A DNA stretch of 64,000 bases from assembly GCA_001630475.1 (NCBI GenBank), contig KV419421.1:8916-72915 (forward strand), given 5' to 3'. The DNA comes from Sistotremastrum niveocremeum HHB9708 (taxonomy: Eukaryota; Basidiomycota; Agaricomycetes; Sistotremastrales; Sistotremastraceae). The notes beneath the pieces are model-generated. The model had not been told where the DNA came from. It did not search any database and was given only the letters and a program-made list of their open reading frames with translations. Position numbers and translations under genes: made by a program. Shown piece after piece: positions 1-64,000 of this stretch (within the stretch, counting starts at the first letter, position 1; each line of letters begins with the position of its first letter).

Positions 1-180
1 CCAGTTGTGACTGGAAAAAGTGGCCATGACTGGTTGCGCAACTGGTCGCAGCCGTGACTGGTCGCCGGACCGCAACCGCAGTCGCAGTTGCCAGTCACGC
101 CAAATTTTGGACGGCAACCGGACCGGCAGTTGCCAGTTGCACCCTCTGGAGGTCAAAAGTCCAGTCGTGACTGGACCTTG
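1..180. repeat. Cluster of ACTGG/CCAGT words
   Basis: The first 180 bases are crowded with the pentamer ACTGG and its complement CCAGT in both orientations. Near-palindromic 14-mers open the window and recur at about 161. This looks like a degenerate short-period repeat or the edge of an element cut by the window start. No coding potential was seen. Confidence 0.4.
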
Positions 181-1336
181 GAACACTACGTCCATCACCC
201 GATATCGTCCGCAGGTAGAACAGAACGAGCTTGACATTGATCCTGAGCTTGAAAGTGGTATTTTGGCTCTCTCACATACGATAATAGTCCCTGGGAACTA
301 GGGCGCATCTGGCTTAGTCTCCTGTCTGAGGCACACGGGACCAGTATAGACACTTGACATGATTGGACAGCTAGCGTGCAGGGACCAAAGTAAGCCAAAA
401 GCGCGACCACGGCAGTCTCTCTGCGCAGATCAAGGACTGGTGGACTTGGCCCTTATTTTAGGTTTATACGGTGGCATCAAGACGTGGTGTTCATGGCAGC
501 TCTTCCAATATTCAGTCCACGAAGAGGACGCTTGAAGCTTTTCGGCGACAAAACTGTAATCAACAGGTAGATACGGGCGCATCATTCAAATCCGAGCGGA
601 TGATAACTCCAAGAGACCCATTGACAGTTATGACCATCACATCGTTTTTTTTTTCTTTTTTTTGAGCCTGGGCGCAGTGGATAACAATAGCGAAGAGAGG
701 AGTTTTTAGCAGAAGAGTTCTCAAGACGCTCACTGGCAAGGAGGGCCGGAGTTTACGGAGATGATTGCGTTCCTGTTCGGAGTTTCAATTGTTCGGTCTC
801 GCCTGTCTCGGCTTCTGCAGCTCCCAAGAATATTTATTCAAAATTTCAAGCAGTTTTTGGTGTGACCACTGGCATATTTGACTCACAGATGGCTTCTCGA
901 CGTCGATTGCAGGTCCAATGGGTTGACAATGGCTCTCGAAGGCTCCCAAAATTGCCCCGAGACGAGGATAGCGTCAGATACTGTACCTCTCTGCATTCTG
1001 AGCTGAGTTGGGCGGCATCAGAGGAGTTGTGTTCGTATGAAAGTTGAAATCAGTCGCAATCAGATGTCGAACATCACACCAAATGATACACCAGAGGATG
1101 TAGACATGGTACCGCGGTTCTCGGTTCGAATGATTAAGTTCACCCTCCAAGGCAATTCGCGTTGTTGAACGTTGAACGTCGACCGCAAATACTGAGTGCG
1201 CAAGTAACTTCTACCGAGAGCAAGAAAGTCCAGATATTCGATCTGACATGGATACATACATCTCAAAATACAGAGGGAGGATGACAATGGGATTGTCCGT
1301 AGAAAGTCAAGATATCGAACAAAATGCGGAATATTT
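181..1336. other. Gene-poor stretch
   Basis: No convincing exon was found. It holds a short T-run near 645-662 and the presumed 3' untranslated region of the minus-strand gene that ends at 1337. Open frames here are short, low in plausible codon use and lack splice partners. Confidence 0.4.
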
Positions 1337-1912
1337 TTACATGCCCAAGAAGAAGGCCGCCACCATTCCAAGCGCTCCTAGTGCATAATCAACTCTTGCT
1401 CCTACAGCAGCAGCTCCGCTGGATGTGGTAGCTGGACTCGAAGACGTGGAGCTGCTTGACGAGCTTGAGCTGGAAGTGATGGTACTGGTAGTCGTTGGGG
1501 CGGTAGAGCTGGAAATGGTAGACTCCGTAGTTGTTTCGATGGGTGTGCTGATGCTCGTACTCTCCGAGGTGGATGTGAGGGTCTCGGTTGGAACTATGCT
1601 GCCCGGCACAGAAGGAGTGATATCCGTTGTCGTGTCCGTGTCTGTGGGTACTGGAGTAGCTACAGGCTCCGAGGTCACGGTGTCGATGGTGCTGGGTAAT
1701 GTGGTATCAGTCGTCCTGCAAATTTGTGAGCGGCATTCGTACAGCTCGTAACAATTGGCTCACGAGGTAATAGATACAGGCCCAGGAGGGAATTCAGACG
1801 ACAGAGACGAAGGGAGTGCACTTGACCCAGGACCGACCGGCGACACTGGGACCTGAGCGACAACGAAACCAGCGAGGGTGCCAAGGACGACAATGGGTGC
1901 AGCGAACTTCAT
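1337..1912 (-). CDS. Ser/Thr-rich secreted protein with GPI-anchor signal
   Basis: Two exons (1912-1764, 1715-1337) joined by a 48-nt intron give 175 residues. Seen: an N-terminal hydrophobic signal peptide (about residues 1-19, ending in VVAQ), a body almost entirely of Ser, Thr, Pro and acidic residues including a run of nine Ser, and a C-terminal Gly/Ala-rich spacer followed by a hydrophobic tail ending at the stop. This is the usual layout of fungal GPI-anchored cell-wall or plasma-membrane mannoproteins, whose Ser/Thr stretch would be O-mannosylated. Inference: a structural or adhesive wall protein; there is no catalytic domain. The start is set by the signal peptide and by a TATA-like motif about 50 bases upstream. 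An antisense Val-rich frame over the same DNA is a shadow. Confidence 0.8.
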
Positions 1913-1961
1913 GGTTGTTTTGGTGAGGATGCTGATCGCTTACTGGCAAGTCTGGTTCGGT

Positions 1962-1969
1962 TTATATAA
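1962..1969 (-). promoter_or_regulatory. TATA-like box of the GPI-protein gene
   Basis: TTATATAA lies 50 bases upstream of the ATG at 1912 and only about 30 bases from the edge of the hAT-type element. The position fits a core promoter; inference from spacing only. Confidence 0.45.
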
Positions 1970-2000
1970 GGATTCGGAGCGCAGCTTGCACTGATGCCGC

Positions 2001-2489
2001 CAAGGGGCATGCATCGGCAAATGCCGAAACACAGGGTGGTCAGGGTCAGGGTTCCCGAGGGCCTTAAATAAATTTTTCGACATACTTTTTATATTATCCT
2101 ACAGACCATCTGAGCGTGTATTCGACCAATGTGTAGGCCCATAATGATGTTACGCCTATGAGAGAGGTTCAAGTGGTCGTGGTGGCTGCCGTGACCAACT
2201 GCTTACTTGGTGGTCACTTGGTCACACCTATGTCACCTTCCGGAGTCACGGTCACGGTGGTGTCACAATTTGTGACAAACTCACGCTCTCCGAGGCAAAC
2301 ACGTCGCTGACGTTTCTGGGCACCAAATACAGCCACCAAAGCCTATTGAGGCCCTTAGAAATCAGTCGGAGGCCTTAAAACAATATATATATTATTTTTC
2401 GGAGTTTAAATTTCAGGGTACAGGGTCACAGAGGCCTTAAATAAATTTTTCGACGTCATGTCTAAAAATTTTATTACGCATGCCCCTTG
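2001..2489. mobile_element. Non-autonomous hAT-type element (MITE), 489 bp
   Basis: The element begins CAAGGGGCATGC at 2001-2012 and ends with its exact reverse complement at 2478-2489. It is flanked on both sides by the same 8-bp word GATGCCGC (1993-2000 and 2490-2497), the target-site length made by hAT transposases. Inside, a 22-bp sub-terminal word (2060-2081) recurs directly at 2433-2454, with further GGCCTTA copies between. There is no open frame large enough for a transposase, so it would depend on an autonomous relative. The perfect target duplication and TIRs suggest a fairly recent insertion. It sits 89 bases upstream of the GPI-protein ATG and may affect its promoter. Confidence 0.82.
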
Positions 2490-2517
2490 GATGCCGCCGC
2501 ATGGCATTGCACCACAA

Positions 2518-2615
2518 CTTCTGAAAAAATTAGACCTACTAATTGTACTTTTGAGTACTTTTTAGTACTCCAGAGCGCCCAAAAGTACAATTAGTAGGTC
2601 TAATTTTTTCAGAAG
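2518..2615. repeat. Perfect 36-bp inverted repeat (foldback)
   Basis: Arms 2518-2553 and 2580-2615 are exact reverse complements. They are separated by a 26-base loop that contains its own AGTACT-TTTT-AGTACT palindrome. The transcript or single strand could form a long hairpin. It may be a tiny foldback MITE; no clear target duplication was seen. It lies only 20 bases beyond the right target duplication of the hAT-type element. Confidence 0.75.
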
Positions 2616-2675
2616 AACTGGTGGTGTGTTGGCGCTCCGAGCGCCCGGTCGCTAAAGATGTTTCACAGGCTTCAC

Positions 2676-2836
2676 CATTCTCCTTCCCAGAGGTAGTACA
2701 GTCGCTCGCTCCTATCGTTCTTATTCCGAGGGCGAAGGGAGGATAATAGGAGAGGGCGATAAGCGAGGGCGGAGATATCGGTTGAACAAGCGAACGAACT
2801 GGAGGAGCGACTGTACTACCTCTGGGAAGGAGAATG
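2676..2836. mobile_element. Short long-TIR element with 9-bp TSD (MULE-like MITE), 161 bp
   Basis: The ends are 32-bp perfect inverted repeats starting CATTCTCCTTCCC at 2676 and mirrored to 2836. The 9-bp word AGGCTTCAC flanks both ends (2667-2675 and 2837-2845). Long TIRs with a 9-bp duplication fit Mutator-like elements; the family call is inference. No coding capacity. Confidence 0.72.
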
Positions 2837-2845
2837 AGGCTTCAC

Positions 2846-3978
2846 AGGATATATTTTTATACCCGACACAATCAATTTATCACGTACAGCTGGTAGTGCA
2901 TCGGGCGAGCGAACATCATTAGGAATAGGATAGAATGCTGGAGAAAAGGGGTGCACAGATGAAACAAGGCTATCGTGAGGACCCCACCACCCAGAGCTGC
3001 GGCCGAGAAAACCAATGCATGGCCGCTAGAAATCAATCAGTAAGAGAAGCCGTACGTATTGCGGGCCAATCATAATTAACAAGTGATTCCGCGACACTGC
3101 CTCGAGCAGACATTGGCGATGACATGACGACATCACGAACAATCGCAAAAGTTGATTCAGGTTGGCATGCATCAAGCTGGGACAAGGCCAAGAGGGAAAT
3201 TCGAACCACCGACATTGATTCAGTATTTGAGGTTCCGAATGACAACAGATCATTGACAGCGAAGGAGAGTCATATTTTAGAATGTGGAGCATTGATGCAG
3301 TCGCCTGAAGGTCTGCGGTCATAATCGCAGAATTCGGAGTGAATGCGAATTAGAGCGATGGATCCCGATTATCGCCAGCACAGGTAAGTGGCTCTCATGC
3401 AGATTCCAGTTGAGCGTGTCATCAAGATGAAGAAGCCCGGCCCATAAACCAAAACCTTGTAGACAGTGATATAGTGGTATCCAGCTCTCCGAGTCGTCGT
3501 GATGCCTGAGCGCTGAGCTCGAAGCTCTCTTCAGAACATTCGGGAACAGTCCGAGAACCAGATATGAGCATCTTGAGTGACAGGCCAACAAGTTGATGCA
3601 TGCAAGACAAAGTGGGATGCTATCTTATCGATGAGTTGAGGTAGACTGAGCCTCGTTGGATGAACAGGGCGACAGATTGCAACTTGACAGATTGGCCGGG
3701 GTAAACTAGTTGTTTGCGAATGTTTGGCTGCTAAGGGTGGCATGCTGGAGCGCTGAGTAACGGAGCATACACCAGCATGTGGTGAAAACGTTGGGCATCC
3801 TTGATCAACTCAAGGGAAATCGTACTAGCCTGGCGAAAACAAAATCGTGAATGGGATGCTTGTATTTACTCGAAATATTCCGACAACTTTTATGAAATTC
3901 AACCGGCGCTCGCCAAGCAATGGGAACGTCGATATTCAGTTCCTTAATGTTTGCTATGCTGGCACACACAGGTGTGAA
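2846..3978. other. Intergenic region
   Basis: Between the repeat cluster and the stop of the next minus-strand gene. Several overlapping 60-100 codon frames exist on both strands, but none has a plausible start, splice sites or recognisable motif. Nothing else seen. Confidence 0.35.
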
Positions 3979-5006
3979 TCACATTGGAATTTTGAACGTG
4001 ACGGTTCTCGGGCTTCTACCACCTGTATCGCTCACGACATATCCATAGTATGCCCACTGTTACAGAGAGCAAAGGCAATATTAGTATAATGTAAGTGTTT
4101 CTGGAAACATCAACGCACATTCAGATATCCACCATCACCTGGAAGCCTGAAAACGCCGCTTCTGAATGCGTAGACCTGAAACCTGTAGAACAGCACAGGT
4201 AAGTCTATCTCGACGAACTTGGATCAATCAATCCAGACTTACTGCACGGATTCAAAGCCCCACCAAGTAGGGAGGGTGACATTCTTGACAGAGCAATCCG
4301 TATCAGGGCGCCCGTCGAACCTGACTTGATGGTGTGTAGCGCAAATGACGTAGTTGAATCGCGGATCCCTCTCTCGAAGCTGTCTAACGGTGACTTGGGT
4401 AAACTCAGATCGGCGCTGAATAGGATACGGACGTGAATCAGTTGACCGATAAGACGAATTAGTGAAGGAAGACAATGTACCTGATGATTACTGGAATTCT
4501 GGTCAGTGATCCATTGCACGATAGCAAATACGACTGCGACCGCTGCCAGGGCTAGACCAGCGATAGCGACGCCGCCGCGAGGGGCTGGCCGAGAAGATGC
4601 TCGAAGGTGAACCGCGGAGATGCTTTCGACGTTATCCTCTGAAGTCTTTTCGGCGGGGACTAGGTCGTCGGTCTCGTTGGATCCGGGGAAGGAATCGGCG
4701 TAGTTGAGGTCGGAGGCTGGTGCCTTTCCAACTGCAGCCCAGAATGTGACCCATTGTTCGTCTGGTGCTCAAGACAGTCATTCACAACGTTGGAGTGAGA
4801 ACGCGGCCGCCATCTCACTCACCACCTGCATCGGTTTGATCAAGATCAGACCATCTCTCAGGGATTAACAATGTCGGCTGTGGAGAACGCAGACAGCTCT
4901 TTCTCGGTGATAGAATTGGCAAGCACGCCGAAGGGTCTTTGTTGTGCTGCAAGGGTACAGGAGGCTGGAAAGAGTTGGACACTGGAAAGGGGCTTTGAGT
5001 CGTCAT
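3979..5006 (-). CDS. Unknown single-pass membrane protein
   Basis: Five exons (5006-4823, 4761-4481, 4415-4243, 4182-4119, 4056-3979) keep frame across four 61-65 nt (last 62) introns and give 259 residues. Seen: a Pro/Ser-rich N-terminus, an acidic linker, one strong membrane segment at about residues 126-145, then a roughly 110-residue domain rich in aromatic residues (a WWGFE motif, two Cys and an NVT glycosylation site). The topology fits a cytosolic N-terminus and an external C-terminal domain. Not recognised as a known family. The start is uncertain: a second frame open from about 5620 overlaps exon 1 on the same strand, so the true 5' end may include an upstream exon. Confidence 0.62.
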
Positions 5007-5009
5007 TGG

Positions 5010-5630
5010 GATAACAGGAGGATAGAGCTTTGCGCTTGGTGCTACGGGCCATGGATGATGTGATTATATGGGGATTAAAATCAAGACACTTGACGCACGT
5101 TAAAGTGAGAGAAGGGTTTGTACCGGCAGTTCCAGAGGCGTAGTTGCCAGAAGTCATAACACGATGATCAAATGATGAAACTGGATAATCGCCAATTGAC
5201 TGTTGGCGCTTAATTGTAACTCTTGATAAGATGTCGATGTCGAGGCCGGAAGGTAGATAGCACAGAATCAAACATAGGACTTCGACAAATGACTTTCTCG
5301 GGTATCGTGCTGCAGACATAGGATGTAGACCCTCAACCCTATCTTCTTCCCCAGGTAGAACTTCAAGCCACTCTATTGCGGTGAGTTCCGGAGTCTGGAT
5401 AGCAGGATGTACGTGTAGAGTAACGGACGCCTTCGTGATGAATAGGGGTGAAGGGTACCAGAAATGGTGGGGCAGGTGGACCAGATGACCCGGCAAGTCT
5501 TCATATCGCCAGTCCTTTCCCAAGTAATCCATCCAGATTCCAGGATACGCCCCAGCCCAAGTGCATCCGGGAGGACCATCACAGCAATTACGGGACCAAA
5601 TCGCATCATTATATCCTGTTAGACTGAGTT
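5010..5630 (-). CDS. Possible exon or degraded gene upstream of the membrane protein
   Basis: A minus-strand frame stays open for about 230 codons upstream of and overlapping the 5006 start. It has a protein-like composition: a CCDGPPGC cluster, a Trp-rich stretch, and a hydrophobic helix near the middle. A preceding short frame (about 5640-5760) also looks coding but does not join by good splice sites. It could be an exon of a longer gene ending in the membrane protein, a separate gene or a decaying one. No family recognised. Confidence 0.3.
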
Positions 5631-5769
5631 TGACGAACCCAATGCATCGTGTCCAAAGGTGACGACTCTAAGACCGGAAAGCTCGCCAGACTTCAATCCT
5701 TCGATGAGCCGCGGAGGACGTCGAGCTGCAGAGGCGTATCGCAATAGCGGGTACTCAGACTACTGGGCA

Positions 5770-6240
5770 CTTTGCGAGAGGTAGAGGGAGAGAGATCAGT
5801 GGGTCTGCCCGTGAAAGTCAGAAAGTTCTGTAATATTGGTAGTAAAGCCTAGATAATGGGAAAATTCAAAAAATCGACAGTATCAGGCGAGCAGAACATT
5901 CTTGTCCCTGGTTTTGTTTTCTAGCGCATAAAACATCATTGTGCCTGTGGAGTTGATGAAGGGGCCTAATGACTTGGAACGAACCAAGACAAGCTTGCTC
6001 GAGCAACGAGCGAGAAGAGAGTATCGGGCGCCTAAACGAATCAGAGGAGTCGCATCGCACTTCGGAACCGTATCGGAGTTTCCGCTTCCGGCGTTGGCAA
6101 CGCCCTTCGAATTCAAGCTGCCCCTTCTCTCCTTCATCTCTCGTCTCAGTTGTCTAGGCATCAACGATGCATCAACTATCGTCTCCGCTTGAAATCATCG
6201 TCGCAAAGATTCGGACTCACTGACGGAATTCGGCATACCT
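5770..6240. other. Gene-poor stretch
   Basis: No supported exon on either strand. Overlapping short frames in both directions around 5880-6190 look like chance. Confidence 0.3.
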
Positions 6241-6248
6241 TCTTCTCC

Positions 6249-6935
6249 CCTACTCTCACCTGCACTGCAGGTTCCCGTCAGACAAGACGGGCTCTCCCGT
6301 TTCCTTTGTGGCTACAGGCGTCGACCTCGATGTCATCAGCCACAGGCTGTAGTCCTGCGTCCCAGGACTGTGTTCAGCCCGTACGTCGATTAGTGCGAAG
6401 CGAAACAGACGGAGGATAGAGTTACCACTGGCAGCGTCGTCTCGGCGATCGCTGGGGGAGGAGAAGGGATTGGGCTGACGATTACAGGAATTCCCCTCAC
6501 TCTCCTCTGCTTTGCATGTGTGGTCGTATGTCGACGCAGGAAACGTCTGGATAGGACGTGCGCCCTGTGTCATACGATTGTTTGAGGGGTCTGCACTAGT
6601 TCTCGTCGCTCTTCTTGGAGTCCCTGCTCTTTACTTTGTTCTCCCCTAATCTCACCCGGGACTTAGTCGTCTTTCCGCGGGATTAACGTCGCGTCGTTGG
6701 CGTTGTGATGGAGAAAGCGACATGGATTTTTCGCGGGCAGATCCTGTGCAGGATCTTTGTGGTGCGATGATGTTTGAGTGGCGGTGGCGAGATCGGGCTG
6801 GCGATTACAGGACTTCCCCTCACTCTCCTCTGCTTTGCATGTGTGATCGTATGTCGACGCAGGAAACGTCTGGATAGGACGTGCACCCTGTGTCATACGG
6901 TTGTTTGAGGGGTTTGGCCTAGTTCTCGTCGCTTT
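6249..6935. repeat. Two diverged copies of a dispersed module (direct repeat)
   Basis: A 139-bp unit at 6472-6610 recurs directly at 6795-6933 with only scattered mismatches, a spacing of 323 bases. Each unit is preceded by a pyrimidine-rich leader containing CTCACC, followed in the first copy by TGCAGG. The same leader and a GGAAACGT..GGATAGGACGT core are seen again at 43.2-43.4 kb, and related leaders at 40.8-41.4 and 49-50.6 kb. The same short minus-strand frame is open in both copies (starting MTQGARPIQT), which follows from the DNA similarity and is not taken as a gene. Confidence 0.6.
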
Positions 6936-7376
6936 TCTTCCTTTGTGTGTGCATTGCTTACGCACAGTAGATCGAACCCATAGGCTTTTTTTTATTTGGC
7001 GCGTCGAACGCGTCAGTTCTCATCACATTATGCCTCTCTGGCTGTCGTGGACTCTCATATCAAGGCTTTCGGCCTCCGCATTCTAATTTTTCACAATCCT
7101 CTGGATTATTTCTATTGCATTTATTCATCGCTTGGAGGCCTCTTGGTTTTGAGTGAGAATTTTCTTTTCATTTCCCTTCATTTGCTGATGACTCGTTATA
7201 TCTAGATCTCGGAGTTCTCTGCAATCAACTACGAATAACATTGTCTCTTCCAACGCCATATTCAATAAGCCTTCGTTTCACTACAAACAACACGTCGCTT
7301 GAAGTAGAATATAACGGATGCAAAATCAGCCGCGTTATCCAGTCTTATCGGACAATGTCTTGCAGTGTTGTCGATA

Positions 7377-7747
7377 CTGTACCATTTTGACAACGGCGGC
7401 GGCGGGTTTGGACACGGACAGCGTTGGGACGTTGCGGCGGTGCGGCAGACAGCTCGAGGGACATGGGACAAGGTGAATTTTGGCGGCGGCGGCACTCAAT
7501 GAAAGCGCATCTGGGCCTGTATATTAGTCTCTGTGGGTTTGATTTGCCTAGTAACAGCAAATCCACCCTCAAAATCACAATATATACATACATAGAATGC
7601 AACGATGAAGGTACTATTAATTATTACTGTGACGTCACACTAGTTGTCCCGGCAGTTCTTCAGCTCGGGACACGGAAATCTGCATTTTAACCGGCGGCGG
7701 CGAGCCTTCGGGACATGGGACCATCCGCCATTGTCAAAATGGTACAG
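7377..7747. mobile_element. TA-flanked MITE (Tc1/mariner-like), 371 bp
   Basis: The ends are 23-bp inverted repeats starting CTGTACCATTTTGACAA with one mismatch. They are flanked by the dinucleotide TA on both sides (7375-7376, 7748-7749), as expected for Tc1/mariner-type insertion. The inside is GC-rich with GGCGG runs and repeated GGGACATGGGAC words near both ends. There is no transposase frame. The superfamily call is inference from the TA duplication. Confidence 0.65.
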
Positions 7748-7749
7748 TA

Positions 7750-9362
7750 ATTCACAACGCATGAATGCAGGACTAAGGATTCAATTTCGCGCAGTCTGTC
7801 GGTTTAAAATTTCTAACCAAGCCATGAACGGCCGATCAAAGATCAATGCAACTTTTCGTCCTTTCGCACAGAGAATCAATATGCTCGCACCCGTCATTCC
7901 AAGGCTTCACTAAGGCAGGAACACAATATTTTTGTGCGTTGGGGCACCATTTATCTGTCTCATGATATCCGGGCGTGTATTCCGGCGCTACCTTTCGAGA
8001 CAGATGGCCTGAAATATGAATGTCCTGTGACTCGGACGTAGGGAAGGGGTAGAGCAAAGATATGCTCTCTGCTCATTGGCTCGTCGAGTACTTCTCATGG
8101 ACGTGAGGCCATGCCCTGTCGCCTCAGTCTAGTCCTTCATTGCTCAGGAACAGCTGAGACCGGAAGATCGGGAGTCATCCAAATGACAATTCCCGTCCAG
8201 AAGTCGCGGCCAGACAGGCGCGTTCAATTCCCCACACGAGTCATTGGAAGAAGATCAGAACTAACGCGGGGAAGCTGGCGAATATGAGGATCTCACGACA
8301 TCAATATCATTCGGATCCTTCTTCATGAAACATTAAAGCGTTGAATGGCCATGGACACGTGTTGGGAAAAAGTGCGGGGTGGGCCTTCTTCTAGGCTTCG
8401 AATGAATCCCATTGAGGTCAAGCAGTGTCAGAAGACTCTCATGCGTGGGTCTCCGGTGCCAAGTTCGAGGACCTTGACCGGTTGAATGACGCTGTCAGGT
8501 TTTGGTCATGAAGCTAAGACCGCTGCCCATCACTGGAGGTTTGCGTAACCATCACAAAGCGAAGAACTTGACAGGAATTTGTATGCCATTGGCGCGGCGT
8601 ACATATGTGGGAGGACCGGATTCCACGACGATCAACCGAGAGGGTTATGACCTGCATTGTTTTACATTTGCATCCGATGACCTGACGCAAGATCCTCAGC
8701 TGCTCACACACTTAGCGTACCTGATCAAATTCCGCAGCTCCCCCAAAACTTTTGGAGAGCGGAATTTCATCATTCAGAATGTCAATTCACAGGCATGCGG
8801 AAAATTGAAGAAACTTCGCCACTACGTCCGCGCCGCAAGTTGCAATAATGTGGAATAGTAGCAGGAAGTCCAGCAGACTTGTGTCCATCGGAGATTCGTT
8901 GGGATATTGCCTAGAATTCGCAGCAGAGCGTTCGAGGACGACCGCTCTACATGCGGATTTCGTGTGAACAGCGTAGTTACGAGAGAAAAGGACTTCTCAC
9001 GACCCTGGAGTGTGCGGTGGTAGCCGCTAGACTTACCAAAATAGGAAAATGCGGACATAACGCATGCTGAGCCGCGATCGGTAGTCTGAGAAGCTCGTCA
9101 TTTTGCTTCCTGAAATGGCTCCGGTTAGCGACTGTGAGCAAGACCAAACCACCCGAGGCACTATGGATGAGCCCAGCGGCTGGCCCCAGAAACGACGATC
9201 CGGTACTGGGAAATTTCCCCCGGGGCGAGGTGGTTTCAATTCTTCTCAGAACTCACGGGCTTTGGATATTTGAGCATGGACAATCAGAGAAGCTAAACGG
9301 CCGTTGACCCACCCTGCAACCCCCCACAACTCATCCTCGCATCGATTTGGTCTTTATTGATC
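7750..9362. other. Long intergenic region upstream of the acetate transporter
   Basis: No confident gene. A 118-codon plus-strand frame at 8502-8858 has no recognisable motif and no splice context. The last few hundred bases should hold the promoter and leader of the transporter; no TATA box is obvious. Confidence 0.35.
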
Positions 9363-10607
9363 ATGTCTGACCACAAAGTTAACATGGACGACGATACTCA
9401 TCATGATGAAGGAGCCCCCCTTCACCGCCAACTCACCACGGTCACGTTGACGGCAAAACAATTTGAGTCGTTGTATCTTCAACCTCGGGATCCTAGGATG
9501 GAGGAAAGATACACGCGACAGTTCGGAAATCCTACACCATTGTGCGTATTCGCAACTTTGCAAAGAATATAGGCGGACGCCGTACTGATAATTATATGGG
9601 GATATAGTGGACTGACATGTTTCATCTTGGCTCACATTCCTTTAACGATGGATTTTTTGAACTTCCAAGGAGCCACTGCTGCCTCAAGTACTACAATGCT
9701 TGGGGTATGAATATTCTATTTCATTTTGTATTCCCTGTCTCATGGATCCACGCCCAGGTATTCTATGGTGTTGCGGGCATTGGTCTTTATTTATCATGTA
9801 TAATGGAATGGGTGATGGGAAACACATTCCCATCTTGTGTCTTTGGCACTTTTGGTAAGATTCATACTATATTCGTTGACCGATTTCGTACGACTCAAAG
9901 CTCACTTCAGGCGGGTTCTGGATCTCGTATGGTATCTTGCTCCAGCCTACAATGGATATTGCAGCCAGCTTTGCTCCCGCTAGTGATGGAGTAAATGGCG
10001 CTGCTGCCACGATGGCGGGTGCGGCAACGCGTGCCTATAACTCAGGCGTGGCAATGTACTTCGTCGTGTGGAGCATTTTAGGGTTCATCTATTTCTTGGC
10101 CGCCTTGAGAACGTACGTGGCCATCTGACTTCTCAACTGATGCAGTCTATAATGACCTGAATTTGCTCAGAAACGTCCCGTTTGCGATGGTCTTTCTCAG
10201 TAAGTTCTTCAGCATCAAGGAAAGAAAAGTTGCTAAGACCTCTTTCAGCCTTCGTTTGTGCCCTTGACTTCATCGCAGCCGGATACTGTAAGTTTACGCA
10301 TTCGTACGCCGTGCACGCAGAGGGGTTTAACAAAACACAGTCCATTCGGGCGTCGGGAAATTTGAACTTGCAACGAAGGAATTCAAAGCCGGCGGAGCCT
10401 TTGCATTCTGTACCGGAATGGTACGTTCTATCCGGGTCGGATTCAGTGACATGACCTCATATCATCCTACAGTTCGCGCTATATATCGATATAAATCTTA
10501 TTTTAGGTTCGGTCGGATTCCGATGGAGTAATCCTCTATTCGACATCTCGCACTTCAACTTCTTCAAAGCCCGCGACAAGAATTCCGAAAAGGAGCACGA
10601 AGCATAG
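9363..10607 (+). CDS. Acetate/succinate transporter of the GPR1/FUN34/YaaH (AceTr) family
   Basis: Eight exons (9363-9541, 9608-9704, 9758-9854, 9911-10112, 10171-10199, 10249-10287, 10341-10420, 10473-10607) give 285 residues, the usual family size. Seen: the family signature NPTPFGL just before the first membrane segment (usually NPAPLGL), then about six hydrophobic helices, a GGFW motif, and the conserved KAGGAFAF-type helix near the end. The family (yeast Ady2/Ato, Aspergillus AcpA) imports acetate and related monocarboxylates by proton symport or channel-like flux at the plasma membrane. Inference: expression during growth on C2 compounds. The Leu-to-Phe change in the signature depends on the first splice junction being right. 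Some exons are very small (29 and 39 nt). Confidence 0.9.
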
Positions 10608-10924
10608 GAATGCCCAGTACGTCGATGATGGCAGGCTACGACCGCGTAATATCCCGCGCCTCAATAGTTGAGGTTCATGTGAACGTCCTAATTATCAATG
10701 TCCCCGATTCGCTGTATCTCACTATTCGACTCTAATGAATCAAGAATCTTTAACGGGTTCGGTGTATAACTAAACTCATAGTAAACCGTCTGATGATTGA
10801 TTGACGGGATTCTGAGCGCGGAAATAATATTACTGTGATTTACTATCCTACTGGCAGTGCTAGCGTAAGGGCTCGGTGATGTTGGTGCAAGTAGGCAACA
10901 AATAAGTTCTTCGGCTCAAGCAGC
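10608..10924. other. Convergent intergenic gap
   Basis: 317 bases between the stops of two convergent genes; it contains the shared 3' regions and nothing else that I can identify. Confidence 0.4.
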
Positions 10925-13662
10925 TTATGGGGACGTCACATTTAATGTCGATTTTCGCCATCTTCTTTTCTTAGAGACATATGATAAGTGACTCGTAAGG
11001 CGGGAATATCTCTCCAGTGCTTGGCTACGAAGGCTGTCGGGTCGGGCCGGGCCGGGTGCCAAATCAGGCACAGGCACGCCAGTCTCGAGGTCGATGTCTT
11101 CAAGAAGCGAGAGGACCATTTCGTTGATCGAAAAACGGATGCCGTAGGATTCTCTGGGAGCCAAATCAATAAAGGGAGTGAGAATGCTGTTTAAAACTAA
11201 CTGAGTGAAGTGTTGATTTGCAATGCCAGAAGGCGCATCATCTTTATCGTCAGGAGCAGCGGGCTCCGACGAGAAAGACCAGAAACCAGGCGGATCTGGC
11301 GGGGGAGAATCCGACTGAGGAACAGTAGCGAAGTAGTAGATCGTACGCGGAAAGTCGTAAGTCGTCACAGTAGTCGCCAGAGTGACCGACGCAGTTGTTT
11401 GCACTCCGAGAGATGAGACTAGATCGCCCAGATCAGTGACCGTGATGCAAGGGATTCTCGATACGAACCTAAACGAAGAGATCTAGGATCCACACCTGCT
11501 TGGCGGGCAATCTTGGAAGCTGAACGGAGGAAGAACGCTTCAAAATCGGGCGTCGTGCAACGCCTGAGTTGCGTCTGGATAGTCACTGTTTCACCAGGGA
11601 GATAATCGAAAGACCATCTACCGAAATTGCTAAGAAAAGCATGAGAAGAGGGCGAGAAAGCCTTACCTAATAAATCTGCCGATCTGCACGCCCGTGATAA
11701 AATCGCAGTCATCAGCTCGTAGCCGTTGAGCAATGATGTGATAGCTCGGAAACGAGGACAGAGGAATTTCGGTGGCAACAGACGCTCTGCGCCAAACGGT
11801 ATTATCTGGTCCATCAAACCACCCGATATCTCCAATAGCAATCGCTTCTTTTTCTACAGTTTCGCTGCCGAATCGTTCCCCGACGCTCCGCCACCATATG
11901 ACACCGAGGAGAGCCCGCCGAGCGCTTGGTGTCTTCTCCGACTTCCACTTGTTCAATAGATGCAATTGCGATGCGCATTGTTGGACGCATTGTTGGAATG
12001 ACCATATTCCACTCCAAATCCCATCTGATGCGTGCCAGTAAGCGATAAGCACTCATAGCAAAACGGCGACTCGACCTCGTCCTGCCACCAGCTGTAGATC
12101 GATCAGCGCTAACCATGAAGAAGCTGCGGGATCACGGACCTGAGTAGTGACGCTCTCCATTCGCTGGTTCGAATCATTCCAATAGCTATCAAACTCCCCC
12201 AATGCTCCTATGCGTAATTGCTTATCTCTTGCATCCAGAACGACATTGTTCAGCTGAGTCCATGTCAGCATATTGGGAAGCGGAGAGGAAAGCAACTTAC
12301 GCGTGATTTCCATGATACCTTGTGGTCATATAAGAACATGTAGCCAGCCTAATCTTGCTTAACGGATGCCCGCATACTGCAAGGATATTCTCACCGAACA
12401 TTCGTTCATCTGCGACGAGGGTTAGAGCGGCTTACGAGCAGATGCGGAACACGCTCACAATTCGAATGCACTCATAAAGACGAACGTCAATCGGAAGACT
12501 CTGGAGATATGCATATGCAACAATCGTTCCTGCGTTCGTGAATGTTCATCAATGTAGATTATTTTATACAGAGATTGCCCATACCCGTCTCGACTACAAT
12601 CATCCTGGTTCTGTCACTTGCGACTGAGAAACCAATGAGCCTCGCAATGGATTCATGGCTGTGGGACGATCAGTGAGTATAAGTACAGAGCGAGAGACTC
12701 AAAGACAACTCACAGCATGTTGCGACGCAGTTCTAATTCTTCAGTGAAATCCACCCTGGTCTGCTCGCAATCTTCCGTCATCTCAAACTTGCGCACTATG
12801 ACTGCCCTTCTTGGTCCCACAAGATCAACGAGCTCTCCCTGATGTTCTCGGAGAATATAGCCTCGTTTGACAGTTCGATTGATTTCTTTCGTAAAACGAA
12901 TACTTTGGACGGCAAGACGAGGAACCTGGAGAATGTCACTCAGTATTCGGCATCCGGCAGAGAAATTGAACGATTTGCCTGGTCGGGTTCACGGGAATCT
13001 GGGTCCACCCGCAATTGAGACGACATCATGCTTTTTGTCATTGCTTTAGAAATATCCGTCAAATAATTCTCCGTAGCGATAGCCGACTTGAACTGGACGA
13101 GCATTCAGCGTGTATTTTCGATGGAAGCACGGGAAGAGGTTCTTACCATGTACGTCTGATAGGCAGTGCCAAGGCTGCCTAAACAGGCCTTTGTTTCCTC
13201 CTGCACACTGGCGGCCTTGACGGTGTGTTTCATCCTTGATTCCTTGCTTAACCTTTCAACCGTCGTCACTGCATCTTCCAAAGCCCTTAAACAGATAATG
13301 AATTAACGGGTAAAACACCAGTGAATCGGTACACACCGACAATAGCACTCCAGACGCGCTTTGTGATCATCTGAGATATCTTGATCCTCAGTCAAGTGCT
13401 CATTTATTAGTAAAATTTGTCGAGCTGCCTCTTCTGCGATGGCGCAGCAATCTCGTCTATTGACTCGCACCATCTAGAAACCCAGTATCACCAAGCTGAT
13501 TCTCTAGCGAAGAACGTGACCTACTTGTGCAGTCTCTACCAGGGCTAATCCAATCCCAGATATGCACTTAACAATGCCACCGCCTGGGATGGCCTCTCCT
13601 AGACTTTGCAAAATTTTCAGCGATGTCTTGGTGTTCTCGACGAGGTCTGCTGGGTCTGACAT
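10925..13662 (-). CDS. MLKL-like N-terminal helical bundle fused to a degenerate kinase-like domain
   Basis: Fourteen exons (13662-13525, 13473-13337, 13285-13147, 13092-13009, 12925-12714, 12658-12585, 12529-12459, 12409-12395, 12318-12301, 12253-12140, 12081-12013, 11947-11667, 11629-11469, 11418-10925) keep frame to give 668 residues. Residues 1-165 resemble the four-helix bundle of MLKL/HeLo-type proteins: a GGGIVK turn, then amphipathic helices rich in Ala, Glu and Leu. From about 167 comes a kinase-like fold with a VIVRKF strand and an LHESIARLIGF helix. The catalytic loop reads WKSRLNNVVLD, so the HRD aspartate is missing, and the DFG position reads GAL. A C-terminal region of about 280 residues is unassigned. 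In animals and fungi such bundles drive regulated cell death by membrane attack; that role here is inference. Exons of 15 and 18 nt and a 37-nt intron are unusual. Confidence 0.75.
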
Positions 13663-14496
13663 CCTGAGATACTGGGATATGATGTTGAAAGGTAGATCAT
13701 TGGTTCTGAGGCGTGGATTTTATAAACATTGACAGTTGCGTGTTCTGACCCCCTTCCCCTGGTTACGAATCTTTGGAATGCGCTCATAATTGAACAACTG
13801 TTGGGTACGTATACTTTTATGGTCGACTGCGGGTACGTATCCGGCTTCTTTGGCTCTTATAGTCGTCAACCATGGGAACTAGCGTCAAGAACGGGCCTAA
13901 GAGCGATGAAGTTGTACGAGTCACCCGTGACGCAGCGGCCCTGAAGCGGGTCGGGACAGCGACGGAAGCAAATCCAGCTCAGGACCCGGCACAGCGCGTT
14001 TGCTTTTGGTCAAGCTTTTCGTCGATGGCCATCCACTCACTGTTCAGGATTTCTAGGCAAGAAATTACGGGGTGTTCAATATCTGCAACTCAATATCTCA
14101 GACGAGTCTCTAACGGGAGAAAACCGCTTCTCCGCTGTTCTTGACAAAGTTGCAGAGGTTCACAAAGCCCACTAAACACAGCCGGTTCAGGTTGGCCGAC
14201 TAATCTGAGAGACTTCGCGAAGTTATCACTTTCCACTGATGGCTATTCGGGATTCATTTTGCCTCCAGTCAACAATGTGGATTGAAACCACGCGATTGCA
14301 CACTTTTTCGACCTGGCTCTGTCATTCGTATAACTTTTCCTGCGCAGCTGCGCCCGCTTTCAACAGGTTCTTCCACCAACGCTCTTCTTGTTTCGTTGGC
14401 TGCGGAATGGCGATGCTTGACTCATCACGGATCGTCTAGAACACACAAAAAGAGTTCAAGAGATACTCCAATCTGACCCCAACTGTACGCTGTAGT
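13663..14496. other. Intergenic region
   Basis: Upstream region of the MLKL-like gene and 3' flank of the receptor-like gene. Short plus-strand frames are present, but none has splice partners or motifs. Nothing else seen. Confidence 0.35.
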
Positions 14497-16041
14497 CTAA
14501 ACCTCCGTTTTCTTGGAATCTTCAGTCTCCTTGTTCCCTTTTATGACAACAACAGTCGTAAATTCATCCTCTGCGCAGCTCTGCTCCCATTGTGAGCGTG
14601 TCATCAGATCCATAGTCTTCGTAGATGTATCTTCAGCAGCACCCCAACAAGGAAACCACACCCGGAAAAGGTCCTGCGACACGTTAGCACTATCGAAATC
14701 TCCGGGAAAGTTTGTAACACACGCTCTGAGTAGCAAAAACGCCGAGGAGCAATATCGGGGCTATTGATGTGACGTTTGCGTTTGGACAGCACATTCTTTC
14801 ATTTTGGTGGCTTACCTACAGCGAGAACGCTTGTGCGTAGAACGACCCAAGCTTCGAACATCCCAGAAGAAAACAGCAGGCTGTTTTTTGGGTGTCAATC
14901 AGCAGAGATGAAGGGCATGTTCAAGACTCTTACAGAATAATCTCTAGGATCAGAAATACGCCAACTCGGATTCCCTTGGATGCATCCAGCATGTTGGTAG
15001 ATAAAAGTTCGTTCCGAGATCGATGGATGATAATCAATCTTACGATCAAGCCTGTGGGAGTCACAGTGAGACTATTATAGTTATAACATGCATTACTATA
15101 TTCAGACCTTGACAGATTAAGGTGCCCGCGGCAAGAACTCCTTGCAAGCTTTGCGACACTTGTCCGCTGAATGTGAATACTGAGACCGGAGTTCGTGCCG
15201 TTGTGGACAGATCACTCACAGGCTGGTGTTGCTTATTGTGCAGTAGAAAGCCCAGCTCTCTCGAAGTACAGATTCGGGAAAACGCATCGCATACTGTTTA
15301 TCAGGGTTAGGCACGGCTTGACGCATGTGAACGTATAACTCACCACGATGACTGGAATAACGACGAAGGTAGAAGCGAGATAGGGTGTACTTATCGTCTA
15401 CACAGAAGCCTTAAGGGTTGTCGGTGCGGCTGATTGCCCAACTGAAACTGACTATGTATAAGCGCAATGCGGTTGAGTCATTTCTTGGAGGTTTCCCAAG
15501 ACGTCGAAGAGAGAGCCATGTCTAGATTTTATATCGCCCTATGAGAGATTGTCAAGAAGAAGAAAAATCAAGAGAATACCTCGACGATCAGGATGAAAAC
15601 AGCGGTAACATAGCTGTAAAGCTTCAGCAAATAAGCATTCAGACAAGCCATGGATACCAACCCCATGTCGAGACCATGTTTCAAAACCGCCTGTGTCAGA
15701 CAAGGTGTGAAAGGAGGCGTTTGGTCCATATATGATCCGTTGTAGAAGCTGGTCCGATAAGCCCGCCTGCGAAATTTTAGTGAGCAATACTGAGAAACTT
15801 ACAGAATCAGGTAAACGAAGGTTTCAAGAAAAGAGATCAGTGTGAGGTTGATGAGTGCAGGATCTCGAGGAGTAATGGATTTCGAGAGACAGAATGTCAG
15901 AAGAAGGACGAAAAGACCAGCTTGTGCCACGATCATGACCGAGAACCAGAAAAGTAATATCGTTTGTGCATGCTGCCCTAGCATCAAGCCTTGAACTGTG
16001 TCTGAGGCAGCTCCGCCAGCGGATAGATTGGTAGAATTCAT
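14497..16041 (-). CDS. Orphan seven-helix (GPCR-like) membrane protein
   Basis: Nine exons (16041-15803, 15766-15580, 15397-15344, 15293-15220, 15166-15108, 15051-14934, 14880-14816, 14760-14723, 14673-14497) give 336 residues in one frame. Seen: a short glycosylatable N-terminus (NSTN), about seven hydrophobic helices, a CLTQAVLKHG motif between helices 2 and 3, and a hydrophilic C-terminal tail rich in Lys, Glu and Thr. The layout matches the many basidiomycete-specific seven-helix receptors of unknown ligand. Inference: a surface sensor. An upstream in-frame ATG at 16062 would add seven residues. The 182-nt third intron is long for this window and could hide another small exon. Confidence 0.68.
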
Positions 16042-16064
16042 GATATTCAGCTCAAACACCAATG

Positions 16065-17300
16065 TTGAGAGGATGATGCATTGGGAGTCTGGCAGCCATG
16101 TGTTGCATCACGGTCTCGGAATGAGAATGAGTATATATTGCCAAGTAGGATAGCATTGCATTTCCTGAGAGATGGGAGATGGGGCGCGTCCACGAACATC
16201 AGAAGGATATTTGATGGCCGATAACGGTTGAATAGTATACGCTTTTTTGTGGAAAGCAGACCAAACTCGAGTCTTGGACTGCAACTCTTATCGCGAACGT
16301 TCGCCGACTCGGACAACTTCATGATCGACGCGCGAGATGCACTTCAAGGAAAGTTGATGCCATCACTTATGAGCCGTGTCGTCACCCATTAGTGCTCCGT
16401 TTGGTCTATGGTCCCGAGAGCACCGCGCTGTGGGTTTTGCGACGTCTGAAACAGTCGTTCAGAGTTCGGTCGTCCAATAATGGAGATTCGGGGGAGTTGG
16501 TGCAGTATTCAATATTGAGCCCTGTTGCCATCACCGTGACTGAAGCCCCGGAGAAGTGGCCCTCGAGCATTTTCTCTGATTCCTGAGTAATCCTGATCAC
16601 CAGCAGCAGCGCTGATCGACGGAGGTATCAGCCCATGCACCCAGGGGAGCGGCTTAGATTCTCCACTCAGCGTCATGCAAACGTGGATTTTCTCCTCAAC
16701 TGAGCTGGTATTGAATTTCAGATGACTGCATCATATCTTAGCGAGCAGCACTCTACTTGATAATCTCTGATGTCTGGACGGGTTCAATGATCTTAGGGTG
16801 GAAGCTTCGTCCGAGTCGGTGTCATCGCATCTGATGTTGATTGGCGGGCCTTCCAATCCTTTGCGCATCGCCTGGATCATTTCCTAGCTCGGAGTTTGAA
16901 ATGGATTGAAGGAAGATTTACAAACAGCTGCAAACAAGAGCAGGTGAAAATTTTCCTGATCAGGCTAAGCTTTCGAGCGAGGTGACATTCCCTCAACTAT
17001 TTCCTGGCTGATTCAGGATTATCCACAAATGTTGATTTGATCGCGAGAACCTCAAGCAAGAACCACGAGAGAATATTTCACATCGATTTCATTCATGACA
17101 GTACTGTAACTAAGTGTATTATGAGCAACGACCTAGTTTGTATCAAGTCCGAGCTCGAGTGTTGGGACCTTTAAATGGTAGGAAATGTCCGTGACACAAA
17201 TTAGTAAAGATTCAGAAATGTGCCGAACGATAAAAGTTTACAAGCCGCAAGCTATCTTGTCCCAGAGGCTTCTTCCGTGACTCCTGCTACCACGTTTTAC
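16065..17300. other. Intergenic region
   Basis: About 1.2 kb with no supported exon on either strand. It should include the promoter of the seven-helix gene (right end of that gene) and the 3' region of the next one. Confidence 0.35.
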
Positions 17301-17306
17301 GATCGC

Positions 17307-18711
17307 TCAGTTCAACGGCGGCTTCAACCGCAGCCTTGGAGATACCCAGTCTGGGTAGGAGAATGTCTTATCATCATTAGAGTGTTCCTGGTCACGATAA
17401 AGGCTAACGAGGCCTATCACGCGCAAATTTCTCTCTTTCTCCTGTTCAGGGTCAGGACTTTGCCTTTGAGAAGCGTGAAGTGAGCCGATGTGGATTTCGT
17501 ATTGGAGATCTTGAACTTTGATACGTTTCCAGATACACTCCATCTCTGCACGAGTAGTATGGAGTGCAACAAGTTCTTCATCTTCAAAAGCTTGGTAGCT
17601 GTATGCATCCAAATATGAGAGTTCAATATCTGGTGTTGTAAGAGCTGTTCGATAGTCAAATATCTGCAAGAATGATTAGCAGATATTGTCATTGACATAC
17701 TATTTGACTTGACAACTGACCTCCGGAATACCTCGTCTCAGCTCCCACTTGCAAGTCCAAACACGATTGGTGTCTGTGTTTCGCCACACTACTTGAAAGT
17801 AGGCCGGAGAACTGGCAGTAGGTTCAGTATATTCATAGTCACCACCTTTGATGTTTGGATCCCAATCTGATCCTTCCCATCTGAAATCTTTCCTACCGAA
17901 CACAAGTCTCCAGTGTTCAAATGATGCAGACTTCACAGAGCCGTCAGGACTTTGATCAAGATTGATCAATATGCCATTTGAAGCCATGGCATGTGAGCAA
18001 GCGACTGCTAGCTTTTTTCTTCCTTCTTCCGGAGATTGCAAGGTGCTGACCTCACACCAGAAGCTGGTGTGTGGATCAAGGTCACCCGGGTTGTCTTTCG
18101 AGAAATCAAGGTTCTGCCTTTGTTCCACACTGATGATGAGGTCGGGCATAAAGGATTTGCTGCGAGAATAGGGATGTCTCCCACCAATAGCGACAACATG
18201 GAGATAGCCGAGTCTTTGGGACAGATCCGATTCTTGCTGCTGGTCAACCGACGTCGATGCATTGCACAATAGGCTAGAGAGACCGGAGACAGCGTAGGCG
18301 TGCTTAATGTCTCTGTATTCCAATACAAGTAGGCCATCAGGCCATATGTCAATTCTACGATAATGTTAAGAATATTGCAGGCACAGGAGACAAAGAGTGG
18401 ACGCGCTTGAATTTTTGATCGTTTCTGGGATTCAATGATGGATCTTCAGCAAATATTTGTTCCAAGAGTTCATCCTCCTCCTGTGAAGACGGCACGTCCA
18501 AGTACAGCTTTAGAATCTGTATTTCCTGATTGAGGAAAGCCCGAAGGTGCGGTCGTGCTGCCTCTATTGTGTCAACATCGATTGGAACACCTGTATAGAC
18601 CGAAGGCGATGATGTTGAGAGGGTGGGTGAGCGCGCTCGATTGGCCTCAGCAGGCGAGTCGGCATTGCAAGGGCCAACGTCAGTGTTGGACGAAGGTTCT
18701 GGTGATGACAT
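17307..18711 (-). CDS. Unknown protein with a possible PD-(D/E)XK nuclease-like core
   Basis: Three exons (18711-18392, 18354-17721, 17663-17307) give 436 residues. Seen: a Ser-rich N-terminus of about 60 residues, an acidic helical segment, and a central domain in which MPDLIIS is followed about 30 residues later by FWCEVST. That spacing and context resemble the D..ExK core of PD-(D/E)XK nuclease-fold proteins, although the final Lys is not at the canonical place. After it come IDIWPDG/WRLVFGRKDF-type beta-rich segments and a charged C-terminus. Not assigned to a named family. The first intron is only 37 nt, and its donor could be placed differently. An in-frame ATG at 18771 would add 20 residues. 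Confidence 0.6.
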
Positions 18712-19398
18712 CGGACGATTACGATGGCGATGTATACGATGGCAGAGACAAAGAGAGAGAACAATACGCAATCTCTTTACGCGAAATGGGAGAGATTGTC
18801 TGAGTGGCAGTTTTCGATCGTAGCCAATGCAGCGACAAGAGTATGCCGCCGAGGGTAATTCGACCCTGGAAAAGTTGCCGGTAGTAAGAAGGATGATGAC
18901 GGATAGCCAGAGATCGAGTGGTCAATTATGCCTGGCAATATATTATTGGCACACTAACCACTATACTGATAGAGGTTACTCACTCGACCGCAAAGTCAGA
19001 GTTGGAGCAGTACTAGTAGCGAAAGTGAAGACAATCGTGAGGAGGGCTTCGCTTTGGCAAGTCGAAGTCACCAATATCGAGAGTCGCGGCAGAAAGACCG
19101 CGTCAGAGAGCGAGATGTTGTTGAGGTCGATTTAGTTCGTCCAAACAGGAAGAGTTCGAGGAACAACACTTCAGCGCTAGCTTGAGCCGCGTTGAAAGAC
19201 CCTCGAAAGCTCGAACAGCGCCGGTGGGCGACCCAACAGGTCGTTGCGTGAATACGTAACGAAAAATTTAAACGGACCGAGTTTGTGAAAGCATTGTCCT
19301 CAGTGTCCTAGTCTGATTTCTCTCCACAATGCGCCGTTGACTCGCAGGATATCAATAATGAACTAGATCACAAATAGAACGCGAAAAGCAAGCAGAAT
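18712..19398. other. Intergenic region
   Basis: A 102-codon plus-strand frame lies at 18827-19135 but has no motif and crosses the presumed promoter of the minus-strand gene. Nothing else seen. Confidence 0.35.
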
Positions 19399-20935
19399 CT
19401 AAAGTCCACTGCACCACATGCCACCCCATCTATCCACGCCTCTTCCAGATGCACCCGAAATTCTGCCCTGTCCTTCGCTCCCATCAATACCGTCAATAAA
19501 CCCTAATCCATAACTCCAATTCGCATTAACAGCCATTACGGGACATCTCCATCCAAGGAAAGGCGGACACGACCTGTCGACTGCTTGGCACGTTTCTATA
19601 CATGGTAACAATATCGTGTGGGACGTCCCGAGATCTGGAAGAATAGGGGAACGGTTCGACGACGATTGTGCAAGAAGGGCTGGAGTAGGTGATTCTGAGG
19701 GAGGGGTAGGGGAGAAGAATGTCGAAGGATTCGAAGGCGGGTCTGCACATTGTGGGAATGCCACTGCGCACAGCCACGTTCTGTACGTATCGAAACAGTC
19801 TGTACAGCCTTTGAGTGGAGAATAGACGTCACGACCGCAGGGAAAAGCGGACAGTGTGGTTGAGAAGTTCTGGAGAGAGGACAGGAAGGAAGAAGAGATG
19901 GCTGGATCGAGGTTTGTGGTGTTGTATGATGTGAATGGAGCTTTCGGCGGTTGAAGGGGCACAGAATATGCCGTTTGGGGGCAGAACGGCAAAGAGTGAA
20001 GCAGAGGGCATGCGAATGATGCTAGTCAACACCAGATACGTGTAAGTAGTCGTGTTGCACTTTCATCGGAGGTACTTACATGACTTGGTCGAAAGGAAAA
20101 TCGCCTCAGATACTTTTGCGCCGTCTTGCACGACAAAGGCGGTGTAATTCGTCCTGTTGTCCAAATCTTCGACAAGCCACTGCGTTCGAAAACCTTCCGA
20201 GCCTCGAAAGGCTAGAGAAGTTGTCATATTCTCATTGGCGGATTGCTGTCCAAGGACTGCGCAGGCCGATTTCGCTAGTGAAGGAGGAGACGAACTGGTG
20301 GGAAATAATGCAAGGGTAAAATTGGGAACATTCGAGGGCGCATTAGGCATGGTGGTATTTGATTCAGGGAGGGTATAGTTGGGGTATGAGGGACTTGAAA
20401 TAGGTAAAGACGAGAATGAGGGAGAAAATATCAGGGCCTGGGACGCAGTCGTGTCGCCGAGGAGAGGCAGGCCGTCCAGAACAGTATGCAAAGGATCTAT
20501 AACGAATAAGCCTCAGGGATGGGCGAAACTTGACTATCACTCACCACCGTTCGAAACACCCAGTTGAAATGTCCAAGGAGGCACGACGACTCCGGATGAC
20601 AATTGTCCGGTGTACACGGCCAAGATGCCACCGTTGGGAGTCGTCCCATTCCACGTTCCAAGTCCCTCGTCTAAACTGATCTCAATACCACCATCTCCTC
20701 CGTCAGGTGAAGGCACGGACGTCGACGCGCTATTCAAGAAAAATCGCGGTGAAGGAAGCTGGTCGCTACATAGCGACACGGAGAGGTTGATAGGCGAATC
20801 AGACGTCGGTAAAGTGAAAGTGGGAGGTGAGATGTTGTTATACGTGATATTGGAGATGATTATTGAGTTCAGACTGATTTCTTGACGTTGAGCCAACACG
20901 GCTGATATTAGCAGCCATAATGTCAGTGGAGGCAT
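19399..20935 (-). CDS. MID1: MID1 stretch-activated calcium-channel subunit
   Basis: Three exons (20935-20545, about 20496-20080, 20021-19399) give about 476 residues. Seen: a signal peptide (about residues 1-16, LLISAVLAQ), many NxS/T glycosylation sites, and a C-terminal Cys-rich domain with GCTDCFDTYRTWLCAV, FPQCADP, LPCIETC and RSCPPFLGWRCP in order. This is the diagnostic pattern of fungal Mid1. The family partners Cch1 at the plasma membrane or ER for calcium entry during mating, cold or membrane stress. The Cys-rich C-terminus is complete, so the gene looks intact. It is shorter than many homologues (550-700 residues), mainly in the N-terminal half. Confidence 0.88.
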
Positions 20936-21247
20936 CGGGCGCTATGCAAGCTTTGAACGGCATCGTCCGTGGTACTGCTACTTGGACCATGACAAGCACC
21001 AATTCCTAATTATATTCTGTAGGATGTTGAGCAATGAAAGCGATCAAATTCCGCCAATATTCCAATAGAAATTATGTATACTCCGCCGTCGAAGAAAGAG
21101 AACAACAAAATCGCGAAACACGACCCCGAGCCGAGATCACGTTGAGCCACAACGCTCGTACGGACTCATTCCTTCTGCCCAACCAGCCCCTATCGTACAC
21201 ATGTGCGCTACCTAGTTTTCCATCATCTCAGCGCCGGGTTTCTCGTC

Positions 21248-23635
21248 TTACAGATTATCATTGCGATTATATCCGCCAGCACGTCCCTCTGTGACCGCGT
21301 GCAGAATCCTGTAATCGCGGAAATGGGACAACTTGTACTCATCAGAGAAATGAGTGCCTTTCCCGACCGCAAGAGCAACTCTAAGCGACGGAATAGACTC
21401 AAGAGAGACTTCTATCCCACGAGACTGTTATCAACCTCCATCAGTTCCAATACCGAGAAATTGGTGAATTCGTCTTACTTTTGTCACCTTCCAGTGTAAA
21501 GTTTGCGTAAGATACGCTTCGACCTCATCAGGATTCAGAGATCTCAAAGGCTTTTCGTCGTCTTGGACGTCTTGAAGCAACGCGTGCGTGATGGGGACTT
21601 GACCCGTCGCGAGTGTATGAGCGTCCTCTTGGATGCGACAATTCTCGCAACCGTCAGTCGTACCAGTGGAATGTGCCGGAGTGCTAAAGTTGTATATGCT
21701 CCCAACGCGAGTGTCTTTCCCGATGTAAATATGCACCGAGAACGGAGAACCTTGAAGGGCAAATCTGGAAACGAATCTTTCATCAGCCTTGATTATGAGA
21801 GACAGGGGCACGGAACGCACCTTTCGTATAGAACATTCACAATGTAATCATGCTCTTCGACGTCGTGGTCGGGTGCAATCTTGAGGATCTCCGGCTGCGC
21901 TTCTGCTTTCACTGATGTTGCAGCTCCGTGAGCCACGGCTTCGCGCAGTTCGACTGGACCTCCAGGATTCGGGAGCGTCGGTTTAGGAACGGGTTGTGGA
22001 TCGAGAATGGGTGGAAGTCGTGGGATAGGGATGGGAGGCCTGATGAGAATAGGATTGCGATAAAGCCGATTGACTTGCGCCCGGATATCCTTGACATAAG
22101 CCGTTTGACTGAATTGACCGTCGACCTCGTACTTCGCCAACCAAGGCTGTAATTCAGGATAAGTGTATCCGAGCTTCGTCCAGTCGCGAACGCTGTTGGA
22201 CGTGTACATCGTGCCGTTCAGATTGGTATGGAAAGGCGCCAGAGGAGTATTCGGTGTATCGATTGTCCCAGGACGAATAGACCAGGTGCCGTCGTCGGGA
22301 CGTTGGTGTGCACGGTCAGAGAACCAAGATGTTGGGTTGAGACTCTGCCAGATGGCAAATTGACGATCGACGTTGCTGGTGATCCAATGAATATCATAAT
22401 CGGGTTGAGCGTGCAACTGCATACCAATGATGGAGCCAGAATATAGGATCGAAAGCCGCGACGGGCACGATGCTCATGTGTCCACCATTCGGCCCTCCAA
22501 TCCATCCGTGGACGTTACTACGAGCATAGTCAATCAACACAAGACACTTGACAGAAGAATAAACACGTACTTGTGAATATCCTCCAAAGAAAGGTAATTC
22601 GGCGGACTCATGCCTTGTGAATACCTCGTCGACGCAAAGGCATCATAGTTCGAAAAGTAGCTCTGCGAGAAAAGGCGATATACGGCCTCTCCGAGCGTAT
22701 CCGTATATCTTGATCCTTCGTACCAATCTGCGGTACGCAGACTGGCAGCGATCTGATCGTCGTTTTGAACGCCGTTGATCCATTCAGATTGGGTGGTTGG
22801 ACCGTCGAGAGGAGGGCATTTGCTTGTCGCTTTGCAGATATCATACTAGATTCAAGAATTTAGTACCAAAGGGTATGTGCATTGGGAAAACTGATACCGG
22901 AAAGCCGCCAACGGGATGCAATGCATTGATCCCATATTCGCCCATAGGTCTTTCGGTGCGGAACGAATGCATGGGATTAGGGATTTCCGTAGGTCCCATC
23001 GACGTCTGAACGGTGACGGTTGGTTCTTTTACAATGAGAGGAGCCTCATAAGTAGCTATCCTAGAAGACTCGCGCTTTTTCTTCGCCGCCCAATCCCAGT
23101 AAGGGAGACGCCATGCATTGGCACTCTCAGTGAGCTTGTCTTGATCCTCTTCGGGAAAGGTGGGTATGATGTCGTTTATCATAATCTCGTGAATACGTTG
23201 CTGTGAAGGAAATGATGTCAGAAGACTTATGGGGGCATTGGAATGAAGGAATGTACTTCGTAAAGGAGGATGTAAGGGCGATGCCAGTCGGGGAAAAGGA
23301 TACTGTTGTGAGTACAATATCCTGATCCGGGAGACTTCGACGTCGTCTTTTCATCCCAAGGGACCAAAGGCTGACCATGTATACCTTCAAATAACCTATT
23401 AGTACGAAGAGGATAGGAGGATGCAGAACAGTTCACCTGCCACTTGATAATAACTCAATTTATCGGTGACGGGCAAGGATTGGAACTTTGCCAGCGCGAG
23501 GAAGAAGAGGTTGACTTGATCGACATTATTTGGATCGGTATACCACGCGTCGACTTCTTGACGAAGAGGGACCTGTCCTTCGAGAGGACCTAGTCCGACT
23601 TGGATACCAGTGATGGGGTAGTATGTGGAAGTCAT
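21248..23635 (-). CDS. Tyrosinase (polyphenol oxidase)
   Basis: Eight exons (23635-23437, 23384-23257, 23200-22898, 22845-22571, 22517-22425, 22375-21821, 21764-21479, 21424-21248) give 671 residues. Type-3 copper ligands are visible: CuA in GIHGQP (H69), CTHN (H92, with C90 placed for the thioether bond) and FPDWHRPY (H101); CuB in IHNNVHGW (H301, H305) and WLHHCNVDR (H332). A Pro-rich linker near residue 450 leads to a C-terminal lid-like domain ending RAGGYN.. as in mushroom tyrosinases. No signal peptide, so it is cytosolic and probably a latent pro-enzyme. It oxidises monophenols and diphenols to quinones for melanin and defence. The last exon is included because the frame, a good acceptor at 21424 and the family C-terminus agree; without it the protein would stop at 21431. 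Confidence 0.93.
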
Positions 23636-23639
23636 GGTT

Positions 23640-24965
23640 TGAACTTGATGCTGAGAATTTGACTGGGAGTCTGAGGACGGATGAAGGCGTTTTTATACGA
23701 CTCTCCATAGGTCGTAGTCCTGAAGTCACGGATCCATTTTGCGCGTTTGGAGGGATGCAGGGACGGTAGCTCGTTTCCGAGTCTATAGTCAATGCGCCAA
23801 GAGTGCGCCCGCCAACTCCTGTTCAGACTGTCTCGACTCTTGACAATACGCCAGCTTCACAGCCATAGAAAATAGGGTACGGCGCTCGTGTGCAGTGGAC
23901 CATTCCCTAGCCTCGGCCACCAGGAGATAGTCACATTCAGAGGCTTGCGACTGTAAGAAAGATCAAGTTGTATCTCGTCCTTCTATAAGAAAAGTGAAAT
24001 GAGCTCGTGCCACCAATATTACCAGCCTTCAACGCACCTTAGCTAAGCCATTATGGCCCCCGCGTTCCCTATCGTGCCCATGGTGAAGCTCGCGATCCAG
24101 TTTACACGTTCAAAAGATAAAATCAACGATTCGAACAATGTGGTCGATTACCTTCGGACATAAAAACGCAACTCCGGGACCCTCGGCCAAGTACGCTCGG
24201 CGTTCTCTCGGCGAACTTGGCAATCGCAACTCAAAGTCATCCGGACACGATATTAAATCTTCGTTCCTCAGTAACTTCACTCTGATAATCGCGTCCCTGT
24301 TGCCAATGCTGTCTCAGGCCCTGGAAGAAACACAAATGGCTCATGTCGACCTCCTGTCGCGGAGAGGATTTGGTTCCGTTGACCGAGATGAACGGCTTGT
24401 CGACCTGCCTGGGTCCAGGCAATTTATATGTAAAGTAATTCGTTTTGAGCGACGATGAGCACTCTGTTGAACGCTACTGCGCTCTCAAATTTGCGTCGAT
24501 TGATCGTAGCGACCTGAGGATCATGACCTGTCATTGCTTGTCAAGCAAGACACCAAGTCGCAAAAATAAAACTGTAGTTTTCTGAACGCACTTGCAGGAA
24601 CGGCCAAAGGTTTCGTGATTATGACGAGCCTACTGTAACAACAACAACAAAACAGAATAATCGATTATGATGGGAGTCCATGCAGGTGGTACAATATATG
24701 TGAGTACAATGCGTATGAGTCATGGAATGAGAGAGAATGGCATGGGGGAGACTGTATCTCGACGGCCCATGAAACGATAATCGAAAGCAACATCCCAAGA
24801 TGGAGAGGAAAACAAAGGGAAACCGCCTGTGCGGATTTTACCCACTACTGATTTGAAAAGCGACCAAGCGACTCCTGGGTCTTTCAAGGTGAGTCACGGA
24901 AATTCGGGTGGGTGAGACATGCGGAAGTGAAGTAACAAGGGCGGACGTGCGAGGTTGGAGTCCGT
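23640..24965. other. Intergenic region
   Basis: Promoter side of the tyrosinase gene and 3' flank of the next gene. It contains a short CAA-type run near 24640. A 106-codon plus-strand frame at 24138-24458 is unsupported. No other feature recognised. Confidence 0.35.
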
Positions 24966-24970
24966 AGAGG

Positions 24971-25524
24971 TTAGAAGTTCTGAGGCTCAGCGAATGTCTG
25001 AGCGAAGGCACCCTCAATCTGGGCGAGAGCTAGGGGAGGTCCGGTGTCAAGAGCATTGCTCTCGGTTGATTTCCCCTTCGTTCGATGACGACGGTTCGAA
25101 GATGTTCGTGAACCAGCTGTTGGCTCAGGCATGAACCCAGCATGATATGTTCTGAGAGGAGGAATAGGTTCGCGAGGCGTTGAAAAAAGTGCGAATGATG
25201 GGAATGGAATGAGAGGTGTGGGCGGTTCGATAGATGAAGGAGCTGTGCGATGATGCTCTATGGCATATGTAGAAAGCCTAGGCTTTCGATGAGAACGCTT
25301 GGGCGTTGTGGGCGTCGTCTCGGTGCCAGGGGCAGGGCGAGGAGTGAAGACATATCGCGTCGTGGATGCAGAGTCGGATGATGAGCCAGACGGGACCAGA
25401 TAAAGACGTTGATGGGTGGTAGGATAAGACGAGTACTGTGTTCATTCTAAGTCATAGGTTCAGCTATTAGAAAAACGTTACCAACGCTGGGCAAGACGCG
25501 TTCGTGTTCTGAAGTGGTGGTCAT
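24971..25524 (-). CDS. Small disordered basic protein, unknown
   Basis: Two exons (25524-25486, 25435-24971) give 167 residues. Seen: a short N-terminus (MTTTSEHERVLPS), then a Ser/Thr/Pro-rich basic body with PKRSHRKPRLS and NRRHRTKGKS clusters and no membrane segment or fold signature. Such composition suggests a nuclear or regulatory intrinsically disordered protein; this is inference. The donor used reads GTTGGT, weaker than usual, chosen because it is the one that preserves the long second-exon frame. A TATA-like stretch (TTTATATC on the minus strand, near 25651) lies about 125 bases upstream. Confidence 0.5.
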
Positions 25525-25529
25525 TTTGA

Positions 25530-26390
25530 TTTTTTGCTGCTGGCGGAGCATGAAACTGATGCTCTGGCTAAGATGGCAGCATCGAGCACAGCGAGACAGG
25601 GGGGCCGGGGGCGAGTCCGAGTCTAGGCGGGGGCGGAGGGAGATATAAAGAACCGCCAGGGCCATGACGTCACCATAAATTTTCCCGATCAGGAACATTT
25701 TCATTGCGTCATTCGAAGCAGTCTAGGCTATCACTTCCGAAAGGCGACCCGTTTCAGTGTCCTATACACAGCGGAGTGGCCCCTTTCAAGCCATAGCACA
25801 TCGCATTTTGTATCGTGTGTTCCGAATTATTCAAGATAGTTTCATATTTTCGTACAGCTCTTCAAACATTCAAACTCAAATGGCAATTTCAGCATATTTC
25901 TCTCGGTCCCGACTCCTCATATAGCTCCGTCCGAACGTCAGGACCTCAGTCAGGACCCACCGGGCAACAGAGGGCTTCTCACTAGTCTCCTATACATGTA
26001 ATGCAGCAATGTAAAGTCCCGACCATTCCCCTTATGAGACATTCGACTCCCGACTCGGATCCTGGAATCCCCGGTACTCAAGTGAATCGGGTGGACACGC
26101 CGTGGAGCTCTCAGACCACGCGATTGAAAGCATGGAGGAGTGAATCAGAAAGGCCTCGACTGTGTCTGCATGGATGAAGGTGATGCAAGCAATGTGCGTC
26201 ACGCTTTGATGTTCTGTAGATTATCCGCCAATGCCAGCTCCACCATCGTCAAATATTCCCTCGACTAGACGAGTGTACGGCGCATGTTTGAACAACTGGT
26301 GACAGGTTCTGATGGTCATTTTCAAAGAAAAAGAATCAACCGGACGATAGATGAGCCCATGTTAATCCAATACAGGGCACGACTCAGGGT
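25530..26390. other. Intergenic region
   Basis: No supported exon. The stretch 25560-25640 is notably GC-rich and probably belongs to the promoter of the small basic protein. Confidence 0.35.
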
Positions 26391-26397
26391 GCCGTAT

Positions 26398-27223
26398 TCA
26401 CAAGCAAACGCCAACTACGATCATGCCTCTGCAGTGTCTGTACGGCCTGAGAGCCAGTGAGTCGAGCGTCAGGCGATCATCCAAGCTAGGGAGTAAGAAA
26501 ACGAGAGACGAGAGACAGAGGGTTTGATCGCGGAACGCACAGGACGTCATATAGGGATCGACCCATTCATCACGAAACTTTCTTCTTTCACGTGGCTCAA
26601 GCAGCGGGTCTGTGAGAGACTCTAAGCAGCTGCGTGACGCCTCGAGTGTAGCGTTAACCCTGTAGATCAATGGTTCACCCGCTTCAAAGTTGTAAGGGCC
26701 TTGCTCGATTGGGCCAAGTTGTTCGTCGTCATCGGAGTGCCAAGTTAAGGGAGCAAGGGGTCATAGATATCAGTGGAGGATCCTTGTCTGGGCACATGAT
26801 TTGAGCTGAGTCCAACGAATAGTTGTCCTGGTTGATCGGCTATCATCACGCCTTCCTCCAAGGTTATGCCATAGATCTCGAACAGAATACTATACATCTG
26901 AAGCCATCGACAGACAAGGCGTGCCGTCATAGGAGTAGCGTCTGATCAAAAGTGATATGTAACTGGTGACCGTGGCGCCAGTGAACAATCATGAACGTCA
27001 AAAACGCCTGGCATCATGATCCTTGATCGACAGGTTTCTGAATTATAGACAGTGCAACAGCTGATAGCGGGGATAAAAAATGCAAGCAGCCTGTCATCAG
27101 CACGAGCGTTAGGAAGAATGAAGTCCATGGCACCAATGACTTCTGAATCTTATCAATGAGTCTGAGGCCAGCAATGCCATGGCGGAATGATGGTGCCATG
27201 ATGCTATCCGTATCGAAAAGCAA
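26398..27223 (-). CDS. Doubtful or decaying gene
   Basis: Three minus-strand blocks have coding-like composition: 27223-27014 with a hydrophobic helix, 26930-26745, and about 26735-26398, which opens with an acidic WHSDDDEQLG segment and continues in a long frame. They could not be joined into one frame with good splice sites, so this is either a gene with unusual introns or a relic. No family recognised. Confidence 0.25.
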
Positions 27224-27441
27224 TCGATTTCAAGTTTCAAAATTACTCAAGATGGTTCTGAGCTCAGACATACGGCAAAAAGTGGAGCACAACATCATGC
27301 ATACCCAACTTCGATCGTATGAGTATATCTGGCCAGCCAAATACAGCCCGGAAGCACTTGAGCAAACTCGAAATAGACAGAAGAAAGAAAGATCGGAGTT
27401 TGAAACTCGAGCCGTTCTCGGCAGCTACCTCAGGCTGAGCG

Positions 27442-28523
27442 ATGCCATTGAGCGAGAAAGCGAAAGGAAAGCGCAAAGCGACCGAAGACTCCATCAAAGT
27501 CCCCTCTCCACCTCCACCAGAGCTAATAATCCGCTTCACCGAAGGAGTCCAAGATTTAAAGATCACTGTCGACCCGAGTCAATGTGTGGGCGATATCAAG
27601 AACCTCGTGTGTATATCCGTTCGAATGCACGGTTGGGTGGTGTGCTGAGTTTGGGCATGGGTAGATTCGTGAACATCGGCCTTTGCTTTCGAAGAGGAGG
27701 CTGAGATTGATTTATCTTGGTCGTCTTTTGAGCGATGAAGTTTCTGTGCGGACTCTGAGCGCTGATGCGCCGGCTAGTTTGGATAGTACGACCAGTACTA
27801 GTCCTACAACTACTGGTGGTCCTTCGGCGGCACCATCTGTGTGGATACAGTGTGCTATTGGACCGGCATTGGAAGAAGGAGAAGAGGATGTCACGAGAAC
27901 GCAGCAGGTATGTCATTTATACACTGGCCGTCGTGTTCCTGGACTTATTTCGAGTAGCAGGCTGCAGCTCAACTCACGCCATTAAGAGGATTTGACAGAC
28001 TAGCCAATGCCGGGATGTCCGATGAAGAAATAGCTGTCATTCGCAGACAATTCCACGCCGAGTCTGGATTATCGAGCGAAGATTTCTTAGAGAACGATCT
28101 AGGCGAAGAAGCAGACTGTCAGTATACACAATCTCTATACAACCGTAAAATTCGCTAATACATATTGCAGATGAGGAACGTGCCCACGAGCTGGAGGAAC
28201 GATGGCTTGACTCAATGGATATGAACGCTCTACATCGAGGTTCAGGGCCGAGCTCGGCGGGAATTATTCAAGGCCTTTTCCTAGGATTCTTCTTCCCCTT
28301 GCTCCCTTTCTTCTTCTTTCGTGCGACTGCAGAACCTACATTTTGGGAAGATGGTCGGATGGGCGACCGACCAAGAAGCGTCCTCTTTTCGTGAGTGACC
28401 TGATCAGTCTTGTCCGGATCCGTCTGACTGGAGTACAGGAAACGCACACAAATGGCCATCGTTTTGGGCTTTGTGGTCAATTTGACTATTGGTATATGGA
28501 AGAAGCTTCTGACAGGGACCTAA
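27442..28523 (+). CDS. dsc3: Dsc3-like subunit of the Golgi DSC ubiquitin-ligase complex
   Basis: Five exons (27442-27606, 27695-27907, 27958-28117, 28171-28390, 28439-28523) give 280 residues. Seen: a basic N-terminus, a ubiquitin-like domain (LIIRFTEGVQDLKITVDPS.., then RLIYLGRLLSDEVS), a Ser/Thr-rich insert, the family signature LRGFDRLANAGMSDEEIAVIRRQF, an acidic helix, and two C-terminal hydrophobic helices (GLFLGFFFPLLPFFFF; MAIVLGFVVNLTIGIW). This is the domain order of Dsc3, a membrane subunit of the DSC E3 complex that cleaves SREBP in fission yeast and removes Golgi membrane proteins. Its convergent neighbour is also a membrane E3-type protein; their stops are 168 bases apart. Confidence 0.85.
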
Positions 28524-28691
28524 CATCGACCCCGGAGGTTTACTCGAATAATAAGGTTCTTCATTATAGCGTCATTAGATCATCACTGGAATACAGAACA
28601 AGAACAAGGGGGGAGGGAATATGGCACAAAGCACAGGGATACAACAGAAGTATAATATAATATATGGGCTTGGAAATATGATGATCACAGT

Positions 28692-30159
28692 TTAAGGACC
28701 GGGAAGAAGAGGCGTTCGCTCTGTCGGCGCATTATGTTGAGAGTCCGGCTCAGAGGAGGTATTGGTCTCGGGATTCTGGGAGGGCGATTGAGAATTAGGG
28801 GGAGCGGGAGCATGGGGATTCGTGATGTCTGCTTTGCAAACCGGACACTAGCATGCGTGAGATTTCAAGTCAAATATTGCAGAGGAAGTATGACGTACGA
28901 CTTTCTTCTGTTGCACGAGCCATTCGTCGATCTCTTCCATGTGAAAGATGTGATTGCATGGCAACACACGAACGCGGTCTCCCTTCTGAAAATCTGACAA
29001 GCAGATAGCGCACTCTGTCTGATTCAAAAACCAGGGCGGAAGAGGTGCGCCATGAGGCTCTGACGGTCCCTCGCCGGCATTCTCCAGATCAGGATCAATG
29101 GGTCGCCCTGTCTCTATCTCTGTATAGTCGCCCGACTTTCTCGCTTCCGCTTCGGGAGTCTGGAGTGGGGTAATAGTCGTCCATTTCTCCCAGCCATCAG
29201 CGCCCCATACGTGCCACGGGAGATTGTTGACGAAATCTTCGGGAGCACGCTCACGACGTTGAGCACGCAGAACGCGGACGCGGTGAATGAAGAGGGTGAG
29301 GAGGGTGAGACAAGACGGTAATAATAGCAGGAGGGTGAATGTAAGGATCGGCCTGAGGGAGATGACGCTCAGCACGCGATGACTCCGCTCGGCGACAATG
29401 GGCACGTACCATTCCCAAGATGGGTATTCTGCATTCATCTGCAGAGACAGCGTCCGAAGGCCAGACGTTGATGTGTTCGAGTTCTCGATCATCTCGGAAA
29501 GAGCGTTGTACGATGATCGAGCGATATAGACAGAGGGTATTGTAACATCGGAAGCATCGCCTGAAACGACGGCAAGTTAGACCATGATGTCTTACTAGAT
29601 CATTGCGATGAGACTGACCTGCGCTGTACATTCCAATCATGTCTTCATCATGACCACCCACAACTACCCCATTAGCGCCAAGACGCTGTGCCTCCCGTAT
29701 CTTCTCGACGAAAGAACAAGACCCTCGTCGTACGAGAGCGAACCAGATCTCCGAGTCTGCCGGATAATGAGGGCCATCTTGACACAGCTTTGGACAACCC
29801 AAATTTGTCTCTGACGAAGAGAATACGCCCCGCCATGGATCACGATCATCCTCAATTGGCCGAGAGGTTTCAGACGAGTCTTTCGGACATGGTTTCGTGA
29901 AAGACGACAGTGGGATCACATATCCGACTATCGGTTCTTCCATCCTGGGCCCAAACAGAGCTGGTCGAGCGTCGAAAGAGACGGGTGGTTTGCGATCGAC
30001 GATGGAGATGGTGCTTTCGCCCGTCCAGCTCAGGGACCAGCCTAAGAGCCACGAGACCTCAGATTCTGAGGATGATGAATCTGCAACATGATCATCAATT
30101 ATTGGAGATCCCATATAGCCCTGTAATAATAGTAGGAGAAGTAGTATGTGTCGTTGCAT
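28692..30159 (-). CDS. PA-TM-RING-type membrane E3 ubiquitin ligase
   Basis: Three exons (30159-29619, 29560-28899, 28847-28692) give 452 residues. Seen in order: signal peptide ([14 protein letters not shown]), a protease-associated-like lumenal region with [19 protein letters not shown] and a following GANGVVVGG, a membrane segment ([21 protein letters not shown]), then a RING-H2 finger: [12 protein letters not shown], with the last CPVC pair supplied by exon 3. This order is that of RNF13/GRAIL-like and fungal PA-TM-RING ligases of the endomembrane system. The long hydrophilic C-terminus ends TERTPLLPG, a possible di-leucine-type sorting signal. All zinc ligands are present, so it should be active. 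Confidence 0.88.
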
Positions 30160-30390
30160 GGTCCCAGTTGTAGGGAGGGGAAGGTGAGTATCGGAAGATG
30201 CCGTCCCGGTCTTTCGCTGGCTCGCTGTGGTGTGGGGACCGGCAAGCCCTATAACGATTTTGTGACGCTTACATAATACTATCACTGGTCGCGTCGTGGC
30301 AAGTCTGCACGATTACCGTTCTCCCTGTCTTTCCTCGCTATATCGCAATTATAAAATCAAGTAAATATTATACGACTTTTCTATGATACT

Positions 30391-30416
30391 ATAAATGCTA
30401 TATATATATATATATA
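30391..30416. repeat. (TA)n microsatellite
   Basis: About eleven TA dinucleotides in a row, in the gap between the RING gene promoter and the small gene at 30449. It may be polymorphic. Confidence 0.8.
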
Positions 30417-30448
30417 AAACAGAAGCCCTCCTCTGTCAACAGTCAATG

Positions 30449-30729
30449 TCAGTCATCCATTCTGTCTTCATCTTCGAGGCCCTCCCCAGATACATTCCCC
30501 TGCTCAATTGGACTCTCTATGCCTGCAGACGAGCTTGACTGCCGTCTCAAGGCCTCAGCTTCATACCCCTTCACAGCTTCCAAAACAGCTTTGAGTCTTT
30601 CCGCCCTCCTCGGCATGTCTTTAGCACGCGGGATCTTGGGATCTGTGAGCCTAAGTGGTTTGATTTGTGTATTCGACGCTTCTTAGCACCTAAATGGGGG
30701 CCTATTCGTAGGTGTGAGAGTGAGCCCAT
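30449..30729 (-). CDS. Small basic/acidic protein, unknown
   Basis: A coding-like tail (DPKIPRAKDMPRRAERLKAV.. to an acidic EDEDRMDD end) occupies 30642-30449. Joining it to a 40-nt first exon (30729-30690, MGSLSHLRIG..) by a 47-nt intron keeps frame and gives 77 residues. The Lys/Arg-rich helix followed by an acidic tail suggests a small RNA- or ribosome-associated protein, but no family is recognised. The first exon is the weak point; the start could lie elsewhere. Confidence 0.4.
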
Positions 30730-30871
30730 GCGGAAGCGAGACGCGACGCGACGCGTCGAGTGGATTATGTAAGCGCCTTTCCTTTGTTTCGAGAGAAACT
30801 TCTTTCTGGAGCCACACGCTCCCAGAAAAGGCGCGGTTTCTAGCGGAAACTCTTTTTATGCACATGCCCGT

Positions 30872-30977
30872 GAAAATGTTGGGAACAGATTTTTCATATA
30901 CAGCCATTCAGGGGAGATACCGGCACTAACTATATGCTACAGGCCGAAACCGAAAAAACTGTTCCCAACATTTTCTT
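30872..30977. repeat. Imperfect inverted repeat (24-bp arms)
   Basis: GAAAATGTTGGGAACAG and its complement face each other across about 57 bases, with the arms matching 23 of 24 positions. It lies in the roughly 500-base gap between TAF6 and the small gene. It may be a small foldback element; no target duplication was found. Confidence 0.6.
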
Positions 30978-31223
30978 CAGAACCCCGTAAAACCTCGATC
31001 TAGAACTCACTTGGATTAAATTTGAGGGCGGGGAAGCCAATCTAGAAGATTTCCACGAAAAACAAGCCTCCCTGCCAAACGACGCGACACGTTGGAGTTG
31101 AATTTTTGGCGCGTCGTTGCCTGTCCCCATGTGGTGACCGAAATCAAGCGGACTCAACAGTTTCGCTGTTGCGATCACATGCTACAGATTAAGGCTACAA
31201 TCGAACAAAAATAATAAACAGAA

Positions 31224-32813
31224 TCATGATGGCGTGCCATTGAGAATAGCTAAAGCTCGTTCTCTATCTCCCAGCAGTTGGCTGCCGAAATAATCCCCAA
31301 GGGTATCCTGTAAGCGGCCAGCGAGCAACGAATCTGACTCCGACGACGGATCCAAGGGGACCGGGCTGGCACTCGGAGGCTGCAGGACAGCGAGGGCGTC
31401 TCTAACAGCCCCAGCGAGTTCGACTGAATTCCCTTGTGAGCACTCAATCCCGAGCGCTTTCATACCGCCGCCTTCTACAAGGCCTTTGCGAACAGCTTCC
31501 TTTCCCACGCCGATCAGACCTCTCACAGCTCCTTCTCGTGAGCCTGCGTTCTTTCCGGTCGATAGGAGGGCGATAAGGAGAGTCTTCATTATTCGAGGAG
31601 ACAAGGTGGAATATGTCGTGCTATAGAGTGTCAACAGCCGGGATATTGTCTGAGAGGCCAACGTTCGGAGATGAGTTGAGTAATTGGGAGGAAGAGTGGA
31701 GGTTAATAGCGTCGAAAGAAGAGGTGGTAGGATTTGGTGCAGCTATAGCAGGATGTTGGTCTTAGCTTCGAGAGGGATCGGGTAAATATACTCACATGCG
31801 GTTCGACAAATAGACTTTGGTTGGAGATGATTGCGCCCAAGACTTCCATAAGAACTTCCAGGACTTTTCCCTCCATCTCACTTGGCGAGTCGTTCTTGAG
31901 GCAGCCAATAACGCCCTCCCCGACCCATCGAATTAAATAGGGAAGGAGCGGTTGCAGTCCAGCATCGTGCCGCAAACTGCCTAATGCAGCGGTCCGTTTT
32001 GTGTTGTCCGATGCAGGTGGTAATAACGAAGAGGTCAAGCGTGTGTAATACAACTGGAGTTCTCTCGAGAGTACTTGTTTGACCATGGGCGGTGCTTTCC
32101 CGTTGACACCTTTTTTGTTGGCAAGAAGATTTGACGCGCGAGTAGGGGAAGGAGGAGTAGGAGGGAATGCTGTAGCATTGGGAGCTCCGGGAGCATTTGG
32201 CTGGGGGGTGGCATCAGTCTTCGCTTCCTCTGGTGGCTCTCTGACGACAGCTGGTGGATTTTCGGGTATGAGGGGTTGGACGCCTTCAACTGCCAGCCAA
32301 TGTGCAGTATAGGTGACGCCTTTCGGAAGAAAGACCTTATCCTCCCGAAGTATTCGATCAAAGTCAATTTCTTCATCCTCCACGAAATAGACGGGATTAG
32401 GTCCTGGAGCACGTCGGAAGGCAGGCGGTCGGGTGCCAGAATGACCGTACAGAGGTTCGATATTCAGCACACGCAGAGCTAGATCGACGTCCTGAGTCGT
32501 CATTGTGCCTCTACGTGCATGACGGGTAAATCGTGAAGCTTCCTTTGGAGCGCTCAGATGATACGACGTTAAGTTAGTCGAGAAACACACCTCTATAACT
32601 TGTTGTAGTCGATATTCGACATCATGAGCTAGCGCGTATGCTGCGGCATCGGGTAAATTGGTGATGCCTAACGACTCTGCAATGTCCTGACTTTCGCGTG
32701 AGTTCCTCCAGGTGGCTGGTGAAACAGGAGCAGACCTTGACCGAGTCGACTTTGAATACGCCTGAAGTTGGGACTACTGGCTTCGCCTTCTGCTTCCCGT
32801 TGACAGTAGCCAT
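31224..32813 (-). CDS. TAF6: TFIID subunit TAF6
   Basis: Four exons (32813-32736, 32686-32591, 32542-31796, 31742-31224) give 479 residues. Seen: a histone-fold N-terminus (ESLGITNLPDAAAYALAHDV.. EASRFTRHARR..LTTQDVDLALRVLN-like), the adjoining GHSGTRPPAFRRAP linker, the conserved DEEIDFDRIL and HWLAVEGVQP segments, a Pro-rich insert, then the HEAT-repeat domain including RELQLYYTRLTSSLL. This is a general transcription factor subunit that pairs with TAF9 in TFIID (and SAGA in some fungi). Length and domain order are normal. It is a single-copy housekeeping gene and a good anchor for synteny. Confidence 0.93.
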
Positions 32814-32819
32814 CTCGAT

Positions 32820-35390
32820 AGAGAGATTGTACGGCGTTGACCCTTCCCCGTGTCGAGTAACGCGATGTGGTTAGACTCTCCGTCAATGGGTCTCGCGTAT
32901 TTTGGTGTTTCGGATTAGACGACAGTTGTGCAAGCTGCTTGATGTCAGGTCTAGTGGATGCTTCGAGTGATATCTTGGACCCAACACTGTCGATAGGTGG
33001 CCCAGCTCAGAAATTGGCGCGGTGCAGGTGGGAGGAACTCAATTACGTAAGCCGTCCTTTCTCTCCGGCGACCAACGCTCTTCGAGCACAATCTCAGGCA
33101 CCAAATATTCCACGAGCTCAACTCTCAGATGCCATAATCTTTGTCGAAGAGACTGACATCATTGCCTTCCCCTGGTGATGTCTATATGGGCCAGAAGCCA
33201 ATGCTGACGCAAAACTTGACCAATTACCGGTATCGCCTCTCAGGCCGAAATGAGCCCGAGCTCGAGCTTTGAATCGAAATTTCATTCTCGGCTCTCGAGG
33301 AGGCGTGGAGCAGCTCTTTGACCACGTTCTACGTCTCTGTCTTGTCAAATAGCTCTCAGTTGCCCCGAAGGAGTCTGCGGAAATTTCTCTTGTACGCAAG
33401 CTTGTACGGCTCTATTCATGACAGTGCGGAAGGCTCTGGCAATGTCACCTCTACAATTTCGGCGTTAGAGTCATCAAACGCTAGTCCTCATCGATAAAAA
33501 CTTTGGAAGCGACGACAAGCATCTCATCCCCGGTGGTATTGTGCCACGAGAAACCATTTTTTCGACGCTTGTCTCATGGACGCCGCAGTTGATCTTCCAA
33601 AACGGTATATCAGGTTCTAGCTCAATACGTCAATATGCATAACTGTGGTTGAAATGGGCCTGAAAATTCCTTCCTACCATAGCTGCGCCTCCTGTTCATG
33701 GTCACAACACCTTTCAGCCCCCCTTTCTCAGACGGAACAAATCGCCCACGAGACCATCGGAACAATATCGACCTTCAACATCCCCGGACCCGGGTTGAAC
33801 CCTTTTTAGCTTCGTACATTGATTGAGGGTGGATCTGCCTGTATAATGAATAACCAGAGATCATTCATAACATCGGATATCTATAGTCGAGTAACATTAG
33901 GATATGAAAACAGCTGCACCGTATGACGGGGTACACTATCAATGATAGTCCATCGTAGTAGCATGTGGTTGGACTCGAAAGAAGACTTCCCGAGGTTCTC
34001 TTCCTCGAGTTCAGGCGGTCGAGGACATCTGTCAACGAAAGCGCAACATATGGCGAGGTGATCGAATGCAAGATTACTGAACCATTCATAACATTTTCGC
34101 AGGTCTAATAAGTTAGTTTCTGAGAAGAGGAGATTCCTATTGTCTTGCTGCGAGTTTCGGTCTTGGGGTGGTCCTTAGATAACAAAATAATTCAAATTAA
34201 GGGTCGGGAATAAAGTTATAGCAGCCCGAGTAGCCGAACATTCACGATAAGACAGATCATCCGAAGTAATCGCTGTGCATACACCTCGTGTGATTCAGAA
34301 AGAAGCAAAAATGCTGAGATCAGTGGGAACGAGATCTCATGGGTGCTGCAGGCATTTTCGATGAGTCAGGCAAGATGCTGCGTCGAGTGTCCAGGCGCCT
34401 TGTTCAGTACAATAGCGAGCCATTAGTCCTCCGACAAAGGAGTCGAGCGAGCAGGGGTAAACAGACTAGCACTTGAAGTGTATACGTATTTTCGAGAATA
34501 CGTCAGAGACAGCGGCGGATGCCTTGACGGATCCGTGGGGTGCCTTTGAGCCACGGTTAGCTTCCTGATGACATGCACAGAAAGCGAGCCAATCAGAGCA
34601 ATGTGGCCGGGTTTCCCGAACTAGATGAACAATAAGAGTTTTGACTGATGTTCGCTTAGAAAAAATCCTTGAGATCTGCAGGGGTCTGGATTATTGGGGA
34701 TAACAATGCCTATACTCCTACCCTGCAATAACGGAACCTTCGTTGGTGACATCGGTTGAAGTTCCACCAAATTTTGTGAAGGGCGTATGGATCATGAGCG
34801 AGTAACCAGGAATCACGTTCCGTTGCCTGACGCTTTGACTGAGAGACTTACCATTAGATCCGGCGCTTTGAGTAAAAGATCGTAGAGGATCTGCCTCGAG
34901 GCAAAGGCAAGTAATTGTCGATGTGATCAAAGTACGAAGCGTGCCGTGTTGGTGCCTGATTAGGAACTTTATTGGAACTCCGAAGGGGAGGTGATCGCTT
35001 TGTAGCGCTCGGCTACGCGATTCGGAAAAGACTTTGTTATTGTCAAACCTCATGGACTTCACCCAATTTGAAGTTCCCATCCAAAAAGAGACACAACAAG
35101 AGGACCTCGGGCTGGGGATTAGTGTGTCTTCCGTCTGCCTTATAGACATGCGATGGCACATTAATGCCACATCCTTGTTCCTCCCGTGCCCGCGACTCAC
35201 GACTCGTACAAGGGCATTGTCTCAGATCTATATATCTGGCCGTTGCATCGCAACCAGCATTACAGCATATTGTTCTCTCTTTCACCCTCGTTCTCGAATA
35301 ACAAGGTGGCCTAAACAATAGACGCGTGCCACGAATATTACAAGGCCACCAAATTTCTGTCGCATTTTTCCCCCATCTGTTTCTTTACGA
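32820..35390. other. Long intergenic region (2.6 kb)
   Basis: It separates divergent TAF6 and the CCCH gene. A minus-strand frame at 34718-35200 contains a protein-like C-terminal piece (GYSLMIHTPFTKFGG..) after a GTAAGT donor-like site, but no start, signal peptide or partner exon could be fixed. The rest, including 33.4-34.7 kb, shows no coding signal. Confidence 0.35.
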
Positions 35391-35392
35391 CC

Positions 35393-37112
35393 ATGTCGTC
35401 CAACACGACACACTCCTCGAAACCAAGCAGAGCTAGTCAGTTCTCCCGATATATGTCCCACAATTTACCTGATGGCTTCCGTCGACTCCAGATATTCCTT
35501 GCCGTCAATTCCAAACGGATTCTTGCAAGTTCTCCTCAGAACAATGTCCATACTCGCACGTCCGAGTGCCACATACAGCAATGTCTCCTGCATCATCTCA
35601 CCAGGAGCTGATTTCCGAGCATTCGAGTACTCGGCATGATCGTCATAGCAGATCTGCCTCGACGCCTTCCCGAGTCAGAGATATCCTGAGTCCATCCCCT
35701 GGAAAAATGAGCTCACGGTACCGTAGTAAGTCTTTCTTTGTTTATCACGAGGAAGCCAAGTCTTGATCAAGTGTCAGCAAAACCTTGCGTCAATTTTTTG
35801 AGTGGAAACTGTTCATACGGCGATAAATGCTCGTTTGCTCACGTTTTGCCTCCTTTGTCTCCCGTCGTCCAGTCTCCAGCTCCATGGAGTCCTGGATACG
35901 CGAGTCCGGTCAACGCGAATGGCTGGTGGGATGGATCTCATGCTGATAGCCGGGGTCGATTCGTTCCAGAACTGCCTCCTCAGCCTGAAATGTCGGACGA
36001 TGAGTCTACCTATTCAAGCGACGTCAGAGTGCCACCTGTGTCTTCTCCTGTGATGGCCGTGGTTCATGTACCTGTCTATGTTCCCGTTCCTCCCTCTGTT
36101 CCTATGTTCGGCGGAGCCGGGACTGGAGCGCCTGCAACTGTTCCACCACCAACCACAAGGGACCGCTCTAATTCTCTGGGAAACACGACTAGCATTCATT
36201 ATAAGAGTAATTTGTCTCTTATTTTCTTCTCTATCAAGCGCTCATTTTTCCACAGCTCGACCATGTAAATTCTGGAACACGGATGGTCATTGCCCGAAAG
36301 GCGAAAAATGCACATTGTGGGTATCTTCGGGTTTTCTTTCTGGTCACTTTTTGACTCGTTTGCTGCAGTATACACGAAACTACGCAGGCGCGATCTCATA
36401 CACCTCATTCTCGGCCCCAAGACAAAGATCCATCCAGCGCTCATTTCAGTATTCCCTCTCCAGCCAGTTCTTCCACTGTCAGTACTCCAGTGGGAGAACT
36501 GCTATTCCCTTCGGTGCATACGGCTCCAAACTCTGCGCGGCCAGATCTGGACGACCACGGTTCATGGAGAGTGTTGGGCGGAGGCGTGAAATTGGGAGAT
36601 TATAGAACAGAACGTGAGTAATGGCATGTCATCTAGATGAATTAATCAACGTCTGATCGTGAACAAAAAAAGACGAGGAATATCAGGCAGAAAACTTCGG
36701 ACATCGCTCCGCACCCAGAATGTACGATACCGGTGAGTATTTACATTCAATGCCTCGCTTTATCGTATCTCAATATCGCCAGATTCTAGCACGGAGAGTG
36801 AAGTAGCTAGCACCGAAAACCGTCAAGTCCGTCAACTGGGTCAAAAGATGGCCAAACAGCTCGCAATCAATGTCCCTCCTCCGACCATGTTCGTCAGCAA
36901 AAAATGGGATGAAGACGAAGATGAGGAGAATTGGGAAGACCAACAATCTCCCAAAGCACGTGTGATGCCTCGCCGTGAATCGCGCTTCCGTTCCGTTCCT
37001 GCTACGCCCACCAAATACACACCAGTTCGCGCAGTATGTTCTTGAACCAATCGTTGAGACGAACGTGCACTTATCAGGTCTTCTCTAGGCTTTCTCACAC
37101 GCAGAAACATGA
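35393..37112 (+). CDS. Protein with three CCCH zinc fingers
   Basis: Eight exons (35393-35435, 35492-35725, 35778-36206, 36256-36316, 36369-36613, 36673-36732, 36783-37033, 37089-37112) give 448 residues. Three fingers are visible: PCRQFQTDSCKFSSEQCPYSH, PCVNFLSGNCSYGDKCSFAH and PCKFWNTDGHCPKGEKCTFIH, spaced by long Ser/Pro-rich disordered stretches. Such tandem fingers bind single-stranded RNA, often AU-rich 3' ends. Inference: a post-transcriptional regulator. The third finger is completed only by splicing exons 4 and 5, supporting the model. The last 8-codon exon is the least certain; without it translation would stop at 37045. Confidence 0.78.
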
Positions 37113-37114
37113 TT

Positions 37115-37810
37115 GCGACTGCGTCAGTCTTTTTGTCGTCCTTTTTCGTTCTATGGGGACTTTTCGTTCGTTCGCATCGACAATTCGTTCTTTCTTTCTT
37201 TCTCTTTTTGGGGCTTGAGCATGGTCACATCTCGCTTCGTTTCAAAATATTACTTCTGTCAACTAGTTTTACTCTTTCTGTTCATAGCGATACATCTGTA
37301 TTCCGTATTGAAATATGAAATGAGCTTCTTCGTCCCTCCTTGCCCTGGTGCCTGGTCGGCATTCAAGATGTAAGGCCCGAGGACATCGGCAGGAACCCGG
37401 AACTAATTATTGACGCTGAGATGGCACAGAATTGCTTGACTGTCTACGGCGGGCTTGGATGAGGCTGGGGCTCCCTTCGGGTGTGCAACGTAATGCTCTA
37501 ACTGAACAACAAAGTCTTCAAAAAGACAAGAGCCAGCATTATGAGCGGTCCGATGGGCGTCCGCCGATGTCAGCAGTGCTCCGAGCAACTGAGATGGAGG
37601 TCCTTGCTCAGTTCAACGAGATAGCAGTCTCGCAAGACGCGCTGAAGTATTGTCGAGGTAGACTCAGAGCGATGAGAAGAGCATGAGATTCTGAGAAGTC
37701 ATTGGAAAAGATCGGCAGCATAAGATGCTGTAGACTAGGAAGAATTCAGGTTGCGACAGCTGCGCCAGTGGAATATATCGTCATAATATCGGCCGCCTCT
37801 CGAATTTCAC
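37115..37810. other. Intergenic region with T-rich stretch
   Basis: 3' flank of the CCCH gene, T-rich at 37130-37280. No supported gene. Confidence 0.35.
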
Positions 37811-37814
37811 TGAC

Positions 37815-38600
37815 GTCGGGGGAATAGCGAGAAGATGGTATACACCCGTTCAACGATATGAAAGTACGAAGGCCTGAGAAGGTCTAGGTCAAGAGTCAGC
37901 ATGAAAGAGCAAGGCAAGAGAGTTTGCTGATAGCGCACCGACAGCCTGTACGAGAACGCTTCCCCCGTGATCGATAGTCGAAACTCATTGCCTGGGCTTG
38001 AATAAGACTGGACGACAAAGCCTTGAAGTCGTACGCAGCGTATCGACGCGTCGACGACTTCGTATATGTTCGGCAGGCAGCAGTTCTTGGAGACCAAAGA
38101 AGGATGGTAGCAAGGATATGAAGGCTCTTTGATTCCAGAATAGACTTGAACGATGTACGAGACGTTTACGCCCCTTTCTATCGTTGTCGCCAGTGAGCAA
38201 GGTGATGGGAGGGAGGACTGCCAGTGGTGAGGCTGGCGTCTCGGTATTAGGCATGACCAGACCATCAGCACCCTTCGACCGCTCTACGGCAAATCTATTG
38301 CTAGTGGCGATATTGAGGTCGAACATTAATGGAGAAAGGGAAGCACGTCAAATAGTAAAGTCGAGATACGATCCGATAACTCATCCGAGTTTACGAGAGG
38401 CGCTGCAATACAAAATCGATTATTGGCGAAAGAGTCATACATGAATGGGAGAGTATGGGAAGGTATGGGAAGAGACAGTACTACACTAATGATGGCAAGG
38501 GCGAGAGTTTCGAAACAAAGAGCGACAAGGACTGGGACTTGGTGTAGAAAGAAGAACTGCGTGCAATCGAGGCGAGGTGGTGAAAGTATTAAAATCGCTG
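37815..38600. repeat. Conserved 3' flank of F-box gene A
   Basis: This stretch resembles the region downstream of F-box B (46480-47200, opposite orientation) and of F-box C (53030-53720). Shared landmarks are the AGCGCACCGACAGC block and the ATGAATGGGA..CACTAATGATGG block next to the F-box stop. A short frame in the same direction as the F-box gene is similar in all three (GADGLVMP.. here). It is therefore part of the duplicated unit, not random spacer. Confidence 0.6.
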
Positions 38601-38606
38601 AATACC

Positions 38607-40088
38607 CTAAGCTAATGGATGGCGCGGAAGAACTTGGATTTCACATCCTGTGATAGCCTCGAGGTAGACGAGGTTCGGAACGAGGGTCACAGCACTGGTG
38701 AGATCCGGGACAAGTTCGAGGCGAGGCTGCGACGACAAAAGGTCCGGATCGGCGCAAAGATATCGTACGAGTTTCTCCACATTCCCAGAGAGATGTAATC
38801 GGTTGATCTGCGGGTACGCTTCCATGACTCTGTAGAAGATGAACTCTATATCCATACAAGATAGAGCGGTCCTTTCAGGGAAATTGTCGCGGATATTATA
38901 GAGAATGGACAGCTCGCTGACGTTAACATTCGGGATCGTCGATAACGCAGTGCATAGGGCTGAAACAGCGTTAAAGATAAGAGGGTCCAGGGGCCCGGGG
39001 GTATAGCCTGCTATACGCCAATCGCACAGGTAGCGGATGCTCGGAGTGCCGTTCGTCTCGATTATCAATCGTCTGGGATGGATGGAGATGGATATCGATG
39101 AGGGGAGAATGCGGGGTCCAGGAAGTGAAATAAGAGTATCTGTAATGGTTGTTGTGAAGATCGTCATTGGCACTGTCGGTGTCTCGAGAGCAGTTGGCCC
39201 TTCGTGGATATGGAGGGAGGTCAAGGCAGGTAATCGAAGTTGTGGTAGGAGACGGAGCACGCAATTGGCTTCAAACTTCTCGAGCTTCAATCGACGACAA
39301 GAAGCGAATACTGCGGGGTGTGGAGGAGGATCCAGAGGAACATCGCCAGGCTCTACGTTGCCCGTGAGGTTGATCGTCTCCAATCCGGGCAGGGACAAGA
39401 GGGTTGAGAGGATCTTTCGGCAGTTTCGCTGGCCGATTCTTGCTGAGACAGCGGAGAGGGAAGGGAAAGGGCTAAGATGCCAAGGGACTTTGGAGAAGAG
39501 TTTAGCGGTTTGGAGGTTTGGTGCACTGTGGGCGAAAAGATTTGTATGACAGGGCATGTCCTGAGTGGAGAAATCGAAATCGAGAGATTGTAGATTGGGC
39601 GCAGGAGTCTGAAGAGCTTCTGATACGGCTTCCGCTCCTTCTACGTTACGCAGTCGAATACCGAGGTGTTGGAAGGCTGGCATATTGGTCCTGAGGAAGG
39701 TGGTTTGTCGTTCTCGTTCCTCTGTCTGATTCTCGGCGTGAGACCCTCCATAGCATAGATCGAGATAGAGTAGGATTTGCTCCTGATGAGATCGCTCGAA
39801 GAAGAGCTCTACGATTTGAGGCCGTACGTGGAGATAGATGGTGCGCCATATGGCAGGGCGGGAGAGCGCAATGTCCCGGATTCGTTGATTGCTACAAAAT
39901 AGAAACAGTCAGTCCGGGAACGATCACATGAGACGCGATATGACAGACATTAAAGCTACTCGCATGATTGCCTGCATCTTTTCTTTGTGGTTTAGCTTGG
40001 GTAGCGTACCAGGAATGGGATTGAGGATTTGAGCGACATAGGTTTCCAGAATTTCCGCCACGACTTCATTAGGGAGACCGTCAAGCAT
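38607..40088 (-). CDS. F-box/LRR-like protein, paralogue A
   Basis: Two exons (40088-39949, 39891-38607) give 474 residues. Seen: an N-terminal F-box-like segment (LPNEVVAEILETYV .. NQRIRDIALSRPAIW), then about 400 residues of weak leucine-rich repeat pattern and a C-terminal LVYLEAITGCEI motif shared with B and C. Such proteins recruit targets to SCF (Skp1-Cul1-F-box) ubiquitin ligases in the cytosol or nucleus; substrate unknown. It is the most diverged of the four copies here and ends about ten residues earlier than B and C. An in-frame ATG at 40199 would add 37 residues; 40088 matches the start of the paralogues. The donor of the intron is less certain than the acceptor. Confidence 0.78.
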
Positions 40089-40377
40089 GCTTGTGGAGAT
40101 GTGATCCTGTTCGCAGCGTTTCAAGTAGATGAGAGATTGAAAAGACTGATGAAAGGGCTCGGGGTCGTCGGGGATGTTCAAGTTGTTGAAGACGCTCAAG
40201 AGAGTGATCTAGACTCCGCACCAACATTTCGCTGTTTTCGTAAGTTTTGACACTCCGCCGAGTCGGGCTCGCGTCGGCCTTTCGGGGTGTGGTTTATTAG
40301 TCTACCTAATAATAGGACTTTGTCGTAGCGTTTCCTGTAAAGCTACACTACGAGCCGTCGTCGCTAGCCAGAGCGTT

Positions 40378-40651
40378 AAAGGCAACAGCGGGCGTCTAAT
40401 GGAAGCCTCGGCATCTCTTTCGGAGCCGTGGACCGACTCTACAGTGGTGCACAGAGAGGGCTCAATATTCACCAAAATAAAGTCGCTCAAGCTCACAGTC
40501 GAATGCGATGACTATGGATAGCTGATTAACTGCTCAGGCTATTTTAGAAACCTTTCGAGTAGCTGTCAGGATATGATACCTATGTCGGAGATTCGGTCCA
40601 CGGCTCCGAAAGAGATGCCGAGGCTTCCATTAGACGCCCGCTGTTGCCTTT
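40378..40651. repeat. Hairpin (foldback) element with 59-bp perfect arms, copy 1
   Basis: Arms 40378-40436 and 40593-40651 are exact reverse complements, with a 156-base loop. The same arms (diverged) and a recognisably related loop occur at the centre of the palindrome at 49.55-49.83 kb, including AGGATATG..TGTCGGAGATTCGG just before the right arm. It lies about 290 bases upstream of the F-box A start. No target duplication is evident. Confidence 0.8.
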
Positions 40652-40856
40652 CCCGCTCTCGCAACGACGATTGTTCTGCGCCTGCTCTGCTCTGTGCTCG
40701 CCCTCATTCATCCTGCTCTTCAGACACTCTGACTCAGGCCGCCTTTCCACACCAATTCACATGTTCTTTCTCTCTTCAAACTCAGCGAACTCCGCTCTCG
40801 AGCATTCCATATCATCTGGTCAATTTTTTGTTCTCCGCTCTCCATTCCTCCTTCCG
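40652..40856. repeat. Leader shared with the palindrome centre
   Basis: The sequence to the right of the hairpin (GCTCGCCCTCATTCATCCTG, CAATTCACATG, TTTTTGTTCTCCGCTC, CGCACTCACCTGC in order) is repeated in the same order at 49.85-50.05 kb. Hairpin plus leader plus module therefore travel together. Confidence 0.65.
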
Positions 40857-41376
40857 CACTCACCTGCATCGCAGGGCTCCCTTGGAAATCCCCGTCGCTG
40901 GTCTGCATATGCTTACCTAGAGATGAAGCTCGATTCCTTCACTCGCGATTGGGAGAGCTTAATGAGTGCTCGGTCTGGCCGCTTTGGCAGCAGTGGTGTC
41001 TACCTGTCGTCGTTGGCGCCGACGGCGGCAGGCAAGTGCCACTGCACCAAACGGCTGGGAGATGGGCGTCGTCGGGTGACCGGCGGCACTCATCTGGGGA
41101 ATCCTCCTCCCCGTCGCACTCACCTGCATTGCAGGGCTCCCTATAAAATCCCCGTCGCTGGTCTGCATATGCTTACCGAAAAACCAAGCTCGATTCCTTC
41201 ACTCGCGATTGGGAGAGCTTAATGAGTGTCCGGTCTGGCCGCTTTGGCAGCAGTGGTGTCTACCTGTCGTCGTTGGCGCCGACGGCGGCAGGCAAGTGCC
41301 ACTGCACCAAACGGCTGGGAGATGGGCGTCGTCGGGTGGCCGGCGGCAACCATCTTGGGGGTCCCTCCTTCCATCG
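40857..41376. repeat. Tandem pair of 260-bp modules
   Basis: Two direct copies, about 40857-41116 and 41117-41376, are nearly identical from CACTCACCTGCAT.GCAGG through GGGAGAGCTTAATGAGTG to CGTCGTCGGGTG. Related modules lie at 50.02-50.64 kb and, inverted, at 48.7-49.4 kb. The repeated frames MQTSDGDF.. (minus) and GRFGSSGVYLSS.. (plus) come from the DNA repetition. Confidence 0.78.
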
Positions 41377-41379
41377 CCT

Positions 41380-42980
41380 TGATCTATGCGAGGCGATGGA
41401 TCTGTTACCTACGGCGAGTAACCTTTATCATCGAAGTCATCCAATACTAACTCAATATTGGAAGGGATTTTTTTTGAAGTTCCAATCATTCATCTTCGAA
41501 CGCAATATGTAGCACATGTCTCTCCGTTGCATAGCTATCACATGCTAGCCACTGAGCGGGATTTTTGTCTCTATACTGAACCACTGATCCTTTGCTGTTC
41601 CGTTGAAACTCCCTTTATATGTTACGAGAAGCAGTGACAGTATCGCGGGCGCTGAATAGCTCAAGTAGAAGGGTCGAGCGGTTCGAGTCAGTCTTGATAG
41701 CAGTTGTATCTTGACGGGTGTCTATTCTTGTTGACAGATCTCCCGCTCTGTATGCTCAATGGAGTGATACGGACTGGGTTTCACAAGCATTTGACAAGTC
41801 AACGATACTTTCATATCGGTCCTGAGATCACACAAAGAGCAAAATATCGGCGGACTGAACGATTGACGTGGAAACAGAGATATGAGTGTGAGTAGACGAG
41901 GGAGTGGGCCGATGGATGAGCGTAATGATTGTATGATGATGATGTTGAGGTCAATGACCATGAGAGAAAGAAATCTGCAGGAGAAACCCATTGCAAGCGC
42001 GAATGCTTTACAACGCTCGACGATGCGAGACATGATTGCTGTTCGAAGAAATAGGGGCATGAGCGGCTGATGTTCAGCCATTTGATGCGGTCGGCAAGTG
42101 GAGCTATCCCAAGAGGTTGAGCACTCGACGACCTGGAGGAAAAGAGCAAACTTGAATAAGGGAGAGTGCCCAGCCCGTCACTGATTATCATCCCAAGATA
42201 TGTTGGATATGCTTAAAAGTGGTTTGAAGCGCAGAAGGGGAGAGGGGGAAGCACGATTGGACCATAAGCTTGAATCTGCAGATTTTCGACGCGCGTGTTT
42301 TAGGTCCCCCTTTTCTACTGGAGGTCGCGTCAATTCTATCGATCGTCAGATCGACATTATCAGCAATATACATGTGGCTTAAGGGGAGTATTCATACCGA
42401 ATGCGTCGATTCCATTCTTGAGTAGGATGAAGTCTAGAGTGAAACGTGTTCGACGGTGACAAGATTTTCATCGCATTGTGATAGAGAATAACACGACACC
42501 ATATATCATCTGGAGGATTTTGGTCATCACCTCGTTGGGCAGTCAGGAGTCACTTTGGGTATTTCCGAAGATGTCGTCCGTTCATACAAACATCCAAGAC
42601 TGAGATATGCAAGGCATTCGCCGTCTTTGACGAAAAAAGTTGATCGGGAGGAGGTGTTTGGAATCCGTACATCGAAATTTCTATGGAAACGCGCTTCTTC
42701 GGCGCACCTCTCGGCTCCGTTTGCGCACCTGAAGCTGTGAGCTTGTGAACTAGTATTGCTAGGCAAGTGGGTGCGAACTCGAAGGACGATATGCAGACCC
42801 GCGTAATAGAGAAAAATGGTAGCACTGATGGTGCAGATGTGAAGTCGACATATTTTGGTGGGTCAGAATAATTTCGCTGCTGATCATGATGGTATATTGC
42901 TATCACTGAGGCTGACAGCAAACGAGAAGATCAGTACTAGCAAGAGACGCTAATGCACCACTTCGAGCAATTCTTGAGCA
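41380..42980. other. Region without a clear gene
   Basis: Overlapping frames of 60-126 codons on both strands; none shows a start, splice sites or motif. A short ATG-rich run occurs near 41925-41950. Nothing else seen. Confidence 0.35.
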
Positions 42981-43004
42981 CGAGAAGATGGCAGGCGCCT
43001 ACTG

Positions 43005-43145
43005 TAAAGGAAGCGTCGGAGTCGCGCTGTCGGATATCGGAGCCCCCTATTTTTGCCTGCGAGGTGCCTTCGTCTCTCTCTATATACAAGTACTAGTCTG
43101 CTCTCTCCAACCGTCGCGGTCACCAACATCGACATACGATCTCCG
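43005..43145 (-). repeat. Inverted remnant of an F-box 5' block
   Basis: Read on the minus strand, this matches the region 44655-44790 upstream of F-box B: the GCGCGACTCCGACGC-type box, the GCAAAAA..GGGGCTCCGAT box and the GTTGGTGACYGCGACGGTT box appear in the same order. No F-box frame follows it, so it is an orphan piece of a duplicated unit. Confidence 0.65.
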
Positions 43146-43199
43146 CCCGAAATCGCGCCCCAGGACTATATAAAGCTTCCCATCGTTCGGAAAACCCCA

Positions 43200-43400
43200 T
43201 TCCTTCTTCTTCCCTACTCTCACTTGCTCTGCAGGTCGATGGGGGAGTCGAATGGGACTGTCGACGATCTCTGGCGATCATCACTACCCTTTCTCACTTT
43301 CAATCTACCCTTTCAGCGTAAGCCGACTCATTCGTCTGCCTCAGGAAACGTTCGGATAGGACGTCTCATCCTGACCCAGGCAAAGGGTAGAGTGGATGGG
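43200..43400 (+). repeat. Single diverged module
   Basis: Contains CTACTCTCACTTGCTCTGCAGG and, further on, CTCAGGAAACGTTCGGATAGGACGT, both matching the modules at 6.25-6.93 kb. Confidence 0.5.
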
Positions 43401-43404
43401 GGCC

Positions 43405-44580
43405 GGGGTGGTGGTGTCGTCTTTGTCTTTGCCGGTCTGCGCGTCAAAGACTTCGTCTTTGTTCCGTGCGCCAAATTTTTGGAACCAGATCCTTCGGGAT
43501 CATTGTGCTGCGTCGCTGTTGCTTTCTGAATGAGATCCCACCTGGTATCGTCCTCTCTCCGTTATTGTCTATGCTTGCTCTGATTCCGTCGTCTGGTTCT
43601 GTTCAGATGGCTCTTACACTTTGATTACATCGGGTGGCGATCAGATAAGTTTTGATTCTCTCTTGCCGCTGAAATTTATCTTGCAGAGTCTTGTCGCTGG
43701 CCGTAGGTCAAGTCTTGTAATAGAGCAAGGTGAGAGCTTTCGTAGTAAACACCATTTCATCGAAGCATCTAACGCCTGACAGTTAATTTCCGAAACTCGT
43801 AGAGACATCTATGTTCCATTCGTCGATCAAAAAGACTCTTCGGTGAGCAAGTCATCTCTATCTCTCTTTCATATTTGAACTTTGATCCTAGTCTCGAGCC
43901 TTACGCTCATATCCGACCAGTAGCACAGTCGTATCTCCCACATGACAGTCAAGATTCGATTTTATATTTATACCGGTGAGCGTCGTCTTGTTAACTGGTC
44001 GGCTCTTCGACTGAAAAGATCTCCTTGAATTGCATGTTCAGATCGACTCAAAACTTGGTATGGGAGCTTGCGAGAAGGAGACAGCGGGTGCTTCGCACAG
44101 CAAGTAGAGAAAGCGGAACATGTTCCGTTGCCATCGTGTTGTAAATTATCCATATTTTTGGGATATTGAACGTGACCGCCGTCCTCTATCTTACAACGCC
44201 TTGACTTGATGACCGAAAGGATCAAATCTTTTGATATCTCGAGTGTAGTCTCTCAGCATAATAAGACATCGAAGAACAAAATATATTATGTTGGAGATAG
44301 CATGACCTGAAAACGTCTAGAATTCCCGATATTGATAGTGAAAGCGTGTCGTCTTTGAAGATTCGGGATGATGAGACTGCCTTTCTTTCATGCTCCATAC
44401 CGACTGAGAGATCCGTACCGTAAAGAGTCGCACACGAATCGAGGTTCCCGAGTCGAGTTAATATCTTCATCAGTGAGCAATTCTTGGGTGCAGAAAGCAC
44501 AATTGCGCAGAAGCCGTCATGACCTTCCAAGTCCGAGTTAGAAGTGAACGAAATGAATAGAAGATGTTACTAGTACTCGC
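43405..44580. other. Region without a clear gene
   Basis: No supported exon. Short minus-strand frames at 43968-44225 and 44222-44530 lack motifs and do not splice together. Confidence 0.3.
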
Positions 44581-44584
44581 CGAT

Positions 44585-44879
44585 GAGATGACCACCATCG
44601 TCTGTTGCTCTCCGGAGACGGAGAGAAGACGACGTCAAGCGAGGGTCCCAGAGATCGTATGAGGATGTTGGTGACTGCGACGGTTACTAGTAGAGGACTG
44701 AGAGCAAACTTGTATAGCGGCGAAGGCAGCTCGGAGGCAAAAGAAAGGGGCTCCGATTTCCGACAGCGCGACTCCGACGCGTCTTTCCTGCGACCAGCAT
44801 CGACATCGCGACTCAGCGAGCCTCAGGCTGTCAGTTTCCCATCCGCAAGCTTCGAATGAGGACCATATGAACCGTCGAT
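44585..44879 (+). promoter_or_regulatory. Conserved 5' block of F-box B
   Basis: It opens with a piece of the module family (CATCGTCTG..CTCCGGAGACGGAGAG, also at 48.73 kb and inverted near 50.6 kb). It continues with ACTCCGACGCGTCTTTCC and GTCAGTTTCCCATCCGCA, both found at the same distance upstream of F-box C (55.33-55.45 kb, inverted) and F-box D (63.25-63.39 kb). Conservation beyond the coding region suggests a shared promoter, or simply recent duplication. Confidence 0.6.
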
Positions 44880-46429
44880 ATGTCTGTCGATGATCTGGCT
44901 GTTGAACTTGTGGAGGAAATCCTCGATCTCTATTTGGCTAATCCCCGGGATCCAAAATCGAGGCCGCCGCTTTACGATTTTGATCGGATGCAAGCCGTTA
45001 TGAGATTGACCAGAGTGTGCGTTTCTACCTTACTACATGCCTCTGTTTCTGGGCTGATTGATTCCAAATCTTCAGTAGCAAGAGGATACGCGACATTGTG
45101 CTTTCTCGTCCTGCGTTTTGGCGGACAATCTATCTCCATGCCCCCATGCGAATCGTCAAGCTGTTCTTTGAACGAGCCCTCAAAAATAACATTGATCTCT
45201 CTCTTGATCAACTTTATCAATGCTGTGGAGAGCTCTCCAAAGATGGCACCACTGCGGAACATATAGCAGAACGAGCCAGCTTTATCCAGTCAAATATGTC
45301 AGCCTTCCGACACCTCACCCTGCTGCCAGTTCAATTAGGCGACGTAAATCATGGGAAGATACTTTCTGTCGCGCTCCAAACTCCTGCCCCAAATCTACGA
45401 TCCATCGATATCCGATTCTGCCTAGACATGCAATGCCCGAACCTTTTTGCTCAGAGTGCCCCTAACCTCCGTACCGCTCATATCCTTACGAATGAAGATT
45501 GGAATCTGGACGCTTTCAAATCTCTCACCACAGTCAGCGTTCACATCGATCATGTTAACTGCCAGGAGATGATATCGACTCTTGAATCCATGGAGAGACT
45601 GGAAGGCATCACTTTAGTCCGTCGGAGAATGAGCCGTGATTGTTTTCTCCGGCCTCTGAAACGTCATGTGATATTCACCTCGTGTCGTCGATTTGAGGTT
45701 CAGATGATGGACTCTGACTGGGTGCTTACGCTCCTGTCAGCCATTCAACTCCCTGCTTTGGCAGAACTTCATATTCATGAAACGGCGAACTCGGGTGGAG
45801 AAGCAATCCTACCAGGGGAACTCACCCCGTCTTTTGCACACGCAATTACTTCTCTTCACAACCCCCACCATCTCCCTACCTCAATATCCATTGCAATTGA
45901 TTATAGGCACATGAAGATCACGTCGAATGGTACTCCCAGCATTTCCTACGAAAGCCGCTGGCCTGGGCAATTGCGGAACTTCGAGCCCAGTGCTTCTCTT
46001 GTCCTCGATGCCGTGTCAGACGTCTGCACCTTCTTGTCGACTATCCCAGATGTTGCCGTCCGCGAACTCGCATTTCACTATGACATGAGTTTCGTCCGGG
46101 CAGACACCAGTCCTGATTCCATGACACCCTTGAGTTCTATGAATGCTACAGTCCTGCTACGCAGAATCATGGAAGCCTATCCCCTCATCACAAGCCTAAC
46201 GCTCCGTGCTGATGTGGATGACGCCATTAATCTCTTTTGCGCCGAACCGCACCTTCTATCGTCCCACCCTCGCCTCGAAATTTCGACGCTCATCGACCCG
46301 GAATCGCCCCGCGCTACGGACCTCTTCCACAACCTCCTTCATCTCGAAGCTCTTACAGGATGTGAAATAGACGTTTTGCGCCGCCATTCGTCAGCTCCCG
46401 TTAGCCGACAGTTTCCAGAGTTTCACTAG
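44880..46429 (+). CDS. F-box/LRR-like protein, paralogue B
   Basis: Two exons (44880-45016, 45076-46429) give 496 residues. The intron (GTGCGT..TTCAG) sits in phase 2 after codon 45, exactly as in C and D. Seen: an F-box-like N-terminus (LAVELVEEILDLYLANPRDPK .. SKRIRDIVLSRPAFWRTIYL) and a long LRR-like region with repeated aliphatic spacing such as TPAPNLRSIDIRF, ending with LLHLEALTGCEIDVL. Likely substrate adaptor of an SCF ubiquitin ligase; target unknown. The frame is intact. B faces C across the palindrome, and the two are close in sequence through the whole protein. Confidence 0.85.
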
Positions 46430-46479
46430 CGCTCCGAGTCGTTCGACTGCACCTACTTCTTCGAAGCTTCTTCCTACTC

Positions 46480-47200
46480 CCATTACTAGCAGTTTTTCTT
46501 CTTCAATCGTTCTGAAACTCTCGCCTTTGCCATCATTATCATTAGTGTACTGTACTTCGCATGCTCGCATTCATGTATGTCTCGTCCGACTTGCCAATAA
46601 TTGATCTGTATTGCAGCGCTCCTTTTCACTTCGATACGCTCTCGGAATTCCACATCGACTTCAAAATTTGAAGTGCTACTCTTCTTCCGTGAGTCTTCAA
46701 TATTCAAGCCTGCAGTGTCTCCAATAGCAATAGCAGATTCAGACTGGATATAAGGAGCTCGAGGCTGAGAAGTGCTGATGGTCTGACGATCACTCTTACC
46801 GTTCCCGATGGTGCGACGCCAACATGATCACCAGGCATCAATTTCTTCAAGGATCCTTTCCCTTGTCAACGTTAGATGACGGTAACAAAGCTTTAAAGGC
46901 CACGGCGCTCTCGCGGTGTGCCATACCATCTACTTGTCTTCGAAAATCTACCGCCGTCCCGCCTTGACTTCTATTGTTGTTTGAGACCCAATGACTGCCA
47001 CTGCTGCCCGACGAACATCCACGAACACGCCTTTCACGTCCCGTGCTGCGTATGCCGCTGTCATCTAGTCTCATCCAAGCTCCAATACGTCCTCAGTTTC
47101 GACTAGCAATTAGGCGGAAAGCGTTCTCTTGCAGGCTATCGGTGCGCTATCAATATCTGTCTTTCATGCTTAATTTGACCTCGCATTCAAAGTTATTCAG
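46480..47200. repeat. Conserved 3' flank of F-box gene B
   Basis: Inverted relative to the flanks of A and C. Shares the AATGATAATG..CACTAAT-type block beside the stop, a frame reading SADGLTITLTVPDGATPT (SANGLTVTLIVSDGATPT downstream of C) and the GCGGAAAGCGTTCTC block. Confidence 0.6.
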
Positions 47201-47324
47201 GCCCTCCTGCTGTACTTATCGTTGATCCGAGCCAGTCCTTGATCAACACCGCCATACGCTTTGCTTGCAGCATTGAGAGTAGAGACAGGGATGCGCAGCG
47301 CAGTCGACGCTGCCTCTTGAGAGT

Positions 47325-47625
47325 GGGGGCAATTCGAGGTGAGATCTCCGAGTCCAATCTATTGCTTGGTCTGAAAGATGGACGCTGATGTGCGATTGCT
47401 GTGATCGTAGCGTAGCTTTCTGATGATTCGGAGAGTGAAGGACATCCTCACGCAAATAAAAAAACGCCCCATCCCGTACGTCCTCCCCCCTCGGCTTTCA
47501 CACACCGACTAAGGACATGACGTTGTGACGCTAGATCGAGAAATAATGCAACATTGACGACACGCACGAAATCCGAAAGGCAGACATCGCAAAGATCAAA
47601 GCAGAACTGAAAACCCACCCTTCAC
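47325..47625 (+). pseudogene. Truncated CDC37 5' fragment, left arm
   Basis: Matches the start of the CDC37 gene at 59.5 kb: the end of exon 1 with its donor, intron 1, exon 2 (CTTTCTGATGATTCGG .. GGACATCC) and the first part of exon 3 (ATCGCAAAGATCAAAGC). Because an intron is retained, it is a DNA-level copy, not a retrocopy. The frame is broken, the W-K-Q-R-D-I-H motif is damaged, and homology stops at about 47625. Its mirror copy is at 52731-52988. Confidence 0.75.
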
Positions 47626-47705
47626 TCACACCCCCACCCGTGTCTATAAATCGACCAAATTTCACTCGTCCTCCATCGCACGCCGCAGGTAATCTCAAAT
47701 TCACA

Positions 47706-48361
47706 ATGTCCCTCGCCCTATATTTAACAGCCGTCCTCAAAGGGAAACTATCCACAAACCCCACCTTCTTCCTTGACTTCACAAAATACCTCGAACACGC
47801 TGTCAAATCCCTCCTCTCCTCCAAAAGAAGTTCGTCATACAACCCATCCCCACACCCAACCCTGATGCCGAATTTGACGAACGATTCGCTAAGATATTCA
47901 CGGAGGGGGTTAAAGCTGTGGTCAATGGCGTTCCGTTGGATTATGAGGGTCTTAGTGCTGCGTTGGTGCATTTGAGGGATATATTTGATTTGCCGAGCGT
48001 TGTTTTCACGGGGTCGACGTCTCATGCTTCGTCTGCTGGTGATGGGGCATGTCTATCGGTTGTCTTTTTTGGAAAAGTATGACGCTCATGACCGATCCAT
48101 TTCCAGGAATACCTCGTCGTGAATTCTTCCGCATCCCTATCATCTCCATACCCGAGAACCCGCATCCTGATATTGAAGTGGTCGTTTTCACAACGTGAGC
48201 ATCTCTATTGCATTGATTTGCTGTTCACTATGAATCTGAGAATAATGTGTATCAGGATTGTTGTTGGTATCCTCGAGCCCAAAATCTTTCAGATCAATTT
48301 ACTCGTAAATCACAACATTGTTGGACCAGGGCACAGTTCCGAGAAGGAAGTCAATTCTTGA
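47706..48361 (+). pseudogene. Frameshifted copy of the NTF2-like gene, left arm
   Basis: Nearly the same DNA as the intact gene at 51024-51685, in inverted orientation. The left copy lacks a 9-bp in-frame stretch near codon 30, has lost one A in the AAAAAG run near 47825 (frameshift), carries a changed first donor, and has another 1-nt loss near 48118. The last exon (IVVGILEPK.FQINLLVNHNIVG) remains readable. Decay of one copy of a duplicated pair is the simplest reading. Confidence 0.75.
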
Positions 48362-48639
48362 TTATATTCATGGCATCTGGGATGCGTAACGACGAGCACT
48401 TGTAACTGGTATGAATATATAGTATCCTCTAATTGTCGACATTGCAAATCCGCATGTATCGTTTGCACTTAGCTTGCGGTATCAACAATAATCGGTGACT
48501 TCTCCTTTGACTATACAGCTGCGCAATTTTCTCCTCTGAATGTCGAGTCCTGCCTTGGGCTGTATTGATAAATCTGTGAAAAGATATGAGTGATCAACAA
48601 GACTGGAGATGTGCATGGCTATTCACAACATACCGATGC

Positions 48640-49615
48640 GGGGAGATGCTGGACGTATGGTGTCGGAGTAAAACAAAAAGGACCTCCAAAAGGAATTAGA
48701 CGAGGACAAAATAAGATAGAAGATGGTACTCGCCAAGGAGATGATCGCCATCGTCTGCTGCTCCCCGGAGACGGAGAGGAGGAGACGATGGCAAGCGAGA
48801 GTCCCAAGATGATCATATCAATGACCATCTACCAGCCTTTCGAAACGAGCGTTCAAAAGAACACCACACATCGGCAGCCAGACCGAGCACTCAATGATCT
48901 CTCCACAGCAGTCGGTGCGCAGATGAAGCACAAGGCTTCCGCTGGCACTCTTAAGACCTAGGTCCCTCGGGTTCGGAATACCGAGTAGCTGCTGTGGATT
49001 TTGTTCGCGAAGAACGGCGAGACCTGCGCTGCAAGCAGGGCAGGTGAGTACGGAGGGGGGAAGAGGAAGGGGAACCCAAGGTGGTCGTCGCGACCACGTC
49101 CCAGCATCTTGAAGTTTAAGCACTCGCCTGTGGCCGAACGTCGACAAGTCGACGAACGACGATAGGAGTCTTGAGAGATACCGCCACAGCCAGTCTGCCC
49201 ACTCATCAATCTCTCCACAGAAGGACCTGCGCGAAAGAAGCAAGCTTCATCGAGCATGTTTCACCTCGAGTATTAAATATTCGAGTGTCCCGCTGGGATT
49301 TTGTCGTCGAGACGACGGTGAGACCTGCACTGCAAGCAGCTAAGCAAGCAGGGCAGGTGAGTGCGGAAGAGGGGATGGGGAGCGGAGAACAAAAAGTTGA
49401 GAGATGATATGGAATTTTCGAGAGCTGAGTTTCAAGGAAAAGCATGTGAATTATTGTTGCCAGTAAGAACTAAACAAGAAATTTGAAGGGCCAGGATGAA
49501 TGAGGGCGAGCGCAGAGCAGAGCAGCAGTTGCGAGAGTCGCTGCGAGCGAGAGAGTCAAGGTAACCGCGGGCGTCTAAACGAAGCATCGGCGTTGCTTTC
49601 GGAGCCGATGCCGAA
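48640..49615 (+). repeat. Left arm of the palindrome (core part)
   Basis: By eye about 95 percent identical, as reverse complement, to 49768-50745. It carries modules with CAGGTGAGT motifs and the right-hand hairpin sequence. Landmarks: GAGATGATCGCCATCGTCTG at about 48739, GGGTTCGGAATACCGAGTAG at about 48970, AGCAAGCAGGGCAGGTGAG at about 49344. No genes. The recognisable homology continues leftward through the NTF2-like copy, the CDC37 piece and F-box B. Confidence 0.8.
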
Positions 49616-49830
49616 CGTCCGGCAGCATCCCGATAGGGCTCGATTTTCATGACAGTAAAATCTCTCCAGTTCAAATAGGAATGAAGTGAGTTTCAGTGCG
49701 TAATGATGCATCGTTTTATCCCAAGACGCTATCAATATTCGTGAGGATATGCTACCGATGTCGGAGATTCGGCATCGGCTCCGAAAGCAACGCCGATGCT
49801 TCGTTTAGACGCCCGCGGTTACCTTGACTC
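49555..49830. repeat. Hairpin (foldback) element, copy 2, at the palindrome centre
   Basis: Left arm ends at 49615 with GAGCCGATGCCGAA; right arm starts at 49768 with TTCGGCATCGGCTC; the loop is 152 bases. Both arms and loop are related to copy 1 at 40378-40651 (shared GGGCGTCTAA..GAAGC.TCGGC and AGGATATG.TACC.ATGTCGGAGA). The symmetry axis of the whole inverted duplication, near 49691, falls inside this loop. Confidence 0.75.
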
Positions 49831-50745
49831 TCTCGCTCGCAGCGACTCTCGCAACTGCTGCTCTGCTCTGCGCTCGCCCTCATTCATCCTGGCCCTTCAA
49901 ATTTCTTGTTTAGTTCTTACTGGCAACAATAATTCACATGCTTTTCCTTGAAACTCAGCTCTCGAAAATTCCATATCATCTCTCAACTTTTTGTTCTCCG
50001 CTCCCCATCCCCTCTTCCGCACTCACCTGCCCTGCTTGCTTAGCTGCTTGCATCGCAGGTCTCACTGTCGTCTCGACGAAATGCCAGAAGGACCCTTGGT
50101 TATTTAATCACCAAGACTCAATGTCGGTCAATTGAAGCTTGCTTCTTTTGCTCGCGTCCAGCTGGGAGAGATCAATGAGTGCCCGGACTGGCTGCGGCGG
50201 TATCTCTCAAGACTCCTATCGTCGCTCGTCGATTTCTCGACGTGCGGCCACAGGCGAGTGCTTAAACTTCAAGATGCTGGGATGTGGTCGCGACGGCCAC
50301 CTTGGGTTCCCCCTTCCCCTTCCCCCCACCGCACTCACCTGCTAGGCGGGTCTCGCCGTTCTCCGTGAACAAAATCCACAACAGCTACTCGGTATTCCGA
50401 ACCCGAGGGACTCAGATCCTAAGAGTGCCAGCGGAAGCCTTGTGCTTCATCTGCGCACCGACTGCTGTGGAGAGATTGATGAGTGCTCGGTCTGGCTGCC
50501 GATGTGTGGTGTTCTTCTGAACACCCATTTCGAAAGGCTGGGAGCTGGTCATTGATATGATCATCTTGGGAATCTCGCTTGCCATTGTCTCCTCCTCTCC
50601 GTTTCCGGGGAGCAGCAGACGATGGCGATCATCTCCTTGGCGAGTACCCTCTTCTATTTTATTTCGTCCTCGTCTAATTCATTTTTCGAGGTTTTTTTTT
50701 GTTTTACTTTGGCACCATACGTCCAGTATCTCCCATCATAGGTAT
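49768..50745 (-). repeat. Right arm of the palindrome (core part)
   Basis: Mirror of 48640-49615. In plus orientation it holds the leader, a module from about 50020, a second module from about 50330 with a GAGTGCTCGGTCTGGCTGC core, and the GTCTCCTCCTCTCCGTTTCCGG piece near 50590. One indel relative to the left arm is visible around 50340 (a shorter CTGCTAGGCGGG version of the module leader). Confidence 0.8.
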
Positions 50746-51023
50746 GTCGTCGATAGCCATGCACATCCGCAGTCTTGTTCATCACTCATACCTTGTCACA
50801 GATTTACAAGACAGCCCCAGGTACAACTCGACATTCAGAGGAAAAAAATGCGGAGCTGTACAGTCAAAGGAGAAGTAACTGAGTATTGTTGATACCGCAA
50901 GCTAGGTACAAACGATACACAGAGCCAGGCGGATTTGCCATGTCGGAAATTCGAGAATACTATATATTCATACCAGTGGTCACAAGAGTTCGTCGTTACG
51001 CATGCCATATGCCATGAATATGA

Positions 51024-51685
51024 CTAAAAATTGACATCCTTCTCGGTGCTGTGCCCTGGTCCGACGATGTCGTGATTGACAAGTAAATTGATCTGGAAGA
51101 CTTTGGGCTCGAGGATGCCCACAACGATCCTGATATATACCATTGTCAAGATTCATAGCAGTCGAGAGCGACAAAGATTCTTACGTTGTGAAAACGGCGA
51201 CTTCGATATCGGGATGGGGGTTCTCGGGAATAGAGATGATAGGGATGCGGAAGAACTCAGCGACCAGGTATTCCTAGAAACAATTCGACATATGCGTCAT
51301 TCAGTGACAGAAGAGCAAAAAATATGCGTACTCCAGCGCCAGCAGGCGAAACATGCGAAGTCGACCCCGTAAAGACAACACTCGGCAAATCAAATATATC
51401 CCTCAAATGCTTCAACGCCCCACTGAGTCCCTCATAATCCAACGGAACGCCATTGACGACAGCTTTAACGCCCTCCGTGAATATTTTAGCGAATCGTTCG
51501 TCGAATTCGGCATCGGTGTTGGGAGTCGGGATGGGTTGTATGACGAATTTCTTTTTGGAGGAGAGGAGGGATTTGAGGGCGTGTTCGAGCCATGGTTCGA
51601 GGTATTTCGTGAAGTCGAGGAAGAAGGTGGGGTTGGCGGATGGCTTTGCTTTGAGAGCGGCTGTTGAGGATAGGGCGAGGGACAT
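51024..51685 (-). CDS. NTF2-like (SnoaL-type) small protein
   Basis: Three exons (51685-51332, 51273-51185, 51129-51024) give 182 residues in a clean frame. Seen: a helical N-terminus (FFLDFTKYLEPWLEHALKSL), then FDERFAKIF..GVKAVVNGVPLDYEGL, a HLRDIFDLPSVVF strand region, and beta strands ending VFQINLLVNHDIVGPG. This order resembles fungal NTF2-fold proteins with an unknown ligand or enzymatic role; assignment by pattern only. It is the intact partner of the frameshifted copy at 47706-48361. An upstream in-frame ATG at 51733 is possible, but the paralogue supports 51685. Confidence 0.62.
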
Positions 51686-51739
51686 TGTGGGTTTGTGAGT
51701 ATCAGTGGTGGGGGACAGGGCGACTTTGATCAACTTATA

Positions 51740-52725
51740 AACCCATGTGTGAATCAGGAGAGTGGCGCGCGCCCGGAAGCAATCCTACGAATCGAAGTTT
51801 GATTGAGAAGCCAAGATGCCGGGAGTTCTCGGGAAAGTTGTGGGACGCCGAAAAGTTTGAATGTCTACCTGGACAGGTTCTTGAAATGCCGTGGCTCGTT
51901 TTCACGCACTCGGCGCTACGGAATGTTCCATTGCTCACGAAAGAAATCCAGAGTCAAAGCTTGAGAGTAGCAGCCAGGACGAGGAGAGCAATTCGAGCCA
52001 AAGCGGGACCAAAATTCACATCATGCAGGTGCGAAGGGAACGCTGGACACAGGACCACTGCTAGCCGATGTCACTAGGAAGAATTCCGCGTCCGAAAACG
52101 CATTTCCATCAGTTTCAGTTTCGTGAGCTCATAGCACGTCATGTGCACGTTCGCAAGGGGAGGCGCTACTTCATCATCGATTCCGGATGTTGTTCCTTCT
52201 GCGAGTTGCGCATGTGTAGTCCGGCAAGATTGAACTGTAAAGAGACAAAAGGGTATCCGCATCAGTAGATGACAAGAAGGGCGCTCCACACTGACAGGAT
52301 CAATACGCATGCAAGACACGGCATTCAACAATAGTAGTCGTCAGCCAATCCTGAGCACGAGCTAGGCTCGGAAATACCACAGAGTCAATCGCAAATATGC
52401 AACTCCCGGTTCCAAGAATAGATTCCAGAGTAACTCGGAGCCTCTGGTTTCGCTTGGCTCTCATCAGAGTGGAGTTTCAAGAATCGAGGGATGCCAAGTA
52501 AGACGCAAGATGTCAGACGGGCAGAAACGTCGGCAGCGCTTGCATTCGTACTTGGGCGCTTGTCGAGGGTGCAGCGGGGCCGACTCTTGCCAAGAATGAG
52601 ATGTTACCAGGCTCATGATTAGATTGACGATCACGGGAATATAGGTTCAGCATTTCAGATGCTCAATGACCCTAATCATGGAACTATTAGCACAATTTCT
52701 CCAATTTCGCCGAAAGAGAAGACGT
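51740..52725. other. Segment without a mirror in the left arm
   Basis: About 0.8-0.9 kb that separates the NTF2-like gene from the CDC37 piece on the right but is missing on the left, where the two features are only 80 bases apart. It is either an insertion on the right or a deletion on the left. No gene, TIR or target duplication was recognised. Confidence 0.5.
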
Positions 52726-52730
52726 GCTAC

Positions 52731-52988
52731 ATGTCCTTCTATATCTGTAGGTTTATCGGAAGATGGGGCATTTGGAGTTGGTGCACTGTTGAGGAGGAGA
52801 ATGAGCGGCCTTGGGTGGAGATTTCGTGCGTGAAGGAAGTGAGGCGCGGGCGGAGGACGTGGGCCTTGATTTTTGCGATGTCAGGATGTCCTTCCAAATC
52901 CGAACTCTCAGTAGACTGAGAATTGCAGCACATCAGCCTCGATCTTTCAGAACAAATGAGATCGAAGATCTCACCTCGAGTCAATCCT
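52731..52988 (-). pseudogene. Truncated CDC37 5' fragment, right arm
   Basis: Read on the minus strand: end of exon 1 and its donor, intron 1, part of exon 2 (SSDLEGHPD) fused directly to exon 3 (IAKIKAHVLRPRLTSFTHE.. to about the DVEGQ position of CDC37). Exon 2 and 3 are joined by an internal deletion that removes intron 2 and the WKQRDIHEKR segment. It shares intron changes with the left fragment that the functional gene lacks, so the two fragments derive from one another. Confidence 0.75.
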
Positions 52989-53029
52989 ATCTCAGAGATA
53001 ACAGGTAGCGTCGACTGCGCTGCGCATCC

Positions 53030-53720
53030 TCCGTCTTTACTCTAGATGCCGCAAAAATTTCGTATGACCGTATTCATGAAGGATAGACTCGGATCAAGGA
53101 TATGAATGCAGAGCCTGAATAATGCGAGGTCAAAATCAGCATGAAATAGGAATATGGCGAGTCTACTGACAGCGCACCGACAGCATGTAAGAGAACGCTC
53201 TCCGCCTGATTGCTAGTCAAAGCTGCGTACATCTTGGAGCTCTGATTAGACTACGTGAGGACGTGTTCTTGGGTGTTCGGCTGGCAGTAGTCATTGGATG
53301 CCAAACAACGATGGAAGTAAGGATGGTAAGGTGGTGGGAGAAGGGAGGAGGGCCCATACTGAGAAATTTGTCGCTGGTGATGTTGGCGTCGCACCATCGG
53401 ACACGATAAGAGTGACCGTCAGACCATTAGCACTTCTCGGCCTCTTAACATCCAGTCTGCTATCTGGTATCGGAGACGCTGCAACGTTGAATATTGAACA
53501 TTTATTGAGAAGGAGAACGCGGCATGCGATTCCGAGAGCGTAGCGGAGTGACAAGAAAAAAACATTGCGATACAGAGCAATTATCGGCGAGTCGGACGAG
53601 ACATACATGAATGGGACAATGCAAGGTACAGTAATACACTAATGATAATGATGGCAAAGGCGAGCGTAAGATGATTGAAGACTGAGAAGTGCTGGTAATC
53701 AGAGTACTAGGAAGGGAACC
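53030..53720. repeat. Conserved 3' flank of F-box gene C
   Basis: Same orientation as the flank of A and inverse to B. Shares CAGCGCACCGACAGC, the SANGLTVTLIVSDGATPT frame and the ATGAATGGGA..CACTAATGAT block near the stop. Confidence 0.6.
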
Positions 53721-53750
53721 CGCATGCAATCGAACGACTCAGAGAGAGCG

Positions 53751-55324
53751 CTAGTGAAACTCGAGAAACTGTCGGCCAACCGGAGCGAACGAAGTGCGGG
53801 GAAAAACGTCTATTTCACATCCTGTAAGAACTTCGAGGTGGAGAAGGTTGTGGAAGAGGTCCGTAGCGCGGGGCGATTCCGGGTCGATGAGCGTCGAAAT
53901 TTCGAGGCGAGGGTGCGATGATAGAAGATGCGGTTCGGCGCAAAAAAGATGAATGGCGTCGTCGACATCAGCACGGAGAGTGAGGCTTGTGATGAGGGGA
54001 TAGGCTTTCATGATTCTGCGTAGAAGGACTGTGGCATTCATCCCACTCAAGGCGGTCATATCATGACGATTGGTCTCTCCCCGGACGAGACTCATGTCGT
54101 AGAGAATTGAGAGTTCGCGGACTGCAACATCTGGGATTGTCGACAAGGAGGTGCAGAGGTCTGAGACGGCATTGAGGAAAATAGGATTTCCAAACCCGAA
54201 GTCCGTCGCTTTCCAAACCCATCGGCTTTCGTAGGAAATGCTGGGATTACCGTTCGTTGTGATCTGCATGTGCCGATAATCGATTGCGATGGATATTGAG
54301 GTAGGGAGATGGTGGGGGTTGTGAAGAGAAAGAAGTGCATGTGAAAACGACGGGATTAGTTTCCATGGTAAGATGAATTCTCCATCCACGTTCGCGCGAT
54401 TCACCGTCTCCTGAATGTGAAGTTCTGTCAAAGCAGGGAGTTGGATGGCTGAGAGGAGCGTGAGCACCCATTCAGACTCCATCCTCTGAACCTCAAATCG
54501 ACGACACGAGGTGAATATCACGGGAGTCACAGGACGTTCTAGTGACCGGAACGGATCATCCGAGTCGCGGGAGGTTATCCGCCGGACTAAGGTGATGTCT
54601 TCCAGTCTCTCCATAGATTCGAGAGTCGATAACATCTCCTGGCATTTATCGTGATCGATGTAAACGCTGACCGTGGTGAGAGATTTAAAAGCTTCCAGAT
54701 TCCAATCTTCGTTCGTGAGGAGATGTGCGGTACTGAGTTTCGCGGCATTCTGAGAGAAAAGGTTGGGGCATTGCATGTCTTTGGAGAATCGGATATCGAC
54801 GGTTTCGAGATTTGGAGCAGGAGTCTGGAGCACGACAGAAAGTATCTTCTCGTAATGTATGTCGCCTAATTTGATTGGAATCAGGGTGAGGTATTGGAAG
54901 GCTGACATATTCGACTCGATAAAGCTGGCTCGTTCTGCCATGAGTTCCGCAGTGGTGCCCTTTCCGCAGATCTGTCCGCAGCATGGATAAATTTGGTCGA
55001 AGGAGAGGTCGATATTATTTTTGAGGGCGCGTTCGAAGAACAGCTTGACGATACGCATTGGGGCGTGGAGATAGATTATCCGCCAAAACGCAGGACGAGA
55101 AAGCACAATGTTGCGTATCCTCTTGTTACTGAACATTCGAATACAATCAGCTCGAAAACAAAGGCATGAATTTGGAGAGAGACGCACACTTGTGTCAATT
55201 CCATGACGGCCCGCATCCGATCAAAATCGTAAGTAGGCGGTTTCAATTTTGGATCCCGAGGGTCAGCCACGTAGAGATCGAGGATTTCCTCCACAATTTC
55301 AACAGCCAGCTGGTCAAGAGACAT
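53751..55324 (-). CDS. F-box/LRR-like protein, paralogue C
   Basis: Two exons (55324-55188, 55128-53751) give 504 residues, intact. Same architecture and intron as B: LAVEIVEEILDLYVADPRDPK, NKRIRNIVLSRPAFWRIIYL, TPAPNLETVDIRFS, then LLHLEVLTGCEIDVFPR at the end. Compared with B it carries small in-frame insertions (for example DPFRSLERPVTP near the middle). Many substitutions are scattered, so B and C diverged well before the present core of the palindrome became nearly identical, or the core has been homogenised. Probable SCF substrate adaptor. Confidence 0.85.
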
Positions 55325-55470
55325 GTCGACGACTCATATAGTCCTCGTTCGAAGCCTGCGGATGGGAAACTGACGAGGCTCGCGGTGTCGCGATTGTGGT
55401 CGAAGGAAAGACGCGTCGGAGCCGCGCTCTCGGACATCGGAGCTGTCGTCGCTTCTCTACTGTGTGGGTG
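55325..55470 (-). promoter_or_regulatory. Conserved 5' block of F-box C
   Basis: On the minus strand: GCTCCGACGCGTCTTTCC followed by GTCAGTTTCCCATCCGCA about 30 bases before the ATG, as in B and D. Confidence 0.6.
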
Positions 55471-55519
55471 GAACGTATCGAAAAGACAGATTACAGATCA
55501 GTTATACCGATAGGCTAGG

Positions 55520-56115
55520 ATCACGCAGGAGTATTGGTACTTGAACCCCATAACAGAAAAATAATTTTCGTCAATTTACGCAGAGAGCGCGTTGTAGAAA
55601 TCTTCATAGAGCGAAGGACAGAGAAAACCCGAAAGATTGCATTTGATGGTGTTGACGGCCACGAGAAAGGGGGGGAATGAAACAAGCGAAGAATATATGG
55701 GAAATTGTGATCGAGAACACATGATGAACGCAAGGTGACAGTGTGAAGAACCTCCACGTCAAATCCTAAAAGAAATTCTGGCGCTCGCCATCGAGCTCGA
55801 AGGACAAGAGATATTCGAAGCATCGGGGTACAGCGATGACGATTCTTCAACCACGAAAAGGCCTTGAATTGTGCTTGTGTGCGGTTCTGAGATCAAGTCT
55901 TCATATAAGCGGATTAAGGCAGGTAGACACGAATAAGAGAATCGGGGTGGGTCGGATCCCTTGGTTGAGGATTCATATGATAATTTGAGAAGGAATTGAA
56001 TATCCTCAGAAAAGGCAAGGCGATCGGGAGGGGACGAAAGCCTGGACCTGGACCTGGACCGTATCGAGATGAGCGCGGAACGATAGATTGATAATTGCTT
56101 TGAATCACTCAATGG
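55520..56115 (-). repeat. Upstream block shared between F-box C and D
   Basis: Translated on the minus strand it reads ..LYEDLISEPHTSTI.., SSSMASARIS and RVFSVLRSMKISTTRSLRK. Related words (SYEHLISEPHASVY, SSMASARIS, GVLSVLRFSEISTVHSLRK) occur in the same order upstream of D at 62.76-63.21 kb on the plus strand. The conserved amino-acid words hint at an old coding exon, but no complete gene could be built on either copy. Confidence 0.6.
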
Positions 56116-57070
56116 CTTTTTTCAAGGGGTGTTATTGCTGATGAGCGATGTCTCAAAAAAGGAGATAATCTCAGACGACTTTGCCAAATTGAGAGGACGG
56201 ATTCCGACGAGTACATGAGAGGGAACCGAAAGAGGATTCCATTGTAGGTGGCAGAACGAGAATATAGATGGGTCGGATACGATTGATTGATGCGGACTGG
56301 GATCGTTGTGATATGATTCAAGCCCTGATACTCATGAGAAAAGCCAAAGGATGGCGACGACTTTGATGGCAAGATTGGCACTCAGGAGGGAACGAAACCT
56401 TTCACCTTGACTTGAATAGAGAGACGAGCCATCTGCTGGATGATCGGAGGACTATTTTTGGCAAAAAATGCGCTGGAATGGAACGACAAACTGGAGCAAG
56501 TCCATCAACCCACTCAGGGCGCACCTCACTTCATCGCACCCACTCTCAAAATTGCTGTAACCGCCTGTGAGTATAGCTGTGCGCGAACGAATAAAGTGAA
56601 TAAGTGTGCAATGTTGAGCAGTGCAGCAGTGCAGCAGTGCAAGCGCCGAGTCATTCACAGCCTAATTAGTCGGAGCGGAGCATGAAAGGCTTGGCTTCTT
56701 CTTCTCAGGGTTACGTCGTCAACCAACCTTCTTCTTCTTCTTCTATAATTCAACTCTCCATTTCACCCTCTCCAATAATTCCAAACCTTTCACAAGACGG
56801 GCGGTCGACAGGAAAGAATGATGAGAGGAATAAATATTGTGTGTCCGAAAAAGCGGAGATTATGTGAGCTGTCCCTGGGCCTGGAGACAACCGGAATCAG
56901 GAACGCAAACAAGCACTGTCACGGTGACAATGCATCGCCTTGAAGAAATAGCGACAGACATGAGGCTAGAGCGCGCAAATCCGCATAAATATCGCCCTTC
57001 CCTCATCCCTCTCCATCTCACTTCCCCCTCCCCTTTCCCTTTCCGTCTTCAATAGGTTGAAGCTTCAATC
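56116..57070. other. Intergenic region upstream of the aspartic protease
   Basis: It holds short GCAGT and CTT runs (56622-56640, 56728-56742) and a pyrimidine-rich leader (56995-57045) just before the protease ATG, a common fungal promoter feature. Confidence 0.4.
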
Positions 57071-58991
57071 ATGAAACCCTCACTACCCGCCTTCTTTCTT
57101 TCGACATGTGTATGTCTACACAGTGTGGCTGGGATAAAACTCGAAGGACGTGTAGTCGGACGAGCCGCAAAGAATGCCCTTCGAAAACGTGTACAGATGA
57201 CGGGATTCGGATCGTCTGCTGTGGACGATGCGAGTGATGTTACTTATACGACTACTATGAACATTGGTGGAAGGGATATTAGCGTTCTCATTGATACTGG
57301 AAGGTATGTCTCACCCGCTATCTTCTCTTGTTGGATGAGACTTATATGGTGGCAGTTCGGATTTATGGGCGACTGGACAAATACCTAATTCTACTCCTAC
57401 GAATTTCACTGCGGACGTTACTTATGCACAAGGCGACGCTGGAGGTACGTCCCTTTCCCTTCCTTCATTTACTGTATTCTAAAAGAGAACGCAGGATACA
57501 TCAGTATCGCCCCCGTCCAATTCGCAGGCTACACAATCCCCGACCAAGCCTACAGTACGCGCCCTTCTCATATTGCCAAATGCACACCTTAACATCTCAC
57601 CAGTAAACGTAACATCCGGCGACCCACCCAGCGTCGACGGTCTAATAGGACTCGGCCCCTACATGGGTTCCACAATCCGCACAACAGTCGGCTCACCCTC
57701 AGCAGACCCAGTCCTAAATCGCATATTCGCCCAAAACACCTCCACACCCAACTTCCTCTCTTTCATCCTCGGACGCTCATCCGGTCCCTCCCAACCTTTT
57801 TCAGGAGAGTTGACTGTGGGAGAAGTCATTCAAGGGTTTGAGAAGATTAGTGGGGAGGTGAAGAATGAGGTTCAGGTGTTGCCGACTAGTGATTCGGGGG
57901 ATCAACATTGGGCTTTGTCTCTTGATACGTTTACTGGACCTGATGGGAAAGCCATCCCATACACCACGACAGTACCCAACGAATCGAAACCCGTCGCAGT
58001 CCTCGACTCAGGCTTCTCCCTCCCCCAAATACCAGGAAACATCTCCGACGCAATCTACGGTCGTGTACAAGGTGCTCAATGGTTGACTACAAGTCCTGTA
58101 GGACCTGTATGGCAGATCCCATGTGAACAGGAGTTGAACATATCCGTTACTATTGGCGGGAAAGTGTATCCTATCCATCCATTGGACGTCTCCCTCGAAA
58201 TAACTATCAATCCCGACATACCGAATATCTGCGTCGGAGCCGTAAGTCCCCCTCTCCCCTTTCTCCTCCACAAATCTAATGGGTTGATGGTAGTTCCAAC
58301 CCTCTACTATTGGATTTTCAAACGCCGCACAAATATTCGACATGGTACTCGGCATGTCATTCCTCCGAAACACATACACACTCATCAATTTCGGCGATTT
58401 CGTCGATGTAAACTCTTCCGTTACCGCTGATCCTTATATTCAATTACTCTCCGTAAGCCCTCCCCCTCCCCTCCTCCTCATTTTATTGACTAACAATGCG
58501 ATGGGGTGTAGTTGACGGATCCGGGACAAGCTCATCAGGACTTCGTCTCCACCCGTCTAAATAACGTAGACACCACATCCGACTCGCAGTTTGCACTCCT
58601 CCCCGCATCCTCCCAACAATCCTCCGGCACCGGATCCCCCGCCTCCCCCGACCCCTCAAACGAAATGACGAAAACAAAGTCCATAAAATCCACCGGCAAA
58701 AAGATCGGAAAAGTCGTTCTCATAGCCTTAATCGCTGGAGCTGCTCTGCTCCTCATCACCCTCCTCGTATGTTTCTTCGTATGCTGCAGGAAGAGGGGAG
58801 GAGGGAAGAATGTGAATGTGAGGATGATGAGTGGATTGGGTATGAGTGGTGTTGGGTTTAAAGGGACTGAAGTTCCTATGCCTGTTGGAGGTGGACAGCA
58901 GGGGGCGAGTTATGTGCCGATATCGTATCAGTATCCTGCGCCGGGGAGTCATGCGCCGGGGTATGGAGGTTATGGGTATACGCAGTACTAG
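57071..58991 (+). CDS. Membrane-anchored pepsin-like aspartic protease (A1 family)
   Basis: Six exons (57071-57303, 57356-57444, 57495-57554, 57604-58241, 58294-58452, 58512-58991) give 552 residues. Seen: signal peptide (residues about 1-20), basic propeptide ending near KR, first active-site motif ISVLIDTGSSDLW (D75), DGLIGLG flap-side motif, and second motif AVLDSGF (D262), where the usual Thr/Ser after DSG is Phe. A long Ser/Pro linker, one membrane helix (about 461-484) followed by CCRKR, and a Gly/Tyr-rich cytosolic tail complete it. Family members with this tail are cell-surface proteases of basidiomycetes. The Phe in the second motif could reduce or alter activity. Confidence 0.87.
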
Positions 58992-59490
58992 CCTTCCCTC
59001 CTCCACTCCCGGACATTTCCTTTCTATTCCTCCCCTTTTCCCGCTTTCTTCGGTTCAGTCCAGTTGGTCTGGTTCACGGACTCATTCTTTCACTCACGAT
59101 TTGATGACATCTCTGTTTATTTTTGTATAATAGTACATATCCTCCTAGTAAAACACGCATATTATACGGACCAGTGCGGTACCCGTAGTAACATAGCCAT
59201 TGCCAACATTTTTCCTGTCCAATCCATTTCGAGTTCAACTTTGTACACGCATTTAGAATTTCACAACTGAGTAACGCTACGACCTCCCAACAACGACCAG
59301 TACCAGTGATCGCATTCCACAATAATCGATAATCTGGAATCTTCGGCGTCGGAGTCTCAAATGGCTTGCTTTATAGAAGATCGCGTCCCAATTCACCCGA
59401 GTCGAAGGCTATACCCTCGTTCACCTCATCTTCTCTCGCGATCGCGACTTTCTGTGTTGTGTCCTGAGTTTGGTTGAATATTGAGTGAAT

Positions 59491-61318
59491 ATGCCTCTTA
59501 ATTATTCAAAGTGGGATCAGCTCGAGGTATGATCTCCTATTGCTTTGTATTGTTTTGTGCAAGGATCGAGGCTGATGAGATTGCTATGATCTAGCTTTCT
59601 GATGATTCGGATATCGAAGGACATCCTAACGTAGATAAGAAATCTCTCATCCGGTACGTCCCCGCATATCGAATCGATATCCATATTGACAGATGTACGA
59701 CTGTAGATGGAAACAACGCGATATCCACGAGAAACGTGAAATCCGCAAAGCGAACATCGCAAAGATCAAAGCAGAGCTCAAAACACACTCTGTCCTGCAC
59801 CCGCGCCTAACGACATTCACACAATCCCTCCCCTCCAAGGGTCTATCATTCTATTCGCAAACAGTCGAACAACTCCAAACTTCTCCATCGCCTGATAAAC
59901 CTACGGATGTGGAAGGACAGCCTACGTACGATGCTATGATCGTTGATGTCCTACTTCGAGTTCGAGAGGAGGTGATGAAAGAACTTGGAAAGGAGGATGA
60001 GGAGAAAGTTGTTAAAGCGCTTGTTAAAGGGTTGGAAGGACATTTGAAGGAGATGGAGGAGTTTAAAGAGAGGAGGGAGAAGGAATTGGAGAGTGAGTTG
60101 AAAGAGCAGGCGAAACATATTACGAGTGATGATTTACATGATGGGTGGGATTCACATGTATGTTCCTTTACTTCTTCTTGTTTGAGAGGGGGGCTGATGG
60201 GTTGGATGGTGTAGTATGTCCCGCCGACGCCTGAGCCTGCGCCGCTTGTCAAGCCGAAAGTATCGAAGGAACCAGCGAAGAAGTCGACGAAGACCACAAC
60301 AGAATACGAAGTCCTCAATCCCAAATCCTCATCCTCATCCACCCCCGCTCCTCCCCCTCCCGCCGCCGCCGCCGCCTCAGCAGAAGAAGAAGAAGAAGAA
60401 GAAGAAGAAGAAGAAGAAGAAGAAGAAGAAGAAGACCCCGATCTCCCAGAACTAACGCCCGGCCTCCGAGGATTCGCAAAAATCCCCCTAGGCGAATACA
60501 CCCGTTCATTCGAATACATCCAATCCCACCGCGATGTAGTTCTTCCAGGTGCATACGATGCATTACTCGTCGAAGCGTGGTCTGCTCAGACGAGGGGGGA
60601 GAGCAAGTATTCGAAACAGTGTGTTCATCAGGCGCTTTTGTTGCAGTATTGTGAGAAGTTGGGGACGAATGGTGTGGGGCTTTTCTTCAAGAAGTACCCC
60701 TTCCTTCCTCTCATCTAATTTGGAATGAATTTGCTGATGTTGGGTAGGATGATCGAGCATGCGAAACCTGCTGAACCTGTATTCCGCAAAGACGTCGATG
60801 ACACACACGCACATATCGTTCGACGTGTCAAAGAGACCAAAACGGAGCCCCAAGCATCAGGCAAAGAAACGATCCAACTCTTCCCAGAAGGCGACGGCTC
60901 AGACGTAGCATGGTACATCCCCGACGGACCCCCTCCACCAAACCTAATCCTCGAAGGACCCGGAACCGAAGATCTCTCAGTCGACGAAGTCCGAGAAGTC
61001 CTCGAAAATCGCTGGCAGATCTTCCAATCCTTCTCCCCCGCAATCCAAGCAGCACTGAAGGCTAATAGTTTGGATAAGTTGAATAAGGTGTTGCTTGGGA
61101 TGACGGTGGATGAGGCTGAGGAATTGGTGGAGAAGTTGCAGGATTCGGGGATGTTGACTTTTGCGGGTGGGGGTGTGCAGGAGGGTGGACCGCTTGAGCC
61201 GCATTTGGCGGCTGTTGCTGCTAGGGAGAAGGCTGAGGCGGAGGCTGAGGCGAAGAAGGCTGCTGCTGCGAATGCTGATGGTGATGGTGATGCGGTACAG
61301 GATGCTGAGGAACTGTGA
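59491..61318 (+). CDS. CDC37: Hsp90 co-chaperone CDC37
   Basis: Five exons (59491-59526, 59595-59653, 59707-60157, 60215-60693, 60748-61318) give 531 residues. Seen: the family N-terminus MPLNYSKWDQLELSDDSDIE with the conserved phosphorylatable Ser in DDSD, HPNVDKKSLIRWKQRDIHEK, a coiled-coil, then the Hsp90-binding middle domain (KIPLGEYTRSFEYIQSHRDV, CVHQALLLQYCEKLG) and the C-terminal domain. It delivers kinases to Hsp90 in the cytosol. Odd: a run of about 18 Glu coded by GAA/GAG-type repeats plus an Ala/Pro run in the linker. Two truncated 5' copies lie at 47.3 and 52.7 kb. Confidence 0.95.
60382..60434. repeat. (AGA)n trinucleotide run in CDC37
   Basis: An uninterrupted purine run coding poly-Glu, preceded by a GCC run coding poly-Ala (about 60360-60376). 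Likely length-variable between strains. Confidence 0.85.
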
Positions 61319-61319
61319 T

Positions 61320-62755
61320 TATTGTCTGGAAGTTGGATTTTCCGCGTCTTCATGATTGATTTCTTTGTGCTCTCAATGCATGCTTTGTAATAATAGTACT
61401 AATTCAAAACAACTACCTGCGTTAAATATTTCCGCTGAGTGTCAATGCAACTGTGAGTTTCCTTGTCGAAGACCGCGTGCTGCTATAGCGCCGAGATTGG
61501 TTGTGTTTTGACTTGGACTTTCTCCAGAGGCTCGAACTCGCTATCGTGCCATACTCTCGTCAGGATATCTCTGTCACAATATGGATAACAGAGCTGTCAA
61601 TCTAATCACGCCATGGAACCTGATACTCAAATTCTCGCCGTGATGCGTACCCAGAAACGGAGGCGCCCTCGACGTTTATTAATAAATCCAAGTCTTCTAC
61701 CCATCTTGCATCTTGCGTCCTCAGTACTCCATTCTGATGAAGTCAAAACGTCAACAGAGAGTCGGGCGTTCTCCCCGGATCTTGTCAGTCGCCGCCGTAA
61801 CTTCTGTCCTGGCGCTCTTCATCTCAACGTTAACAAGCATCTACACTTCAAGGCTCCTTCATATCCGTCTCCTTCTCGTCGGATTCCATCCTCTCAAAGT
61901 CGCCTCGAACCATCTGATTATCAACAGTATCAACCCCGGGCCTTGAATCAAGTTACTTCCTCGTCAAGTGATCAGTGATTCATCTCTACCTATTCTCGAA
62001 CATACTATCCCGAATGAATACTTTCTAATGTCCTCGTCTATCACTCGACCCTGTATGGCGACTAGCTCGCGTCTGCGTCCAATTGCATTCATCGTGCTAT
62101 AACTGTCATTCTGCTCGACTGTGTCTATTTCATTTGAGACCATGTTCTTGCAAACGGTGTCATCTCTCATCGTCAGATCACCTCTGGTCCGCTGCTCCCA
62201 GGCAGTCATCGGACGAGAACAGGTACCAACTCCTCGAGGTATGTTCTGAAACCACGATTGCACTGTATATTGCCTAACTGAGATCATAGCGTGTATCAAG
62301 GAAAATTCTCGACGCCTGATCGTGAAGCTCTCCTGAACTTGAAGGCGTTTGGAAGATCAGCTGAAATCAAGCTGAAAGTAGAATCTTGGGCGGCGTTCCG
62401 GAAAATTGCGCAATTCCGAGGCATTGATTCGAAAGAAGTTGGCGTGTCCGTGAAGAATAAACGCTATTAGAAATCAGTTGCATCGATGTCTAGCGGCTAG
62501 CCTGGATTTTATCGCAATGTCTCGCGCTTTCTTCTCTTCCACGACCCGAGAGTGATTGCACGCTTATTCCTTGCTCTCGTCTCGCCCAAATCGCTGTCGC
62601 ATCGCCATGGACTATTTCTTCCATACAATCTACGTCGAAGACATTGTTCTCTCCTGATCGACATCAACGCCATGACAGCGGTTCCCGTCCCTTGCCTTTT
62701 CCAAGAATATAGCAAACCGCTTCCTCCACAAATGATCATATTATTCATAACCCTC
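61320..62755. other. Intergenic region downstream of CDC37
   Basis: A 121-codon plus-strand frame at 61613-61978 is Ser/Arg-rich and has no motif; it may be part of the duplicated C/D upstream segment, but I could not match it to the C side. No gene supported. Confidence 0.35.
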
Positions 62756-62759
62756 AACC

Positions 62760-63210
62760 TATGGATCCGACCTACTTGATTCTCGTTTTCGTGCCTCCCT
62801 GCATCATCCGCTCATATGAGCACTTGATCTCGGAACCGCACGCAAGCGTGTACGAACGCCTTTTCTTGATCCAGGGATCTGTCAATGCTGTCCTCCGATG
62901 CCTTCTGGATATCTATTGTCCTTTGAGCTCAATGGCGAGCGCCAGAATTTCTTCGATGATATGATGTCGACCTTTTTGACAGTGTCACCTCACGTTCATC
63001 ATGTGGTAATGTTCTCGATCACGACTTCTCCTATATTCTTCTTTTGTGCCACTCCCTTCTCGTCAAATGTAATATTTGGGGTCCTCTCTGTTCTTCGCTT
63101 TTCAGAGATTTCTACAGTGCACTCTCTGCGTAAATCGGCGATAATATTTGATATTTTAGGCTTCAAGTATCAATACTCTTGCGTGATCCTAGCCTCTCGT
63201 TACAAATGAT
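62760..63210 (+). repeat. Upstream block of F-box D shared with C
   Basis: Partner of 55520-56115 in inverted orientation (see that entry). Landmarks in translation: SYEHLISEPHAS, SSMASARIS, VLSVLRFSEIS. Confidence 0.6.
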
Positions 63211-63244
63211 CTGTAATTTATCTTTTTGATACGTTCCACCCACA

Positions 63245-63390
63245 CAGTAGAGAGGTGACGAGGCTCCGACGTCCGAGAGCGCGACTCCGACGCGTCTTCC
63301 CTGCCACCACCGCGACACTGCGAGCCAAGCTGCGAGCCTCTGTCAGTTTCCCATCCGCACGCTTCGAACGAACACCAACGAACCGTCGAT
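63245..63390 (+). promoter_or_regulatory. Conserved 5' block of F-box D
   Basis: GCGACTCCGACGCGTCTT and GTCAGTTTCCCATCCGCA at the same spacing from the ATG as in B and C. Confidence 0.6.
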
Positions 63391-64000
63391 ATGTCTTTTG
63401 ACCATCTGGCTGTTGAACTTGTGGAGGAAATACTCGAACTCTATGTATCTAAACCCCGGGATCCAAAATTGAAACCGTCGCTTTACGATTTTGACAGGAT
63501 GCGAGCGGTGATGAGATTGACTTTAGTGTGCGTTTCTCACCCATCTCATGTCCTTCATTCTGTGCTGAATGTTTCTGAATGTTTAGTAATAAAAGAATAC
63601 GACAAATAGTACTCTCTCGTCCAGCCTTCTGGCGAGTCATCTACCTGCACGCTCCAATGCCCATCGTCGAGATGTTCTTCGAACGAGCCCTCAAAAAGAA
63701 CATTGACCTCTCTCTCGACCAAATTTATCAATGCTGCGAAAATCTCTGCAAAAATAGCACCCCCGCCGACCAAATAGCACAACGAGCCAGCTTTATCCAG
63801 TCAAACATGTCCGCATTCCAACACCTCACCCTGCTGCCAATCAAATTAAACAACATTGATTACTGGAAGACACTTTCTGTCGCGCTCCAGACTCCCGCCC
63901 CAAATCTGCGATCCATCGATATCCGATTCTCCCAAGACATGCAATGCCCGAATCTTTTTGATCAGAATGCCCCTAAACTCCGTACCGCTCATCTCCTCAC
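63391..64000 (+). CDS. F-box/LRR-like protein, paralogue D (5' part)
   Basis: Exon 1 is 63391-63527; exon 2 begins at 63587 and is open to the window end, so the gene is truncated by the window only. Seen: LAVELVEEILELYVSKPRDPK, NKRIRQIVLSRPAFWRVIYL, MPIVEMFFERALKKNIDLSLDQIY, TPAPNLRSIDIRFSQDMQCPNLF. The intron sits at the same codon and phase as in B and C. Orientation is opposite to C. Likely an SCF adaptor like its paralogues. Confidence 0.85.

Follow-up and report, generated by a model that had tools for sequence, protein, structure and literature searches.

How can the two arms of a single inverted repeat be old along most of their length and new at the axis on which they meet? Palindrome arms that evolve in concert are familiar above all from the sex chromosomes of animals and plants. 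The question is raised here by a 64,000-nucleotide stretch of contig KV419421.1 from the basidiomycete Sistotremastrum niveocremeum HHB9708 (hereafter the window). Unprefixed coordinates refer to the window; C28 denotes the contig that carries it (for example, C28:56232-56553 is window 47317-47638). The palindrome under study is called P58 (axis 49691.5), P49, P79, P94 and P112 are named by their kilobase positions on C28, and C13 stands for the palindrome at C13:213.5 kb.

A preliminary description of this locus claimed a large inverted duplication with an axis near 49691 and the same elements in mirrored order on both sides. Self-comparison bore out the inverted repeat, its axis and the order of its elements (Table 1). 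About 0.9 kb of the right arm (roughly 51.8-52.8 kb) has hardly any equivalent on the left, if one at all. The axis region (49.6-49.8 kb) is fully sequenced, without N, and the spacer is asymmetric.

Several of the gene labels need correction. Two intact F-box genes were said to face each other; B and C are indeed open and convergent, but their F-box domain is under the Pfam cut-off in B and not matched in C. Gene B matches the Pfam F-box-like family at E 0.0025 (18.0 bits, under the curated cut-off of 24.3), gene C has no Pfam match for F-box, and an F-box match was obtained in three of five close paralogues (best E 0.0025). The predicted structure of the second exon of gene C (pLDDT 64.5) has NLRP9 and NLRC4 as top Foldseek matches, and its best 25 include the ubiquitin-ligase/SKP1 complex chains 4i6j_B, 9qo4_M, 8byl_B, 6w66_B and 1fs2_A (all at TM 0.2-0.4); we take these proteins to be LRR proteins. 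The claimed NTF2-like gene of each arm is an open frame on the right, with its nearest relatives outside C28 on C52 (56-58 percent), but is split over two frames on the left; it has no Pfam match of any kind at E 1 or better. The left CDC37-like fragment is upheld by DNA similarity to a CDC37-type gene at window 59.5-61.2 kb (C28:68.4-70.1 kb), on the 5′ side of that gene, and a relative of the gene at C28:82 kb matches CDC37_N (E 5.9e-12). Its right-hand partner is a weak protein match.

Table 1. Features of the inverted repeat and its surroundings, in window coordinates unless prefixed
Feature	Position	Strand	Details
P49, older sister palindrome	40357..41369	.	left arm 40357-40440, right arm from 40589
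P49 tandem modules, 260-bp	40855-41360
Remnant of core-arm outer end	44522..44660	+	immediately upstream of gene B; nhmmer C28:53437-53575, E 2.3e-16
Outer arm piece	44750-46825 vs 55443-53380	inverted	81.8 percent identity
F-box-like gene B	44880..46429	+	496 aa; one 59-bp intron 45017-45075
Left stretch, gene B to NTF2-like copy	46430..47505	.	mirrored ~52826-53750, 74 percent
Middle arm piece	47066-47393 vs 53253-52928	inverted	74.0 percent identity
Left CDC37-like fragment	47317..47638	+	DNA similarity 69.9 percent, C28:56232-56553 vs 68420-68722
Left NTF2-like copy	47697..48055	+	two frames relative to right copy, shift part way
Inner arm piece	47702-49624 vs 51689-49759	inverted	86.4 percent identity
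P58 left core arm	48680..49624	+	with repeat modules
Perfect 285-bp tract, left	49331..49615	+
P58 spacer, 134 bp	49625..49758	.	homologous to P49 spacer, window 40441-40588
P58 right core arm	49759..50700	-
Perfect 285-bp tract, right	49768..50052	-
Right NTF2-like open frame	51257..51733	-
Right CDC37-like fragment, weak	52772..52882	-	tblastn 42 aa, 38 percent, E 0.003
F-box-like gene C	55324..53751	-	504 aa; one 59-bp intron 55187-55129
Start of third close F-box-like copy D	62749..64000	+	continues to C28:73852

Identity between the arms declines away from the axis, as had been proposed, but it does so in steps and is neither smooth nor monotonic. Beside the axis, 285 bp per arm are identical with 0 differences, and this tract ends abruptly. 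The longest perfect run was at most 90 bp in 10000 permutations and at most 256 bp in 10000 block permutations, so the observed run is beyond chance. Two bins at 49218-49315 hold 28 mismatches in 95 columns. The inner 0.93 kb, previously put at about 95 percent, is 91.7 percent identical and falls to 88.4 percent (73 mismatches in 627 columns) once the perfect tract is removed; the core arms overall have 90 mismatches in 941 columns. Identity is 84 percent over the next 0.9 kb, 74 percent beyond that and 84 percent in the F-box-like genes, leaving B and C more alike than the stretch lying inside them. The arms thus differ by 26 percent at 2-3 kb from the axis, against 0 over 285 bp beside it. 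Because dS between B and C (0.31) equals that between B and D (0.31), B and C are, by this measure, ordinary paralogues; dN/dS in the F-box-like genes is ~0.43.

P58 is one of a family. A palindrome scan recovered P49, P58, P79, P94 and P112 on C28, one palindrome on C13 and some smaller pairs, whereas a small control (100 kb of C1 and C28:133-213 kb) yielded no palindromes; C1 has one module array adjoining an N run. The P58 core has homologues in the palindromes at C28:49.5, 79.7 and 94.2 kb and at C13:213.5 kb, with only faint similarity in P112 (C28:112.4 kb). Divergence is 23-31 percent between P58 and the other palindromes (69-77 percent identity) and 8-11 percent between P79 and P94, so the core is not simply constrained. 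Perfect runs adjoin the axes of P58 (285 bp), P94 (605 bp) and P79 (840 bp) and end abruptly in each; the C13 arms are 91 percent identical and have no perfect tract. The left arm of P49 comprises only 83 bp.

P49 and P58 have homologous spacers in the same orientation, with a local score of 27 against a maximum of 20 in 2000 shuffles and 11 in reverse; this comparison covers one pair, the centres of the other palindromes reading N. On the homology of these spacers, the palindrome is older than the P49/P58 split. The repeated fold-back at this spot that had been suggested is not needed: P49 (window 40.4-40.7 kb) has the same turning point and spacer, so a single origin of the axis, followed by copying, is most likely. 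Separate fold-backs at each locus, with arms that are young duplicates and not converted, likewise predict arms that are alike within but not between loci. Fold-back that leaves a spacer is known from human inverted duplications, which, as described in the available part of that study, have inverted arms around a single-copy spacer, as here (PMC3907307). However, those are new patient events spanning many genes, whereas the present repeat is old, with a core in several copies. With a spacer and turning point common to two loci, and old F-box-like arms (dS 0.31) in the same inverted repeat as a new axis, separate fold-back is very unlikely.

The distribution of variants among sister palindromes suggests instead that the halves of each palindrome keep copying each other. 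Variant sites within one genome were scored as shared within a locus or shared by side, with gap and N columns dropped. Nine of the ten palindrome pairs were countable (C13-P49 has no common columns), and in 9/9 the sites shared within a locus numbered 13-168 against 0-3 shared by side. For P58 the ratios were 168:1 with P79 (865 columns), 153:1 with P94 (825 columns), 50:2 with C13 (441 columns) and 23:1 with P49 (93 columns); for P79 they were 43:1 with P94 (868 columns), 99:3 with C13 (414 columns) and 19:0 with P49 (92 columns); and for P94, 89:1 with C13 (398 columns) and 13:0 with P49 (77 columns). The C13 arms show the same sharing, though they are not mirror-cut at their gap. Changes confined to a single arm are also frequent (78, plus 19 other sites, in P58-P79; 51 plus 8 in P58-C13), so that, at a distance from the axis, homogenisation would still be very incomplete. 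Polarised within-locus changes include 16 W to S and 13 S to W, small numbers without GC bias.

Of the two processes offered earlier, fold-back or ongoing conversion, the second is therefore better supported, by the abrupt 285-bp tract, the within-locus sharing and the common spacer. We think it probable, though far from settled, that a single-origin palindrome was copied along with a growing F-box-like cluster while arm-to-arm gene conversion reset the stretch at its axis. A palindrome of ~2 kb (two ~0.9-kb arms and an asymmetric spacer of ~135-150 bp) would have arisen once and been copied as the cluster expanded through largely inverted duplication. The arms within each copy would lie near enough to pair, and gene conversion, set off by breakage or fork stalling at the hairpin, could effect repair between them. 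Such repair would keep resetting the axis-adjoining stretch, so that arms evolve in concert within a locus while divergence builds up between loci. Lying 3-5 kb from the axis, the F-box-like genes would escape conversion and behave as normal paralogues under purifying selection. Similar behaviour has been reported in the available text of two sex-chromosome studies. Willow W palindromes have arms that agree within a palindrome and differ between lineages or loci, as in the P58 family, and were examined by a test of the same kind, namely between-species differences without between-arm variants (PMC7023750); in mammalian X palindromes, arm-to-arm gene conversion keeps arms alike, as proposed here (PMC8981503). 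Unlike those palindromes, the present ones have arms of <1 kb and a perfect zone of 0.3-0.8 kb, and sister palindromes of one genome, not species, were compared.

Could the perfect tracts be a product of assembly, near-identical arms having collapsed into a single consensus that was written twice? P79, P94 and P112 each have an N gap placed exactly on the axis and bordered by mirror-image edges, and a gap also interrupts the C13 palindrome. The perfect tracts of P79, P94 and P112 may therefore be partly one consensus used twice, with inflated identity. As a general account this is nonetheless decidedly unlikely: the P58 centre has no N, its spacer is asymmetric and its arms carry the mismatches counted above; the C13 arms differ by 9 percent right beside their gap; and beyond the perfect tract the P58 core is 88 percent identical between its own arms, against 69-77 percent to other palindromes.

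Template switching at an imperfect hairpin during replication (quasipalindrome correction) would also copy one arm onto the other, and would do so at the axis, where the homogenised stretch is found. The accessible parts of two studies offer precedents: likewise in a fungus, short inverted repeats of yeast become identical by template switching, with spacer inversion (PMC8604942), and the process has been suggested to maintain the hairpins of RNA genes (PMC8794818). Nevertheless, the yeast study searched for arms of at least 7 bp with spacers of at most 70 bp, and the examples in that text are 4-16 bp (PMC8604942), far below the tracts of 285-840 bp, the arms of hundreds of bp and the 134-bp non-inverted spacer seen here. 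Spacer orientation is kept in the one comparable pair (P49/P58), and template switching appears unlikely. We infer that gene conversion, rather than template switching or assembly collapse, homogenises the arms, that it continues to do so and that the palindrome moves together with the genes.

Paired changes would also accumulate if the transcript were a functional hairpin RNA whose arms are selected for complementarity. Paired changes are many, and read-through from the convergent genes into the palindrome could occur. However, neither strand has an excess of wobble-keeping mismatches (27 vs 29 of 90 in P58; 12 vs 13 of 31 in C13), Rfam at its gathering threshold has 0 matches in the window, L010, L012 and L013, and a perfect tract that turns abruptly poor is unlike selection for pairing. 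A role as hairpin RNA is highly improbable.

The palindromes sit in an expanding gene family. The body of gene C has 49 matches in this genome (gene C included), 12 of them on C28, and the first ten of these (47-122 kb) lie on alternating strands, the pattern expected from inverted copying; strict alternation is lost once two weaker F-box-type frames on the + strand, at 76.8 and 119.3 kb, are counted. In Flammulina filiformis, 210 annotated F-box genes form a likewise expanded set, described in the available text through gene counts and expression and not in terms of palindromes (PMC7567395). It is tempting, if rather doubtful, to view the palindrome as a cis-acting conversion seed: carried along with F-box-like genes and folding into hairpins between convergent pairs, it would drive, through breaks, both the alternating inverted duplications that expand the cluster and axis homogenisation. 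Against an association with the genes, no close family member is in view near the C13 palindrome: the best-placed Pfam F-box-like match is 6 kb off (29 bits), and gene C finds its nearest C13 matches at 150 and 269 kb.

No description of palindrome-arm conversion in a basidiomycete F-box cluster was found among titles and the openings of abstracts, in mostly non-subscription literature, which leaves absence unproven. A series of sister palindromes that runs from 0 to 26 percent divergence over 3 kb would separate conversion, template switching and fold-back, and its presence in one fungal gene cluster would connect palindromes with the expansion of an F-box-type family. It also serves as a warning that assemblies can break exactly at palindrome axes.

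Within the window there are no tRNAs, and by eye the copies of the repeat modules share no consistent frame that would point to a coding role. The modules of P49, used as a query, matched only themselves. The idea that modules are unique to palindromes was rejected, as a related 177-bp tandem unit occurs on C1, C7, C12, C3, C11, C70 and C2. This unit has at least 22 matches (query included), on one strand per locus except on C70, where both strands are represented ~4 kb apart.

The inverted duplication reported in the preliminary description is real, and it is mirrored about window position 49691.5 (genome analysed: 34.7 Mb, 111 contigs; window = C28:8916-72915). Self-comparison of the window yields three inverted blocks on this one common axis (see table), and a right-arm stretch of about 0.9 kb is largely or wholly unmatched on the left. 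The first estimate of core identity, about 95 percent by eye, needed correction. Counted from the alignment, the inner 0.93 kb of this palindrome (P58) is 91.7 percent identical between arms. Identity with the mirror sequence is 84.5 percent for 47702-48600 and 74.1 percent for 46430-47505 (207 gap columns), and the F-box-like genes of the two arms, B and C, are 84.4 percent identical. Beside the axis lies an exact 285-bp tract on each side (49331-49615 and 49768-50052). It ends abruptly, with mismatches at 11 of 47 columns in 49266-49315 and 17 of 48 in 49218-49265, and the core minus this tract is 88.4 percent identical (73 mismatches in 627 columns). A 285-bp run was never reached by chance; the maximum was 90 in 10000 permutations and 256 in 10000 block permutations.

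Positions of the inverted blocks, palindromes and third gene copy (window coordinates unless a contig is named)
Feature	Position	Mirror	N run on axis	Remark
Inverted block 1, F-box-like genes	44750-46825	55443-53380		self-comparison
Inverted block 2, between gene and core	47066-47393	53253-52928		self-comparison
Inverted block 3, NTF2-like gene and core	47702-49624	51689-49759		self-comparison
P49, older damaged core copy	40357-41369
P79, core copy	C28:78703-80646		C28:79608-79742
P94, core copy	C28:93147-95228		C28:94084-94278
P112, sixth palindrome	C28:111788-113068		C28:112354-112503	arms 96.3 percent
C13 palindrome, core copy	C13:212588-214574
Gene D, third copy	starts near 62749, ends C28:73852

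Genome searches with three core pieces, which give lower bounds, located core arms on C28 and C13 only. The inner part of P112 is faintly similar to the core (61 percent over 258 columns, E 4e-6), and a genome search with P112 matched its own two arms only. It is flanked by two F-box-like paralogues that face it and are 62.9 percent alike. Near the C13 palindrome no close family gene was seen; the Pfam F-box-like match closest to it is ~6 kb off. Scans of 100 kb of C1 and of C28:133-213 kb found no close inverted pairs. The stretch adjoining the C13 palindrome (C13:211993-212588) is 64 percent alike to window 43924-44521, which leads up to the remnant of an arm lying upstream of gene B.

Five mechanisms were weighed for the likeness of the arms: arm conversion, template switching at a hairpin, separate fold-backs, selection on a hairpin RNA and assembly collapse. 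The palindromes were compared two at a time: sites at which the two arms of one carry the same base, unlike either arm of the other, were counted against side-shared sites, dropping gap and N columns. Within-locus to side-shared counts for P58 were 168:1 with P79, 153:1 with P94, 50:2 with C13 and 23:1 with P49. P79 gave 43:1 with P94, 99:3 with C13 and 19:0 with P49, and P94 gave 89:1 with C13 and 13:0 with P49; C13-P49, with zero shared columns, was uncountable. A separate small alignment of the inner ends of P58 and P49 gave 21:0 over 93 columns. The arms therefore evolve together at each locus, if the palindrome predates the loci. That greater age is supported for P49-P58, the sole pair with readable centres. 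Their spacers give an alignment score of 27 when compared in the same orientation, against 11 with one reversed and at most 20 in 2000 shuffles, and the turning points of their arms almost coincide. Separate fold-backs at each locus fit badly with this shared spacer; of the two earlier readings, repeated fold-back is consequently not needed, and conversion gains support from the within-locus sharing and the perfect axis tract.

The divergence yardstick, 26 percent 2-3 kb out and a gene dS of 0.31 versus 0 across 285 bp at the axis, agrees with arms evolving together per locus. Single-arm changes are frequent (65 in P58 and 13 in P79 arms in the P58-P79 comparison), as is to be expected at sites beyond the reach of homogenisation. 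Selection on a hairpin RNA fits badly, as wobble counts of 27 and 29 of 90 match it poorly. Template switching at the hairpin was weighed too, but as far as PMC8604942 describes it, the process is known in yeast from much shorter arms and spacers.

Assembly collapse could also make arms look identical. The axes of P79, P94 and P112 are N runs of 135, 195 and 150 with mirror-image edges; of the four N runs within C28:8916-212915, three fall exactly on palindrome axes, which points to assembly gaps. The perfect runs of P79 (840 bp) and P94 (605 bp) may thus be one consensus used twice. Against collapse, the P58 centre is fully read, without N, and the P58 arms mismatch at 90 of 941 columns; the C13 palindrome contains 1005 N, but its arms differ by 9 percent. 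The case for conversion draws chiefly on P58, C13 and P49. Gaps at real palindromes fit one case described in a review (PMC7999016), a human palindrome better preserved in yeast clones than in E. coli. The stretch preceding the window, C28:1-8915, is all N.

Among the mechanisms weighed, arm-to-arm conversion is the best fit to the assembled sequence, but the polarised within-locus changes, few in number, show no GC bias (16 W to S, 13 S to W). Palindromes whose arms keep each other alike have precedents; the P58 system is notable for its small scale and for a family lying mostly inside a growing F-box-like cluster. The boldest reading is that the palindrome itself may drive the inverted growth of this cluster.

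Genes B and C are open over 496 and 504 aa, each with one 59-bp intron at a matching position, and dN/dS for the F-box-like genes is 0.43 (bootstrap 0.32-0.55). Since dS is 0.31 for both B-C and B-D and 0.42 for C-D, the B-C pair is neither particularly young nor particularly close. The gene C body has 49 genome matches including itself, the best six all on C28. Strand alternates along the first ten C28 matches (C28:47495-122444, 47 to 122 kb); if two further, weaker F-box-type open frames on the + strand (76.8 and 119.3 kb) are counted, the alternation is no longer strict. The Pfam F-box scores 18.0 bits in gene B, below the cut-off of 24.3, and has no match in gene C; three of five close paralogues match (best E 0.0025). 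A low-confidence predicted structure (pLDDT 64.5) matches NLR-type and SKP1-complex chains at TM 0.2-0.4. Given this weak F-box, the genes are best called F-box-like. A second, larger inverted pair (C28:74157-79583 with 94279-98938; 71-76 percent alike) comprises F-box-like genes E and F (dS 0.43) with P79 and P94. The paralogues facing P112 (C28:109372-111167 and 116370-114574) repeat the layout around an almost unrelated core sequence.

The modules in the palindrome arms belong to a wider repeat family. A query taken from a 177-bp tandem array on C1 has 22 matches including itself, on C1, C2, C3, C7, C11, C12 and C70, and the core arms match a model of the unit weakly but significantly; the reverse search also links both. 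Outside C28 and C13 module matches occupy one strand per locus, except on C70 (both strands ~4 kb apart), and thus palindromic module use, as far as seen, characterises the C28 and C13 loci. Direct arrays of a 177-bp module related to those of the palindromes lie at C1:374998-376264, split by an N run, and C7:599264-600243. At two other loci, module matches occur 1-2 kb from F-box-type matches (C7:671181-672365 with 673448-673680; C12:397116-397782 with 399888-399989).

Among the other mirrored elements, the NTF2-like gene, so named in the preliminary description, has no Pfam match; beyond C28, its relatives lie on C52. The CDC37 label holds by DNA similarity for the left fragment and by a weak protein match for the right. 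Two CDC37-type copies, ~61 percent alike, lie inverted to each other in the cluster at window 59491-61180 (+) and C28:81171-82781 (-). A tyrosinase-looking gene, judged from its translation by eye, has inverted and direct copies (window 22051-23620; C28:101122-102688; C28:124409-125948), and a perfect (AGA)18 run occupies window 60382-60435.
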